Shown: positions 1 through 54,479 of the stretch, one piece after another
Layout of the letters: each line of letters begins with the position of its first letter
Position numbering within the stretch: the first letter of the stretch is position 1
Source of the DNA: Candidatus Eisenbacteria bacterium
GTDB taxonomy: Bacteria > Eisenbacteria > RBG-16-71-46
Direction: 5' to 3'
DNA length: 54,479 nucleotides
Assembly: GCA_013140805.1 (NCBI GenBank)
Contig: JABFRW010000029.1
Span: forward strand, 1-54,479
Translations under genes and position numbers: made by a program
Notes under the pieces: generated by a model
The model's input: the letters and a program-made list of their open reading frames with translations, nothing else
Database searches by the model: none
What the model was told of the DNA's origin: nothing

Positions 1-561
1 GGCGCGGGTCGGTGACTGGGAGAGGTTGGCGAACGAGACGCCGCTGCCTCCGCCCGCCGAACCCATTCCCGTCGGTCGCGCGAGGCCAAAGTCCATGAGC
101 TTGGCGCCCGAGCGCGTGAGCATGACGTTGCCGGGCTTGAAGTCGCGATGGACGATTCCGGCGCGATGCGCGCGGTCGAGTGCGTCGGCGATCTGGATGC
201 CGAGCCGCAGCGTTTCGGCGAGCGGCAGCGGACCCTTCTCGAGTCGCTGTGCCAGCGTCTCGCCTTCGATCAGCTCCATCACCAGGTAGTCGGTTTCGCC
301 CGACCCGCCCTCGCCGGGCGCCCGTCCCACGTCGTGCAGCGTGCAGATGTGCGGGTGATTGAGGCTCGAGATGGTGCGCGCCTCGCGTTCGAAGCGGGCG
401 TGGACTTCGGGGTTCTCGTTCAGGTGCTGCGGAAGCACCTTGATGGCGACGTCGCGCCCGAGGCGCGTATCACGGGCGCGGTAGACCTCGCCCATGCCGC
501 CGGCCCCGAGCGGCGAAATCACTTCATAGGGGCCCAGACGGGTGCCGCTGGATAGGCGCAT
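1..561 (-). CDS. Serine/threonine protein kinase, N-terminal part (cut by window edge)
   Basis: The reverse strand reads open from an ATG at 561 to the window edge, giving 187 codons of a Hanks-type kinase. The glycine loop GAGGMGEVY lies at residues 19-27, the ATP-binding Lys at 41, the catalytic loop HRDLKPGN at 138-145 and DFG at 157-159, so the N-lobe and catalytic loop are intact. The activation segment and everything after it lie outside the window. It closely resembles the kinase at 46604-49267, which continues into a TM helix and a TolB-like propeller, so the same architecture is likely here but unseen. The role is signalling by Ser/Thr phosphorylation; the substrate is unknown. Confidence 0.93.
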   Translation of the reverse strand, partial: MRLSSGTRLGPYEVISPLGAGGMGEVYRARDTRLGRDVAIKVLPQHLNENPEVHARFEREARTISSLNHPHICTLHDVGRAPGEGGSGETDYLVMELIEGETLAQRLEKGPLPLAETLRLGIQIADALDRAHRAGIVHRDFKPGNVMLTRSGAKLMDFGLARPTGMGSAGGGSGVSFANLSQSPTRA

Positions 562-635
562 GGCGACGCACAATACGCGATCCGGTAGACTTTGCCATCG
601 AGCTCAGGCGAACTGAAACTCACGCAGACATCGCG

Positions 636-1130
636 ATGCCAGGCATGCACGACTCGACACTGCTCGAAACCCTGCTCGACTCATGGGATCGGAACAACGC
701 GATCCTCGTGAACCTGCTTCGACTCGTACCGGAGGGCGGATTCGAGACCAGCGCGGCCGAGGGCAGCCCGACGGTCGGGCAGCTGTTCACGCACATGCAC
801 TTCGTGCGACTCGCGTTCATCTCGGAGAACGCCCCCGAGTTCGCGAAGCCGGTGCCGGACGAATGGGTGGCCGAGCGCGATGTTGAACGTCTGGCGCTCA
901 TGTTGAACGAGAGTGCCGCGGCACTGCGCGAAGCAGTCAGCGGCCGATTGGAATCCGGCCTGCCGATGAACCAGCACTACGACCACCCGATCCTGTTCCT
1001 TCAGCACATGATCTGGCACGAGGGCTATCACCACGGCCAGATCAAGCTGGCGCTCAAGCTGACGGGTCAGCCGATCGCGGACAAGCAGGCGGGACGAGGG
1101 ACGTGGGGCGTGTGGATGCGGAAGACGTGA
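636..1130 (+). CDS. DinB family protein
   Basis: A 164-aa protein with the features of the DinB/YfiT four-helix metalloenzyme fold. A first His motif (HMHF) lies in the second helix region and the HEGYHHGQIK motif near the C-terminus supplies the usual His pair. Families with this fold bind a divalent metal and include thiol-dependent S-transferases; the substrate here cannot be told. The ATG at 636 is used; a second ATG nine bases later is equally possible, and no clear ribosome binding site separates them. It is divergent from the kinase at 1-561. Two more DinB proteins lie at 2709 and 40167. Confidence 0.85.
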   Translation: MPGMHDSTLLETLLDSWDRNNAILVNLLRLVPEGGFETSAAEGSPTVGQLFTHMHFVRLAFISENAPEFAKPVPDEWVAERDVERLALMLNESAAALREAVSGRLESGLPMNQHYDHPILFLQHMIWHEGYHHGQIKLALKLTGQPIADKQAGRGTWGVWMRKT

Positions 1131-1208
1131 TGCGCAGATCGGTTGCTCTCGCTCGCGGACGGAGCTAACGTCGTTGCGTCGCCATCGAGCCTAGTTCCGG
1201 AGTCGCCC

Positions 1209-1496
1209 ATGGACGCCGCCCAGGAAGTCACCCTGTTCGTTCCCGGCACGTTGCGAACCTTTTGCGAAGGCAAGGCGCAACTCACGCTCACGGTGACGGG
1301 CCTGCCGAACTTGCTCATGCAACTCGAGCGTCACTACCCTGCACTCCACTCCAATGTCTGTGATGAAACCGGGCGAGTGAGACCCCACCTCAACGTATTC
1401 GTCAACGCCGACAACGTGCGTGATCGGCAAGGCCTCGCGACCGCCGTGGCCTCCGGAGACGTCATCACGATCCTTCCTGCGGTCTCGGGGGGCTGA
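1209..1496 (+). CDS. MoaD/ThiS-like ubiquitin-fold sulfur carrier
   Basis: A 95-aa protein ending in SGG. A C-terminal Gly-Gly on a small beta-grasp protein marks MoaD/ThiS sulfur carriers, which are adenylated by an E1-like enzyme and thiocarboxylated. The middle has the family pattern ending in VASGDVITILPAVSGG. The ATG at 1209 fits the family length; an upstream start at 1143 would add residues of no family character. The stop at 1496 is two bases before the next ATG, so it is probably co-translated with the BNR-propeller protein at 1499. No MoaE, ThiG or E1 gene is in the window, so its acceptor pathway is unknown. Confidence 0.82.
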   Translation: MDAAQEVTLFVPGTLRTFCEGKAQLTLTVTGLPNLLMQLERHYPALHSNVCDETGRVRPHLNVFVNADNVRDRQGLATAVASGDVITILPAVSGG

Positions 1497-1498
1497 AC

Positions 1499-2611
1499 AT
1501 GGCGGACCGCGCGATCGTTGCGATTGGAACCAAGAAGGGACTGTTCGTTGCCGAGAGTGGCCGGTCGCGTCGCGGTTTCTCGCTCAGCGGTCCGTTCGGG
1601 GCAGGCGTGCCCGCGTACGCGGCACTGATCGACACGCGCGGCACACCGCGCCTGTACTTCTCGAGCTGCAACCCGTTCTTCGGCATGAAGGTGATGCGGT
1701 CCACCAACCTCGGGAAGTCGTTCAAGCCGACCGCGTCGGCCCCTGCGTTCGCGAAGAGTGACGGCCGCGCGCTCGCGAACATCTGGTCGCTCGAACCCGG
1801 CCCCGGCAAGAAAGACCTGTGGTGCGGCGTCGAGCCCGCATCGCTGTTCCGAAGCCAGGATGGCGGCGACTCCTGGGAGATGGTGTCCAGCATCAGCGAT
1901 CATGCGCATGCGCGGCAGTGGCACCCGGGCAACGGCGGCCTGTGCATGCACACGATTCTCACCGACGGTCCGCGCATGCACCTGGGCATTTCCACCGGCG
2001 GTCACTACCTGAGTGAGGACGGCGGCGCCACGTTTCGCGCGGCCAATACCGGGGTGGGCGCCGGATTCACGCCGGACCCGTACCCCGAGTTCGGACAGTG
2101 CGTGCACAAGATGGCGCGCCATGACGACGCCCCCGGACGGCTCTACATGCAGAACCATGGTGGCTGGGCGAAGTGGGATGGGCCCGGCGGCCCGCGTCCC
2201 GACATCGGCGTGCTGCGGAGCGACGACTACGGCTCGACCTGGCGATCGATCGCCAGAGGCCTGCCATCGGACTTCGGCTTCCCGATCGTGGTGCACCCTC
2301 AGGACGCAGACACCGTGTACGTGATGCCGCTGGATCCCATGACGCGCACCTGCCCGGACAGCGCTCCGGCGGTCTGGCGCAGCGAGAACGGCGGCGACTC
2401 GTGGCGCAAGCTCGCCAAAGGTCTGCCGCGCAAGTCCAGCTACTTCACCGTGCAGCGCGACGGCATGGACATCGACCGCATGAAATCCCCTGCGCTCTAC
2501 TTCGGTACGACGACCGGCCAGTTGTGGATCGGTCGTGAAGGCGGAGAGCAGTGGGAATGCCTGTTCGATTCGCTGCCCCCGATCCACTGCGTGAAAGTGG
2601 CGGTCGTGTAG
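1499..2611 (+). CDS. BNR/sialidase-like beta-propeller protein
   Basis: A 370-aa protein with repeated Asp-box/BNR motifs: SQDGGDSW, SEDGGATF, SDDYGSTW and SENGGDSW, spaced as blades of a six- or seven-bladed propeller. It has no signal peptide, unlike most secreted sialidases, so it is probably cytoplasmic. It starts two bases after the MoaD-like gene and the two look translationally coupled. The family is usually annotated exo-alpha-sialidase or VPS10-like by fold only; nothing here shows sialidase activity. Pairing with a sulfur carrier suggests a role in sulfur or cofactor chemistry, which is inference. Confidence 0.75.
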   Translation: MADRAIVAIGTKKGLFVAESGRSRRGFSLSGPFGAGVPAYAALIDTRGTPRLYFSSCNPFFGMKVMRSTNLGKSFKPTASAPAFAKSDGRALANIWSLEPGPGKKDLWCGVEPASLFRSQDGGDSWEMVSSISDHAHARQWHPGNGGLCMHTILTDGPRMHLGISTGGHYLSEDGGATFRAANTGVGAGFTPDPYPEFGQCVHKMARHDDAPGRLYMQNHGGWAKWDGPGGPRPDIGVLRSDDYGSTWRSIARGLPSDFGFPIVVHPQDADTVYVMPLDPMTRTCPDSAPAVWRSENGGDSWRKLAKGLPRKSSYFTVQRDGMDIDRMKSPALYFGTTTGQLWIGREGGEQWECLFDSLPPIHCVKVAVV

Positions 2612-2708
2612 CGGGGCGCGTCCCGGCGGGCCGACTCGATCCATGAGGCACACGCCGCACGCGGCGAGATCGCCGTCTTGCTGATGTTCGAGACGAGAGG
2701 GGTTGGCC

Positions 2709-3206
2709 ATGCAATCCATCGAGCTCTTGCGCGTCAACTTGAGGCAGAGCAGAGATCGCACTCTGGCTCGAGTCGAAGAGATGCGAGAAGCGTGCGTCGT
2801 GTTCCCGACCTCGAACGGCGGCTGCCATACGCTGTGGGTCCTCGGGCACCTGGCTTACATCGAGCTGCTGGTGGTCCGCACCTTCATGCTTGGCGAACCG
2901 AACCCGCTCGCGCACTGGGAGGAAGTCTTCGACGGCGCGGATGTGAGCGGAGAGATCCGCCAATACCCTCAGTTTGACGAGGTGCTTGCCAGGTGTCGTG
3001 AGGTGCGCGCGTCGACTCTGGCGCTCCTCGAGTCGTTCTCCGAAGCCGATCTCGACAAGGCGAGCGTGCGAATCCCTGCAGGCTTCGAAGATACGTTCGG
3101 CACCTATCGCCTGTGCGTGCAGTATGTCGCCGACCATTGGTACATGCATCGCGGGCAGTTGGCCGATTCACGCCGATCAGCCGGATTGGAGCGAATGTGG
3201 GTGTAG
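2709..3206 (+). CDS. DinB family protein
   Basis: A 165-aa DinB-fold protein. It shows the family's early GHLAYIELL helix with a His, and a C-terminal region with QYVADHWYMHRGQLADSRR, where the His pair (DHWYMHRGQL) is the usual metal ligand set. A purine-rich stretch just upstream favours ATG 2709 over the TTG six bases earlier. The 3' end overlaps the MOSC gene start at 3197. It differs clearly from the DinB protein at 636, so this is not a recent tandem copy. Confidence 0.83.
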   Translation: MQSIELLRVNLRQSRDRTLARVEEMREACVVFPTSNGGCHTLWVLGHLAYIELLVVRTFMLGEPNPLAHWEEVFDGADVSGEIRQYPQFDEVLARCREVRASTLALLESFSEADLDKASVRIPAGFEDTFGTYRLCVQYVADHWYMHRGQLADSRRSAGLERMWV

Positions 3207-3967
3207 ACGTCACGCCCATCGAACTCGGACGCATCGAGGCGCTCTTCCGCTATCCCGTGAAGTCCATGGCCGGCGAGCGACTCGAAGCGGGCACAATGGA
3301 CTGGCACGGCCTCGAGGGAGACCGGCGCCTGGCGCTGCGAAAGCTCGATGATCGCGGTGGGTTTCCGTGGCTCACCGCAAGCAAGCTTCCCGACCTGCTC
3401 CGGTTTGCACCACACCGCGATGGAAACGGCGATCAGGGAGCGCTTCCGACGCACATACGCACGCCGAATGGTGAAACGCTTCCGGTATACGGGGAGGAGC
3501 TCGCCACGGAGATCGAACATCGGCTCGGGGCTCCCGTGCAGATGATGCACATGAAGCACGGCATCTTCGACGAAGCGAGCGTCTCCGTGATTGCGTCCGA
3601 TACGGTGGCGGAAATCACACGACTCGCGGGACAGAGCCCGGACGTACGACGTTTTCGCCCGAACGTTCTGGTTCGCCTGCTGCGCTCGGGTCCGTTCCAG
3701 GAGGACGCGTGGGTGGGCGGCGTGCTCCGCTTGGGCGAGGGGGTCGATGCGCCAGCCGTCGCCGTCACGATGCGTGACGTTCGCTGCTCGATGGTAAACT
3801 TCGATCCGGACTCAGCGAGTCCCGCTCCGGAAATGCTGAAGGCGGTCGTGCGCGTGCACGAGAACACCGCGGGAATCTACGGCACGGTCACTCGCATCGG
3901 GCGACTGGCGGTCGGACAGCCGATCTTTCTCCATCCTGCGTCCGAGAGTCCCGGAGGTCGCACATGA
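3197..3967 (+). CDS. MOSC domain protein with N-terminal beta-barrel
   Basis: About 256 aa. Residues 5-110 form the MOSC N-terminal barrel (typical IEALFRYPVKSMAGE and LEGDRRLAL). The MOSC domain follows, with RRFRPNVLV and the conserved Cys in RDVRCSMVNFD, the presumed persulfide or Mo-cofactor sulfur site. MOSC proteins are sulfur-transfer or molybdenum-hydroxylamine reductase-like enzymes. A GTG at 3197 preceded by GGAG at suitable spacing is chosen; the longer ORF from 3113 lies wholly inside the DinB gene. Its stop overlaps the next ATG (ATGA). The sulfur link to the MoaD-like gene upstream is suggestive only. Confidence 0.85.
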   Translation: MGVDVTPIELGRIEALFRYPVKSMAGERLEAGTMDWHGLEGDRRLALRKLDDRGGFPWLTASKLPDLLRFAPHRDGNGDQGALPTHIRTPNGETLPVYGEELATEIEHRLGAPVQMMHMKHGIFDEASVSVIASDTVAEITRLAGQSPDVRRFRPNVLVRLLRSGPFQEDAWVGGVLRLGEGVDAPAVAVTMRDVRCSMVNFDPDSASPAPEMLKAVVRVHENTAGIYGTVTRIGRLAVGQPIFLHPASESPGGRT

Positions 3968-5307
3968 ATCGACAGCGCCTGCACCACATCCTGTTCGCCG
4001 TGTGCCTGTGCCTCGCAATCGCGTTGCCCGGTACCGCGGGTGCATACCAGCAGGCGGATCTTCAAGGCGTCTGGGAATTCCAGAGCCTCGCGTCGGGCCC
4101 GGGTGCCCCGTGGTGGGAACGTTCGCGCGCTACGATCGCGAGCAACGGAAGCTTCATCGCCCACACGAACGACATCAGCGGCGGTGCCGACACGCTGCAG
4201 GCCTCACTCGCGCTCTCGCCCTCCGGCGTCGTCACGTTCGCCGGGTCGCCAGCGTTTCGAGGCGTTCTGGACGCGGGCACCACGGTCCTGGTGGGAACGG
4301 ACACCTGGTCGAGCGGCAGCCCGGGCACGACCGAGCTCAGAGTGGGCCTCAAAATGGGTGTGGGTTACGCACTCTCGAACCTGAGTGGCCCATGGGAACT
4401 CAACATCATTGCCTCCGGTCCGGGCGCGCCATGGTGGGAACGCGGGCGAATCACGGTGGCGGCCGATGGCAACTTCTCGGGCACGTTGACGGACCATCTG
4501 GGCCAGCCGGATGCCAGTAGCGGCTCACTCGGCCTGACATCGGGCGGGATCCTGACCCTCGCGGGATCGAACACCGGCCGCGGAGCCATGGACGTCGGCA
4601 GAACCGTGATGGTGATGACCAGCACCTGGGACGGTTTTGCCGCTGGCACCGCCGACCTGACCGTGGGCGTGAAGATGGCGAGCAGCTACGCCCTCGCGGA
4701 CCTCGTCGGCACGTGGGAACTGAACAGCCTTGCGACCGGCCCCGGCGCACCGCGCTGGGGGCGAGGCCAGATGACCATTGCCGCCAACGGCAGCTACGTC
4801 GGCTCGAGCACGGCGAGCAACGGCGAGAGCGGCCCGATCAGCGGCACTTACAGCATCACGCCCCAGGGCGTCGTCACGCGCGCGGGATCGAGCACGATCC
4901 GTGGTGCGCTCGATGCGGGCAAGACCGTGCTCGTTGGAACCGACATTTGGGCCACCACGAGCCCGGGGACCACCGAGCTCTTGATCGCAACCAAGATGGC
5001 GATCGGCGCGACGTCCGATGTGCCCTCCGAAGCAGCGCTCTCGTTTGCACTCGATCCCGTGCGCCCGAATCCTTCTCGCGCCAGCACGCTGACCTTTCGC
5101 CTTGCGCTGCCAGGTACGGCGCCGGCGCAGCTCGAACTGCTGGACGTGAGCGGCCGACGCGTGGCGGAGCGCGAAGTGGGTTCGCTGGGCGCGGGGCGGC
5201 ACACAGTGGCGCTGGGCGCGGGGCTCCAGCTGGCACCGGGGGTTTACATGGCGCGCCTGCGGGCGGGTTCGAGCGTGCGCGTTGCGCGAGTGGTGGTGCT
5301 CGACTAA
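3964..5307 (+). CDS. Secreted triple-repeat protein with FlgD-like C-terminal domain
   Basis: A 447-aa protein with a signal peptide (hydrophobic residues 9-27, cleavage near GAY). Three tandem modules of about 107 residues follow, each starting W-E-x-x-S/I-L/I-A and carrying a GPGAPWW or GPGAPRW motif (near residues 45, 152 and 259), and each with an FAG/RAG...RGxxDxG and VGTDxW signature. The last 90 residues are a FlgD-like Ig domain (LLDVSGRRV ... GVYMARLRAG), common at the C-terminus of secreted proteins in FCB-related phyla and probably a sorting or anchoring tag. No catalytic motif is recognised. The ATG overlaps the MOSC stop. Confidence 0.78.
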   Translation: MNRQRLHHILFAVCLCLAIALPGTAGAYQQADLQGVWEFQSLASGPGAPWWERSRATIASNGSFIAHTNDISGGADTLQASLALSPSGVVTFAGSPAFRGVLDAGTTVLVGTDTWSSGSPGTTELRVGLKMGVGYALSNLSGPWELNIIASGPGAPWWERGRITVAADGNFSGTLTDHLGQPDASSGSLGLTSGGILTLAGSNTGRGAMDVGRTVMVMTSTWDGFAAGTADLTVGVKMASSYALADLVGTWELNSLATGPGAPRWGRGQMTIAANGSYVGSSTASNGESGPISGTYSITPQGVVTRAGSSTIRGALDAGKTVLVGTDIWATTSPGTTELLIATKMAIGATSDVPSEAALSFALDPVRPNPSRASTLTFRLALPGTAPAQLELLDVSGRRVAEREVGSLGAGRHTVALGAGLQLAPGVYMARLRAGSSVRVARVVVLD

Positions 5308-5461
5308 AGCTGAAGTTTCCCTCGAAGTGGACGCCAGTTTGAAGCCGGAGTAGGTTGACCACTTCGGGCAGGCGTTCCACAACCGTCAGTCGGCTATGGC
5401 CGCGACGACGGTACTCCCGCAACGAGTTCACGATGGTGTTCGAAAGGCGAGTGCCGAACCG

Positions 5462-6499
5462 GTGAATAGGCTGCCTACACGGATTCCCTTACCGTCCGCC
5501 CTCGTGGTCGCTGTCATGATCGCTGCCGCTGCGCTCTCAAGCTGCACCGCGATCGCGGCTAGGCGATTGGAACCGAGGCCAATCGATCACGATCGTGACC
5601 ATGGCATCGCCTACGGTCCCCACCGTGATGGTCAGCGGCCGGGGGGCGTGAAACCGAGCCCGACCCAGATCGCGGAGGATCTTCGCCTCCTCGCTCGTCA
5701 TTGGCGAGCGATCCGAGTCTACGGATCCGCAGAGCTGGGGGAGACCATTCTGCGCACGATTCGGGACGAGCGGCTCGATCTTCATGTGATGCTCGGTGCG
5801 TGGATCGCCATGGAAGAGACCGTTCCTGACAGCAGCGGCGCTGCCAAGCGGTATCCCGATCGCCGCGCGGAGAACCGCCGCGAAATCGAAGCAGCCGTTC
5901 GCCTCGCGCACGACTACCCGGACATCGTGTCCTCAGTCTGCGTCGGCAATGAAACCCAGGTGACCTGGTCCGACCACCGTTGCCCGCCGGAAGTGCTGCT
6001 TGGCTACCTGCGAGAAGTGCGTCGACGTACGCGCGCCCCCGTCACCACCGCGGACGATTTCAACTTCTGGAACAAACCCGAGAGTGAGCGCGTGGCGCGC
6101 GAGTGTGATTTCATCGTGCTGCACGCGCACCCGCTATGGAATGGACTGCAGCTCGAGGAATCCATCGAGTGGATTCGAGGGGTGCTCACGAACGTTCGCA
6201 CCAGGCATCCCGACCGAACCGTCGTGCTCGGCGAAACCGGGTGGGCGACGCAACGCAGCGAGTCGGGTGAGCAAGCGATGCTCATGAAGGGGCGAGTGGG
6301 CGAGGCGGAGCAGGCGCGCTTCTACATCGCGTTCGGCGAGTGGATGCGGGGCGAAGGAGTCTCAACGTACTTCTTCGAGGCGTTCGACGAGAACTGGAAG
6401 GGCGGCGACCGTCCGGACGAGGTCGAAAAGCACTGGGGCTTGTATCGTGCTGATCGCACTCCGAAGGCCGCGATGGCAGGGCGTGCCGTCGGCCACTGA
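5462..6499 (+). CDS. Lipoprotein, GH17-like beta-1,3-glucanase candidate
   Basis: About 345 aa from a GTG at 5462, giving a compact lipoprotein signal with lipobox LSSC (Cys 28). An ATG at 5396 in the same frame would add 22 residues before the hydrophobic core and is less likely. The body resembles GH17-type (clan GH-A) barrels: IRVYGSAELGETIL, VGNET with acid/base candidate Glu 164, and LGETGW with nucleophile candidate Glu 258. GH17 enzymes act on beta-1,3-glucans as endo-enzymes or transglycosidases. It lies at the edge of the glucan locus, convergent with the phosphorylase gene and 27 bases from it. Confidence 0.78.
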   Translation: MNRLPTRIPLPSALVVAVMIAAAALSSCTAIAARRLEPRPIDHDRDHGIAYGPHRDGQRPGGVKPSPTQIAEDLRLLARHWRAIRVYGSAELGETILRTIRDERLDLHVMLGAWIAMEETVPDSSGAAKRYPDRRAENRREIEAAVRLAHDYPDIVSSVCVGNETQVTWSDHRCPPEVLLGYLREVRRRTRAPVTTADDFNFWNKPESERVARECDFIVLHAHPLWNGLQLEESIEWIRGVLTNVRTRHPDRTVVLGETGWATQRSESGEQAMLMKGRVGEAEQARFYIAFGEWMRGEGVSTYFFEAFDENWKGGDRPDEVEKHWGLYRADRTPKAAMAGRAVGH

Positions 6500-6526
6500 A
6501 GACTTGCGGTTCGCGCTCACCGCCGC

Positions 6527-9500
6527 TCAATCCCGAAACAATCGGTCCTCTGGAATGCCGACCTCGATGCGCTCGATTTGGCCGCGCCGTGACCACAAGT
6601 CACGGCTCTCCGCGCGATCGAGCCAGCACCCCGGCTTTTCGCTGACCAGCCCAGCCTCCCTCACGACTCGGACCCAACCTTCGCCAGCCACGCGCGCATA
6701 CACGATCGGAACCTGGCAATAGGAAAACGCGAGCGCTTCCGAGGGCACCGACAGCGATCGCCTGGTGCCGGCCAGGTCGAAGTAGCTGTAGGTTCCCGGC
6801 TCCTTCAAGAAATCATCGGGTTGGAGCATCCACGGATCGAATCCCACGGCGCCATCGCGGACCTGCACACCCAGCTCGCCAAAGCGGGTGAGGATCTCTT
6901 CTTTGACCTGCCCCGTCATGCCCGGTTGTTGTGCCCCCGCATGAGACGGGGTGTGTGAGTAGGGGTCGGTCGGAAACGCACCGTATTCAATCACCGATTT
7001 TTCGAAGCCCAGCCCGCCCCGAATTCGGTAGTAGTCGCGCATGAGCGAGTCGCCGAGAGTTGAATCGACACCGGGCTCATGCGCCGCCAACGCGACTTCC
7101 TGAACGGCCAACAACAGTTTGGCTATCATGTGCCAGTAGACGCAGCCGATTCCCTCGTACGAGTAGATCCTCTCGGAGCGTCCCATGAACGTCTTGTGGG
7201 CAAACACCTCCGCGAATAGGTCGAGGAGAGCTGCTCGGTTGCGCGCGACCGCACCGGCCCAGCGTTCGCGCGGTTCCAGCCGATCGAGAGCGCTCGCCAC
7301 ATCACCAGCGTTGCCGAAGCTCGCATGGAATCGCAGCGCTCCGTCGGCATCTCGTTCGACGATCGACGTGTCTCTCGCGGTGAGCAGCTCGTTCACAAGT
7401 GGCACGGCGCGACTCTGCGCTTCCGAGATCACGTTGCGTTCGAGAAATGTCGGCAGCGTTCGCGTTGGTGACAACAAGAAGCTGTTCAGATCCGTGCGGT
7501 ACAGAGGACTCGCGAACAGACTCGTCACCAAACGCGTGGCATCCCCCGCGTCGACGAGCCCTGAACTCATGGCGGCCACCTGCCCTTCGAGCATCAATCC
7601 GAGCCGCCGCACGGTCGCGCGGGTGCCGTCTTCGGCGATCGTGAGTAGGTTGTACGAGTGGTAGAGGCCGTCACCCCGGAGGTTGGATGCGATCGCATGC
7701 TCCACATGGCTGCGCGCGACTCGACACCATGCGAACACCTCGCGCGCGTCGAGCGTCGACTTGGCACCGAATCCATGCGCGTAGAGGCGTTGGCGGTAGT
7801 TGGAGAACGAATGGCCGAGCGCGTCCATGATTTGCTTGCGCGTCACATCGTTCAGATCACCGGCCTCGAGCGTCGGCTCGTGTTGATGCAGGATCGCGGC
7901 GACTTCGCGCATCCATTCGACCACCTCGACCGCCACCTGTGCCTGCGCCTGTGGACGTTCGCTGAGCAGCGCTTCGAGGAAACTCAGGTATCGCCGCAGG
8001 TAGCACAGCGTGACCACGGAGAGTCCACTGCCGACGAGCGCGTTGTTCGCGTCGTTCCATTCCGGTCTTTGGGTGTTCATCCAGATGCCGCCGTCCGGGA
8101 CCAGGCACGACATCTTCGACAGCGCGGGAACCAGGAGTTTCTCCATCAGGCTGGCGTGATGGACCGTTCCGTCGCCAGCCTGGAGAAGTTTCCCGTCATC
8201 GCCGATCGCCGCCACTCGATCCGCGATGCGGGCGTTCCGAACCGCGTCGAACTGAATCGTCGCCCGAGGGTTCGCGAGCAATTCGGCATACGGCTTGAGC
8301 CGGTAGGGCACATCCGCGTAACTGAAGATCTCCTGCCCGAGCCAGTCCTCCAGGGCACCCGGAGTGTGGCGGCGCATCGATTCAAGGAACTTGAGCAGGT
8401 AGATGATCTGGTGATCGCCCCAGTATCCGATACCGCCCCACGGGTCTCGCGAATCGAGCAGCTCCCAATCCACCCCGTCACGAGTGATGCGATACGGGTT
8501 GAAACCGTCCACGGTGGAGGCGTTCAGAAACTTTGCCACGAAGCTGGGAATGAACGTCGGGAAGCTCAGCGAGAGCGCTTCCCAGTTCTGGAACACGTCA
8601 CGCCAATTGCCCTCGTAACGTAGCGCCCGGCTGCCGTCCGGATTCCGGACCGAGATTTCAAATCGATTCCATGGCCGGCTCGGGTCGCCGTGCCGGCGGC
8701 CGAAATAGAGTGGCAGGTACTCGAGACCCAGTCGCCTCAGATCGGAATTGCCGGAGGACTCGACCGCGTCGAGAAGCTCCCCGACATGCGGCCGCTCGCT
8801 CAGGCCACCGAGGAGCCCGCGATGTCGAGCGGCGACGCCGCGATTGCGGGCCCGCACAAAAGCGACGAAGTCCGCGCGCGGGCAGGTATCGTTCTCAACG
8901 AACACGCCGCCCCGCAAGTTGTTGAACATCACATTGGCGAGATGATGCGCCGCGGCGTTCGAACGCCCGGTGAGCTGAAGGCCGTCCGCACTACCCACGA
9001 TGCCGAGCAGGTTCGCGCTCGCGACATCGAGCGAGCGGACGACCCAGTCGCCCAAATCCGAGCGTTGCAGCAACCGCGCGCGCAGTCGCGCCACTTCGAC
9101 ATGGCTGCGATTCGCGTCGACCGCAACGTGCCACTCGAGCGTGGCGCCCGGTGCCAGCGTGAACTCGGACATGGCAAGATAGTTGCCGCGTTGTCCCGCG
9201 AGGACCGTCTGCTCACCCACCCACTCGCCGCGGCGAAAGGCCTTGAGCGCATCGAGTGAGAGGGCAACCCTGAACTCCGGCAGCCCGTGGCACCACACGG
9301 TGCTCGCGCGCAGCTCCTCACCGGGTTCCGGTCGATCGCTGATCCGTGACGTCAGCGAGACCGTGGCAAGTCGAGACGCGAGGTCCAGGTCCACACGCTT
9401 GTAGGCATCCACGAGGCAACTGGAATGCTGGTAGAGCGGAAGGGGGGCGCCGCTCGGCAACACGTTTCGGAGGCCATCGAGCAGCGCGACGACCACCGGT

Positions 9501-10027
9501 TCTCGTCCGAGATTCGTGAGGCTCGCGGTGCGCACCCACCCCGTCGCGTCGCTGCCACTCCACCGATAGCGGAAAGCGAGCTGCGCTTCTTCGTGGACTT
9601 CCTCGAACACGAGTCGATTCCCAAGCGCGCTCTTGCTGAGCGATCGCTGGAGTGCTCGCGCGCTTCGCTCGAAGGGTGCGAGCGGCTCCCAGGAGAACGG
9701 CGCGCGCGTGCCGCGCTGACACTTCACCACGGTCACGGGACCGGTATGGTGGGGTGAGTCGTACAACCGATCGACAGTCTCGTAGGGAAAGACCGCACCC
9801 TCGGGGTCCCGACGACCGGCCGTAAGGCCACCGTTTGAAGCCACGAACATCCACAGGTCCGTGTCGGTCGGCAGGTTCATCAAGAACGGTGGGAGCGCGT
9901 CGACGGTATGAATGCGGAAATAGTCTTCGTCGTCGCGCACGAAATGCTCCCCCGACGGTGCGAGCCGATCAGGAGCGGGCGCGGTCGGCCACACCGAGTC
10001 GAGGGACTTGCCGGGAACCGTGGTCAT
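6527..10027 (-). CDS. Large GH94-like (clan GH-Q) glucan phosphorylase candidate
   Basis: A 1166-aa protein without signal peptide, hence cytoplasmic. Residues 30-330 look like the N-terminal beta-sandwich of cellobiose-phosphorylase relatives (LWMFVASNGGLTAGRR, VFPYETVDRLYDS). An (alpha/alpha)6 region follows with NWRDVFQNWEA and PEWNDANNALVG. The latter aligns with the GH94 DWND catalytic-acid motif, placing the acid at Asp 659. Length and context fit the beta-1,3-glucan phosphorylase families GH149 or GH161 better than plain GH94 (about 800 aa); which of these it is cannot be decided by eye. It would release glucose-1-phosphate from imported oligosaccharides. Its ATG overlaps the stop of the GH16-like gene upstream (ATGA). 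Confidence 0.7.
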   Translation of the reverse strand: MTTVPGKSLDSVWPTAPAPDRLAPSGEHFVRDDEDYFRIHTVDALPPFLMNLPTDTDLWMFVASNGGLTAGRRDPEGAVFPYETVDRLYDSPHHTGPVTVVKCQRGTRAPFSWEPLAPFERSARALQRSLSKSALGNRLVFEEVHEEAQLAFRYRWSGSDATGWVRTASLTNLGREPVVVALLDGLRNVLPSGAPLPLYQHSSCLVDAYKRVDLDLASRLATVSLTSRISDRPEPGEELRASTVWCHGLPEFRVALSLDALKAFRRGEWVGEQTVLAGQRGNYLAMSEFTLAPGATLEWHVAVDANRSHVEVARLRARLLQRSDLGDWVVRSLDVASANLLGIVGSADGLQLTGRSNAAAHHLANVMFNNLRGGVFVENDTCPRADFVAFVRARNRGVAARHRGLLGGLSERPHVGELLDAVESSGNSDLRRLGLEYLPLYFGRRHGDPSRPWNRFEISVRNPDGSRALRYEGNWRDVFQNWEALSLSFPTFIPSFVAKFLNASTVDGFNPYRITRDGVDWELLDSRDPWGGIGYWGDHQIIYLLKFLESMRRHTPGALEDWLGQEIFSYADVPYRLKPYAELLANPRATIQFDAVRNARIADRVAAIGDDGKLLQAGDGTVHHASLMEKLLVPALSKMSCLVPDGGIWMNTQRPEWNDANNALVGSGLSVVTLCYLRRYLSFLEALLSERPQAQAQVAVEVVEWMREVAAILHQHEPTLEAGDLNDVTRKQIMDALGHSFSNYRQRLYAHGFGAKSTLDAREVFAWCRVARSHVEHAIASNLRGDGLYHSYNLLTIAEDGTRATVRRLGLMLEGQVAAMSSGLVDAGDATRLVTSLFASPLYRTDLNSFLLSPTRTLPTFLERNVISEAQSRAVPLVNELLTARDTSIVERDADGALRFHASFGNAGDVASALDRLEPRERWAGAVARNRAALLDLFAEVFAHKTFMGRSERIYSYEGIGCVYWHMIAKLLLAVQEVALAAHEPGVDSTLGDSLMRDYYRIRGGLGFEKSVIEYGAFPTDPYSHTPSHAGAQQPGMTGQVKEEILTRFGELGVQVRDGAVGFDPWMLQPDDFLKEPGTYSYFDLAGTRRSLSVPSEALAFSYCQVPIVYARVAGEGWVRVVREAGLVSEKPGCWLDRAESRDLWSRRGQIERIEVGIPEDRLFRD

Positions 10028-11640
10028 TCGGTGACGATCAAGCGCCTCGTACTCACGGTGCCCAGGGCGCGAAGTCGAGCCAGGTAGAGGCCGGGACGCG
10101 CACGCGCGCCGTCATCGCTCAGTCGATTCCACCCAACCTCATGCGCTCCGGCCCCCAGCACCCCACTGACGAGGCTGCGAACGCGTCGGCCAGAGATATC
10201 GTAGATGACGAGCTCAACGTGCCCGGAGACGGCCGTCGAATAGCGGATAGTCGCAGCCGACGCGAATGGGTTTGGCATCGCCGCCGTCAGGATCGCGAGC
10301 GGGCCAGACGGCGGGGCGAGTGGCGGCACCGCAACGATCTGGCACGTTCCGGAGGGGCATGCAGGCCGGAAGGTGAATGCGTCGAAAACCGTTTCTTGCG
10401 TCGCGGTTGGAGCCGCCAGTTGCCACATGTTCAGGTGAACTCGCGGCGCCTCGGGGCGCGGGATGTGCGCGCCTGTGTAGGTCCAGGACGCGATCATGTT
10501 CGCCGTGGATTCGGCGTCCGGTCCACCACGCCAGCTGCGGTACTCGACTCGCCCCGGCAGCCAGCGCATGGCGTGGCTGGTGAGCTCGCTGTCCGCGAAA
10601 GTCACATTGAAGCGCACTAGATTTCCGGCCCCGTTGAAGGGCTGCGCCACGAACTGCATGTTCGCGTTGCCCGGGTTGCCCCAGCGACTGAACTCGACGT
10701 CGATTTCGTTGTACGGGTTCCACCACAAGTAGTTCACGTCGTAGCAGGCACCGTATTCCCAGAGAAACAGTCCCAATACCGTGTTGACGTCGAACTGGTC
10801 GAGGCGCCCGCGCGTCGTGAACACGTAGTCGCCGTACCCCAGAGCGTCGTTCAGCACGACCTCGCTGCTGTGCCAGGACGCACCGATCTTGTGAATCGTC
10901 ATGTGGAGCCGACCAACGGCATCGACCCACACTGCGTTGCTGCCATTGTCGAAGAGATTCGGGCCGGGTCCGTAGAAGCCCGGCCCCTTCACGCGCCAGA
11001 CACGGCCGCTGAAATCCACCGTGCGACCGCCCGGGAAGTCGCTCCACTGCAAGCTCTCGAGCGTGGGCGGCCCCATGCTCACGCACGTTGGGGCGTCGAA
11101 CAGCACCTGGGGCGTCGGATCCGTTGGCCCCTGAAGCACTCCGAGCACGAAGTGAATCGACGCCGTGCCAGTGGGCGCCGCCTGACTCTCCACGGAGTAC
11201 ACGCGCCACACATCGGTGGGCGTCGAGGCGGCGGCGGCGGCGTGGGACTCGTACGAGATCAGGTTTCCGCTCGTGCCGCGCCACTCGATGTTCAGAATCG
11301 CCTGCGATCCGCCGGTGAGCGGAGTGGTGGACGAGTGAAACACGTTCACGGAAGTCGACCAGCGTTTGCCAGGAGCGCAAGCCATCGCCTGCCAATAGCC
11401 CGAGACATTCCAAGTTCCGGAGTTCGGACCGGTGACCCGGGCCGCGCGGCCGCCATGCAACGCGCTCGTCGACGAACCGACCGGACCGAACTGATTCCAC
11501 CCGGCAAACACGGAGCCCGCGGAGCCCAACACTTCGAAACTGGGGTTCGCCAGCATGCACTGCGCCGCGAGCGGAGGGGCGATCAAAAACAGGAGCCATG
11601 CGCACATCGCTCCCGTCAGCAGCCTCCTGTCCTTTTGCAT
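10024..11640 (-). CDS. Secreted GH16-like protein with N-terminal binding module and FlgD-like C-terminus
   Basis: 538 aa from ATG 11640, preceded by GGGAG; the frame stays open upstream but lacks a signal there. There is a signal peptide at residues 1-26. Residues 27-185 are a galactose-binding-like module similar to the whole protein at 26879 (NPSFEV; INIEW-type strand). Residues 200-440 are GH16-like with EIDVE at 312-316, the pattern of the nucleophile, helper Asp and acid/base. A FlgD-like domain (YDISGRRVRSL ... GLYLARLRA) ends the protein. It is expected to cut beta-1,3 or mixed glucan outside the cell. It is the middle gene of a reverse operon with the phosphorylase (ATGA overlap). 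Confidence 0.75.
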   Translation of the reverse strand: MQKDRRLLTGAMCAWLLFLIAPPLAAQCMLANPSFEVLGSAGSVFAGWNQFGPVGSSTSALHGGRAARVTGPNSGTWNVSGYWQAMACAPGKRWSTSVNVFHSSTTPLTGGSQAILNIEWRGTSGNLISYESHAAAAASTPTDVWRVYSVESQAAPTGTASIHFVLGVLQGPTDPTPQVLFDAPTCVSMGPPTLESLQWSDFPGGRTVDFSGRVWRVKGPGFYGPGPNLFDNGSNAVWVDAVGRLHMTIHKIGASWHSSEVVLNDALGYGDYVFTTRGRLDQFDVNTVLGLFLWEYGACYDVNYLWWNPYNEIDVEFSRWGNPGNANMQFVAQPFNGAGNLVRFNVTFADSELTSHAMRWLPGRVEYRSWRGGPDAESTANMIASWTYTGAHIPRPEAPRVHLNMWQLAAPTATQETVFDAFTFRPACPSGTCQIVAVPPLAPPSGPLAILTAAMPNPFASAATIRYSTAVSGHVELVIYDISGRRVRSLVSGVLGAGAHEVGWNRLSDDGARARPGLYLARLRALGTVSTRRLIVTE

Positions 11641-11750
11641 TTGAAGCTCCCGCCGATGCTGCGACGCGCAAGTGATCCAGTGCCGAACCCGTTCCTGGGC
11701 GCACCGGGCGAAGGGCGGCTGCGCGCGAGGCATCCGCCCTCTATTTTGAG

Positions 11751-12725
11751 TCAGCGGCCGAGCACCAGTTTCCGTACCTGCCGTCCGTCCACCGTCTGGA
11801 GGACGCACTGGTAGACACCACTCGGAGCGCTCTGCCCATTATCGGATCGGCCGCGCCAGACCACTGAGTGGGAACCAGGTTCCGCCGGCCCATGGAATAA
11901 GGTCGCCACACGGCGTCCCGTGATATCGAACACGCTCAAGTCCGCGACGCTTGCGCGCGCAATCGAATACTCGATGCGAGTCGAGGTCAGGAACGGATTG
12001 GGAGCGGCCGTACGAAGCTCGAGACGCTCGCGGCCTGGAGCATCCGTCACGCCCGTCGGAACCAACGGGAGCCAGGACAGGTTGTCGTAGAAGACTCCCG
12101 ACCCTGCATAGGCAGTCGCCGTGTTGGAGAAGCCGAACTGAGCGATCTGTCCCACCATACTGGGGAAGATACTGAGCTGGATTGGAAACGTCCCCCAGGA
12201 CGTCGGAATCGTGGTCATGTCTGAGGTGACGAAGTGAGTGGTCGCGAATCCAGCGTTCGGATCGAGGGTCTTGACGAATGCGAACGCCGTGGATGGGCTG
12301 ACGAGATTTCCGAGCTTCGCGTCGAACGTGAATACCCAGGTCTTGCCGACATCCGCGGCGCTGATCGTCTGTTCGCGGAATACATTCGCCTCGATCAATC
12401 GGTTGTTCGCGTGGTCGAGGTTGTTGTAGTCGTTGTAGACGCTCAGCTGCTGCGCCCCCTGAGGTACGCCACCTTGTCCGGCGTCGATCGCGCAAAAACC
12501 GCCGCCGGGATTCGGGGCCGGGAACGCGCCGTACCCGTAGATGAACACGTGCGCAGGCGTGTATACGTTCCCGTAGACCAACCAGCCATCGTTCTGAAGC
12601 GCAGCCGGGTCCGTTTGCACCAGACTCTCGAAGTCTTGAGAGTAGGAGGCGAGGCTCGCGTGGCTCGCCGCCGGTGCGAGCGACACAAGGGCGACTGCAA
12701 AGACTGCCATCGTTCGAAGCGACAT
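11751..12725 (-). CDS. Secreted jelly-roll-like protein with FlgD-like C-terminal domain
   Basis: 324 aa from ATG 12725, preceded by GGAGG at good spacing; the earlier in-frame start at 12794 lies beyond this and would bury the signal peptide. The signal peptide ends near ASHAS. Residues 25-225 are beta-rich with YSQDFESL, GWLVYGNV and FYDNLSW, the layout of a carbohydrate-binding jelly roll, but no CAZy family is assigned by eye. The last 90 residues are a FlgD-like domain (FDITGRRVATL ... GVYQCVLQ). It is the first gene of the reverse operon 12725-6527 and sits directly behind operator site A, so it is probably a glucan-binding surface protein. Confidence 0.7.
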   Translation of the reverse strand: MSLRTMAVFAVALVSLAPAASHASLASYSQDFESLVQTDPAALQNDGWLVYGNVYTPAHVFIYGYGAFPAPNPGGGFCAIDAGQGGVPQGAQQLSVYNDYNNLDHANNRLIEANVFREQTISAADVGKTWVFTFDAKLGNLVSPSTAFAFVKTLDPNAGFATTHFVTSDMTTIPTSWGTFPIQLSIFPSMVGQIAQFGFSNTATAYAGSGVFYDNLSWLPLVPTGVTDAPGRERLELRTAAPNPFLTSTRIEYSIARASVADLSVFDITGRRVATLFHGPAEPGSHSVVWRGRSDNGQSAPSGVYQCVLQTVDGRQVRKLVLGR

Positions 12726-12787
12726 CGCGGTGACCTCCAGGTGGAAGTGAATCTCGGCTCGACGAAGCTCCCTGCGCTCCGAGTTCC

Positions 12788-12816
12788 TTGACACTCACAG
12801 CATGATCCTAGACTAT
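12788..12816 (+). promoter_or_regulatory. Predicted promoter for the forward operon (ABC ATPase, GH1, GH-barrel)
   Basis: A perfect TTGACA at 12788-12793 is followed after 17 bases by a weak -10 (GACTAT, 12811-12816) that runs into operator A. Because the operator covers the codons following the ATG at 12802, that ATG is unlikely to be the true start of the ATPase gene. Confidence 0.45.
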
Positions 12817-12833
12817 GTTCGACATGCGAACAA
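12805..12833 (-). promoter_or_regulatory. Predicted promoter for the reverse glucan operon, overlapping operator A
   Basis: On the reverse strand TTGTTC (12833-12828) is followed after 17 bases by TAGGAT (12810-12805). The -35 box sits inside the operator half-site, so repressor binding would block RNA polymerase. The predicted start near 12797 gives a leader of about 70 bases to the ATG at 12725. The -10 is weak (4 of 6). Confidence 0.5.
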
Positions 12834-12835
12834 AG
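12813..12835. promoter_or_regulatory. Operator site A (predicted ROK repressor site)
   Basis: An inverted repeat CTATGTTCG, five bases, CGAACAAAG. The same 9-5-9 pattern recurs at 26552-26574 and 26729-26751. The layout matches known ROK (NagC/Mlc-type) operators, which are inverted repeats around a short GC-containing centre. It lies between the divergent operons 12725-6527 and 12862-18410, so one bound protein could control both. Confidence 0.72.
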
Positions 12836-12861
12836 TACTTTCGTGGAGTGTTCACCGCGTC

Positions 12862-13932
12862 ATGAGGGACCACGCGCCCTCTGTTCCGCCGCCACCCATG
12901 CTCGAGGTCGTGGGACTGGGGAAGACGTTTACCTCCAAACGGATATTCGCCGCGGCCACACAGGTCTGCGCGGCCCGGGACGTCTCGTTCCGCATCGATC
13001 GGGGCGAAGCGGTTGCGCTCGTCGGAGAGTCGGGGAGCGGAAAGAGCACCATCGCGCGCATTCTGCTTCGGCTCGAAACGGCCGATCGGGGCGAGATTCG
13101 AATCTTGGGAGAGGACGTGCTGGCGGCGGAGCCGCACCGCGCGACTCTCGCGTATCGCGGCCGCGTTCAGATGGTGTTCCAGGATCCGTTCGGCTCGCTC
13201 AACCCCGTTCACAGCGTCGGGCACCACCTCGAACGACCCCTGGTTCGCCACGGCTCGCTCAACCCTCTTCACAGCGTCGCGCACCACCTTGAACGGCCGC
13301 TGGTGCGGCATGGCGAGCGGCTCCGAGGTTCCTCGCTCCACTCGAAGGTCCTCGAGCTATTGAAGACGGTCGGCCTCGACCCCCCGGAAGAATTCGTCAA
13401 CCGATATCCGCACGAATTGTCTGGCGGACAGCGCCAGCGCGTCGCAATCGCAAGAGCGCTCGCAGTCGAGCCCGACATCTTGGTCGCCGACGAGCCGACT
13501 TCCATGCTCGATGTGTCGATACGGATGGGCATCCTCAATCTTCTCGCTCGGCTCAAACAAGCGCGTGGCCTCGCGATTCTGCTTATCACGCATGATCTCG
13601 CGTCCGCGCGGTACCTGGCCGACCGTATCCTGGTCCTCTATCGCGGCCGACTCGTCGAGAATGGCCCCAGCGAGCAGCTCGTGGACTCGCCCGCGCACCC
13701 GTACACGCGCGCACTCCTGGCGTCGATCGCGGAGACCTCCCCGAAGTTGGTCGCCACCGGGGCCGCGCAACCGGCACCGGCCGGGCCCTCGGGTCTCGGC
13801 TGTCCGTTCGCTGCGCGGTGCCCGGATCGAATGGAAGTGTGCTCGACATCCGATCCTGAGCCGCGCACTCTAGGAGATCGCGCGGTGCGATGCCACCTCT
13901 ATCCGCCCACCCCGCTGCCGGTGCGGAGCTGA
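12862..13932 (+). CDS. Oligopeptide-type ABC transporter ATP-binding protein (OppF/DppF-like)
   Basis: 356 aa from ATG 12862. The Walker A motif is GESGSGKST, the Q-loop lies in MVFQDPFGSL, the signature is LSGGQRQR and Walker B is ILVADEPTS. The C-terminal Cys-rich oligo-binding tail (GCPFAARCPDRMEVC) is typical of Opp/Dpp ATPases that energise import of peptides or, in many thermophiles, cello- and laminari-oligosaccharides. An earlier ATG at 12802 overlaps operator A. An in-frame tandem duplication of 20 residues follows the Q-loop (see repeat). Its partner ATPase and permeases lie on the other strand at 18417-22972, so the importer is split between two operons. Confidence 0.9.
   Translation: MRDHAPSVPPPPMLEVVGLGKTFTSKRIFAAATQVCAARDVSFRIDRGEAVALVGESGSGKSTIARILLRLETADRGEIRILGEDVLAAEPHRATLAYRGRVQMVFQDPFGSLNPVHSVGHHLERPLVRHGSLNPLHSVAHHLERPLVRHGERLRGSSLHSKVLELLKTVGLDPPEEFVNRYPHELSGGQRQRVAIARALAVEPDILVADEPTSMLDVSIRMGILNLLARLKQARGLAILLITHDLASARYLADRILVLYRGRLVENGPSEQLVDSPAHPYTRALLASIAETSPKLVATGAAQPAPAGPSGLGCPFAARCPDRMEVCSTSDPEPRTLGDRAVRCHLYPPTPLPVRS
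13192..13311 (+). repeat. In-frame 60-bp tandem duplication inside the ABC ATPase gene
   Basis: Two adjacent 60-base units (13192-13251 and 13252-13311) differ at 9 positions by eye but encode 20-residue blocks differing only at two residues (Val/Leu and Gly/Ala). Residues 111-130 and 131-150 each read GSLNP-HSV-HHLERPLVRH. Mostly synonymous differences suggest an old duplication kept under protein-level selection. The position is just after the Q-loop. Confidence 0.9.
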
Positions 13933-13935
13933 ATC

Positions 13936-15327
13936 GTGAGCGCGCATCGCAAGACCGACGACTTCATGTGGGGCGTTGCGACCTCCGCGCAACAGATCGA
14001 AGGCGCGTTCGCTGAAGGCGGACGGGGCCAGTCGATCTGGGATCGATACGCGTCGACACCGAACCACATCCTTGACGGCTCGGATTCCCGATCGGCATGC
14101 GATCATTTTCATCGCTGGCAGAACGATATTGAGCTGCTCGAGTGGCTCGGCGTGGGAGCGTACCGCCTGTCGATCTCGTGGCCGCGGATTCTCCCAACGG
14201 GAAGCGGAAACGCGAACGCGGCGGGACTCGACTTCTACGACGCACTGATCGATCGGCTGCTCGCCTGCGGCATCCAGCCGTTCGTAACGCTGAACCACTG
14301 GGATCTGCCGCAAGCGCTTCAGGATCAAGGCGGGTGGACCTCGCGTTCCATGGTGAATGCGTTCGCCGACTACGTTGCCATTGTCAGCCGCCGGCTCGGC
14401 GACCGCGTCGGGCATTGGGTCACCCACAACGAACCCTGGTGCATCGCTCACCTGGGGTATCAGGAAGGTGTGCATGCGCCCGGATTGCGCGATCCCGGTG
14501 CCTCGTTGAAGGTGGTTCACCATTTGCTGCTCTCGCACGGGCGAGCGATCGAAATCCTGCGTGGCTATTCGCCGGGAGCACAGCTCGGGATCGTCCACCT
14601 CGCTACGTCTGTGCATCCTGTGTCCGATTCGGACGCAGATCGAGACGCCGCGCGCCAACTCGATGGTGCGTTCAATCGCTGGTACCTCGATCCCCTCTAC
14701 CGCGATGGCTATCCAGAGGACGCGATCGCGGATCACGTCGGGCTGGGCCACCTGGCGAACTCGGATCTCCCGTTCGTGCAGTCGGGCGACTTCGAGATCA
14801 TTCGGACGCCGACCGATTTTCTGGGGGTCAACTACTACAGCCGCAGCGTGGTGAAGCGCGGCCCCACCGGCGCTCCGCTCGCGATCCAGGTCGTGCCCGA
14901 CCACGAACTCACGGCGATGGGTTGGGAGGTCTATCCGCAAGGCCTCCACGAAGTGCTCACGCGCATTCACGCGGACTACCGCCCAGCCCGCATCTACCTC
15001 ACGGAGAACGGCGCGGCCTACGACGACGGGCCCTCGCCGTCGGATTCGCTGTCCGACCCTCGCCGAGTGGATTACCTGCGAACCCACGTCGCTGCCGCAC
15101 AGCAGTCGGCCGCAGAGGGAGTGCCGCTGCACGGCTATTTCGTGTGGTCGCTCATGGACAATTTCGAATGGGCTCAAGGACTCTCGAAACGTTTCGGGCT
15201 CTTTCACGTGGACTTCGAGACTCAACGCAGAACTCCGCGCGAGAGCGCATTCTGGTATCGCGACCTGATTTCGTCCGGGGCCGTTGATTCGGCCTCCCGG
15301 CACGTCCAAACAAGGAGAAGCCCGTGA
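13936..15327 (+). CDS. GH1 beta-glucosidase
   Basis: 463 aa from a GTG at 13936, four bases after the ATPase stop. Family 1 hallmarks are all present: FMWGVATSAQQIEG near the N-terminus, YRLSISWPRI, THNEPW with acid/base Glu 166, YLTENGA with nucleophile Glu 357, and GYFVWSLMDNFEWAQG near the C-terminus. There is no signal peptide, so it is cytoplasmic and would hydrolyse imported beta-glucosides such as laminari- or cello-oligosaccharides to glucose. Length is normal for the family. Its stop overlaps the start of the GH-barrel gene at 15324. Confidence 0.95.
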   Translation: MSAHRKTDDFMWGVATSAQQIEGAFAEGGRGQSIWDRYASTPNHILDGSDSRSACDHFHRWQNDIELLEWLGVGAYRLSISWPRILPTGSGNANAAGLDFYDALIDRLLACGIQPFVTLNHWDLPQALQDQGGWTSRSMVNAFADYVAIVSRRLGDRVGHWVTHNEPWCIAHLGYQEGVHAPGLRDPGASLKVVHHLLLSHGRAIEILRGYSPGAQLGIVHLATSVHPVSDSDADRDAARQLDGAFNRWYLDPLYRDGYPEDAIADHVGLGHLANSDLPFVQSGDFEIIRTPTDFLGVNYYSRSVVKRGPTGAPLAIQVVPDHELTAMGWEVYPQGLHEVLTRIHADYRPARIYLTENGAAYDDGPSPSDSLSDPRRVDYLRTHVAAAQQSAAEGVPLHGYFVWSLMDNFEWAQGLSKRFGLFHVDFETQRRTPRESAFWYRDLISSGAVDSASRHVQTRRSP

Positions 15328-18300
15328 AGCTGCCTGCATGCATCCGGTCGCATTGCGTGGCAACGATCCTCTGCCTCCTGGCCACCGTGCTGGCGACCCG
15401 GGCGCCGGCAAGTGCCATGGCGCAGACCGACTCCGCTCTGCGGCGCCCATCGGTTCGCGTGTTCAGCGACGACACGGGAAAGCGCCTCCAGGTGGGTGGG
15501 CACGACTTCTTCGTGCGCGGGATGAACTGGGATTACACGCCCATCGGTCAGAACTACGCCTTCGATCTGTGGCAGCAGGCCGACGAAGTCATCACCGCGG
15601 CGCTCGACCACGAGATGTCCTTGCTCGCGGGCATGGGAGTCAACACCCTTCGCATCTACACCGGAATCCCGCCGCGCTGGGTGCGTTACATCTACGACCG
15701 CTACGGGATCTACTGCATCATCAATCACCCGGTTGGGCGCTACGGCTACACGCTGGACGGGGTCTGGCGGACTTCGGTTGACTATTCAGAACTGCGCATG
15801 CGGGCCGCGCTGGCCGCCGATGTCGCCGCCATGGTCGAGACGTATCGTGGCACGCCCGGAGTGCTGATGTACCTGCTCGGCAATGAGAACAACTACGGCC
15901 TGTCGTGGAGTTCGTTCGAAATCGAGGCGCTGCCCAAGGGCGACCGCGATACGGCACGCGCGCGGTTCTTGTACTCGTTATTCGGTGAGATCGCTCGCGC
16001 CACCAAGGCAAGGGACCCGGGAGTCCCGGTGGCCATCGCGAATGGTGACCTCCAATACATCGACGTGATCGCGGCGGAGTGCAAGGGCATCGACGTATTC
16101 GGCACCAACGTCTATCGCGGCATCTCGTCTCGAGACTTGTTCCAGGTCGTGCGCGACAAACTCCACGTTCCTCTCCTGTACACCGAGTTCGGCTCGGATG
16201 CCTTCAATGCCCGCGACATGCGGGAGGACCAGACCATGCAGGCGCGCTACCTGATCGGACTCTGGCGCGAGATCTACGAGAAGAGCGCGGGTCACGGCCA
16301 GGAAGGCAACGCCATCGGTGGTTGCGTGTTTCAGTGGTCGGATGGCTGGTGGAAGTACAAACAGGAAGAACGACTCGACGTGCACGACACGAACGCCTCG
16401 TGGCCGAACTCCGGTTACACCGAGGACTACGTGCAAGGCGAGAACAACATGAACGAGGAGTGGTGGGGGATCTGCGCCAGGGGATACCCCGACAGTCGCG
16501 GCCTCTACGAACTCTATCCGCGCGCGGGGTACTACGCGCTCCGCAAAGTGTTTGAGCTCGATCCCTATGCTCCGACCACCACGAACGAGGTCATTCGCGC
16601 GCACTTCGACGCGATCACTCCGAGCGTTGCTGCGCTCCAGGCGCGCGCGGACCGCGCGGCTCTGGCCACGAATGCGCTCGAACGCGTGCGCGTATCCGGC
16701 GTTCGACTGCAGTTCGAGACCATCAGCACCGGCGCGAATCTCACCCGACCTCCGCAATTCGGTGATCCCTCGTTCCGAGGGTTCGACAAGTTCCAATCTT
16801 TCTACACCGATCTCCAGGCCAACCCATCACCGGCCGTGACCGGAAAGCTGTCGCTCAACGTGCGCGGAAACGTGCCGACCAACACGATCGATCAGATCTT
16901 TTACGAAAATCGGAGTACCGATCGCGTGAAGGTCTACCAGTCGAGCCTCAGCTGGGACGACCGTTGGTTCGGGCTCGATGGGTTCTACCGCACCGGCCAC
17001 TTCCACTGGGGCTACGAAGGTGACTTCTTCGGCCTCTACCGTGAAGCCAACTACGGACCGAACGTCGACACCTACGACGCAGAAGCCCCGGTGGGCGTCG
17101 AGATGGCGGCCAAGCGTTCGCTGTCGGGGCTCAAGCTCGCGTTCGGCCCTCAACTCTGGTGGGGCGCCCCGCCCGCCGCATTGCTCAAGTACCGGCGCCA
17201 GGTGGGACGCTTCGACGCGACCGCAGTCTACGAGAAGGATATCGATACCCAGGGCGCATTTACGATCGTCGGTTCATCATTCGTGGCTCTGAAGCCAACG
17301 CAGAAGGGAGCGCTGCATCTCAAGACGGCTCACGGTCCCTTCACCCTCGAAGCGGGTGGCATCTGGGCAGGCGCAAACTACTTCAACGACCCGTTCCCCG
17401 TTTCCGACGGCAGCGGCGACTCCTACCGGCTGCTCCAAGACCGCGTGCATACGGCCGACGAGTTCGGCGGCAAGTTCCGCGTTTCCGCTGCGCAGGGCCG
17501 GCTGCAGTGGTACGTGCAGGGGGCCTCGATGGGCCCGGTGGCAGAGGGTGGGCCGACCGGAACCAACAACTATGTCGGATGGACCTTGAAGGATTCGGGG
17601 CTCGGCAACCAACGCAATGTCATCGGCGGTTTCGCCTACGGCGTTGGGCACTTTCAATTCGGCCCGAATTTCCTGTGGCAGAAACCCATCGTCGCACCGC
17701 TCGCGAAGGACGACCGCAATCAGGGCGTCCAGCGCAGCCTGCTGGACAGTCCTTTCGCCGTGCGCGGCAATCGCGAGATGACGGCGGGCGAAATCATCGT
17801 CGCCTACGACCCGACGCCCGCCACCTGGCTGTTCGCGTGGGACAACGACGTTCGCGAGGATTCCCGGTTCGCCGGCAGCGTGGGGTTCGTCTACAAGCAC
17901 ATGCCGACTTCCATGGACGCCGCGATCGGCTTTCTCTCGGATGGAGTCACCCCGTTCGTCTTCGACGGCTCGACGCCACCGCGCGACCTGTGGGAAGTGA
18001 ACGGCCGCGGCGTCTCGCGTCTCGGTACCAACCTGCGAGTCGTGGTGCACGCCTACGTGGGTGTCGCGGAGCCGACCCTTTCGCCGGATCCAAGGCTTGT
18101 CCGGCGTCGCGGTGCGGACATTCGACTCACGGGGGGCAGCACCTCGTTGACCGCGTACGCCAAGTTCGACGACTTCGGCCCCTACGACTTCTTCAGAGAC
18201 TTCAACCTCACGTATCCGGTTCAGCTGATGGGCGATCTCTCACACACGCTCGGCTCCCCGCTGTGGTTCGAGACGAATCCACAAACGCGCATCGGAGTGC

Positions 18301-18410
18301 GTGGAACGTGGCGATCGCTCGACTCGTACTCCCTGCGTTACATCGGAATCACGGGAGACCCGAACGGAAACGAGTGGGAAGTGCGGACCTACGTGCGACT
18401 CGCGATCTAG
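15324..18410 (+). CDS. Clan GH-A glycoside hydrolase fused to a probable outer-membrane beta-barrel
   Basis: 1028 aa with a signal peptide (residues 1-34). Residues 40-420 form a GH2/GH5-like TIM barrel: FFVRGMNWDY, MGVNTLRIYTG, LLGNENN with acid/base candidate Glu 188 and LLYTEFGSDA with nucleophile candidate Glu 288. A linker at 420-470 leads to about 560 residues with no enzyme motif but many alternating hydrophobic/aromatic strands (LAFGPQLWWG, FNLTYPVQLMG, YVRLAI at the very end), the character of a transmembrane barrel. The barrel assignment is by pattern only. It would tether catalysis to the outer membrane and might pass products through. It is last in the forward operon, ending 6 bases from the convergent ATPase gene. 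Confidence 0.68.
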   Translation: MKLPACIRSHCVATILCLLATVLATRAPASAMAQTDSALRRPSVRVFSDDTGKRLQVGGHDFFVRGMNWDYTPIGQNYAFDLWQQADEVITAALDHEMSLLAGMGVNTLRIYTGIPPRWVRYIYDRYGIYCIINHPVGRYGYTLDGVWRTSVDYSELRMRAALAADVAAMVETYRGTPGVLMYLLGNENNYGLSWSSFEIEALPKGDRDTARARFLYSLFGEIARATKARDPGVPVAIANGDLQYIDVIAAECKGIDVFGTNVYRGISSRDLFQVVRDKLHVPLLYTEFGSDAFNARDMREDQTMQARYLIGLWREIYEKSAGHGQEGNAIGGCVFQWSDGWWKYKQEERLDVHDTNASWPNSGYTEDYVQGENNMNEEWWGICARGYPDSRGLYELYPRAGYYALRKVFELDPYAPTTTNEVIRAHFDAITPSVAALQARADRAALATNALERVRVSGVRLQFETISTGANLTRPPQFGDPSFRGFDKFQSFYTDLQANPSPAVTGKLSLNVRGNVPTNTIDQIFYENRSTDRVKVYQSSLSWDDRWFGLDGFYRTGHFHWGYEGDFFGLYREANYGPNVDTYDAEAPVGVEMAAKRSLSGLKLAFGPQLWWGAPPAALLKYRRQVGRFDATAVYEKDIDTQGAFTIVGSSFVALKPTQKGALHLKTAHGPFTLEAGGIWAGANYFNDPFPVSDGSGDSYRLLQDRVHTADEFGGKFRVSAAQGRLQWYVQGASMGPVAEGGPTGTNNYVGWTLKDSGLGNQRNVIGGFAYGVGHFQFGPNFLWQKPIVAPLAKDDRNQGVQRSLLDSPFAVRGNREMTAGEIIVAYDPTPATWLFAWDNDVREDSRFAGSVGFVYKHMPTSMDAAIGFLSDGVTPFVFDGSTPPRDLWEVNGRGVSRLGTNLRVVVHAYVGVAEPTLSPDPRLVRRRGADIRLTGGSTSLTAYAKFDDFGPYDFFRDFNLTYPVQLMGDLSHTLGSPLWFETNPQTRIGVRGTWRSLDSYSLRYIGITGDPNGNEWEVRTYVRLAI

Positions 18411-18416
18411 TCGCTG

Positions 18417-19376
18417 CTACTGAGCGGCGAAGCAGGCCACGGAATGCCCCGGCGCGATCGCGAGCAACTCGGGCCGCTCGACGCGGCAGCGATCCATGGC
18501 AAGCGGGCAACGCGGGTGGAATCGGCAGCCCGCTGGAGGATTCTGGAGGCTCGGCGGTGCTCCGCCGATGCCTTCCCGGTCGGCTGAGTCCCCGTGCAAA
18601 GACGGAAACGCGCGCAACAACCCCTGGGTGTACGGGTGTCGCGGCGCCTCACTCAAGATCGCCGTCGGCCCGATTTCGACGAGGCGCGCGGCGTAAAACA
18701 CGGCGACGCGATCCGAGAACTGCAGCATGCGGCCGAGATCATGAGTCACGAAGATCACTGAGAATCCAAGGCGCCGTTGAAGTTCGCGGAGCTGCTCGAG
18801 GATTTCGCGTTCGACGATCACGTCCAGCGCCGTGGTCGGCTCATCGAGGATCACCAGTGACGGTTCCAGCGCGAGCGCGAGAGCAATTCCAACCCGCTGA
18901 CGCATTCCGCCCGAGAGCTGGTGCGCGTAGGCATCGAGCTGCGACGCCGTCATGCCCACCATGGTGAGCAGGCTCGCCGCGCGCTCACGCGCTTGCCCGA
19001 AGCGCATTTCTGTGTGCGCCTGCAGGGTGTCGACCAGCTGTTCCCCGATCGTGATGACCGGGTTCAGCGCGTCCATGGCACTCTGGAACACCATCGAACA
19101 GCGTTTCCATCGCAACGCCTGCAGCTCCGATTCGGTCAGGGCGAGCACGTCCGTGTCACCGAGCCGAATCTCACCGCCCGAGATGACTGCGGGAGGCGGA
19201 AGGATGCGAAGCAGCGCCTGCGCCAGAGTCGACTTGCCGCTGCCGGATTCGCCCGCGACACCGAGAATTTCGCCGGCCTGGACCGTCAGCGATACTCGAT
19301 CGATCGCGCGCACCGGGCCGCGCTCGGTGATGTAGTCCACGCACAGGTCGCGGACGGTGAGCACGGGCTCAGTCAT
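18417..19376 (-). CDS. Oligopeptide-type ABC transporter ATP-binding protein (OppD/DppD-like)
   Basis: 319 aa with Walker A GESGSGKST, signature LSGGMRQR, Walker B LVILDEPTTALD and the C-terminal Cys motif CRFHPRCPLAMDRC of the Opp/Dpp class. It couples ATP hydrolysis to import together with the OppF-like partner encoded at 12862 on the other strand. Its start overlaps the end of the permease gene by 8 bases. It is the last gene of the long reverse operon that begins at 26471. Confidence 0.92.
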   Translation of the reverse strand: MTEPVLTVRDLCVDYITERGPVRAIDRVSLTVQAGEILGVAGESGSGKSTLAQALLRILPPPAVISGGEIRLGDTDVLALTESELQALRWKRCSMVFQSAMDALNPVITIGEQLVDTLQAHTEMRFGQARERAASLLTMVGMTASQLDAYAHQLSGGMRQRVGIALALALEPSLVILDEPTTALDVIVEREILEQLRELQRRLGFSVIFVTHDLGRMLQFSDRVAVFYAARLVEIGPTAILSEAPRHPYTQGLLRAFPSLHGDSADREGIGGAPPSLQNPPAGCRFHPRCPLAMDRCRVERPELLAIAPGHSVACFAAQ

Positions 19377-20310
19377 GGGATCGCACCACCGGGGTGGATC
19401 GCGCAGTCTTCAGTCCGCGGCGATTGAGATGTTCACGCCAGGCGCGCTCCAGTTGGAGCCGTGGGTTGGAGATTTCGTCGAATCCGGAGTTCAACATACT
19501 GAGGCCGAAACCCACGAGCGCCACGCAAAACCCGGTGGGTGCAAACGTCCACCAGGCGCCGGTCAAGAGCGCGGAGTCGTTCTGCGCCCAATAGAGATTC
19601 GTTCCCCAGGTCACGGCCGACACGTCGCCGAGCCCGAGGAATTCGAGCCCGACCTGCGCTCCGATCGCGTAGATCGTGCTGCCGATCACCTGGGCGACGA
19701 GCAACGAGGTCATAGTGGGCAGGATCTCACTCAAGATGATGCGGAAATCCGACTCGCCGGTGACGATCGCCGCGGCGACGAAATCGCGCCGGCGCAGGCT
19801 CAGCGTTTGCGCCCGAATCACCCTCGCGTTCCACGCCCAGCCCGCGATGATCAGTACGAGCGCGAGCGTAAACGAGCCGGTCGGTAGATAGGCGGCGATC
19901 ACGATCGCGAGCGGCAATCCCGGAATCACCAGGAAGACGTTGAAGAGGAGGGAGAGCAGTGCATCGATGCGACCGCCATAGAACCCCGCCGTCACGCCCA
20001 CCATGGCTCCGATCAGCACCACGGCGAGGCCCACCCCAAACCCGATCAGCAACGACACGCGAGTGCCCACGATGAGCTGCGCCAGAACATCCTGGCCCTG
20101 CCCCGTGGTGCCGAGCAGGTGATGAAGCGAAGGCGCCTGCAACGGGATGCCCACGAGCGCCTGCGGGTCGCCGACGAGCAGCGGGCCGAGCACGGCGATG
20201 AAGGCGAACACCGCAAGCACCGCAGCGCCCATGCCCGCCTTGCGGTCGCGCCGGATCGCATCCCACCACTGCGCGATCCCAAAGTTCCGGCGGCTCGAGG
20301 TCGCGCTCAT
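19369..20310 (-). CDS. ABC transporter permease (DppC/OppC-like)
   Basis: 313 aa from ATG 20310, which overlaps the stop of the upstream permease (ATGA); the open frame further upstream is only read-through over that gene. It has an N-terminal TM helix after a short cytoplasmic stretch (AVLAVFAFIAVLGPLL), the family motif HHLLGTTGQGQDVLAQLIVGTRVSL with TM segments either side, and an EAA-loop region around VTGESDFRIILSEILP. It forms the inner-membrane channel with the DppB-like subunit. Confidence 0.92.
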   Translation of the reverse strand: MSATSSRRNFGIAQWWDAIRRDRKAGMGAAVLAVFAFIAVLGPLLVGDPQALVGIPLQAPSLHHLLGTTGQGQDVLAQLIVGTRVSLLIGFGVGLAVVLIGAMVGVTAGFYGGRIDALLSLLFNVFLVIPGLPLAIVIAAYLPTGSFTLALVLIIAGWAWNARVIRAQTLSLRRRDFVAAAIVTGESDFRIILSEILPTMTSLLVAQVIGSTIYAIGAQVGLEFLGLGDVSAVTWGTNLYWAQNDSALLTGAWWTFAPTGFCVALVGFGLSMLNSGFDEISNPRLQLERAWREHLNRRGLKTARSTPVVRSHD

Positions 20311-21290
20311 GATGCTGAATCCCGGATGCGTGGATCGAGCCACAGACACACGAGATCCACCAGCCAGTTGGCGCCGAGCACCGCGAACGTGATTACCAGG
20401 AAGATGCCCTGCATGAGCGGGTAATCCTGGTTGCGAACCGCTTGCACCAGTACGTAACCCTGGCCCGGATATGAGAATACGATCTCGGTGAGAAGCGCGC
20501 CACCCAGCACGAAGCCGATCGCCATGCCAAAACTGGTGACGCTTGGAAGCAGCGCGTTGCGCGCGGCATAGCGCAGCACGACGCGCGCGGGAGGCAGCCC
20601 TTTCGCGCGGGCGAGGTTCACGTAGTCGGAGCCGAGCACCGTGATCATGGTGTTGCGCATCGAGAGCAGCCAACCGCCGAGGCTCGCGATCACGATCGAA
20701 CCGACCGGCAACACCGCATGGGCGGCGACATCGGCGAGAAACGTGAGCGTGAAGCTGGGTTTCAAGTCGTCGGAGTACGCATGCCCGAGCGGGAACCAAC
20801 CGAGCGTGAAGCCGAGCACGTAGAGCGCAACCATTGCCAGCCAGAAGTAGGGCAGGGCGCCGAGGAACACCAGCGCCGAGGGCATCCAGGTGTCGACCCA
20901 CCCGCGCCGCCACCACGCGGCGGCGACCCCCAACATTGTGCCGATGACGAAACTCACCAGCACCGCGGTGCCGGCGAGAAAAATCGTCCACAAGAGCCCC
21001 GTACCGATGACGTGGGCAACGGGCGCCGGGAAGTAGGCCACCGAGATGCCGAAGTCCCCGCGGAGCGCGTGGCTAATGTAGGTGAGGTATTGCTTCCACA
21101 GCGGCGCCTGCGTCAGGCCGAATGTCTCCCGCAAGGCCTCCAGCGCTTCCGGCGCGAGCCGCCCGCGGAAACGCGCGAACAACGCGGTCGCGGGGTCACC
21201 CGGCATGAGCCGTGGCAGAAAGAAATTGAGCGTCAGCGCCACCCATGCCGCCACCGCGTAAAATCCGAGGCGCCGGAGCAGGAATCTCAT
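20307..21290 (-). CDS. ABC transporter permease (DppB/OppB-like)
   Basis: 327 aa with six predicted TM helices. Typical family features are the N-terminal LGFYAVAAWVALTLNFFLPRLMPGDP, the periplasmic loop with the sequence YLTYISHALRGDFGISV, the EAA-type loop NLARAKGLPPARVVLRYAARNALLP and the final LLTEIVFSYPGQGYVLVQAV region. It overlaps both neighbours by ATGA, showing tight translational coupling in the importer operon. Confidence 0.93.
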   Translation of the reverse strand: MRFLLRRLGFYAVAAWVALTLNFFLPRLMPGDPATALFARFRGRLAPEALEALRETFGLTQAPLWKQYLTYISHALRGDFGISVAYFPAPVAHVIGTGLLWTIFLAGTAVLVSFVIGTMLGVAAAWWRRGWVDTWMPSALVFLGALPYFWLAMVALYVLGFTLGWFPLGHAYSDDLKPSFTLTFLADVAAHAVLPVGSIVIASLGGWLLSMRNTMITVLGSDYVNLARAKGLPPARVVLRYAARNALLPSVTSFGMAIGFVLGGALLTEIVFSYPGQGYVLVQAVRNQDYPLMQGIFLVITFAVLGANWLVDLVCLWLDPRIRDSAS

Positions 21291-22972
21291 CGCCCCACCT
21301 GTCTCGGGGCGAGTCGCGTCAGCACGAGCAGCACTTCGCCGCGATCGTACTTATTCGGCGATGCGTCCGCGTAAGGGTCCTCACGTGACGGAAATCCCTC
21401 GGTGCGAGCCGTGTTGTACTCGGCCCATGAAGGATTCGGGTAGAGCGGAATCGCAGGTGCTTCCGCCACGAACACGCGCTGCAGCTCGGCGCACAACCGA
21501 TGCTGCGCGAGGGAATCTGCTTCCACTTCGAATGCCGCGAGAGCGCGCGTCGCAGCGGCGCTCCCATAACGATGCCAGTTTCCCATCGATGCCTCGCCCG
21601 TCGGCTTCACCGTGGCAGCGGCCATGAGCCACTGATAGAAGGTATAGGGCGTCGGCCCCTCGAACGACCAGCCAAGTGTCAGGTCGAAGTTGCCTTCCTG
21701 GACCCGTTGGAACCACGCGCTGAAGTCATAGGTGCGCACGGTGGCGTCGATGCCCACCTCACGCAATCCGCGCGCGATGACCTGTGCGGCGCGCACCCAA
21801 TCCGACCAGCCGGAGACCGCGTAGATTTCGTAGTTCAGCGCCTTGCCGTCCGGGAGGCGTCGCTTGCCGTCAGCGCCCCGCTTGATTCCGGCTTCGTCGA
21901 GCAGCGCTGCTGCGCGAGTCGCATCGTGATGCACCCAGTCGCCACTTGCCACCGCGATGGAATCGCGCCAGGTCGAATACGCATCGCTGAGGCCCGTAGC
22001 GTCGGCCGGCTTGGAGTAGCGATAGAGCGCGACGTCTACCAGCAGTTCGCGATCGATCGCCATGCTGAGTGCCTTGCGCACTCGCACGTCATCGAATGGC
22101 GCGCGGGTCGTGTTGGCATAGAGAAAGATGCTGCTTCCGGTCAGCGGAAACCAGTATCCGTGCGCGTCGGGCCGACGATTCACGAACACGCGATCGATCG
22201 CGGGCACGAAGTTGCCGGCCCAGTCTACCTCGTCGAACACGAGCGCGAGGTTGGCGCGATCGTTCCCGGGGTAGGCCGGAAATCGGAGGGTTTCCAGCTT
22301 CGGAAGCCCGGCCTGCCAGTAGTCGGGGTTGCGCCCGAGTTCGTAGACCTGGTTCTCGAACGTCTTCACTACGGTAAATGGCCCGGTCGCTACGGGATGC
22401 TCGTTCGCAAATGACACCGGGTCCTTCACGCTCGACCAATCATGCTCCGGGACGATCTGCTGGGCCACGATCTCGTCTGCACCGGGAATGAAGATGCGCT
22501 TGAATCGGAAGTCGACCGTGTGCTCATCGACCGCTTTCACGCTCTCGAGGAATCCCCAGACGCCGCGCCGGTCGAGCGCGGGGAATCGCTTGAGGAGTCC
22601 GAAGGTGAACGCGACGTCGCGGGCCGTGAACGCCTGCCCATCGGACCACCGCACGCCGGCACGCATCGTGACGCGAAACACGCGATTGCCTTCGCGCCAT
22701 TCCCTCGCCGTCGCCAGCCAGGGGACCGACGTGCCCTTCACGCTGTTGAACACGAACAGAGGCTCGTAGATACCAGCCATCGTCGGCCAGCGTGCGGCGG
22801 TTGCGGTGGTGAGGGGATTGAAGTTGCGTACCCACGAGCCCTGCTGTTCCTGCGAAACAACCAGCACGCCACTCGGCGGTGCCTCGCGCCGCCGAGCGCA
22901 TCCTGCGATCGCGAATGCAAGTGCCGCGGCGGTGGCGAGCACCACGACGACGCGAACGGCCCGTGGCGCCAT
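21287..22972 (-). CDS. ABC transporter substrate-binding lipoprotein (SBP family 5)
   Basis: 561 aa; lipobox AIAGC with Cys 25. It has the family 5 layout: AGIYEPLFVFN, VRWSDGQAFTARDVAFTF, VRKALSMAIDRELL and a C-terminal VEADSLAQHRLCAELQ segment. Family 5 proteins bind peptides, but members next to glucanases bind cello- or laminari-oligosaccharides (known in Thermotoga), and the GH16, GH1 and ROK neighbours make that the best guess. The ligand is not provable from sequence. The ATG shares one base with the GH16 stop. Confidence 0.9.
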   Translation of the reverse strand: MAPRAVRVVVVLATAAALAFAIAGCARRREAPPSGVLVVSQEQQGSWVRNFNPLTTATAARWPTMAGIYEPLFVFNSVKGTSVPWLATAREWREGNRVFRVTMRAGVRWSDGQAFTARDVAFTFGLLKRFPALDRRGVWGFLESVKAVDEHTVDFRFKRIFIPGADEIVAQQIVPEHDWSSVKDPVSFANEHPVATGPFTVVKTFENQVYELGRNPDYWQAGLPKLETLRFPAYPGNDRANLALVFDEVDWAGNFVPAIDRVFVNRRPDAHGYWFPLTGSSIFLYANTTRAPFDDVRVRKALSMAIDRELLVDVALYRYSKPADATGLSDAYSTWRDSIAVASGDWVHHDATRAAALLDEAGIKRGADGKRRLPDGKALNYEIYAVSGWSDWVRAAQVIARGLREVGIDATVRTYDFSAWFQRVQEGNFDLTLGWSFEGPTPYTFYQWLMAAATVKPTGEASMGNWHRYGSAAATRALAAFEVEADSLAQHRLCAELQRVFVAEAPAIPLYPNPSWAEYNTARTEGFPSREDPYADASPNKYDRGEVLLVLTRLAPRQVGR

Positions 22973-23802
22973 CAGTCGCGCCTATAGACGCGGACATAGT
23001 CAACCAGCAGCCGCTGGGGAAATACAGTCGAGGCGTCTGGAGGCCCGACGAAGCTGCCGCCGACGGCGAGGTCGAGAACCACGAAGAACGGGTGATTGAA
23101 CACCCACCACGCGCCACTCGGGATCTGGGAGGGAACGACGGTGAAGTAGACGTGATCATCGATGGACCACGCGATGGAGGAAGAAGTCCATTCCACGGCG
23201 TAGAGATGAAACGTGGAGTCGAGCGGAACTCCCGGAACCGAATAGGAATTCGTGATCGCGTTGCCGCCGGAATAGCCCGGGCCGTGCAGGCTGCCGTGAA
23301 GCAGGCTCGGTTCCTGGCCCCTGAATTCCATGATGTCGATCTCGCCGCACCCCGGCCACGGGACCGTGTCCAGGTTGGATCCCAGCAGCCAGAACGCGGG
23401 CCACAGGCCGCGCCCGCGCGGCAGGCGCATCCGTGCTTCAAATCGTCCGCCCGCCTGGTCGAAACGATTGCGCGTGTTGATCCGGCCCGACGTGTAGTTG
23501 CGGCTTTGGTAGGGCTCTTCACGCGCGATGATGGCCAGATTCCCGGAGCCGTCGAGTGAAACGTTCTCCGGTCGCGCCGTGTCGTATTCGAGTTGCCCGT
23601 TGCCCCAGTCGGTGCCGACGTCAAACGTCCAGCGGGATGGATCAGGTAGTTGGCCGACGGCGCCGTCGAATTCGTCCTGCCACACGAGCTCCCACTGCGT
23701 CTTCGTGGGGTGTTTGGTGCAGGCGACGCTTCCGGCGATGATCGTGAACACGCACACGACGAACACCCCAACGTGGCCGATCCGCTTGCGGACTCGTGTC
23801 AT
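22972..23802 (-). CDS. GH16 lipoprotein, laminarinase-type beta-glucanase
   Basis: 276 aa from ATG 23802, which overlaps the ROK stop (ATGA) and follows GAGGAG; a start at 23829 also exists. The lipobox is SVAC (Cys 28). Catalytic motif GEIDIMEF carries the nucleophile Glu 154 and acid/base Glu 159. FWLLGSN, WPGCGEIDIMEF and the C-terminal LLVDYVRVYRRD are standard for the beta-1,3-glucanase branch of GH16, and the length fits a single catalytic module. It is expected at the periplasmic or outer-membrane face, cutting beta-1,3-glucan to oligosaccharides for the importer encoded next to it. Confidence 0.93.
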   Translation of the reverse strand: MTRVRKRIGHVGVFVVCVFTIIAGSVACTKHPTKTQWELVWQDEFDGAVGQLPDPSRWTFDVGTDWGNGQLEYDTARPENVSLDGSGNLAIIAREEPYQSRNYTSGRINTRNRFDQAGGRFEARMRLPRGRGLWPAFWLLGSNLDTVPWPGCGEIDIMEFRGQEPSLLHGSLHGPGYSGGNAITNSYSVPGVPLDSTFHLYAVEWTSSSIAWSIDDHVYFTVVPSQIPSGAWWVFNHPFFVVLDLAVGGSFVGPPDASTVFPQRLLVDYVRVYRRD

Positions 23803-25052
23803 GCGCTCCTCGAGTGCTCTCGCGCGCAAGGAAAGAGGCGCATGTCGTCGAGCGCCGCCACCAGCACGTAAGTCGCCGCACCGACCGCAATCGACCGAGG
23901 ACCCAGCTCGCTGGTTCGCACTTCGGCGACTGCAAGGGAACTCACGAGCGTCCGGCTGCGAATCACCTCACGCAGCGGCTCCAACAATCGGTCGCCCAGC
24001 CGTGCGATGCCGCCGCCGACGATCACCAGACGCGGATTCATGAGATTGAGCAGGCCCGCGATTGCGATGCCGAGGTGGCCTGCCGCCTCGGTCACGATCT
24101 GCATCGCGAGCGGATCGCCCAAGAGAGCGGCATCCTCGATGGTCTCGATCGTGGGCGAGGTCTGGGAGAGGATGCTGTTCGGAAAGCGGGCGCGCAGTTC
24201 CGCAGCGCGTTCGACCAGTGCCGGCGCCCCGACCAGCGTCGCCAGGCATCCGCGCAGCCCGCAAACGCACGGCCTGCCGTTCGGATCGATCGCCAGGTGG
24301 CCAATCTCGCCCGCCACCCCGGTCGCACCACGATAGACATCGCCCTGGAGGAAGTGCCCGGAGCCCACGCCGGTCGCCACCTTGACGTACGCGAAATCAT
24401 CCACGCCGCGGCCCGCGCCCCACCAGCGTTCCGCGAGTGCGCCGAGGTTGGCGTCGTTGTCCACGAACAGCGGCACGCGAAAGCGTGTCGCGAGTGACTT
24501 GAGTTCGCCGCGGCCGCGCCAGTCGGGGAGTACCAGTGTGGAGAAATGATCGGGGTGCTTCGGATCCACCGGGCACGGAACGGCGACGCCGACCCCAAGC
24601 AGCCTCTTGCGACTTCCCGGCTCCGAGTCGAGGCACTTCGTGCACAATTCCGCGATGAGCGCCCGCGTGCCGACCGGATCAGTGCGAACCGAGTGGAAGC
24701 GGTGCTGCCAGCCGAGCACTTCCCCGCGCAGGTCGGTGAGCGCCACCGCGACGTGCGTGGCGCCCATGTCGACGCCCAGAATGCAACCCGCTTGATAGTT
24801 GAACTCGAGCACGATCGGCGGTCGGCCGCCGCGTGAGGGTCCGACGCCGACTTCGGAGACCAGCCCCGTCGTGAGAAGTTCATCCACGATTTCCGTGACC
24901 GTGGAGCGGGAGAGCCCGGCGCGCCGCGCGATCTCCGCGCGGGAGATACGGTGTTCTTGCCAGATGATCCGCAGGGTCGCCTGCGTGAGCGTTCCGACCT
25001 GCGTGCCCGTGGAACGCGCTCCGGAATGCCCCTCGCCGTTTGTTGGCTTCAT
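23799..25052 (-). CDS. ROK family transcriptional repressor
   Basis: 417 aa. Residues 20-80 are a winged helix-turn-helix (ISRAEIARRAGLSRSTVTEI). The ROK kinase-like domain follows with GVDMGATHVAVAL, and the zinc motif CVCGLRGC supplies Cys 262, 264 and 269. GGGIARLGDRLL is the late Gly-rich motif. Proteins with both parts are sugar-responsive repressors (NagC, Mlc, XylR type) that bind inverted-repeat operators. Three copies of one such repeat lie upstream of this operon and of the divergent operons, so self-control is likely. The inducer is probably glucose or a laminari-oligosaccharide (inference). It lies between the binding lipoprotein and the GH16 gene in one operon. Confidence 0.93.
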   Translation of the reverse strand: MKPTNGEGHSGARSTGTQVGTLTQATLRIIWQEHRISRAEIARRAGLSRSTVTEIVDELLTTGLVSEVGVGPSRGGRPPIVLEFNYQAGCILGVDMGATHVAVALTDLRGEVLGWQHRFHSVRTDPVGTRALIAELCTKCLDSEPGSRKRLLGVGVAVPCPVDPKHPDHFSTLVLPDWRGRGELKSLATRFRVPLFVDNDANLGALAERWWGAGRGVDDFAYVKVATGVGSGHFLQGDVYRGATGVAGEIGHLAIDPNGRPCVCGLRGCLATLVGAPALVERAAELRARFPNSILSQTSPTIETIEDAALLGDPLAMQIVTEAAGHLGIAIAGLLNLMNPRLVIVGGGIARLGDRLLEPLREVIRSRTLVSSLAVAEVRTSELGPRSIAVGAATYVLVAALDDMRLFPCAREHSRSA

Positions 25053-25094
25053 CGGTGACCTCCCCGGTGCGCTGCTCGACGGTTCACGCCTACC

Positions 25095-26471
25095 CTATTT
25101 ATGAAAGTAGACGTTGTCCACGAGCACGATCGGGGTGTCGCCCGACAGAATCAGTTGGGCGACGTGCGCCCGGCCGGTGAGTCCGGTGAAGTTGGTCAGT
25201 GGGATGTCGAGGCTCATCCACCCGCCGGGAGCGAACGGCGGGCTCGACGTCGCATCGAACGCGATTTCGTGTTGCGTGTCGTTGCCTCCGCCGAACACGC
25301 CGTCGGCGCCAAAGTCCACGAGCTTGACGCGGAACACCGACCCAGTGGGAGCCCAGACGTCGAGGTGAAAATGAGTCATCAAGGTCGCGTTCACCTGATT
25401 CGTCGTGAACTCGACGCCGACGAACCCGAGGTTGAGTCGCTTGTAGAGCTTGGCCGCATTGCTACCGAACGCGTAGTTCTCGACCGTGATTCCAGTGGTC
25501 CCGAACTTCTGCCACGAGTCCACGGCAATACTCGGGTAGGCATCGCTGAAGAGCGAGATCACGTCCGCCGCTGAGAGAGTCGGGGTCGGCGCGGGGGTGG
25601 GCGGCGGCGACGCGGAATTCACCGTCACGCTACCCGCTGCTTCGAGCGTGCCGAGCTTTGCCGAAATCGTCGCGCTGCCCGCTCCAAGGACGCGAACCGT
25701 GTTGCTGCTAATGGACGCAACCGCAGGGTCGGATGAGGCGAACGTGAAATAGCCGGACATGTGCTGGACCGTCTGGTCGAGACCGCCCACGGCGAAGGTG
25801 GTCCGTGTCGCGCCTTGCAAGTCGACAGTCGAGCCCACCAATGCCGTGACCGTCTGCGAGGTCAGCGTGGGTCGCGGATTCGTAATCGTCGCGCTGTTGA
25901 CGAACTGCACGTCGTCGACCCAGAGCGTCAATCCTGACCCCGCCTGCGGTCCTTCGGCGAGGAAGAACAGACCCTTCTCGGCGGTCAGCTTGGAGGACAA
26001 TGGAATCGGAATGAGCACCTGCGACCAGGCGGTGGTGACCGGAATTCCAGTCCGCTTGGCTTCGAACTTGGAAGTACCGGTGTTGTCGTTACCGATGCCC
26101 ACCGTTTCAAGCGAGACCGGCCTGCTCGCCTTCACCCAGAAACTCAACGCGTTGTAAGGGGCGAGGCTTCGCCCGCGACTCGTTACGAACGCGCCACCGG
26201 CGTAGCCGCCGGTCGGATCCCCAGGCGCCGGAACCGTGAACTTGAGCGACGAAGTTCCCGAGTGCCGTTCCGTGAGGTCGATCGAGAGCGCGTCGAGCTT
26301 CGAGCCCCCGAATGCCTGAAATCCGACCTGAGCGCCAAAGGTGTCCGTGAACACGATCGGGTCGATGTTCGGGGGCCACGGCTCGGTCGGCATATCTCGC
26401 GAGCATCCCGTGACTGCGAACCACGAAGCGCCGAGCGAGAGGGCGAAGCGGGACAATGATTTGCGGGTCAT
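25095..26471 (-). CDS. Lipoprotein with two carbohydrate-binding-like modules and an Ig-like domain
   Basis: 458 aa; signal with lipobox VTGC (Cys 23). Residues 35-200 are a beta-sandwich of carbohydrate-binding type (FWVKASRPVSLETVGI, LTLWVDDVQFVN). An Ig/BIG2-like region follows (FTFASSDPAVASISSNTVRVLGAG is split across its core), then a Pro/Thr linker (PPPTPAPTPT) and a second sandwich ending VLVDNVYFHK. There is no catalytic motif. It is the first gene of the importer operon, so it probably captures glucan at the cell surface, a function like SusE/SusF but without SusC/D nearby. Confidence 0.72.
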   Translation of the reverse strand: MTRKSLSRFALSLGASWFAVTGCSRDMPTEPWPPNIDPIVFTDTFGAQVGFQAFGGSKLDALSIDLTERHSGTSSLKFTVPAPGDPTGGYAGGAFVTSRGRSLAPYNALSFWVKASRPVSLETVGIGNDNTGTSKFEAKRTGIPVTTAWSQVLIPIPLSSKLTAEKGLFFLAEGPQAGSGLTLWVDDVQFVNSATITNPRPTLTSQTVTALVGSTVDLQGATRTTFAVGGLDQTVQHMSGYFTFASSDPAVASISSNTVRVLGAGSATISAKLGTLEAAGSVTVNSASPPPTPAPTPTLSAADVISLFSDAYPSIAVDSWQKFGTTGITVENYAFGSNAAKLYKRLNLGFVGVEFTTNQVNATLMTHFHLDVWAPTGSVFRVKLVDFGADGVFGGGNDTQHEIAFDATSSPPFAPGGWMSLDIPLTNFTGLTGRAHVAQLILSGDTPIVLVDNVYFHK

Positions 26472-26543
26472 TCGAAGTCTCCGAGCTGCGATCGAGTCGA
26501 AGCCCGATGGGTCACCACGTGGACCGATCGCTATCTGCGTCCA

Positions 26544-26574
26544 AGCATAGGCTATGTTCGCGACTCGTACAAAG
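26544..26574 (-). promoter_or_regulatory. Operator site B with overlapping reverse promoter
   Basis: CTATGTTCG, five bases, CGTACAAAG at 26552-26574, one mismatch from perfect symmetry. On the reverse strand TTGTAC (26572-26567), a 17-base spacer and TATGCT (26549-26544) form a promoter whose -35 lies in the operator. It points to the lipoprotein/ROK/importer operon, with a leader of about 65 bases. Confidence 0.65.
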
Positions 26575-26728
26575 TCCCATTGCTGGATCGAAGTTCGCCC
26601 CCGAGGAATCCAGGCTCGGGTGGCGGAGTGAGGATAGCCTCGCCCAGGCTAGGTCGGGAGCCCCCAGGCGACTGCGATCCGCCCCCGGGTCCGGGCTGCC
26701 AGAATCCTTTGAAGTCTGGCATAAAATA

Positions 26729-26759
26729 CTTTGTTCGACCTCCGAACATAGTGTAGCCT
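26729..26759 (+). promoter_or_regulatory. Operator site C with overlapping forward promoter
   Basis: CTTTGTTCG, five bases, CGAACATAG at 26729-26751. On the forward strand TTGTTC (26731-26736), 17 bases and TAGCCT (26754-26759) repeat the geometry of sites A and B, pointing to the gene at 26879 with a leader of about 110 bases. The -10 is poor. Confidence 0.62.
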
Positions 26760-26878
26760 CGTGTTCGCCTGATGAGGAAGCTATGCGGCTGCGGCCTTCT
26801 CGACAGGTGTCCCCTGGGTTCACGCAGTCACACCGCCGCAGTTGACGGTGCCCCCACATTCTTGATGGAGGAGTGAGA

Positions 26879-27553
26879 ATGCCCCTTAAGACTCTGCTTC
26901 AACGTGCGACGGTTGTCCGTGCGTTCCTCCTGGTGACCACCATGGCGCTCGCGGTCTCGGCTTCTGTCGCTTCCGCAGCCAACGTGCTCGGCAACCCCGG
27001 CTTTGAAATTCCTGCGACCCCGGCGGCGCCTCCGGAGTACTTCGGAGCCGGTGCTTCTTGGACGAGTTTCGGCGGAGGCATTTTCACCGTCAGCTCCGCG
27101 GTTGTCGCGCCCCATACGGGCAACCAGTCACTCAAGATGTTCGGTGGTTGCTGCAGTGGCGCCTTCCAGCAGTTTCCTGCGCTTCCGGGTCAGCTGTGGA
27201 ACGGCGGCGTTTGGATGCTGAACTCCGGCCTGGATCCCATGGGCGGGGGCCAGGTGGCTGCAGTCAACATCGAGTGGATCCAAGCGGACGGTACGTCGCA
27301 GTCGACCATCATTCCCTTCATCAGCAATGGGACCTTCACGGCGGCTTCCACTCGCAATGTGTGGACTCTGCAGACCATCACCGGTGTTGCGCCGGCTGAT
27401 GCGGCATTTGCCCGCCTGGTGGTGATCACGGGCGACTTCCTCCCGGGCGGTCCCGCAGGCGCGCCGTTCTATGACGATGCGTTCCTCGAGGTGTCAGGCC
27501 CGACGCCTACCAGGGCTTCGACCTGGGGCAAGGTCAAGAGCATTTACCGTTAG
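26879..27553 (+). CDS. Small secreted galactose-binding-like module protein
   Basis: 224 aa from ATG 26879 with GGAGGAG upstream. The signal peptide ends near ASAAN. The rest is one module starting NVLGNPGFEIP with an AAVNIEWIQADG strand and an APFYDDAFLEV end, the pattern of CBM4/9-type or discoidin-like sugar-binding sandwiches. It resembles residues 27-185 of the GH16-like protein at 10024. Unlike that protein it has no catalytic or FlgD-like part and ends TWGKVKSIYR, a short basic tail. It is a single gene behind operator C, followed by a terminator; it could be a free glucan-binding protein. Confidence 0.72.
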   Translation: MPLKTLLQRATVVRAFLLVTTMALAVSASVASAANVLGNPGFEIPATPAAPPEYFGAGASWTSFGGGIFTVSSAVVAPHTGNQSLKMFGGCCSGAFQQFPALPGQLWNGGVWMLNSGLDPMGGGQVAAVNIEWIQADGTSQSTIIPFISNGTFTAASTRNVWTLQTITGVAPADAAFARLVVITGDFLPGGPAGAPFYDDAFLEVSGPTPTRASTWGKVKSIYR

Positions 27554-27587
27554 TAAGTATCGACTCTGAGTCGAGGGTTATTGTCGG

Positions 27588-27620
27588 GCGGCGCCGAGGA
27601 AGTTTCTTCGGCGCCGCTTC
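27588..27620 (+). terminator. Rho-independent terminator
   Basis: GCGGCGCCGA (27588-27597) pairs fully with TCGGCGCCGC (27608-27617) around a short loop that can pair further (GAA with TTC). A modest T-rich tail (TTCCTTAT) follows. It lies 35 bases after the stop of the gene at 26879. Confidence 0.75.
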
Positions 27621-27647
27621 CTTATCTGGCTCTTCCGACTTTGGTGT

Positions 27648-28084
27648 GGCTGGCATCATGAGCCCGCGGCGAAGCATGTCGGGTAGAGATCGAGCCAACG
27701 GCAGTGGAAGTAGATCGAGGTGCGGAAGCGCTCGCGGTTGCGAAACCCGCACGCGCGCCGCCTGCAGCTTCCTACGCAGCGCGGGCCGGCGCGACTCGGA
27801 CAGGTAGGCGAGCACGTTTTCGCGCTTGTGCCAGCGACTGCGCTGGATCACCGCGGCGGATCCGAACTCCTCGCTCGCCGCGCCGTGGAATCCCTTCCCC
27901 CCTCGAGCACGCACAACAGTCCCTGCTCGTACTTCAGGCCGCGATCGACCAGCGACTTCAGGAACTGCCGGCACACCTGCGTGTTCTCGCCCGCCGTCTG
28001 CACCATCCCCAACACCACCTTCGTCCCGGCCATGGTCACGCCGATCGCGATCACCATCTCGTCGTCGCCGAAGCGTAGGCGTCC
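27648..28084 (-). pseudogene. IS256/mutator-type transposase remnant
   Basis: The reverse strand carries pieces of a mutator-type transposase in more than one frame. One frame (from about 28080) reads FGDDEMVIAIGVTMAG, then CRQFLKSLVDRGLKYEQGLL. A shifted frame continues with RSRWHKRENVLAYL and RRKLQAARV, the conserved RCQWHKREN region of the family. Neither N- nor C-terminal part is complete, so it is a frameshifted internal fragment. It directly abuts the IS3-type element at about 28085. Confidence 0.75.
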
Positions 28085-28087
28085 CCG

Positions 28088-28840
28088 TCAAGCAGCCAGT
28101 TCAGAACTGGACTCACCGGTCGGTTGGAGCCTCGACATGAACACCTGCGGCGGTAACCCGTTGAGGCTGTCGTGCGGCCGCTCGCCGTTGTCGTCGTCGA
28201 TCCATTCTTCGGTCAGGCCTCGCACCTCCTCGATCGATGCGAACAGATAGGCATCGAGCACTTCCTCGCGATAGCTCCGATTGAAGCGCTCGACATAGGC
28301 GTTCTGATCCGGCTTCCCTCGCTGGATGTGCCGCGGATCCACCGCGTGTTTCCGACACCAGTCCCGGAGGACCTCGGCGGTGAACTCGGGCCCGTTGTCC
28401 ATCCGCAGCGCCTCCGGCTTGCCGTAAGTTGCCACCAGTTCCTCCAGCACTCGCACCACGCGCACGCTCGGGATCGAAGTCGATGCTTCGATCGCCAGCG
28501 CTTCGCGATTGCCCTCGTCGATCACGTTCAGCGTGCGGAACTTCCGCCCGCCGTACAGCGCGTCCGACATGAAGTCGAGCGCCCAGATCTGATTCAGCTG
28601 AGACGGCGCCGTCAGCGGTTGCCGCAGTCGATCGAAGCACTTCCAGAACCCGGCTCGCGGCGACTTCTCGACGATCTCCCGCAGGGCGGCGATCACTTCG
28701 CCGTCGCGTTCGACCGCTGATTGAGGTACCCGGTAGTGCGCCGCCCGCGAGAACCGAACGATCCGGCATCCCCGGCTGATCGACAACCCGAGCTCAACGA
28801 CCAGGATCGCGATGGCCTCTCGCTTCGCGGACGGCGTCAC
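28088..28840 (-). pseudogene. IS3-family transposase OrfB with internal in-frame deletion
   Basis: 250 aa from a GTG at 28840. The DDE residues are present: Asp in WALDFMSD, Asp in RMDNGPEF and Glu in AYVERFNRSYRE. About 35 residues normally lie between GFWKCFDRLR and APxxLNQxWALDFM (the conserved WNHKRVHRVY segment of relatives), and here the two parts join directly. The frame is kept, so the protein may be made but lacks a conserved linker helix; the copy is probably inactive alone. The missing length is judged from family memory. Confidence 0.72.
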
Positions 28841-29103
28841 CGTTTTCGGTGCAGGAGCTCCTTGATCGCCGCGTTCTCGAGTGCGAGATCGCTGTACAGC
28901 TTCTTCAACCGCGCGTTCTCGGTCTCCAGATCGCGCAGGCGTTTGAGGTCCGACACCTCGGCCCCGCTGTAGCGCGACTTCCAGTTGAAGTACGTGTTGC
29001 GGCTGATCCCGTGCTTGCGGAGGATCTCGGTGACCGGAACCCCGGCCTCGCCTTCCTTCAGCACGGCGACGATCTGCGGTTCGCTGAAACGAGACTTGCG
29101 CAT
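28837..29103 (-). CDS. IS3-family transposase OrfA
   Basis: 88 aa, the usual length. An HTH of the IS3 OrfA type (PQIVAVLKEGEAGVPVTEI, KHGISRNTYFNWK) is followed by a leucine-rich coiled coil (LRDLETENARLKKLY). It binds element ends and helps OrfB. The stop overlaps the OrfB GTG. The frame is intact. Confidence 0.9.
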   Translation of the reverse strand: MRKSRFSEPQIVAVLKEGEAGVPVTEILRKHGISRNTYFNWKSRYSGAEVSDLKRLRDLETENARLKKLYSDLALENAAIKELLHRKR

Positions 29104-29160
29104 GCAACCCTCCCTCGTGACGCGGGAGAGTCTAGCTTCAACTGTCTACCGAATGGGGGA

Positions 29161-29419
29161 GCTTATGCCACCACCTCGCAGATCACCTGCTGGGCCTCGA
29201 GCTCGCGCTGGAGGGCATAGCCCAGCGGGCCGGCCTCGTAGCAGGCGCGCACCTCGCCGGGGCCTCACGGGTTAGCCGTCGTGCCAGACGCCGAACGGCC
29301 GTCGCCTCATTGGCTTCCTTCCAACACACGGGCTCCACATGGCCCGGGACGAGCATCGCGACGTGAATCGAGTTCTTGTGTGCGTCCAGCCCCACTCAGG
29401 TGATAGCGTTCGAGCTCAC
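29161..29419 (-). pseudogene. IS110-family transposase N-terminal remnant
   Basis: A GTG at 29419 after AAAGGAG begins SSNAIT, then an in-frame TGA where relatives have Trp, then VGLDAHKNSIHVAML, the IS110 DEDD-domain start. After about residue 50 the frame shifts to read VRACYEAGPLGYALQREL and ends at ICEVVA, where the IS3-type element begins. It is thus broken by a nonsense codon, a frameshift and truncation. Confidence 0.82.
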
Positions 29420-29554
29420 GATCGGCTCCTTTCGTATGTGGCTCTGGCGCCGCAAGCGCTAACCCGCGATCGAGCGTGGCGGCAGCCCCGCCACCGTCGT
29501 CTTCTCTCGCGAGAAGCACGACCTTACGATCGCAAGCCGGTCGTTCCATATGGT

Positions 29555-30877
29555 CTAGCGCGGCGCTTGGTCGAAGAAGCGGATTCGAAATCCCGCGCGG
29601 CCTGGCGCCACCGTTTCGAGACTGTAGTCGAAGCCGTGGGCGATCAGGATCTCCTGCACGAGCGTCAGCCCGATCCCCTGGCCGTTTGGCTTGGAAGTGA
29701 AAAACGATGTGAAGAGCCGGGGCGCCACTTCGGGAGGAATGCCACCCCCGCTGTCGTCGATCAGTAGAGTCGGCACGTCGTGCTCCATCGCGAGCGTCAC
29801 CGCGATGTCGCCATCCTCGCCGATCGCGTCGATCGCGTTGCGCACGATGTTGACGAGCGCCTGCTCCATCTGGCCCCGATCCAGCAGCACCGTTCGTACG
29901 CCGTCTTCGATTTGCCAGCGCCATCGGATCCCGAGCCGCTCGCATTCGGGTTCGAACAGGCGAGCCACATCTCTCAGCAGTGCCTCGAGCGAGCCCGGCT
30001 TGCGATCGGGAGCGGGCAAGCGCACCACGTCCGCGAAGCTCCTCATGAATTCGTTCATGTGGCGCGTGCGTGCCACCGCCACTCCGACGCCGCTCTCGAA
30101 GTCCGCACGGTCGCGCTCGCCGATCTGTTCACCGTACGCGAGGCAGCTCTCGAGCAGCGAGATCACCGCACCGCTGGTGTTGTTGACCTCGTGGGACATG
30201 GTGCGAATCAGTTTCTCGTAGGCGCCTCTCTCGCTCGCGTGCAGCTCCTTCGTCAACTCCTCGAACATCAGGCAGGTGCGGAGGAAGCCGCGATCCATGA
30301 ACGACAGCCGCCGGCAGCGCACCTTGCGACGCCCGCGAATGGTCACCATTCGTGCCTCGCCTTCGCCCAGGCCGTTCAACTCGCGGGCCAGCGCGCCCCC
30401 GAGCGACTCCAGCCCCTGTCCGCGTGCGGCGTCCTCGGAGACGCCGAGGATCTCGCAGGCGCCGGGGTTCATGGACTGGATCCGACCATCGTAGTCGAGC
30501 TGAACGATCCCCGATGGCGACAGGGCGATGATCCGACGAAGCAGCGAGTCCTGCTCCTGGTTGGCGACCCGCTCGTCGCGGAGGTGATCGACCATCCGGT
30601 TGTAGAGCCTGATGAGCCGATTGACCTCGGGTTGCGGAGTCTCTCGAAAGCGCGACATCAGGTCGCCGGAGTCGAGCAGCTCGACCGCGGTTCGGAGCAT
30701 GTCCGCCGGTTCGCTGAGACGCCGTGTCAGCTGCCACGCAAAGACGAACGAGACGATGAAGAACAGTTCCAACGGCAACAGCCACAGACGCTGGTCGCGC
30801 AGCAGGATCCACGCGACGACCCCGAAGACCAGATGCACAAGTGCGAGATAGAAGAGGAATCGGGCTTTCAGGCTCAC
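29555..30877 (-). CDS. Sensor histidine kinase (NtrY-like, PAS and HATPase)
   Basis: 440 aa from a GTG at 30877 overlapping the regulator's stop (GTGA); the longer open frame runs back over that gene. Two TM helices near residues 8-25 and 31-50 leave almost no periplasmic loop. A HAMP-like stretch, a PAS-like domain (IIALSPSGIVQLDYDGRI) and HisKA follow, with MSHEVNN (His 229). HATPase motifs are IVRNAIDAIGE, IDDSGGGIP and NGQGIGLTLVQEI. It is the cognate kinase of the NtrC-type regulator. With no sensor loop it probably reads membrane state or a cytoplasmic PAS signal. Confidence 0.9.
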   Translation of the reverse strand: MSLKARFLFYLALVHLVFGVVAWILLRDQRLWLLPLELFFIVSFVFAWQLTRRLSEPADMLRTAVELLDSGDLMSRFRETPQPEVNRLIRLYNRMVDHLRDERVANQEQDSLLRRIIALSPSGIVQLDYDGRIQSMNPGACEILGVSEDAARGQGLESLGGALARELNGLGEGEARMVTIRGRRKVRCRRLSFMDRGFLRTCLMFEELTKELHASERGAYEKLIRTMSHEVNNTSGAVISLLESCLAYGEQIGERDRADFESGVGVAVARTRHMNEFMRSFADVVRLPAPDRKPGSLEALLRDVARLFEPECERLGIRWRWQIEDGVRTVLLDRGQMEQALVNIVRNAIDAIGEDGDIAVTLAMEHDVPTLLIDDSGGGIPPEVAPRLFTSFFTSKPNGQGIGLTLVQEILIAHGFDYSLETVAPGRAGFRIRFFDQAPR

Positions 30878-32238
30878 GCTTCGATTCCGTACTTCTCCAG
30901 TCGCCGGTAGAGGGCGGGGCGGCTCATGCCGAGCGAATCCGCGGTCCGGCTCACGTTGCCCTCGTGATGCTTCAGGGCTTTGAGGATCATGGCGCGCTCG
31001 ATCTCGGGCAGCGTCATGCTGCCGACCGAGGGGAGCAGCGTGTCGCGTCCAGGTCCGAAGTCCATGGCGAGCGTGCGGCGAAGATCGTCGACGCCGATGC
31101 GGCTCGACGCGCCGGTGAGCAGCGCGCGCTCGATCAGGTGCTGTAGCTGGCGGATGTTGCCGGGCCATGGCTGATCCTCGAGCCACTCGAGGGCCCCCGG
31201 CTCGAATGCCGCGTCGCGCCGCTCATGGGACGCGGTCGCGCGTTGAAGGAAGTGGACGGCCAGCAGTGGCACGTCACTCGCGCGCTCGGCCAGCGACGGC
31301 ACACGCACCCGAATCAGGTTGATGCGGTAGTAGAGGTCCTCGCGGAAGGCGCCGTCGCGGATCGCCTGCTCCAGGTCGATGTTGGTTGCCGCGATCACGC
31401 GTACATCGAAGGGTTGGGGACGGTTCGCGCCGAGCACCTCATAGCTACGATCCTGAAGCACGCGCAACAGTTTGACCTGGCAGGTCAGGTCCAGGTCTCC
31501 GATTTCGTCGAGCAGGATGGTGCCGCCCTGCGCAGCCGCGAGGCGGCCCGGGCGATCCGCCTGAGCATCGGTGAACGCGCCGCGCACGTGCCCGAACAGC
31601 TCGCTGTCGAACAGGCCGACCGGGAGGGCGGCGAGGTTGACGCGGATGAAGGGTTTGCGCCGTCGCGGCCCGTTGCGGTGCACGGCGGCGGCCAGCACCT
31701 CCTTGCCAGTGCCGGTGTCGCCGGAGATGAGAATCGAGGCATCGGTCGACGCAACGCGCGTCAGCAGTTCGAGGGTCTCGACGAATCGCGGGTGTCGACC
31801 GATCACACCCTCGAGGTCGAACGCGGCATCGAGCGCCGACCGGTCGGTCGGCGCATCGGGGCTCCGGGTCGCCGCCAGCCCGAGGGTGGTTCGGACCGCC
31901 TGGTGGACCTGCTCGTTACTCCACGGCTTGGTGATGAAGTCGGCGGCGCCCGCTTTCATGCCCTCGACCGCAAGCTGGATCGAACCCCATGCGGTGATCA
32001 GGATCACCGGCAGGCCGGGCCGCGCCGCTCGGATACGGCGTAGCAGCTCGAGTCCCTCGGCGCCGGAGGTCTCCCGGGAAAAGTTCATGTCCTGCAGCAC
32101 CAGGTCGACATCGCCGCGCACCACCTCGGCCAGCGCCGATTCCGGCGTGGTGGCGGTCACCGAGGCAAACCCCTTCTGCTTGAGCAACAGACCGAGCGAC
32201 GCGGTCACCGAATAGTCGTCGTCGACGATCAAGATCAT
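30874..32238 (-). CDS. Sigma-54-dependent response regulator (NtrC family)
   Basis: 454 aa: receiver domain with acidic triad Asp 6-8 and phospho-acceptor Asp 50 in VLQDMNFS; AAA+ domain with Walker A GDTGTGKE, the sigma-54 contact loop reading GAFTDA instead of GAFTGA, and Walker B GTILLDEIGDL; Fis-type HTH at the C-terminus (LADSLGMSRPALYRRLEKYG). It activates sigma-54 promoters by ATP hydrolysis. A sigma-54 consensus lies at the head of this same operon (36703), so positive autoregulation is likely. It starts 4 bases after the permease stop. Confidence 0.93.
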   Translation of the reverse strand: MILIVDDDYSVTASLGLLLKQKGFASVTATTPESALAEVVRGDVDLVLQDMNFSRETSGAEGLELLRRIRAARPGLPVILITAWGSIQLAVEGMKAGAADFITKPWSNEQVHQAVRTTLGLAATRSPDAPTDRSALDAAFDLEGVIGRHPRFVETLELLTRVASTDASILISGDTGTGKEVLAAAVHRNGPRRRKPFIRVNLAALPVGLFDSELFGHVRGAFTDAQADRPGRLAAAQGGTILLDEIGDLDLTCQVKLLRVLQDRSYEVLGANRPQPFDVRVIAATNIDLEQAIRDGAFREDLYYRINLIRVRVPSLAERASDVPLLAVHFLQRATASHERRDAAFEPGALEWLEDQPWPGNIRQLQHLIERALLTGASSRIGVDDLRRTLAMDFGPGRDTLLPSVGSMTLPEIERAMILKALKHHEGNVSRTADSLGMSRPALYRRLEKYGIEA

Positions 32239-32241
32239 CCG

Positions 32242-33474
32242 TTACTCGTATTGGAGCGCTCGCGATGGCTCCATCTGGGTCGCGAGCCAGCCCGGATAGA
32301 GCGCGCACACGATCACGAACGGAACGATCACCAGGATCGACGCCACGATGGCTGAAACGAAGACTCCGACGCCGGCGGAGGCGAGGGCGCCGATCAGCAA
32401 CAGTTGGAGGAACAGCGCCGAACCGATGAACAGGGCGATGGTCGTGAGCACGACGATCTCTCCGATGATCTGGTTGCGGACCGCACTCGCGGTGGCGCCG
32501 AGTGCTCGGCGCAGGCCCAGTTCCTGAGTTCGGCTGGTCACGTTCTGCCAGAGTACGCCCATGAGGCCCATGCCGACCATCAGGATGAGGAACCCGGCCA
32601 ACGTTCCGCCGAACGCCAGCGGCAGGAGACGGCCGCGGATGTAGCGCTGACGCTCGAGCTCCGCCGAGTGGAGCGTGAACGTCCATTCGGGGGCTTCCGC
32701 ATGCAGCGACTTGAGCAGCGTCTCCTCGAATGTTGCACGGGCACCGGGGCTCGCGCGAATCACGTAGCTCCACGGCACCCATCCGCGATCGATGTCCGTC
32801 ATCGACTGCGGGCGAAATGCAGCGTAGGGCACGTCGTTGAACTCGCCTCCATTGCGGTAGGTACGGATCACGCCGACCACTCTTCGCTCCTGCCAGCCCT
32901 TGTCCGGCGCTTCGAGTTGTCCATCCTTGTAGTTGTCGATCGTGCGGCCAATCGGGTTCTCGCGCCCGAACAACCGACGGGCCATGTTCAGAGTGATGAC
33001 TTGCGGCGTGAACTCCAGCGCATCGTCGCCGGGCTCGATCCACCGGCCCGCGACCAGTTCGAGCTTGAGAGCATCGAACCCGGCGGGCGTCGTCGGATTC
33101 GAGAGAAATTGCATCAGGCTCCCATCGGCGAGCGTGACCCCGGTGCTGGAAATGCTTCCCGAGTACGGCATATTGGGCATCGGCGCCGCGGTCGTGACTT
33201 GCGGGGTGCCGTTCATGATCGCCAGCAGGCGCTGGGAGGTGGCGAGGGCGCGCGCGTTCGCTTCGCGGTCGTCCAACGTCGCCTGTGGAATGTCGACGTC
33301 GACCGTCCACAGGTCTCGATACTCGAAGCCGAGCGGGCGGCGCCAGTTGGTGGCGTAATACGCGACGACGCCGAAGATCGCGCACAGGACCAGGAAGCTG
33401 GCCAGGATCTCCACCAGGATCAGCGTATTCGCCCGTCTCCGGTTCCACACCAGTTTGAGGTAGTGCGCGATCAT
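32242..33474 (-). CDS. MacB/FtsX-type ABC transporter permease
   Basis: 410 aa from ATG 33474, overlapping the stop of the other permease (ATGA). The N-terminal TM (LILVEILASFLVLCAIFGVV) is followed by a large periplasmic MacB-like domain (to about residue 280) and three C-terminal TM helices in the FtsX domain (SRTQELGLRRALGAT between them). The end (LATQMEPSRALQYE) matches the family's PxxALRYE tail. Such permeases drive mechanotransmission with a periplasmic adaptor rather than moving solute through the membrane. Confidence 0.9.
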   Translation of the reverse strand: MIAHYLKLVWNRRRANTLILVEILASFLVLCAIFGVVAYYATNWRRPLGFEYRDLWTVDVDIPQATLDDREANARALATSQRLLAIMNGTPQVTTAAPMPNMPYSGSISSTGVTLADGSLMQFLSNPTTPAGFDALKLELVAGRWIEPGDDALEFTPQVITLNMARRLFGRENPIGRTIDNYKDGQLEAPDKGWQERRVVGVIRTYRNGGEFNDVPYAAFRPQSMTDIDRGWVPWSYVIRASPGARATFEETLLKSLHAEAPEWTFTLHSAELERQRYIRGRLLPLAFGGTLAGFLILMVGMGLMGVLWQNVTSRTQELGLRRALGATASAVRNQIIGEIVVLTTIALFIGSALFLQLLLIGALASAGVGVFVSAIVASILVIVPFVIVCALYPGWLATQMEPSRALQYE

Positions 33475-34712
33475 CGGGTACCTCCTCGAAGAGCCTCGAC
33501 CGGATCGAGTCTCGCCATTCGCCACGCGGGATAGACACCCGACAGCACGCCGAAGAACAACGCGAGTCCCAGCCCGTACAGGAAGATCCGTAGATTGATG
33601 TGGAAGTCCGCGTTCGGGATCGTGCCGCTGCCATTGATCAGCTGCAGTGCCCATAGCGACAGCACGAATCCAATCGCGCCCCCGAGCAGCGACAGGACGA
33701 TGTTCTCGACGATGAATTGACCCACCAGGTGGCCGGTCGAGGCGCCGAACGCCTTGCGCACGCCAATCTCGGAGACGCGCTCGAAGATTCGGCTGATGTT
33801 CAAGTTCACCAGGTTGATCGCCGGCAGCAGCATGAACAGCAGGGTCAAGAGGAGCAGCAACCCGATGAACAGGCCGGTCCGGGGCGTGTCGCCTGCAGTG
33901 CCCACCGCATTGGCGGCGAGTTCTTCGAGTCGCGTGCGTGGTGCGCCCGCCATGGTCTGGTACCGGGCGGGTTCGGTCATCACGACGTGCGGAAGCCGCG
34001 CGGCGAACTCGGCTCGGATCGCGCGAAAGTTGCGCGGCGAGTCGGCGAGCAGCATGGCCTTGAAGTCTCCCATGAGGGCCGTCTTCCAAACGTCACTCGG
34101 CAGCGTCGTTACGGGTGCCCAGATGTCGGCGTAAGCACACTCGCGAATGTGCGAGACATCACGCACCACACCGATCACCCGAAAGCGCTCGCCCTGCGCC
34201 TCAAAGGTCTGCCCCAGTGCGGCACGGGACCCGAACAGGTTCCGAGCGGCGGACTGGCTGACCACCGCCACCCGGCTGCCGTCGGCAACCTCGCTCTCGC
34301 CGTAGGCCTGCCCGGCGACGAATGCGAAGTCGAGAATCGACCAGTATTCCGCATCCGTGCGGCGCATCTGTGACACGACCTTTTCACCACCCACGAAGCT
34401 CGTAAGGGCATGCACCCCCGTGAAGAGCGACATGCGCTCGACATGCGGGATGTTCCGGCAGTAGCGGTCGAGGAACCCGTAGCCCGGGCCGCCGCTCCAC
34501 TCGTTCTCGGGTCCGCGCATCGCCATGTAGCCCACATGCAGCGTGCGATCCAATCGCACTTCGGGTGCTATGGGCGAAATCGAGTGGTCGAGCATTGCCG
34601 AAGCGATCATGAGCACCAGCAGCGTCACGCTGGTTCCGAACAGGCTGACGAACGTGAAGAACTTCCGGCGCATCAGGACTTTGAACGCGAGCTTGAGATA
34701 GTTGGTCAGCAT
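33471..34712 (-). CDS. MacB/FtsX-type ABC transporter permease
   Basis: 413 aa with the same layout as its neighbour: N-terminal TM (FFTFVSLFGTSVTLLVLMIA), periplasmic domain to about 270, then FtsX TM helices with RVSEIGVRKAFGAS and the end LDPVEALRGGTR. The two permeases differ in sequence, so they probably act as a heterodimer with the ATPase at 34720. Confidence 0.9.
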   Translation of the reverse strand: MLTNYLKLAFKVLMRRKFFTFVSLFGTSVTLLVLMIASAMLDHSISPIAPEVRLDRTLHVGYMAMRGPENEWSGGPGYGFLDRYCRNIPHVERMSLFTGVHALTSFVGGEKVVSQMRRTDAEYWSILDFAFVAGQAYGESEVADGSRVAVVSQSAARNLFGSRAALGQTFEAQGERFRVIGVVRDVSHIRECAYADIWAPVTTLPSDVWKTALMGDFKAMLLADSPRNFRAIRAEFAARLPHVVMTEPARYQTMAGAPRTRLEELAANAVGTAGDTPRTGLFIGLLLLLTLLFMLLPAINLVNLNISRIFERVSEIGVRKAFGASTGHLVGQFIVENIVLSLLGGAIGFVLSLWALQLINGSGTIPNADFHINLRIFLYGLGLALFFGVLSGVYPAWRMARLDPVEALRGGTR

Positions 34713-34719
34713 GGTGGTC

Positions 34720-35448
34720 TCACTCGACCTGACGGCCGTCGAAGAGGCGCACGATGCGCGCGGTTCGCGAGGCCAGGCGTTGGTCGTGGGTCACCATGAC
34801 GATGGCGGTCCCGGCTCGGTTCAAGTCTTCGAGGATGGCGATGATCTCCTCGCCCATCTGGCTGTCGAGATTTCCGGTGGGCTCATCGGCGAGCACAATG
34901 CTCGGGCGGCCGACGATCGCTCGCGCGATCGCGACACGCTGCCGCTGGCCCCCGGAGAGCTGTGACGGAAAGTGCGACATCCGCGCCGACAGGCCGACGC
35001 GCTCCAGTGCTTCCTTCGCCATGCGGCTGCGCTCTCCGGCGGGAAGCTGTCGATAGAGGAGCGGGATCTCGACGTTGTCGAGCACATTGAGGTCCTGAAT
35101 CAGGTGGAAGCTCTGGAACACGAAGCCGATGTCGCGATTGCGCGTGATCGCAAGCTCACGATCCGAGAGTGCGCCGACGGACTGTCCTCCGATTTCCACC
35201 GTGCCCTTGCTCGGCCGGTCGAGCAGGCCGATCACGTTGAGAAGCGTGCTCTTGCCCGAGCCCGATGGCCCCATGACGCTCAGGAACTCACGGCGTCCGA
35301 CCTCGAGATTGATCTGGTTCAGTGCGACTGTCTCGATGCGATCGGTGCGGTGGATCTTCTCCACGCCGGTCAGACGGATGGCGGCGATTCCTGCAGGGGC
35401 GGGTGGAGCATCGAGGACCGCGCTCGCGCTCTGGGTGATGGTGCTCAT
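34720..35448 (-). CDS. ABC transporter ATP-binding protein (MacB/LolD-like)
   Basis: 242 aa. Walker A GPSGSGKST, Q-loop FVFQSFHLI, signature LSGGQRQR, Walker B SIVLADEPTGNLD and the H-loop in VTHDQ are all present. The LADEPTGNLD form marks the LolD/MacB/FtsE group. The ATG at 35448 overlaps the adaptor stop (ATGA). It energises the two FtsX-type permeases encoded just downstream. Confidence 0.94.
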   Translation of the reverse strand: MSTITQSASAVLDAPPAPAGIAAIRLTGVEKIHRTDRIETVALNQINLEVGRREFLSVMGPSGSGKSTLLNVIGLLDRPSKGTVEIGGQSVGALSDRELAITRNRDIGFVFQSFHLIQDLNVLDNVEIPLLYRQLPAGERSRMAKEALERVGLSARMSHFPSQLSGGQRQRVAIARAIVGRPSIVLADEPTGNLDSQMGEEIIAILEDLNRAGTAIVMVTHDQRLASRTARIVRLFDGRQVE

Positions 35449-36689
35449 CGGATACGGATCTCCTTCCGGTTGGCGTAGTCGCTCATGTCGGACAAGATGA
35501 CCTCGTCGCCTTCCTCGAGGCCTTTCAGGATTTCGGTGCGTTCGAAGTTGGTGATGCCGAGCGTGACGTCGCGCCGATCCGCCACCTTGCTGTGGATCCG
35601 GAACAGCGCGTGGCCGCCCTCGGCCGAAATCACACTCCCGCGGCGCACCGACAGCGTTCCTTCGCGGCGCTCGCTGATGATGTAGACGTCGACGCGAAGA
35701 TTCGGCCGCAGCAGCGGATGGTCGGGCCGCTCGAGAGCGACTTCGATGCGGACGATGCCGTTCTCGACCTTGGGATGAACCTTGGTCAGCGTGCCCGGGA
35801 GGGAGAGCTCGCCGGCGCGGACCACGACCGGTTGACCGGCGCGAATCCGCCCGGCATGGACGTCGGAAAGGGTGGCTTCCACTTTGAAGGTCGAGAGGTC
35901 CGCGACTCGCGCGAGCTCGTCGCCTCGCGCCACCGAGACGCCTTCGCCCGAGAGCACCCAGGTGAGCACGCCGCCCCGCACGCTCGCCGCGGAGCCCTGC
36001 TTCAATTCTCGCTCGGCGTCGCGGCGTTCGCGGACGAGGATGTCGTGTTCGAGCGCAAGGGATCGCAAGCGCACTTCGAGCCCGCGCTTCGCGTTCCGGG
36101 TCGCCGCGCCCAGCTGCTCGACCTCGATCCGGCATCGTTGGAGGTCGGTGGCACCCTTCCTCGCCTGGTCGCCGCTGATCACGCCCGACTCCACCAGTTT
36201 TGTATTGCGCTCCGCCTCGAAGCTCAGCGACTCGAGCTCCAGCTGCTTGATCGCCGCCTGCCCGGTCAGCTCGCTCAGCCGGTTCTCGAGATCGATACGA
36301 GCCTGGGCGCGCTCGTTGTCCTTGAGCGCAGCCTGACGCTCGAGCCGTTCGACCAGCAGGCGCGCTTCGCCCTGATCGAGGCTCAGGATCGGTTCGCCGG
36401 CGGCCACCGTGTCGCCCGGCTGGTGCAGCGTCTGCAGAACGCGCGACGCATTCGGGCTCGTCACCACGAACTCGTGCTCGGGGAGGACCAGCCCGGACGC
36501 GGTGAGCGTTGCGTCGATCGCCCCGCGCTCGACTTTGGCGGTGCGGAGCTGAGCGCGCGGGATCGAGGGCGTCACCCAGCCAGGGAGAATCACGACGAGT
36601 GCGATCAGAGCGCCTGCCCCCAGGATCCATCCGAGCAAGCGGCGACGCGCCTGCAGCAGCAGCTCACGAGCTGGGATCGGGCGGTCCAT
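35445..36689 (-). CDS. HlyD/MacA-type periplasmic adaptor protein
   Basis: 414 aa from ATG 36689. An N-terminal TM anchor (residues 18-38), a barrel-sandwich half-motif (LHQPGDTVAAGEPILSL), a long coiled-coil hairpin (about 115-225) and a beta-barrel with VRGGVLTWVLSGEGVSVARG follow, then a membrane-proximal C-terminal domain. It would link the MacB-like complex to an outer-membrane exit, none of which is encoded nearby. No ribosome binding site precedes the ATG, and a sigma-54 box ends 14 bases upstream. The open frame beyond 36689 has no family character. Confidence 0.9.
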   Translation of the reverse strand: MDRPIPARELLLQARRRLLGWILGAGALIALVVILPGWVTPSIPRAQLRTAKVERGAIDATLTASGLVLPEHEFVVTSPNASRVLQTLHQPGDTVAAGEPILSLDQGEARLLVERLERQAALKDNERAQARIDLENRLSELTGQAAIKQLELESLSFEAERNTKLVESGVISGDQARKGATDLQRCRIEVEQLGAATRNAKRGLEVRLRSLALEHDILVRERRDAERELKQGSAASVRGGVLTWVLSGEGVSVARGDELARVADLSTFKVEATLSDVHAGRIRAGQPVVVRAGELSLPGTLTKVHPKVENGIVRIEVALERPDHPLLRPNLRVDVYIISERREGTLSVRRGSVISAEGGHALFRIHSKVADRRDVTLGITNFERTEILKGLEEGDEVILSDMSDYANRKEIRIR

Positions 36690-36702
36690 GCCTACGATCA
36701 GC

Positions 36703-36717
36703 GCAAGCTTGGTGCCA
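36703..36717 (-). promoter_or_regulatory. Sigma-54 promoter of the adaptor/ABC/two-component operon
   Basis: On the reverse strand TGGCAC, five bases, TTGC matches the -24/-12 consensus fully, with GG at 36716-36715 and GC at 36704-36703. The predicted start is near 36691, only about 2 bases before the ATG at 36689, so the transcript would be leaderless. The operon's own NtrC-family regulator is the likely activator. Confidence 0.82.
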
Positions 36718-36727
36718 CACCCTGGTC

Positions 36728-36802
36728 TTGTGCACAAAGCGTTTATGCCGGCGAGGCAGAACGAAATCGTCCGCTCCCGTGAGCCACTGTTCGGAAGCGG
36801 AC
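36728..36802. promoter_or_regulatory. Candidate enhancer region for the NtrC-type activator
   Basis: Upstream of the sigma-54 box lie a perfect palindrome TTGTGCACAA (36728-36737) and an inverted repeat GTCCGCT (36769-36775) with AGCGGAC (36796-36802). The latter is about 80-110 bases from the predicted start, where enhancer sites usually lie. Binding is inferred only. Confidence 0.4.
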
Positions 36803-36961
36803 AGAACGCCCGCGCGCACGTTTCGAGCCGAAGGGGGTCGCTCGTCGGGTCCGATCGTGGCTCGCTCTCACGCAGCCGCGCTTCGTCGCAATTCGCTGGG
36901 GCCTCACTTCGAGACAATCTAAAGTGCCGAGGTGACGGTCACCCAGTCAACGTGAGGAACA

Positions 36962-37384
36962 GTGTCCATGCACGAAGTCTCGACGTTTCGCCTGTACCTG
37001 CTCCGCGCCACGTATCTGTTGATTGCCGTGGGGCTCGCGTTCGCGATCTGGCCCGGCATCCTCGACCACGACGCTTCGATGACGCTGATGCGCGGTGTCG
37101 TCCATGCCATGCTGGGTGCGGTGTCGCTGCTGGCGCTGCTCGGGGTGCGTTACCCGCTGCAGATGATTCCGGTGCTGTTGTTCGAGCTGGTTTGGAAAAC
37201 GCTCTGGCTGCTCGCCTTCGCGCTGCCGCTGTGGCTGAGCCACCAGATGGACCCGCGCACGATGGAGTCAGTGTTCGAGTGCCTCCTGGGCGTCGTCATC
37301 GTGCCGATCGCGCTGCCGTGGGGGTACCTCTGGAGGCACTACGTGAAGAAATCCGGCGATCATTGGCGGCGCGCAACGACTTGA
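36962..37384 (+). CDS. Small four-helix membrane protein of unknown function
   Basis: 140 aa from GTG 36962 (GAGG four bases upstream); an ATG six bases later is possible. Four hydrophobic helices: LYLLRATYLLIAVGLAFAI, VVHAMLGAVSLLALLGV, MIPVLLFELVWKTLWLLAFAL and CLLGVVIVPIALPWGYL. No family is recognised. It is divergent from the sigma-54 operon and single, followed by a pseudogene. Confidence 0.75.
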   Translation: MSMHEVSTFRLYLLRATYLLIAVGLAFAIWPGILDHDASMTLMRGVVHAMLGAVSLLALLGVRYPLQMIPVLLFELVWKTLWLLAFALPLWLSHQMDPRTMESVFECLLGVVIVPIALPWGYLWRHYVKKSGDHWRRATT

Positions 37385-37405
37385 GCGTCAGCTAAAATCG
37401 GCCGC

Positions 37406-38209
37406 ATGACCGCGCTCGACTGGCTGCTCGACTCGGACCCCTCCATACGCTGGCAAGTGTTGCGCGATCTCGTGCATGCGCCGGCCGCGGTCGTCGCGTC
37501 GGAGCGCGCTCGGGTCGCCACCGAGGGCTGGGGCGCCAGACTTCTCGCACTGTAAGGCGACGACGGTCAGTGGGACGGAGGCGCATGCTTCCCGGCCGCG
37601 GGGTGGCGGCGCGCCGAGGGCAAGGGCCAACCTTGGACTTCCACGCTGCCGACACTGCAGCTGCTGTATGACTTCGGTGTCGATCCGCGCGCCGACCGGG
37701 TGCGTCAGGCGGTGGCGCGGGTGGGGGACCAGTGCCGTTGGGAGCACGCCGGCCAACCGTTCTTCAGCGGCGAGGTCGAGCCATGCATCAATGGCAGGAC
37801 CGTCACCCTGGGCACCTACTTCGATCAGGGCGTGGATGCCGTCGTCGCCCGACTACTCGGAGAGCAGCTCGAGGACGGCGGGTGGAACTGCGAAGCCGAG
37901 AACGGCTCCGTCCGCTCGTCGTTCGCGAGCACGATCAAAGTGCTCGATGGGCTCCTCGCGTACGAGCGCGCAACCGGTGGCTCTGCGGAGTCGATCGCGG
38001 CGCGGCGGCGGGCCGAGGAGTACCTCCTCGATTGAAGCCTTTTGCGGCGCATGAGCACCGGCGAATTGGTCAGGCCAGCCTGGACGCAGTTTTCGTTTCC
38101 GGTCCGCTGGCACTACGACGTACTGCGTGCGCTCGAGGACGGCGATGGTCGTCCCAGCCGGTGGAACACGCTGAGGGCGATGCGCGTGCTCGAGTGGTAC
38201 GGCAAGTGA
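37406..38209 (+). pseudogene. Prenyltransferase/squalene-cyclase-like protein, broken by two stops
   Basis: One frame from ATG 37406 reads a protein of the alpha/alpha-toroid type: LDWLLDSDPSIRWQVLRDL, GQWDGGACF, TSTLPTLQLLYDFGV, EDGGWNCE and STIKVLDGLLAYE, then AWTQFSFPVRWHYDVLRALE and RPSRWNTLRAMRVLEWYGK. TAA at 37553 and TGA at 38033 interrupt it in the same frame, each one base from Gln (CAA) and Arg (CGA). Between RALE and DGDGRPSRW about 40-60 residues usual in relatives appear to be missing. Function was probably not enzymatic cyclisation in any case. Confidence 0.8.
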
Positions 38210-38216
38210 CGCGGGA

Positions 38217-40010
38217 CTACCGCCCGCTCCCCATGCGCACGAGCTTCAATTCCGCCTGCTGCCCCGACCAGCGCGCGCGCGCGAAGTAGAGACCGGTGCC
38301 GACGCGACGACCCTGATCGTTGGTCCCGTCCCAGCTCAGCGTCGCAACGCGGTCCGCGCTCGGCGGGATCTCGAGCGCGCGCACGAGCTGCCCCGTGACC
38401 GAGTAGATGCGCACCTCGTCCTTGTCGCGCACCGCGTGAGTGGTCCTTGCACTTGCGCGCGAGAGCACGAGTCGCATCGCCGACACCGAGGGGTTCGGCA
38501 TCGCGCGGATCGCGAGCGCAGGCCCACGCGTCACCGGCGCCGCGGGCACGTCGACCAGCGGATCCGAGAGCATGCGCCGCACGTTGATGCGTGTGCCGAT
38601 CTTGCCCGCGTAGCTCGGATTCAACGCGTCGACGTTGTCGCCCGTGTCGTGAACGCGCAGCCGCGTTTCTGCGGGTGTTGCGAGCGGCAGTCCGAGGCTG
38701 CGGCGGTACGCCTGGTAGAGGCTCACCGCACCCGCGACGAACGGTGCCGCGACCGAAGTGCCGGAGCTGACGAGATAGCTCGGCACCGACATGCGCCCCA
38801 TCGTGCTGGTCACCGAGAGCCCCGCGGCCGACACGTCGATCCAGGCGCCGTAATTCGAGAAGCTGACGCGCACATCGTTGCGATCGATCGCGGCGACGTC
38901 GATGCAGTCGCCGCGCGAGGCCAGATAATTCTCGCCGGTCGATTCGCTACCGGCATTTCCCGCGGCGACGCACAGCGTGACACCGTGCTCGATCGCATAG
39001 TTCGCAGCCGAGGCGAGTGCGCTCAGGAAGAAGCTCTCCCACGAGCAATTGATCACGTGCGCCCCGTTGTTCGTCGCGTAGACGATCGCCTGCGCCGCGT
39101 AGCCGATGTCGATCTGCCCGGGGCTCGTCGGCGAGTCCTTGTAGCCGATCCGAAGCGGGAGCAGCCTGGCGCGAAAACCGGTGCCGGCGATGCCGACGCC
39201 ATTGTCAGTGCGAGCACTCGCCATGCCTGCGACGAAAGTGCCGTGACCCGCGAAGTCGATCGGGTCGTTGTCGGCGACGCTGACGTCCTCGCCCGCAACC
39301 CCGAAGCCAGCGCTGACGAAATCCCAGCCCCGGAAGTCGTCGATGAACCCGTTGCCGTCGTCATCCACGCCGGGCAGCCCGCCCATCTCGACCCAGTTGT
39401 GCGCGATGTTCCCGGCCGTGTAGGGCGCCGTGGTGCCGCCCAGGTCCTCGTGGCTGTACAGCACGCCGGTATCGAGGATCGCGATCACGATGGTCGAGTC
39501 ACCCTGCGTCAGGTCCCACGCCTCAATCACGTCGCTGTCGTGATCGCTCTGCTGACCGAGCTGCCACTGATCGCCGAGCAGGGGGTCATTGGGCGAATAG
39601 TCGACCGAGGCGAGCGGCACCGGCTCAGCGCCGACAACGCCCTGCACCGCGCCGTAGTCCGCGAGCGCCTGGGAGAGGTTTGCGCTCGCCGGCAGCTCGA
39701 CGAGGTAGAAGCGCGTCAGGTCCTCGCCGCTGGAACCAGCCGCGGGCGGCCGCGCCGTTGGGAACATCGGCTCATAGACGAGCGGCTCGTAGCGCGCGTG
39801 AACCGCGTCGAGTTCCGCGAGTCCGCTCGAGGCGAGGCGATCGGGTGCGGCGCCGGGCCGTAGTGCCTGTCCGAAACCTGGTCGGGGCGAGCCAGGGGCG
39901 AGTTCCAGCACCAGCCGGTGCGGATGAACGTTTGGAACGTTCAGGGCCGCCAGCGTCGAGCTTCCCACTATTAGTAGAGAGAAGGCGAACAGCATGGGAA
40001 GGATCTTCAT
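38217..40010 (-). CDS. Secreted subtilisin-like serine protease (S8) with FlgD-like C-terminus
   Basis: 597 aa; signal peptide to about residue 21, then a propeptide-like region to about 145. The S8 catalytic triad is Asp 180 (ILDTGV), His 256 (GHGTFVAG) and Ser 419 (SGTSVAAP), with the oxyanion Asn in AAGNAGS. Residues 500-597 are a FlgD-like Ig domain (IYSVTGQLVRAL ... GLYFARARW). VDDDGNGFIDD resembles a calcium-binding loop. It is an extracellular or surface protease, convergent with the pseudogene and only 7 bases from it. Confidence 0.92.
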   Translation of the reverse strand: MKILPMLFAFSLLIVGSSTLAALNVPNVHPHRLVLELAPGSPRPGFGQALRPGAAPDRLASSGLAELDAVHARYEPLVYEPMFPTARPPAAGSSGEDLTRFYLVELPASANLSQALADYGAVQGVVGAEPVPLASVDYSPNDPLLGDQWQLGQQSDHDSDVIEAWDLTQGDSTIVIAILDTGVLYSHEDLGGTTAPYTAGNIAHNWVEMGGLPGVDDDGNGFIDDFRGWDFVSAGFGVAGEDVSVADNDPIDFAGHGTFVAGMASARTDNGVGIAGTGFRARLLPLRIGYKDSPTSPGQIDIGYAAQAIVYATNNGAHVINCSWESFFLSALASAANYAIEHGVTLCVAAGNAGSESTGENYLASRGDCIDVAAIDRNDVRVSFSNYGAWIDVSAAGLSVTSTMGRMSVPSYLVSSGTSVAAPFVAGAVSLYQAYRRSLGLPLATPAETRLRVHDTGDNVDALNPSYAGKIGTRINVRRMLSDPLVDVPAAPVTRGPALAIRAMPNPSVSAMRLVLSRASARTTHAVRDKDEVRIYSVTGQLVRALEIPPSADRVATLSWDGTNDQGRRVGTGLYFARARWSGQQAELKLVRMGSGR

Positions 40011-40166
40011 CCGGCCAGTTTAGGCCTCGATCCGTGCGTCGTCCTGGGGAATGCCGCGAACACGCGGATTCCAGGGACGGGTTGCAAGCGATCATGCTAC
40101 GATTCGCGCCCGAAAATCGGTGGGTGGGTGGACTCCGGGCAGCGACGAACCGCAGGGGTGAAGGCG

Positions 40167-40631
40167 ATGATCGAGTTTCGCAGTCGCGCGGTGCGCAGTC
40201 TGGTCGAGTTGCACGAACCGGAGCTTCGCAGCTTCGTCGCGACCTGGCGAAGATTCGTCGCCTCGGGCAAACCGATGCCCGAAGCGCTCGGCGACCCGGA
40301 CTACGAGAGCCCGGAGCGGCTCGTCGCGCACGTGCAGGGTTCCGCGCGCAGCTACTTGCTGTGGGTCTGGGAGATGCTCGAGAAGCCGGTCGAGGGCCTG
40401 CCACTCATCCGTGACGCCGGCGTGATCGTCCCGCGGCTCGATGCCTTCATGGAGGAGACGCTCGAGGGCTGGCGACGGCACCTGGCACCGCTCGAGAACG
40501 AACAGATCTCGCCGAAGCCGTACCTCAGTCGTTGGGGAGAGCCGCACACGATCGAGCAAATGTTGGAACACGCAGTCGTGCATCCGATGCGCCACCGCAT
40601 TCAGCTCGAACGCATCCTTGGAGGTTCTTGA
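40167..40631 (+). CDS. DinB family protein
   Basis: 154 aa from ATG 40167 with GGGGTGAAGG upstream; an earlier GTG start at 40128 is less likely. Motifs LVAHVQGSARSYLLWVWEML and EQMLEHAVVHPMRHRIQLERI match the DinB fold with its His ligands. It is the third member of this fold in the window, and the three differ strongly. Confidence 0.82.
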   Translation: MIEFRSRAVRSLVELHEPELRSFVATWRRFVASGKPMPEALGDPDYESPERLVAHVQGSARSYLLWVWEMLEKPVEGLPLIRDAGVIVPRLDAFMEETLEGWRRHLAPLENEQISPKPYLSRWGEPHTIEQMLEHAVVHPMRHRIQLERILGGS

Positions 40632-40662
40632 CGCAGGTCGGGTCGGGAGAGATGCGCTTCGC

Positions 40663-40999
40663 CTACGGCGCGATCCGCACCACGCGCTGAACTCGCCGCT
40701 CCGGACCCGCGACCAGCCTCACGAAGTACATGCCGGGAGGCTCACGCTCGCCGCGATCGCCGCGACCGTCCCACTCGACCAGGTGCGTGCCCGCGGAACG
40801 CGGCTCTCCGAGAACCAGCGACTTCACTCGCCGGCCGCTCACGTCCAGCACATCGAGCGTCACTTCGGACTCTCTGGGAAGCGTGAACCGCAGCAGCGTG
40901 CGCGAACCGAATGGGTTTGGCGCCGGCGCGCTCAGGGCCAAGTCCGTGCGCTGCGGTACGCCAACAATCGCGATCGTTCCACCGGTCACCGTGAGGCGA
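40663..40999 (-). pseudogene. Orphan C-terminal FlgD-like domain, truncated by IS insertion
   Basis: About 110 residues reading LSAPAPNPFGSRTLLRFTLP, LDVLDVSGRRVKSLVLG, HLVEWDGRGDRG and GMYFVRLVAG, a whole FlgD-like C-terminal domain, enter directly from the IS3-type end at 41000. No upstream part is seen on the far side of the element (only about 50 bases separate it from the next gene), so the N-terminal part has been deleted. Confidence 0.8.
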
Positions 41000-41331
41000 T
41001 GAGCTCGCCCCGATTTCGTGGACAGCCCAACAGGCGCAAGAATGCGCCGGGAGGTCCCGATGGCCAAGCGGCAACGACGCACGTTCACGAAGGAGTTCAA
41101 GGCGGATGCGGTCCGGCTGGTGCGTGAGGGCGGACACGGAATGTCGAAGGTGGCGCGCGAACTCGATCTGACGGAGACCGCACTGCGAGAGTGGGTGAAG
41201 CGGGCCGAGATCGACGCCGGCCAGAGCCCGACCGATGCCCTGACCACGGCGGAGCGAGTCGAGCTTTCGCAGCTGCGACGCGATGTGAAGCGCCTGGAGA
41301 TGGAGCGGGAGATCCTAAAAAAAGCGACGGT
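41000..41331 (+). repeat. Left arm of the 332-bp inverted repeat
   Basis: Compared piece by piece with 42552-42883 on the other strand, no difference was found. It holds the IS3-type end, a ribosome binding site and OrfA up to the A7 frameshift site. Confidence 0.88.
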
Positions 41332-41434
41332 AGGTTCAACTGGTCGATGCAACACCGCCACCGACTCCAGACTGTTGAACTCGGAGGAGTATGCCGCCTC
41401 GGAAGAGAGGATTGGATGCGGTCGAGAGAGCTGA
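41060..41434 (+). pseudogene. IS3-type OrfA, left copy, interrupted by IS30
   Basis: ATG 41060 after GGGAGG. It encodes MAKRQRRTFTKEFKADAV, an HTH (LDLTETALREWV) and a coiled coil ending MEREILKKA. After ATVGS it runs into IS30 sequence, so its OrfB partner is lost. The slippery A7G run at 41317-41324 is the usual IS3 frameshift site. Confidence 0.83.
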
Positions 41435-42551
41435 TCTCTGGCGGCGCTGGCGAGAAGGACAGTCGCTCAGTGATATAGCTCGCGCACTGCACAAGCCCCC
41501 GGGCTCGGTCTTCGGATTCGTCACCGCGAACGGCGGCATCTCGCCGTCGACACGTCGTCGAAGCGCTCGAGCGCTGACAGTCGCTGACCGTGAGGAGATC
41601 TCGCGTGGCCTGTCGAAGAACGAGTCGATCCGAAGTATCGCGGCCAGGCTGTGTCGGCCCCCTTCGACGATTTCGCGCGAGATCGGGCGCAACAATGGAC
41701 CGGAGAAGTACCGAGCCACCGATGCCGACACGAACGCCTGGAGGCAGGCACGACGGCCAAAGCCGTGCAAACTCGCATTGCATCGACGGCTTCAGAGATG
41801 CGTGGCGTTCAGGCTCAGCCAGAACTGGTCGCCGGCGCAGATCTCGGGCTGGTTGAAGCTCCGATACTGGGACAACGAACACATGCACATCTCCCACGAA
41901 ACGATCTACCGCAGCCTCTTCATCCAAGCGCGAGGAGTGCTGAAGCGGGAGTTGCAGGCACATCTGCGATCCCGGCGAAAGATGCGACGGGCGAAGACCG
42001 CCAGCACTGCGGGCCAACAACGCGGCCAGATCATCGATGCCGTCCCTATCAGCGCGCGTCCCGCGGAGATCGCGGACCGGGCCATCCCCGGCCACTGGGA
42101 AGGGGACCTGATTACCGGCTCGAAGAACAGCCACATTGCCACGCTGGTGGAGCGCCACTCGCGCTACACGATGCTGGTAAAGGTGAAGGCGAAGGACACC
42201 GAGAGTGTCGTCGCCGCGGTCAAGAAGCAGATCACGAAGCTGCCTGCCGAGCTGCGCAAGACGCTGACCTGGGATCGCGGCACCGAGATGGCGCAGCACA
42301 AGGCGTTCAGCGTCGCGACGAACGTGAAAGTCTACTTCTGCGACCCGCAGAGTCCGTGGCAGCGCGGCACAAACGAGAACACCAACGGCCTGCTCAGGCA
42401 GTACTTCCCGAAGGGAACTGAGCTATCGACGTTCTCTCAGGCATCGTTGAACAAGGTCGCTCACCAACTGAATGAACGTCCGCGGAGGACGTTGGCCTTC
42501 CGCACCCCCGCCAATGCCCTTCAAGCTGCGTTGCGTTGACCGGTTGAGCCC
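41332..42551 (+). mobile_element. IS30-family insertion sequence
   Basis: 1220 bases, a normal IS30 length. The inner ends are imperfect inverted repeats: GGTTCAACTGGTCGATGCAAC at the left is matched by GGCTCAACCGGTCAACGCAAC on the other strand at the right. One transposase gene fills it. Confidence 0.82.
41391..42539 (+). CDS. IS30-family transposase
   Basis: 382 aa, intact. The N-terminal HTH region has SLSDIARALHKPPGSVFGFV and RSIAARLCRPPSTISREIGRN, typical of IS30. The DDE domain reads HWEGDLITG (first Asp), TLTWDRGTEMAQH (second Asp) and PWQRGTNENTNGLLRQYFPKG (catalytic Glu within NEN; the motif is split here only for naming). No frameshift is seen, so it may be active. Confidence 0.95.
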   Translation: MPPRKRGLDAVERADLWRRWREGQSLSDIARALHKPPGSVFGFVTANGGISPSTRRRSARALTVADREEISRGLSKNESIRSIAARLCRPPSTISREIGRNNGPEKYRATDADTNAWRQARRPKPCKLALHRRLQRCVAFRLSQNWSPAQISGWLKLRYWDNEHMHISHETIYRSLFIQARGVLKRELQAHLRSRRKMRRAKTASTAGQQRGQIIDAVPISARPAEIADRAIPGHWEGDLITGSKNSHIATLVERHSRYTMLVKVKAKDTESVVAAVKKQITKLPAELRKTLTWDRGTEMAQHKAFSVATNVKVYFCDPQSPWQRGTNENTNGLLRQYFPKGTELSTFSQASLNKVAHQLNERPRRTLAFRTPANALQAALR

Positions 42552-42823
42552 ACCGTCGCTTTTTTTAGGATCTCCCGCTCCATCTCCAGGCGCTTCACAT
42601 CGCGTCGCAGCTGCGAAAGCTCGACTCGCTCCGCCGTGGTCAGGGCATCGGTCGGGCTCTGGCCGGCGTCGATCTCGGCCCGCTTCACCCACTCTCGCAG
42701 TGCGGTCTCCGTCAGATCGAGTTCGCGCGCCACCTTCGACATTCCGTGTCCGCCCTCACGCACCAGCCGGACCGCATCCGCCTTGAACTCCTTCGTGAAC
42801 GTGCGTCGTTGCCGCTTGGCCAT
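42521..42823 (-). pseudogene. IS3-type OrfA, right inverted copy, interrupted by IS30
   Basis: The same protein as the left copy up to ATVGSTG, starting at ATG 42823, then a short run-out in IS30 sequence to a stop at 42521. Identical arms imply a recent event. Confidence 0.83.
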
Positions 42824-42883
42824 CGGGACCTCCCGGCGCATTCTTGCGCCTGTTGGGCTGTCCACGAAATCGGGGCGAGCTCA
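42552..42883 (-). repeat. Right arm of the 332-bp inverted repeat
   Basis: The exact inverted copy of 41000-41331, again stopping just past the run of A residues. Normally the OrfB half of the IS3-type element would be expected on this side. Confidence 0.88.
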
Positions 42884-42936
42884 GAGACCGCATCGGTGGA
42901 GCTCACGGCCGAGGGTGATTTCTATCGACGAGTCGC

Positions 42937-43806
42937 TCAGCGCTCGCTGATGCTGAACGGCCCGTTGTTCGTGACCACACGCACGGGCGGTCCGCCCCGG
43001 CCGAGCGCGGTCGTGATCCACCCGCGTCGCCGGTGGGAGTCGATCGCGTAGTCGAATGTGCGCGGACCGCTGAGGGTTCCCGTCGTCAGACGGGCCGAGT
43101 AGTCGGCCGGCAGCATCAGACTGAGCGGGCCGTTCAGCGCTTCGGCATCGAGGCCGTCACCCTTCCAACGCGGGCCCGAGAGCACCACGTGAAGCGGACC
43201 GTTCTGCAAACGTGCCTGAACGTCTCCGCCGAGATCCTCGAGCGACATCGGGCCATTGCTCGTCTTCAGCTTCATGGTGCCGTGGACGTCGCGCACGCCA
43301 ATTGGGCCGTTGAGCGTGCGCAGTTCGAGATCGGTGGCACGCGGCACCCACACCTTGACGTCGACCGTCCACCACTCGTTCTTCGGCGACTCGTCGGGTC
43401 CGACTGGCTCCAGCACGCCGTCGTTCAGTTCGAGCTGGATCCTGGCCGCCAGCCCACGCGCCTGCTCCTCGGTGCGCGCACGGGCCATCACTCGATAGAG
43501 GATGCGCACGTCGTCGCGATCCGAGCCCATCACCGTCATGCCGCTGTTCTGTCCGCCGTCGATCGCGATCGGCCCCTTCGCGCGCGGATAGTCGAACTCC
43601 CGCACGACGCAGGCAACGACTCGGCCGTCGTTCCAACTGTCGGAGGACTGACTCCATCCCTGATCGCGTTCGGGGTGGGCGAGCGCACGCTCGACCCAGG
43701 CATCATCGAGTCGATTCGTGGACGAGCCGTTTCCGGCGCGCGAGGCGGAGGGACCCGCGGCAATCATGAGCGCCGTGGCGACGGTGAGTAGCAGAGCAGA
43801 GCGCAT
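42937..43806 (-). CDS. Secreted DUF4097-like repeat protein
   Basis: 289 aa from ATG 43806; the signal peptide ends near SRAG. The C-terminal two thirds carry NGP-centred repeats about 20 residues apart: LNGPIGV, SNGPMSLED, QNGPLHVVL, LNGPLSLML and NNGPFSIS. This is the signature of DUF4097/adhesin-type beta-helices. An N-terminal part of about 80 residues includes DQGWSQSSDSWNDGR. No enzyme motif. The role is probably at the cell envelope. Confidence 0.75.
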   Translation of the reverse strand: MRSALLLTVATALMIAAGPSASRAGNGSSTNRLDDAWVERALAHPERDQGWSQSSDSWNDGRVVACVVREFDYPRAKGPIAIDGGQNSGMTVMGSDRDDVRILYRVMARARTEEQARGLAARIQLELNDGVLEPVGPDESPKNEWWTVDVKVWVPRATDLELRTLNGPIGVRDVHGTMKLKTSNGPMSLEDLGGDVQARLQNGPLHVVLSGPRWKGDGLDAEALNGPLSLMLPADYSARLTTGTLSGPRTFDYAIDSHRRRGWITTALGRGGPPVRVVTNNGPFSISER

Positions 43807-43924
43807 GCGGGACCTCGCAAAGTTAGGTCGGATCAAGCCACAGGGGTGGCGTTCAACCCCTTGGACCAAGCATGCCGGGGGAAGGTTGGCAGCGCTGAGG
43901 CTCGCGAGTCGCACCTCGGGAGCG

Positions 43925-45232
43925 CTACTGCGAGAGGAACTTCCGATACGCCGCCAGCGCGTCGGGGCCCTCGGTCGCGAGGCGGTACGGGTTGTCGGGA
44001 TTCGATGCGCCGCCGATCCCCCACCCGAACAGCGTGACGAGTGCCGCTCCGTGATTGAAGCAGCGCGCGAGGTACGTCTCCATCGTCATTCCGGAGTTCG
44101 CGGGGGGATCCCCCGGAAGAACGTTCGTCCCCTCTGCTGACGCCCACCACGGATCGCCGTGCTTCGCGCGCTCCTCCTGGATCTGATCGAACGTCCCGCT
44201 CCCGGGATAGGTGGTGAACCCCGGTCGAACGCCTGCCGCGAACGCCACCGAAGGGCGCTGGGAACTGGACGCGGCATCCAGGACTTGCTCGTAGCTGACG
44301 CCCGACGGCACCTGTCCAGTCGCCTCGAGCTCGGCGAAGCGAGCGCGCGACAGGAATGCCACGTGGGTGTAGATGCGGTCGCGATTCACCCCGGCCTGCG
44401 CAAGGCCGTCGGTCCAGAGTTCGATGAACTCGGCGACGATCGAAGCCACCTCGGCTCCCACGTCCGCGGGCGGCTGGCCGGGACCAAAGCCGCGATTCGC
44501 GAGCGCATGAAAGCCCACGCGGTCTCTCGAGGTGGTGTCCTGTCCCATGTGCGACTCCCAGCCCGCGATGACACCCGCGAACCGATCGCCCATGCCCTGG
44601 GCCTCGAGGATCGCCACGCGCGCTGCGATCTCGGCGCCGATCACGTCGCGCGCCCGGCGCGAAACCTCGGCGCGGATGTCAGGGGCGTTGAAGCACATCC
44701 TCGCAGGCGGGTGTGCCCAGTCCAGAAGCAGGCCGGTGGCGAGCGTTCCATCGCCATCCGTCCACTCGAGGTTCCCGGCGTCGGTCAGATCGGTCCGTCG
44801 ACTCCAGAACATGGCATCGTCGATGTGGAATCCGACCGCAACGCTCTCCGCTGCAGCGATGCTGAATCCGTCGTCGATGATCTGACGGACCTCGGCGTCG
44901 GTGTGGTCGAACGAGATCGGTCCAAGGATGAATGCGAGTCGCGCCTTCGAGCCGCCTCTCGTGCCGATCTTCGCGACGATGTCGTGAACCATCGCGGCGA
45001 CTTCGTCCTTCGGCGTGTAGATCAACTCCCGGTCGAAGGGGATCGCCGGATCCGGCCCGCCTTCGAACACCTGAAATGCCAGGTAGCGCACTTCGCTTCC
45101 AGCGAGCGCTGCCAGGGACTCGGGGGCACTGGCTTGCGGAGCGGTCGTGCGAGTCGAGCCGCACCCCGCACCGAGAGCGAGGAGAAGAATCACGAACCCG
45201 AGCCCGATTCTGTTTCCCTGAGGTCGCATCAT
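43925..45232 (-). CDS. Lipoprotein of unknown function, possible barrel-type hydrolase
   Basis: 435 aa from ATG 45232; lipobox GAGC (Cys 24). An alternative TTG at 45250 adds six residues. The body has alternating helices and strands (VRYLAFQVFEGG, RLAFILGPISFDHTDAEV, VGFHIDDAMFW, VIAGWESHMGQD, ALVTLFGWG) that suggest a TIM-barrel glycoside-hydrolase-like fold, with acid candidates in HIDDAMF and GWESHM. No CAZy family is recognised by eye. It is a single gene divergent from the MFS transporter. Confidence 0.65.
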   Translation of the reverse strand: MMRPQGNRIGLGFVILLLALGAGCGSTRTTAPQASAPESLAALAGSEVRYLAFQVFEGGPDPAIPFDRELIYTPKDEVAAMVHDIVAKIGTRGGSKARLAFILGPISFDHTDAEVRQIIDDGFSIAAAESVAVGFHIDDAMFWSRRTDLTDAGNLEWTDGDGTLATGLLLDWAHPPARMCFNAPDIRAEVSRRARDVIGAEIAARVAILEAQGMGDRFAGVIAGWESHMGQDTTSRDRVGFHALANRGFGPGQPPADVGAEVASIVAEFIELWTDGLAQAGVNRDRIYTHVAFLSRARFAELEATGQVPSGVSYEQVLDAASSSQRPSVAFAAGVRPGFTTYPGSGTFDQIQEERAKHGDPWWASAEGTNVLPGDPPANSGMTMETYLARCFNHGAALVTLFGWGIGGASNPDNPYRLATEGPDALAAYRKFLSQ

Positions 45233-45354
45233 CGATGTCGGACGGTCCAATCGAGCGCTGAGGTTTCAAGTCCCTCCCGGGCGAGCGGGAGCGGATGATC
45301 ACTTGCAGGCGCGTCGAGTTGCGCAAGTCGAAGCCGGTGGCACAGTGTGGCCGC

Positions 45355-46590
45355 ATGAGATGGAACGCTCAAGCGTCGTTAGGCGGCTTGCCCCGCACGT
45401 TCTGGATCCTGTGCGGTGGCATGCTCGTCAACCGCGCAGGCAGCTTCGTCCTCATCTTCCTCTCGGTCTACCTCACGCAGTCGCGCGGCTTCTCGATCAC
45501 GACCGCGGGAATGATCGTCGCTCTCTACGGAGCGGGAGGGATGCTCGCGAGCCTCGCGGGCGGATTCTTCGCGGATCACATCGGACGTCGCGCCACCATG
45601 CTCGGCGCGTTGACGCTCGGCGGGCTCGGAATCATCGGCCTCGGCTTCGCCCGGGACCTCCGTGTGATCGCTCCGATGGTGTTCGCGGTGGCGTTCTTCG
45701 GCGAAGCCTACCGCCCGGCCATGCAGGCCGCGGTCTCCGACCTCGTCCCGGCCGAGAATCGAGTGCGCGCGTTCGGCATCCTCTACTGGGCGATCAACGT
45801 GGGGTTCTCGATCGGGGCCATCCTGGGCGGTGCGCTCGCCCAGTCCTCGTTCTTGTGGCTGTTCATCGGCGACGGCGTAACAACCCTGCTGTTCGCGTTT
45901 CTCATCGCTCGCGCCGTGCCCGAGACGCGTCCCACGCCGGCCTCGCACGCGGCCGGCTCCGCTCGACGCGGCGTGCTCCACGACTTGCTCGCGCCTTACC
46001 TCGATGGGCCGTTCGGTGCCTTCGTACTGCTCGCGGTGCTGACCATGCTCGTCTTCCTGCAGCACGTCTCGACGCTGCCGATCGACATGAGCGCTCACGG
46101 CGTGCAGCGCACCTCGCTGGGAGCGGTGCTCGCCATCAACGGCATCGTGATCGTCCTCCTGCAGCCGTTCCTGGCGCCGTACCTTCAGCGCTGGAATCGT
46201 TCGTACGTGCTCGCGGTGGGCGCGTCACTGATCGGACTCGGATTCGGGCTCTACGCGCTCGCGCGCACGCCGGTCGGCTACGGGGTTGGCGTGCTGATCT
46301 GGACGCTGGGGGAGATCTGCGTGCTGCCGATCTCCAATGCGGTGGTCGGCGACATCGCGCCGTCGCACATGCGGGGCCGCTACCAGGGGGCCTACGGCCT
46401 CTCGTTCGGATTCTCGGGCCTGTGCGCTCCGCTGGTCGGCACGTTCGTGCTGCAACACTTCGGTGGCCACACGCTGTGGTGGAGCTGTCTCGCGGTCGGA
46501 GTGATCGCGGCGGTCGGACACCTGCTCCTCGCCCCGGCGCTCACGCGCCTGCGCGAGGAACGGATCGCTCAGCGAGCCACCAGCGGTTGA
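45355..46590 (+). CDS. Major facilitator superfamily transporter
   Basis: 411 aa with 12 predicted TM helices. The MFS loop motif appears as GGFFADHIGRRATMLG between TM2 and TM3. Resistance-type (DHA1) features include YRPAMQAAVSDLVP in the TM4-5 region. ATG 45355 is chosen; the frame is open to 45295. Substrate unknown; exporters of this class remove drugs or metabolites. Confidence 0.9.
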   Translation: MRWNAQASLGGLPRTFWILCGGMLVNRAGSFVLIFLSVYLTQSRGFSITTAGMIVALYGAGGMLASLAGGFFADHIGRRATMLGALTLGGLGIIGLGFARDLRVIAPMVFAVAFFGEAYRPAMQAAVSDLVPAENRVRAFGILYWAINVGFSIGAILGGALAQSSFLWLFIGDGVTTLLFAFLIARAVPETRPTPASHAAGSARRGVLHDLLAPYLDGPFGAFVLLAVLTMLVFLQHVSTLPIDMSAHGVQRTSLGAVLAINGIVIVLLQPFLAPYLQRWNRSYVLAVGASLIGLGFGLYALARTPVGYGVGVLIWTLGEICVLPISNAVVGDIAPSHMRGRYQGAYGLSFGFSGLCAPLVGTFVLQHFGGHTLWWSCLAVGVIAAVGHLLLAPALTRLREERIAQRATSG

Positions 46591-46603
46591 ATCGCGACTC
46601 CGT

Positions 46604-49267
46604 TCAGCGCTTCGACTGGCTCGACCCCCCGAGCAATCGCCCCGACTCGGGTGTCCAATGGAGCGCGAGCCGCAGCCGGCGGACGTAGCCGGCGTCGGGC
46701 GGCCGCTGGAGAGCCACGAACTGACGATGGCCGGGTAGCACGTCGTATCCCCGCAGGTCCGGCACCGCTCCGAGCGCTTCCGGTTGCCCGACCTGAGGTG
46801 GTTCGCTCGGCGTGAATCGCGCGGCCACCAGCCGACTCCCACTCACGAAGTAGAGCTCACGGCCGTCCCGCGCCCAGCGGGGAGATTCGCCACCGGCAGT
46901 CGAGACCTGCGTGCGCTCGCCGCCCCCCAGGCGCTCGACGAACACTTCGACCTGACCACCGAGGCCACTGCTGAAAGCGAGCCAGCGCCCATCTGGTGAC
47001 AGGGCGCTGCTCCTGGCTGCGGCGCCCCGGAGAAGGACTTTTTCGGATCCCGTCCCGTCGAGCGGAACGGAGCGCACGTCTCCGGAGTGAGAGCCGACGA
47101 AGGTCACCTCGCGTCCGTCTCGGGTGACGTCGTACACGTTGATCTCCTCGACGCTGCTGCCGACGAGGCGAGGAGTCGCCCCGCTTCGCGCCTCCATGAG
47201 CATGATGCCGAAGGGGGCTCCGAGCTTCATGAAGACTACAGAACGCCCGTCCGGCATCCACGCGGGGAACTCGTAACCCTCCTCTTGAACAATTCGGCTG
47301 CGACGCCCGAGACCGAGTTCCACGAGCCACGGTCCGGTCCATTCGTCGGACACCACCAGGCGGCCTCCGTCGGGAGAGACGCGAACCCCGCGGCCATAGA
47401 GATCGCGCGGCACGGGAAGCGGCGTGATGTGGCCCGCAGCATCGACGCGCACGAGCTGCATTTCTTCGATGCCGCTGTTGCGTATCAGGCCGGAGGACCA
47501 GGCGAGGTGTCCTGCGCCCGAGTAGGCGACGATGGCGGCTTCGTTTCCGGTCCGGGAGACGTCCTTCAGGACGGCGACCGGAGCTCCCGTCACGGCACCA
47601 CGCTTGGGATCGAACGGCACCACCATCGCCTGACCTTCGCGGGTGACGCAGAGCAGACGGTGGTCTCCGAGGTAGCGAGCGTAGACTCCATCCACCTCGA
47701 GCCGGCGCAGCGCGCCCGATCGCCGATCGATGACTCCGAGCTTGGTTCGGGCCTGACTCCAGTCCGAGACCAGGATGTAGGGCCCACCGGGCAGCAGCTG
47801 CGGCCACGCCTGTTTGGAAGTGCTGTCGGGCGTGGTTGGCCTGGCGATCAATTTCGAGAGAGCTCCACCCGCGGCCGGCACTCGCATGAGTGGTCCCGGC
47901 ACCATCTCCTGCAAGACGATCTGGTCGCCATCCCAGCAGCCGCCGAAGTAGTCATGGATGGCGCACACGGTCTGGGTGAGACCAGCGCTCAACGAGAACT
48001 TTCGCAGTTCGCTCGGGATCTGGAAGGAGCTCCTGCTGGTGCCCACCGCGAAGGCGACCCACGATCCATCGGGGGAGAAGAAAGGGCCCTCTCCGGTCTC
48101 GCTTCCCGGAATTTCGCGGACGACACCATCGGCCAACTGATGCACGTAGATCCTCGACATTCCAGACGGGCCGACGGCGGCATAGGCCAGCGTGCGCCCA
48201 TCGGGGGCGAACGCGAGCACCGGCGAGCCCCAGCCATAGAGAGCCAGCGTGTCCGGAAGAGCCAGATCCACGAGCGTGAGCGGTTGCGAACGAGCGGGCC
48301 ACGGAAGCCGGCTGATGCCGATGCCGACCGCGGTCGCGAGCACCGCGACGAGTGCAGCCAGGGCGCCGAGCGATCGCGCGGAGACACCGCGTGGCGCCTG
48401 AGTCCGGACCGAGCGAGCCGCCGGTGCGGCGTCTTGCAGCGCGATGCGTGCTTCTCCGATGTCGCGCAATCGTTGCGTGGGATCCCGCACGAGACAGCGC
48501 TCGAGCAGCGCTCGCAAGCGATCCGGAGTCTCGCCGGGGAGTTCCGCCCAGTCGGGGTCCGCGTGGAGCACTCGGGCAATGATCTCCGCGTAGTTGTCTC
48601 CGGCGAATGCCGGTCGGCCGACCAGGCACTCGTACAGCACGCAACCGAACGCCCAGATGTCGGTGCGCCGATCCGTCGGCTTGCCGCTCGCCTGTTCGGG
48701 GCTCATGTAGGCGGGCGTGCCCAGCACCGTCCCTTCGATCGTCTTGTGAAGGGTGGCCGCCGCGGACATCGCGGCATCCCGCGCCCCGCCAAAGTCCATC
48801 GCGAGCCCGAAGTCCAACACCTTGGCCTGGTCGGTGCGGGTGAGCATGACATTGCCCGGCTTCAAGTCTCGGTGAACGATTCCGCTCTCGTGCGCCGCTT
48901 CGAGACCCGTTGCGATCTGGCGACCGATCCGGATCGCTTCGGCCAGCGGCAGCGGTCCCCGGCTCAGCCGATCAGCGAGCGTGAGGCCTTCGACGAGCTC
49001 GAGAATCAGGTACGAGCGGTCGCCCGACTCTTCGAGACCGTGAATGGCGCCGATGTTGGGGTGGTTGAGCGAAGCCAGCGCGCGGCCCTCGCGCAGGAAC
49101 CGGGAGACGTGCTCGCGATCGCGCGCGAACGCGTCGGGCAGCGCCTTGATTGCCACGTCGCGATCGAGCCGCGTGTCGCGAGCCCGATAGACTTCGCCCA
49201 TTCCGCCGGCACCGAGCGGACCGAGGATCTCGTAGGGACCGAGACGGGTGCCTGAGGTCAGCGACAT
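46604..49267 (-). CDS. Serine/threonine protein kinase with TolB/PD40-like propeller
   Basis: 887 aa. Kinase domain at residues 12-275 with GAGGMGEVY, Lys 41, HRDLKPGN (Asp 134), DFG and YMSPEQASG, all intact. One TM helix (about 300-320, LGALAALVAVLATAVGIGI) is followed by an extracytoplasmic region with PD40/TolB-like repeats (FAPDGRTLAYA, FSPDGSWVAFA, VSPDGGRLVVS, LSPDGRWLAFS). Such proteins are common in Acidobacteria- and Eisenbacteria-like genomes; the propeller is thought to sense a ligand or protein. It parallels the kinase at 1-561. Confidence 0.94.
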   Translation of the reverse strand: MSLTSGTRLGPYEILGPLGAGGMGEVYRARDTRLDRDVAIKALPDAFARDREHVSRFLREGRALASLNHPNIGAIHGLEESGDRSYLILELVEGLTLADRLSRGPLPLAEAIRIGRQIATGLEAAHESGIVHRDLKPGNVMLTRTDQAKVLDFGLAMDFGGARDAAMSAAATLHKTIEGTVLGTPAYMSPEQASGKPTDRRTDIWAFGCVLYECLVGRPAFAGDNYAEIIARVLHADPDWAELPGETPDRLRALLERCLVRDPTQRLRDIGEARIALQDAAPAARSVRTQAPRGVSARSLGALAALVAVLATAVGIGISRLPWPARSQPLTLVDLALPDTLALYGWGSPVLAFAPDGRTLAYAAVGPSGMSRIYVHQLADGVVREIPGSETGEGPFFSPDGSWVAFAVGTSRSSFQIPSELRKFSLSAGLTQTVCAIHDYFGGCWDGDQIVLQEMVPGPLMRVPAAGGALSKLIARPTTPDSTSKQAWPQLLPGGPYILVSDWSQARTKLGVIDRRSGALRRLEVDGVYARYLGDHRLLCVTREGQAMVVPFDPKRGAVTGAPVAVLKDVSRTGNEAAIVAYSGAGHLAWSSGLIRNSGIEEMQLVRVDAAGHITPLPVPRDLYGRGVRVSPDGGRLVVSDEWTGPWLVELGLGRRSRIVQEEGYEFPAWMPDGRSVVFMKLGAPFGIMLMEARSGATPRLVGSSVEEINVYDVTRDGREVTFVGSHSGDVRSVPLDGTGSEKVLLRGAAARSSALSPDGRWLAFSSGLGGQVEVFVERLGGGERTQVSTAGGESPRWARDGRELYFVSGSRLVAARFTPSEPPQVGQPEALGAVPDLRGYDVLPGHRQFVALQRPPDAGYVRRLRLALHWTPESGRLLGGSSQSKR

Positions 49268-49348
49268 TCGCGCAAGCTATCGCAGAACCGGGGCGGATCG
49301 CTATGAGGCCAGGTCGACCAAGTCAGACGCGGCGGGCAAGCCGCGCGC

Positions 49349-51790
49349 TCACCTTGAGACCACCACGAGCGGCGTCGTCGATTCTCCGTCGTCGGTGCGA
49401 AGCCGTGCGTAGTGGACGCCCGCCGGCAACCATGCCGCGTCGATCGGAACGATGTGGTGCCCGGCCGCTCGCAGCTCGCCCGCCATCAGGGTCCTCACCA
49501 ACCGCCCCTGCACGTCGTACAGCGCAATCGTCACCCGCGTCGACGTCGGCAAGTCGAACGCGAGCGTGCCGCGACCGCGGAGCGGATGAGGGGCCGGCGT
49601 CGACAGGTGCACTCGGGACTGAATGCTCCGCGGCATCGGCACCGACACCGTGATGATCGACTGGTCCTGGATCGCCGCCATGTTCGTGCGCGCGATGCCG
49701 GCGAGACTGTTGTAGAGGCCGCCGACGTAGACCATCTGGCCGCCACTCGCGAGCGCGTTGACCTGGCCGAAGTCCAGGTTCGCGATCCACGGGAGCGCCG
49801 CGGCCGTGGCGGAGTCGACCACCGCGAACTTGGACCGGGACACGGCGCTCACCATCGTGAAGGTGCCGCCGAGGTACACGCGCGAGCCAATCGGGAGCAC
49901 CTCGTTGACGGGTGCGCTCGGATCGCAGTTCCACGCCAGCGCGAGGCCCGTGACTGGGTCGATCGCTGCGACGCGCGGACGGTGGAAACCACCGATGTTG
50001 AAGAAGTGGCCAGCCGCGTAGACGCGGCTCGGCGTCACCGTGAGCCCGTCCACGGTTCCGTCCGCTCCCGGATTCCAGGCGGCCACCGTTCCGGAGTCCG
50101 GGTGGAGCGCGACCAGGCGATTGCGCGTGAAGCCGCCGACCGTGGTGAACGCGCCGGCGGCGTACACGCGCCCGTGCCCGACCGCGAGCGCGTTGACGAC
50201 TCCACCGGAGTTCGGGTTCCACGCCCGCACCGCGCCGCTCGCAGTATCGACGGCGGCAAGACGGTTGCGCGTCTGTCCGCCGACGGTGGTGAACTGACCG
50301 CCCACGTAGATGGTCGAGTCGCGAGCGACGAGCGCGTTGACGGTGCTGCTGGCGTTGGGATTCCACGGCAGCAGAGCGCCGGTGACGGCGTGGACCGCGG
50401 CAAGGCGACTGCGCGCGACGCCTCCGACGTTGGTGATCGGGCCGCCGATGTAGATCTTGTCGCCGACCTTGATCATGGCGTTGACCTCGTTGCTCGAGTT
50501 CGGATTCCACGAGGTGGCGACGCCGGTGTTCACGTCGAACGAAGCGAGGTTGTTCCGCAGGATCACGTTCATCGCCGCGAAGTAGCCGCCGACGTAGAGC
50601 GTGGTGCCCTGGGCGGTGATCACGTCGGCGCTCGAACTCGCCATCGGGTTCCACGCCAGCGGCGCCGCCGTCACCGGATCGAGCGCCGCGAGAAAGTTGC
50701 GCGACTGGCCGGCGATCGTCGGGAAGCCGCCGCCGATGTAGGGAACTCCGCCGACCACCGCCAGTGCGTTGACCGAGCCACCGAGGTTGGGATTCCAGGC
50801 CGTGGCGAGTCCGGTCGTCGCCGAGAACTCGGCGAGTGCGAAGCGCGATACCGTGCCGTTGACCATGAAGAAGTTGCCAGCGACGTAGAGGTTGGCCCCG
50901 TTCGGCACGATCGTGTTGACGTCGCCGGAGATGTTGGGATTCCAGGCGTTCAGCGCGCCGGTCGCGGTGGTGACGGCGGCGATCGCGTTGCGCGTGACAC
51001 CGAGAACCTTGTTGAAGCGGCCGCCGAGGTAGAGCGTCCCGCCGTCGAAGCGCAGCTCCATCACCTCGGGGAACATGCTGACCGTGTCGGCGATGGTCGG
51101 ATTCCAGGCGGTCACGGCTCCGACGCCCGCCGTGTCGATCGCGGCGAGGCACGAGCGTGACTGGCCGCCGACGGTCGAGAACACCCCGCCCGCGTAAATG
51201 GCCCCGCCTGCGAAGGCGATCGCGTTGACCGTCGCGCCCGCGTCGGGATTCCAGCTCTTGAGCGACCCGGTCGTGGCGTCGAACGCCGCGAGCCGATTCC
51301 GCGGGACAGCGCCCACGAACGTAAATGTCCCCCCAACGTAGAGAATACCGTTCACGAGTGCGATGGACTCGACCCGACCGGTGGTCCCCGCTGTCCAGGC
51401 GGCCACCGTTCCGTCCGCGTTGATGCGCGCGAGGTTTTGCCGCCTCAGTCCGCCGACCGAGTCGAAGGAGCCCGCGATGAACCAGCCGCCCGAGCCGTCG
51501 GGAATGATGGAGTGCACGCTGCCGCGCACCGGCGCACTCGCGAGTGGCGTGTTGGTGCCGGCCGTGAAGCGCAGGGCGCCGCCCATCCACGGCCCCACGT
51601 TCTTGAACAGCCCGGCGGCGTAGAGCGTATCTCCGGAGCGGATGAGCGCGTTGATCTCACCGTTCGGGACCCACAGGTCCAGATCCACGGCCTGGGCGAA
51701 CGCGGGGGCGTGAGTCAGCACGAAGACGAATGAGAGGAGCAGGCCGAGAAGCGAGCCACCGCGTGAGTGGCGAATCGAAGGACGGTTCAT
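49349..51790 (-). CDS. Secreted 13-fold repeat beta-propeller-like protein with FlgD-like C-terminus
   Basis: 813 aa from ATG 51790 with GGAGACCC upstream; signal peptide to about residue 34. Some 13 units of about 50 residues repeat VNALAV-G-YVGG-FTTVGG-R-LAA-D-TG-AWNPN, as in delta-60-type propellers. The last 90 residues are a FlgD-like domain (LYDVQGRLVRTL ... GVHYARLRTDDG). The open frame runs on to 52648 with no stop, but that part lies outside the signal peptide. No catalytic motif is seen; adhesion or display is likely. Confidence 0.82.
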   Translation of the reverse strand: MNRPSIRHSRGGSLLGLLLSFVFVLTHAPAFAQAVDLDLWVPNGEINALIRSGDTLYAAGLFKNVGPWMGGALRFTAGTNTPLASAPVRGSVHSIIPDGSGGWFIAGSFDSVGGLRRQNLARINADGTVAAWTAGTTGRVESIALVNGILYVGGTFTFVGAVPRNRLAAFDATTGSLKSWNPDAGATVNAIAFAGGAIYAGGVFSTVGGQSRSCLAAIDTAGVGAVTAWNPTIADTVSMFPEVMELRFDGGTLYLGGRFNKVLGVTRNAIAAVTTATGALNAWNPNISGDVNTIVPNGANLYVAGNFFMVNGTVSRFALAEFSATTGLATAWNPNLGGSVNALAVVGGVPYIGGGFPTIAGQSRNFLAALDPVTAAPLAWNPMASSSADVITAQGTTLYVGGYFAAMNVILRNNLASFDVNTGVATSWNPNSSNEVNAMIKVGDKIYIGGPITNVGGVARSRLAAVHAVTGALLPWNPNASSTVNALVARDSTIYVGGQFTTVGGQTRNRLAAVDTASGAVRAWNPNSGGVVNALAVGHGRVYAAGAFTTVGGFTRNRLVALHPDSGTVAAWNPGADGTVDGLTVTPSRVYAAGHFFNIGGFHRPRVAAIDPVTGLALAWNCDPSAPVNEVLPIGSRVYLGGTFTMVSAVSRSKFAVVDSATAAALPWIANLDFGQVNALASGGQMVYVGGLYNSLAGIARTNMAAIQDQSIITVSVPMPRSIQSRVHLSTPAPHPLRGRGTLAFDLPTSTRVTIALYDVQGRLVRTLMAGELRAAGHHIVPIDAAWLPAGVHYARLRTDDGESTTPLVVVSR

Positions 51791-52015
51791 GGTGGGTCTC
51801 CAAGCCGGTGGGGTCCGGATCGTGGTGAAGAGCAGGCGCAAGACGGTGACGGACCGCCGGGTCCTCCCTCTGCCAGACCATTGCGCGGAAGCGGGGCCGA
51901 AACCGTCACGGCGCCGGAACAAGGGAGCCGGACTCGACGGACAGTTCGTCCTTGTGCCTCTCGCTTTACCGCGCGACAATGCGTTGCCGTAATTCCTCCA
52001 CCGGGAGCACCCCCC

Positions 52016-52627
52016 ATGGCCGCCTGCCGCCCCCGCGTCGTTCTGCTCGCTCTCGTGCTGTGCGTTGCCCTGTGCGCGCCCGCGTACGCCGCGGGCATCC
52101 TGTGCGGCACCGTGCGCGACGCGGTCACGAGCAACCCCATCGCCGGCGCTGGGATCTTCCTCCGGCAGACCACGGGCCAGTACACGGGGTTGAACGGCGC
52201 CACCGATGCGACCGGGCACTACTGCATCAACGGCATCCCGGCGGGCACCTACGATCTCGAGGTGCGCCTCGACGACTACCAGGTGGCGTATCGCCGCGGC
52301 GTCGTTGTGAACGATGTGCCGGTGAGCGTCGACGTCGACGCCCGGTTCATGGCGAGCACGCTGTCGCCGGCGTGGCCGAATCCCAGCCGCGAAAGTGTCC
52401 GCTTCCGCATGCGCATCCGGGACTCCGGGGCCATCGACCTCACCATCCTCGATGTGAACGGACGCCTGATGACGGGCTGGACGGGACTCGCAGGAGTCGG
52501 CGAGGAGAGAGTCGTGACGTGGGACTTCCGTGACACGGCCGGGCGCCGCGTGCCGGCGGGCCGTTATTTCGTGAGACTGAGCGCCGGCGATCGGTCGATC
52601 TCCCGCGCGTTCGCGCGTATTCCATAA
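52016..52627 (+). CDS. Secreted protein: carboxypeptidase-regulatory-like plus FlgD-like domain
   Basis: 203 aa from ATG 52016 with GGGAG upstream; signal peptide to about residue 25. Residues 27-110 are a regulatory-like Ig domain (GTVRDAVTSNPIAGAGIFL, GHYCINGIPAGTYDLEV). Residues 115-203 are FlgD-like (LDVNGRLMTGW ... GRYFVRLSAG). It is followed 15 bases on by a lipoprotein with the same first domain type, so the two are probably one operon. Confidence 0.82.
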   Translation: MAACRPRVVLLALVLCVALCAPAYAAGILCGTVRDAVTSNPIAGAGIFLRQTTGQYTGLNGATDATGHYCINGIPAGTYDLEVRLDDYQVAYRRGVVVNDVPVSVDVDARFMASTLSPAWPNPSRESVRFRMRIRDSGAIDLTILDVNGRLMTGWTGLAGVGEERVVTWDFRDTAGRRVPAGRYFVRLSAGDRSISRAFARIP

Positions 52628-52642
52628 GAGGGCCACCCAGCG

Positions 52643-54479
52643 ATGCACTCATTCCTTCGACGAACCCTCGCCGGCCCGCTCGCGGCCCTTGCAACTGTGT
52701 CGATGTGCGTGCTGCTCGTGCTCCAGGCTGGATGCGGGAACGTCAGCCAGAACTCCTTGGCGCCACTGCCGCCGTCGCCGAGTGCGACCATCGCGGGATC
52801 GGCGCACGCACAGGGCGGCCCGGGGATGCAGGGCGTTGTCGTCACGCTCGAAGCGATCGACGACGGTGTGTCTGCGAGTGTCTACCGCACGCTTCGCGAG
52901 CAGGAATCGTCGGCGCTGAGCGCGAAGGTCGGAGGGACGACGCTCGGTAGTTCGGCTCTCGCGGGGCCGAGCCGCTCGGCGGTGACGGACGCCCGTGGCC
53001 GCTTCGCATTTGCCGACGTGTCGCCTGGTGCCTATCTCCTGACCGGGATCGCGGAGAACCACATCGGGGGTGTCGTGCGCACGACGGTCAAGCCGCTCGA
53101 GACCACGACACTGGACACCACGTTCGTGGACATCGCGATGATGCCGACCGGCAAGTTCTACGGCACCGTGACGCTCGAGAACGCGGCGAACCACCAGAGC
53201 ACGGTCGTCTACGTGGACGGCAGCTCGTACGTCGCGGTTACGAACGCCGCTGGCGGCTACCGCATCGAGGGCGTGCCGGTCGGCACCTGGACGGTGCGCG
53301 GCACTCACGCCGGCTATCTCGATCGCTCGGTGAACGGCTCGATCGCGGCCGCGGGCGACAGCATCCCGCTGACCTCATTCGAGCTCCCGCTCAACTCGAA
53401 CATCGCGCCGACGGCCAGCCCGAACGATCCAACGTCGCCGGTCGCGCACACGCTCACGGGGCTGTCGGGCTCGGGCAGCGACGCCGACGGCACGATCGCG
53501 CGCTACGAGTGGGACTTCACGAACGACGGCACGTTCGACTACTCGAGCACGACCACGGCCAGCACCACGCACGACTACGGCACGTCCGGCACCTACACGG
53601 CGAAGCTGCGCGTGACCGACAACGACGGAGCGATCGGACTCGCAGTCGTGACCCTGAACGTGGTCGACGGCGTGTTCGTGTCGCCCACCGGCAACGATAG
53701 CGACCCCGGTACCTACGACCAGCCGGTGTTGACGATCAACACCGGTCTCAACCTCGCGCAGTTCTCCGACCGCAACTACATCTTCATCGCCACGGGCACG
53801 TACACGGAGACGCCGTCGTTCCCGGCCGGCAAGGAAGTGCGCGGCGGGATGACGACGGGCACCACGTGGACGCAGACGCTGGGCAACTACAGCATCGTCA
53901 ACGTCGGCACCTCGCCCGCGACGATCTCGGGCGCGAACATGCCGACGCTGGTGAGCGGCGTCGACATCCGCGCGAGCAACCAGGTGACGGCGGGCGGTAC
54001 GTCGATCGCGCTTCACATCTCCAACAGCTCCTCGGCGCTGCTCCTCACGGACTGCAAGTTCACGGCCGGAAACGGCGCGGTCGGTCTGTCGAAGTCGCCG
54101 GGCGCCAACGGCGGTAACGCGAGCGGTGCGTCCGGCCTGTCCGGCGGACTTGGAGGCATTCCCGGCGGCGGCAACGGCGGCACGGGCGGCCTCGGTGGTG
54201 GCGGTAATGGCAACCCGGGTGGCCCCAGCCTGGGCTGCAACGGTGGCGGTTTCGGCGGCTTTACCTTCTCCTGCTCGCCCGGCGGCATCGGCCAAAACGG
54301 CTTCAACTCCTGCACGCCGGGTGACGGAGCGAACGGCGCGACCCTGGCGAACGGCGGCCAGACCGTCGCTGGGGTCTGGAATCCTGCGGCCGGCAACAAC
54401 GGCGTCAACGGCACCGGTGGCGCGGGCGGTGGCGGCTCGTTCGCGGTGTACCTCTACAACGCGCTGCCCACGTTCTCCC
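52643..54479 (+). CDS. Large surface lipoprotein, PKD and glycine-rich, cut by window edge
   Basis: ATG 52643; no stop before the window end (612 codons seen). Lipobox QAGC (Cys 31). Two regulatory-like Ig domains follow (GRFAFADVSPGAYLL, GGYRIEGVPVGTWTV), then a PKD domain (IARYEWDFTNDGTFDYSS, TYTAKLRVTDNDGA). A DUF1565/parallel-helix start comes next (VSPTGNDSDPGTYDQPVLTI), and a glycine-rich collagen-like part (LGGGGNGNPGGPS) begins near residue 490. It is probably an anchored surface adhesin; the end is unknown. Confidence 0.85.
   Translation, partial: MHSFLRRTLAGPLAALATVSMCVLLVLQAGCGNVSQNSLAPLPPSPSATIAGSAHAQGGPGMQGVVVTLEAIDDGVSASVYRTLREQESSALSAKVGGTTLGSSALAGPSRSAVTDARGRFAFADVSPGAYLLTGIAENHIGGVVRTTVKPLETTTLDTTFVDIAMMPTGKFYGTVTLENAANHQSTVVYVDGSSYVAVTNAAGGYRIEGVPVGTWTVRGTHAGYLDRSVNGSIAAAGDSIPLTSFELPLNSNIAPTASPNDPTSPVAHTLTGLSGSGSDADGTIARYEWDFTNDGTFDYSSTTTASTTHDYGTSGTYTAKLRVTDNDGAIGLAVVTLNVVDGVFVSPTGNDSDPGTYDQPVLTINTGLNLAQFSDRNYIFIATGTYTETPSFPAGKEVRGGMTTGTTWTQTLGNYSIVNVGTSPATISGANMPTLVSGVDIRASNQVTAGGTSIALHISNSSSALLLTDCKFTAGNGAVGLSKSPGANGGNASGASGLSGGLGGIPGGGNGGTGGLGGGGNGNPGGPSLGCNGGGFGGFTFSCSPGGIGQNGFNSCTPGDGANGATLANGGQTVAGVWNPAAGNNGVNGTGGAGGGGSFAVYLYNALPTFS

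Follow-up and report, generated by a model that had tools for sequence, protein, structure and literature searches.

A stretch of 54,479 nucleotides from a Candidatus Eisenbacteria genome (contig JABFRW010000029.1; the window) encodes a protein that, judged by its sequence, is a well-supported and ordinary member of the known family GH149, set in a laminarin-type locus. We consider it very probable that this protein is a cytoplasmic, inverting GH149 beta-1,3-glucan phosphorylase that acts in a pathway, apparently encoded at the locus, for the cutting, import and use of laminarin. This role would place beta-1,3-glucan phosphorolysis in one more bacterial group beyond those of the founding GH149 paper, the available part of which named Proteobacteria, Bacteroidetes and Euglenophyta (euglenids) (PMC5827456). 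The interest of the locus rests mainly on this GH149 lineage and on an adjoining candidate fusion of an enzyme with an outer-membrane barrel.

An earlier reading of the DNA without database searches (the sequence-only reading) had proposed a 1166-aa protein at 6527-10027 without naming a strand; the open reading frame is intact, lies on the minus strand, begins with ATG and encodes exactly 1166 amino acids. The NCBIfam equivalog model NF058639 (‘1,3-beta-D-glucan phosphorylase, GH149 family’) matched residues 26-1158 over model positions 7-1133 of 1134 with 1386.7 bits (curated cut-off 1150, E = 0), a full-length likeness to the curated family that lies beyond chance. The sole strong match in the PDB was the crystallised GH149 enzyme Pro_7066 (6hq6/6hq8, 981.7 bits). 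The alignment is nearly full length, with 40% identity across 951 aligned positions when the Pro_7066 sequence, which in this comparison and that of the inserted domains stops at residue 981, is used; the two proteins fall in different parts of the tree. From the 40% identity to 6hq6 we infer an (alpha/alpha)6 catalytic fold.

The sequence-only reading had favored GH149 or GH161 over classical GH94. The first of these families and the rejection of GH94 both stood, whereas GH161 fell away. GH161 phosphorylases share clan GH-Q according to the available text of one report (PMC6484121), and the similarity of the GH161 chains 9qqk (46.6 bits) and 9h8v (45.1 bits, named ‘cellobiose phosphorylase’ in the PDB) to the window protein is local and near the catalytic region (best stretch 532-696), not full length. 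GH94 phosphorylases likewise belong to clan GH-Q and carry WND and RD motifs, as the accessible part of the Pro_7066 report describes (PMC6771811), but at E 0.001 the window protein was not matched by the Pfam GH94 model, in a scan in which no Pfam family matched at all. Because the same model matches two other genes of the source genome (1.9e-117 and 7.7e-114), it would have picked out a GH94 gene from this source. Two smaller points of the sequence-only reading also held. The EWNDAN motif is present as PEWNDANN at residues 655-662, the usual GH149 form and the one found in Pro_7066. The predicted lack of a signal peptide agrees with a top 15-residue hydropathy of 0.73 in the first 90 residues, with no hydrophobic segment, compared with 2.2-2.8 for several exported-looking neighbors.

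The active-site residues of Pro_7066 are given in the available text of its structural report as R470, D471, W651, N652, D653, E951 and H959 (PMC6771811). All seven are kept in the window protein as R476, D477, W657, N658, D659, E958 and H966, which comprise the RD motif, the WND loop, the Glu and the His. They are also identical in 92/92 rows of an alignment made from 93 ORFs minus 3 short fragments, plus the window protein and Pro_7066. Both GH149-specific inserted domains are present and undeleted, with 59/59 positions of Dom1 aligned (24% identical) and 87/87 of Dom2 (29%). That the protein is inactive, or is an unrelated (alpha/alpha)6 protein, is a reading for which we found no supporting point and which is extremely unlikely given the complete active site, the intact frame and the full-length GH149 model match; the best match is to GH149 and not to a non-catalytic or unrelated (alpha/alpha)6 family. 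Family-wide conservation of the active site does not by itself prove a beta-1,3 linkage.

The surface sugar-binding site of Pro_7066 differs. Only one of its eight residues is kept, Y993 as Y1000, and the changed positions of the window protein are F838, T845, N848, S989, R997, R1001 and Q1069 (S989, R997, Y1000, R1001 and Q1069 were read from the alignment by eye). The available text on Pro_7066 notes that this site varies within the family and that its conservation drops in bacterial GH149 sequences that are more distant (PMC6771811). Because the site is mostly not kept, the chain-length behavior of the window enzyme may differ, and a divergent GH149 without the described surface site makes the role of that site in chain-length choice testable. 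Its loss would also fit a GH-Q phosphorylase with another substrate use, either GH161-like chain-length behavior in which laminaribiose is not used, or an activity directed at oligosaccharides with beta-1,4 or mixed linkages, and mixed-linkage glucans can be substrates of GH16 and GH1 enzymes. We regard this as very unlikely, since the equivalog model for GH149 was matched, the GH161 chains gave local matches of 45-47 bits only, and the GH17 and GH158-like neighbors point to beta-1,3 linkages.

The glucan context that the sequence-only reading had seen around the gene proved to be larger than noted, with GH16, GH17, GH1, an OppBCDF-type transporter, a family-5 binding protein and a ROK regulator all within about 21 kb (Table 1). 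The nearest solved structure to the GH17 protein is a GH17 enzyme (PDB 6fcg, 2.2e-24), and the protein carries GNET and GETGW motifs. The stop of the 594-aa gene overlaps the start of the GH149 gene by 4 bases (ATGA), which suggests translational coupling of the two. The middle part of the 594-aa protein has an EIDVE motif and looks GH16-like by eye. The PDB matches of its profile were limited to FlgD and T9SS-type chains, with none for the middle part; the Pfam search returned FlgD/T9SS-type tails plus weak unrelated matches, with no family for the middle part; and an AlphaFold model built from three sequences was unusable (mean pLDDT 50.9). The middle part stays a tentative GH16-like candidate, and the GH16 gene recognised by its Pfam model lies at 22972-23829.

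Table 1. Genes at and around the GH149 gene, with positions in the window.
Position	Strand	Assignment	Support
5396..6499	+	GH17, endo-beta-1,3-glucanase candidate, lipoprotein-like (hydrophobic N-terminus and Cys)	PF00332 1.4e-10
6527..10027	-	GH149 beta-1,3-glucan phosphorylase candidate, 1166 aa, predicted cytoplasmic	NF058639, 6hq6, active-site residues
10024..11808	-	Exported protein, 594 aa, FlgD_ig/T9SS-like tail	
11751..12794	-	Exported protein, FlgD_ig tail, binding-module-like by eye	
12802..13932	+	OppF-like ABC ATPase, oligopeptide/oligosaccharide type	PF00005, PF08352
13936..15327	+	GH1 beta-glucosidase	PF00232 1.2e-152; TIGR03356 584.7 bits (cut-off 478.5)
15324..18410	+	GH158-like (clan GH-A type) barrel with candidate C-terminal outer-membrane-type beta-barrel, 1028 aa	
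18417..19376	-	OppD-like ABC ATPase	PF00005, PF08352
19369..20991	-	OppC-like permease (true start probably downstream of the listed one)	PF00528 4.3e-18
20307..21290	-	OppB-like permease	PF00528 1.8e-36
21287..22972	-	Family-5 solute-binding protein, oligosaccharide type	PF00496 3.6e-73
22972..23829	-	GH16, beta-1,3-glucanase candidate	PF00722 6.3e-21 (5.4e-21 in whole-genome search)
23799..25052	-	ROK-family regulator, winged-helix DNA-binding region	PF00480 1.6e-54; PF13412 2.3e-07
25095..26471	-	Lipoprotein-like protein, weak Big_2 match	In other phyla, relatives adjoin GH149

These genes suggest a pathway in which the GH16, GH17 and GH158-like enzymes would cut laminarin-like beta-1,3-glucan outside the inner membrane and the resulting oligosaccharides would cross the outer membrane. 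The family-5 binding protein would then capture them for import through the OppBCDF-type ABC transporter. In the cytoplasm, the GH149 enzyme would use phosphate to remove the terminal glucose, yielding glucose-1-phosphate and a chain one unit shorter, and GH1 would turn the short leftovers into glucose. Phosphoglucomutase, for which family genes were found elsewhere in the source genome, would pass glucose-1-phosphate to glycolysis. Regulation of the locus probably falls to the ROK protein. One observation counts against a laminarin role: of the PDB matches of the binding protein that are named for a substrate, the best is a chito-oligosaccharide binder and not a laminari-oligosaccharide binder (the chitin-oligosaccharide-binding protein 1zty, among the best matches at 8.7e-88). 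The same phosphorylase could also work in the synthetic direction, building a beta-1,3-glucan store from glucose-1-phosphate, and the accessible part of the founding paper reports that the reaction is reversible in vitro (PMC5827456). However, the identified neighbors are degradative, import or regulatory genes, and no glucan synthase model matched among the window ORFs scanned, so we consider synthesis very unlikely and favor phosphorolysis of imported laminarin fragments.

The most novel nearby feature is the 1028-aa protein. The profile of a 15-row alignment of this protein matched GH2 and GH158 structures, including 6pal and 9oro, weakly but consistently, and the GH2 TIM-barrel Pfam model matched weakly in 15/15 rows, the window protein's own score of 18.4 bits being below the cut-off of 21. 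Its AlphaFold model has a barrel domain at residues about 40-450 followed by a long run of antiparallel-looking strands (461-1027); mean pLDDT was 66.5 and pTM 0.45, so that the overall arrangement is uncertain. The best Foldseek matches of the model were GH158(Pro) and BuGH158, followed by the barrels of sucrose porin (1a0t), OmpT, AlgE and FecA. In VIA-align, GH158(Pro) reached Z 28.4 and was tied with GH5 and GH2 enzymes at 27-28, so that the assignment to GH158 is provisional. Glu188 and Glu288, candidates for the two catalytic glutamates expected of a GH158 enzyme, are invariant in 15/15 rows. We tested the strands for hydropathy alternation: in the 22 C-terminal strands it was 2.31 versus 1.52 in shuffles, a value reached in 1/2000, while the 10 N-terminal strands alternated no more than shuffles (397/2000 reached their value).

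On these results, the 1028-aa protein resembles a laminarinase of GH158 type joined in one chain to an outer-membrane barrel. Over residues about 39-448 its modeled fold matches that of the endo-laminarinases BuGH158 and GH158(Pro) (Z 26-28), whereas the sequence similarity is weak and the C-terminal barrel-like part of about 570 residues is extra. The protein was found in 14/47 genomes of the phylum, including 12/13 of those with GH149, and its relatives adjoin GH149 in Bacteroidota and Woeseiaceae loci. We tentatively suggest, as a reading that falls somewhat short of probable, a laminarin system with no SusC/SusD pair among the scanned window ORFs, in which a GH158-type endo-beta-1,3-glucanase and a porin in one chain couple cutting at the surface to entry of the products, the Opp importer and GH149 save ATP, and the fusion travels with GH149 across phyla. 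The papers in the one library searched, as far as their text was available, held no description of GH158 with a porin or of such an enzyme-barrel fusion. If it is confirmed, the enzyme-porin candidate would be a greater surprise than the GH149 enzyme.

Much of the beta-glucan locus is conserved in related genomes. A same-phylum comparison covered 13 loci from 12 other genomes, several of them cut by contig ends. GH17 and GH1 each occurred in 7 of these loci, the 594-aa protein had a long match in 8, and the 1028-aa protein was present in 6. Long matches to the 594-aa protein were present in 11/13 GH149-bearing genomes of the phylum. Among 80 loci retained from at least 591 relatives, 48 carried GH17 relatives, 29 all or part of the 1028-aa protein and 6 the binding protein; 39 of these loci extend at least 8 kb to either side, and in this subset the counts were 24, 19 and 5. 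The p-values of the co-occurrence tests are a guide only, as the tests treat genomes as independent although relatives are not. The matches to the 1028-aa protein cover less than 60% of its length in 12 of the 29 loci, and may in some cases consist of just the enzyme part. Relatives of the lipoprotein-like protein at 25095-26471, which is perhaps a surface glucan-binding protein, adjoin GH149 in 19/80 retained loci. An SBP-OppB-C-D-F set immediately precedes GH149 in five Vibrionaceae/Psychromonadaceae loci (L024, L030, L045, L050 and L077), and a Neomarinimicrobiota locus (L017) has the order SBP-OppB-C-D-F-GH1-GH149.

GH149 has been placed in similar surroundings before. In the available text of two reports, the GH149 of Muricauda and Formosa lies within or close to laminarin loci that also carry GH16 and GH17 (PMC13188888, PMC6246565), and a third, also available in part, lists GH149 with the GH16 and GH17 families in Woeseiaceae (PMC12175321). 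Transport differs: the accessible descriptions of the Muricauda and Formosa loci give a TonB-dependent receptor/SusD or MFS, whereas the window locus has an Opp-type ABC importer and the GH158-like candidate barrel fusion.

The sequence-only reading had held that the candidate families are small, so that a new lineage would be informative. This is weaker than stated, as GH149 is no longer small and the clade is shared with other phyla. One scan returned at least 592 pattern-matching stretches, at least 591 of them encoding GH149 relatives, and by record title the matches listed include Bacteroidota, Pseudomonadota, Chloroflexota, Deinococcota, Verrucomicrobiota and others. Within the window's phylum, 13/47 genomes had a GH149 match at E 0.001 (one gene split over two contigs, one a fragment at a contig end) and 11/47 were above the curated cut-off; none of 14 control genomes matched. 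In the one library searched, we found no account of GH149 for Krumholzibacteriota, Eisenbacteria or Eiseniibacteriota. In a quick LG+G4 tree of 92 rows, 52 of them of unusual composition, the window protein grouped with its class-mates and one sequence each from Krumholzibacteriota, Effluviviacota and a Steroidobacteraceae MAG in a clade of 14 rows (SH-aLRT 99). The last of these sequences (L013:2167-5601, 68%) is the closest named relative among the matches listed and lies on a 6-kb contig, so its label may reflect misbinning or transfer; the Effluviviacota and Krumholzibacteriota MAGs come next in the tree. In the same tree, a GH149 on a 93-kb contig labelled Candidatus Brockarchaeota (L044:10001-13348) adjoins a KSB1 sequence and is possibly archaeal.

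Outside the locus, the two GH94-model matches of the source genome lie at G000:C31:40526-41794 and G000:C51:5571-6842. One is inside a 2903-aa open frame, which we take, by resemblance, to be perhaps a cyclic beta-glucan synthase type protein. Farther along the window, transposase-type genes with integrase cores are found at 28088-29107 (-) and 41391-42539 (+), and a series of histidine kinase, sigma-54 response regulator and MacB/FtsX-type ABC exporter genes spans 29555-36630 (-).

Follow-up and report, generated by a model that had tools for sequence, protein, structure and literature searches.

A single gene of a Candidatus Eisenbacteria bacterium encodes a protein, here termed GH-barrel, in which a glycoside hydrolase of clan GH-A fold with both candidate catalytic glutamates is fused to a predicted outer-membrane (OM) beta-barrel. 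The gene sits in a conserved locus, and its genome holds no match to SusD. The reading favoured here, with somewhat better than even confidence, is that GH-barrel is a pore through which beta-1,3-gluco-oligosaccharides are imported across the OM and which carries its own endo-glucanase, allowing laminarin-type utilisation that is free of SusC and SusD. For this reading we infer the substrate, the conductance of the pore, the direction of import and the side of the membrane on which the enzyme lies. Conserved across many phyla in laminarin-type loci, the fusion may have gone unnoticed as a substitute for the SusCD importer.

The window, that is, the whole stretch of DNA that was analysed, comprises 54,479 nucleotides (positions 1-54,479, forward strand, of contig JABFRW010000029.1, assembly GCA_013140805.1). 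Within it, GH-barrel has the following features:

15324..18410, + strand: GH-barrel, whole gene, 1028 aa, GH158-like glucanase plus predicted 24-strand OM barrel (ORF, homologues)
15324..15425, + strand: signal peptide region, residues 1-34 (MKLPAC...APASAMAQ), with no lipobox at the cleavage end (read from the sequence)
15447..16559, + strand: clan GH-A TIM-barrel domain, GH158-like, residues about 42-412 (Foldseek, profile match)
15885..15887, + strand: candidate catalytic acid/base Glu188, after Asn187 (invariant; motif counterpart of BuGH158 E137)
16185..16187, + strand: candidate catalytic nucleophile Glu288 (invariant in alignment A1; motif counterpart of BuGH158 E220)
16584..16679, + strand: linker helices, residues 421-452, from the enzyme to the first strand (AlphaFold2 models)
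16686..18407, + strand: predicted 24-strand transmembrane beta-barrel, residues 455-1028, about 575 residues (AlphaFold2, Foldseek, loop parity, amphipathicity)
18366..18407, + strand: C-terminal strand with BAM-type beta-signal, GNEWEVRTYVRLAI (alternate-position hydrophobicity)

The GTG start lies in a 4-base overlap with the stop of the GH1 gene upstream, so GH-barrel is probably co-translated with GH1 and the OppF-like ATPase. The 3.8 Mb genome contains one copy of the gene. Colinear full-length homologues with 51-64% identity, in one frame throughout, occur at 56 other loci of alignment A1 (mean column identity, 57%), and this deep conservation rules out a chance ORF. The first-pass annotation had described 15324-18410 as a fusion of a glycoside hydrolase and a strand-rich half; the ORF is exact and the homologues are full-length, so this description stands. 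Its statement that no standard family has this domain order also holds for Pfam, NCBIfam, the PDB sequences and the literature searched, in which no published description of a GH-porin fusion was found. As far as the libraries searched show, both the fusion and the barrel family are undescribed, and both folds are known. Judging from the signal-peptide-like N-terminus, which was read by eye, GH-barrel is secreted. A lipobox regex scan of fused members gave 3 matches among 74 and 0 among 34.

Residues about 42-412 show a TIM-like pattern in the AlphaFold2 model. The six best Foldseek matches of the N-terminal half in the PDB are GH158 endo-laminarinases, including 9p26, 9oro and 6pal, with E-values of 1e-12 to 2e-14 overall and of 1e-13 to 2e-14 for these three. 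The single GH-barrel sequence found no match in the PDB, and a profile of relatives was needed; when both halves were searched by profile, as had been proposed earlier, the 57-relative profile placed BuGH158 (6pal) first among PDB sequences for the enzyme, with a weak match over partial length (E 3e-5). Of 102 fused members, all have the GNENNY motif and 101 the TEFG-type motif. In BuGH158, none of the counterparts N136, E137 and E220 is dispensable (PMC7157763). Taken together, the (beta/alpha)8-like fold, the Asn-Glu acid/base and the Glu nucleophile (AlphaFold2, Foldseek, motifs) assign the domain to clan GH-A, and bear out the earlier proposal of a secreted clan GH-A domain with both catalytic Glu candidates. 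Below the clan level, the N-terminal half appears to be GH158-like rather than a firm member of GH158: that family is closest in structure, but sequence identity is 12-16%, and the scores of GH2 enzymes come close. A Pfam GH2 match fell below the threshold and was taken as a clan-level echo. Because identity to GH158 is so low, beta-1,3 specificity rests mainly on the locus context. The GH158 enzymes (BuGH158, 6pal; GH158(Pro), 9oro) share this beta-1,3-glucan context with GH-barrel, as well as the clan GH-A TIM barrel and the N-E and nucleophile motifs. BuGH158 differs in having no barrel; it carries instead a small Ig-like C-terminal domain and a type II signal peptide, and it has been modelled as a surface-located lipoprotein (PMC7157763).

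By all the tests that could be applied, the C-terminal half is very probably a standard OM barrel. Full-length and barrel-only AlphaFold2 runs, from a shallow input alignment of 57 natural sequences, predicted the same 24 strands, mostly about 10-12 residues long, with a mean pLDDT of 80-81 and a pTM of 0.76-0.79 in both models. When the barrel alone was submitted to Foldseek, all 50 of the matches listed were transmembrane OM barrels, among them BtuB-type receptors, AlgE, MOMP, Occ/OpdQ porins, OmpF and PfeA; the TM-scores were low (0.2-0.39), which is attributed to differing strand numbers. In the predicted barrel, as in AlgE, the MOMP/OprD-type porins and BtuB-like receptors, turns on the periplasmic side are short and loops on the outer side long. 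In contrast to these proteins, GH-barrel has more strands and a fused enzyme, and no sequence relationship to them was found. Specifically, the median loop length is 20 residues after odd strands, where length is variable, and 2 after even strands, where it hardly varies, a difference equalled in 0 of 20,000 permutations. The modelled strands are amphipathic, their number is even, and the difference between their faces (2.41, against 1.35 +/- 0.20 in shuffles) exceeds that in all 2,000 within-strand shuffles. The aromatic/basic last strand is conserved with the consensus G-x-E-W-E-I-R-T-Y-L-H-x-x-(I/L/M), its alternate positions are hydrophobic in 96/96 members read, and, together with the signal peptide read from the sequence, this C-terminal BAM beta-signal strand is as expected of an OM barrel. 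Mean column identity across the barrel is about 56%, and several long loops are highly conserved. No Pfam porin or OM-barrel model matched any of the 57 members; their only matches were weak ones to DUF6882 in 22 of them (best E 1.7e-4) and ones at chance level to two further families. The barrel profile found no match among PDB sequences. The first-pass annotation of this half as a strand-rich region ending in an aromatic/basic strand, and probably an OM barrel, is thereby upheld.

In known OM barrels, the last strand ends in the periplasm. With 24 strands, the first strand would then start in the periplasm too, which would leave the enzyme periplasmic unless it were threaded out through the lumen. 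Strand parity thus makes the periplasmic mouth of the barrel the most likely position of the fused enzyme. A helix of 20 residues directly precedes strand 1 in the AlphaFold2 model.

Full-length GH-barrel relatives with 45-64% identity occur across the FCB phyla, and the closest are from Candidatus Eisenbacteria metagenome-assembled genomes (MAGs). Near full-length fusions are found in MAGs named Eisenbacteria, Krumholzibacteriota, Latescibacterota, Zixibacteria and Gemmatimonadota, and also in those named Delongbacteria, Marinimicrobia, Ignavibacteriota, Rhodothermota and Bacteroidota. Among the matches listed for Bacteroidota, 39 of 296 genomes had a match, 27 of these with a full-length fusion. 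A search of plasmids yielded two near full-length relatives, both in Bacteroidota plasmid records and one from Bacteroides finegoldii, whose homologue has the accession WP_022275059.1. In the B. finegoldii record (NZ_OY725931.1), whose annotation calls the fusion no more than a GH2 TIM-barrel protein, it is accompanied by the lipoprotein LIPO3, GH16, BglX and a fimbrillin-like protein. This 'plasmid' carries valine--tRNA ligase and ribosomal protein S1 and may therefore be a piece of chromosome.

Four relatives (L164, L165, L166 and L167) consist of the enzyme only. Three of them have a lipobox cysteine, one of these (FYSC) falling outside the regex and being read by eye; the fourth has an ordinary signal peptide and still shows traces of the linker. 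In the tree, L164, L165 and L167 lie inside the fused Bacteroidota clade, and L166, on a long branch and less surely placed, inside the Gemmatimonadota/Rhodothermota part. Since these copies are nested within the fused clade, they look like later losses, and on this phylogeny the barrel was probably lost more than once. L164 adjoins SusC and SusD genes. Contig fragments apart, no barrel without the enzyme was found in 47 and 118 genomes. Both the nested losses and the lack of free-standing barrels favour the import reading.

The neighbours of GH-barrel in the window include putative enzymes and transporters of beta-1,3-glucan catabolism:

5396..6499, + strand: GH17 (endo-beta-1,3-glucanase family), putative lipoprotein (PF00332, E 1.4e-10; lipobox LSSC)
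6527..10027, - strand: GH149 beta-1,3-oligoglucan phosphorylase (full-length match to PDB 6hq6, E 4e-294)
10024..11808, - strand: secreted protein with FlgD-Ig/secretion-tail C-terminus (PF13860; PF18962 below cut-off)
12802..13932, + strand: oligopeptide/oligosaccharide ABC transporter ATPase, OppF-like (PF00005, PF08352)
13936..15327, + strand: GH1 beta-glucosidase (PF00232, E 1e-152)
18417..19376, - strand: ABC transporter ATPase, OppD-like
20307..21290, - strand: ABC permease, OppB-like (PF00528)
21287..22972, - strand: extracellular solute-binding protein, family 5, SBP_5 (PF00496, E 4e-73)
22972..23829, - strand: GH16 (laminarinase-type), putative lipoprotein (PF00722, E 6e-21; lipobox SVAC)
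23799..25052, - strand: ROK-family regulator (PF00480, E 2e-54)
25095..26471, - strand: LIPO3, putative lipoprotein with Big_2-like and carbohydrate-binding-like regions

The recurrent order in Bacteroidota is GH-barrel, LIPO3, GH16, GH149, GH17 and GH30, with LIPO3 directly downstream of the fusion in 27 of 28 fused loci. A census with home-made profiles detected SusC/D-like genes within about 8 kb at 3 of these 28 loci and none at the other 25. In the Eisenbacteria genome itself, there are 15 matches to the plug domain PF07715, none of them on JABFRW010000029.1. In Proteobacteria, gene clusters that combine GH149 with an ABC cassette have been described, in passages that mention no barrel-fused enzyme (PMC5827456). 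The 1,3-glucan utilisation locus (1,3GUL) of B. uniformis also handles beta-1,3-glucan, by means of GH16, GH158, GH3 and surface binding lipoproteins (PMC7157763). It differs from the GH-barrel locus in possessing a SusC/SusD pair and in that enzyme and transporter are separate proteins.

As an import pore, GH-barrel would act in the middle of a stepwise pathway. The lipoproteins LIPO3, GH16 and GH17, presumed to be at the surface, would bind and pre-cut the glucan. Oligosaccharides would then enter via the barrel; its aromatic loops, which are long and conserved, may provide their path. Shortening of the incoming chains for the ABC importer (MFS in relatives) would fall to the fused GH158-like domain, most likely situated at the mouth on the periplasmic side. 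Hydrolysis at the periplasmic exit would reduce back-diffusion and keep the gradient inward, and the GH149 phosphorylase and GH1 would complete breakdown in the cytoplasm. Like the SusC/SusD importers, GH-barrel is presumed to provide the OM step of a glycan locus and has a lipoprotein gene nearby. It is unlike them in its fused enzyme, its 24 predicted strands and the lack of any SusD match in the genome. The SusC-type barrel has 22 strands. A TonB-dependent receptor or SusC was rejected as an identification on the basis that no plug domain (PF07715) was matched by Pfam in GH-barrel. A bolder proposal is possible but doubtful: that the pore is independent of TonB, that the glucanase at its periplasmic mouth traps sugar and so drives net uptake, and that the system goes far back in the FCB group and offers another route than SusCD for beta-1,3-glucan. 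With glucanase and pore in one conserved protein, GH-barrel would give many uncultured FCB lineages, and some Bacteroidota, a route that has so far escaped recognition; none of the Pfam and NCBIfam models applied here recognises the protein. The fusion also raises a testable question, namely whether a passive pore with an enzyme attached to it can replace TonB energy in polysaccharide uptake.

Among the alternatives, the strongest, itself unlikely, is that the enzyme passes through the barrel, or alongside it, to act on the outside of the cell, as in autotransporters and PlpD, with the helix in the lumen and the barrel serving mainly for secretion and anchorage. In these type V secretion systems, an enzyme lies N-terminal to the OM barrel and a helix precedes strand 1; the barrels have 12 or 16 strands, and PlpD has a POTRA domain. 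GH-barrel has the classical autotransporter order of enzyme, 20-residue helix and strand 1, its barrel-less relatives have lipoboxes, and the surface location modelled for BuGH158 (PMC7157763) also fits display. Nevertheless, GH-barrel has a different class of enzyme, 24 strands and no autotransporter or Omp85 match. For type Va in particular, the barrel would have 12 strands, and no Pfam autotransporter domain was found in the 57 members, so this class was rejected. Moreover, the conservation of the long loops suggests a role beyond anchoring, and the putative lipoproteins GH16 and GH17 are already among the locus neighbours.

It is less likely still that the barrel merely substitutes for a lipid anchor and transports nothing. 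The case for this comes from the enzyme-only relatives, three of the four having a lipobox in place of the barrel. Against a pure anchor, the conservation of some 575 residues, long loops included, goes far beyond what anchoring needs, and most fused loci have no SusC/D pair.

A role in export, with the barrel secreting a beta-glucan or exopolysaccharide and the enzyme trimming it at the exit, would resemble the AlgE and PgaA systems, which have periplasmic hydrolases. Synthase-dependent export typically pairs an enzyme with a barrel, and AlgE is among the best Foldseek matches of the barrel. Despite this, export is quite improbable: no glycosyltransferase was found among the locus genes scanned, and the partners are catabolic (phosphorylase, GH1, GH3, ABC importer with solute-binding protein, ROK regulator). 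Finally, a soluble beta-sandwich, propeller or helix in the C-terminal half, which the strand-rich sequence by itself would also fit and whose first two forms the first-pass annotation had named as fatal to the barrel, is scarcely credible, since structure prediction and Foldseek gave no such fold (two AlphaFold2 models; no soluble beta domain among the 50 matches listed) and the loop and strand statistics and the BAM-type last strand indicate a transmembrane barrel.

Several further observations concern relatives and neighbouring genes. In L096 (G033), a single long frame apparently joins a weakly similar clan GH-A domain to a GT2-type glycosyltransferase. The OppF-like ATPase contains a 60-base tandem duplication at 13191-13304, just after the Q-loop, in which 20 aa (SLNPxHSVxHHLERPLVRHG) occur twice; L004 has a diverged insert at this site, and most other relatives have a single copy. 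The region 10024-12794 encodes two secreted proteins (594 and 347 aa) with FlgD-Ig-like C-terminal tails resembling type IX secretion sorting tails, and a subtilase at 38217-40010 has a similar FlgD-Ig-like tail. At 46604-52648, a Ser/Thr kinase with WD40-like propeller repeats adjoins a 1099-aa DUF5122/PQQ propeller protein.
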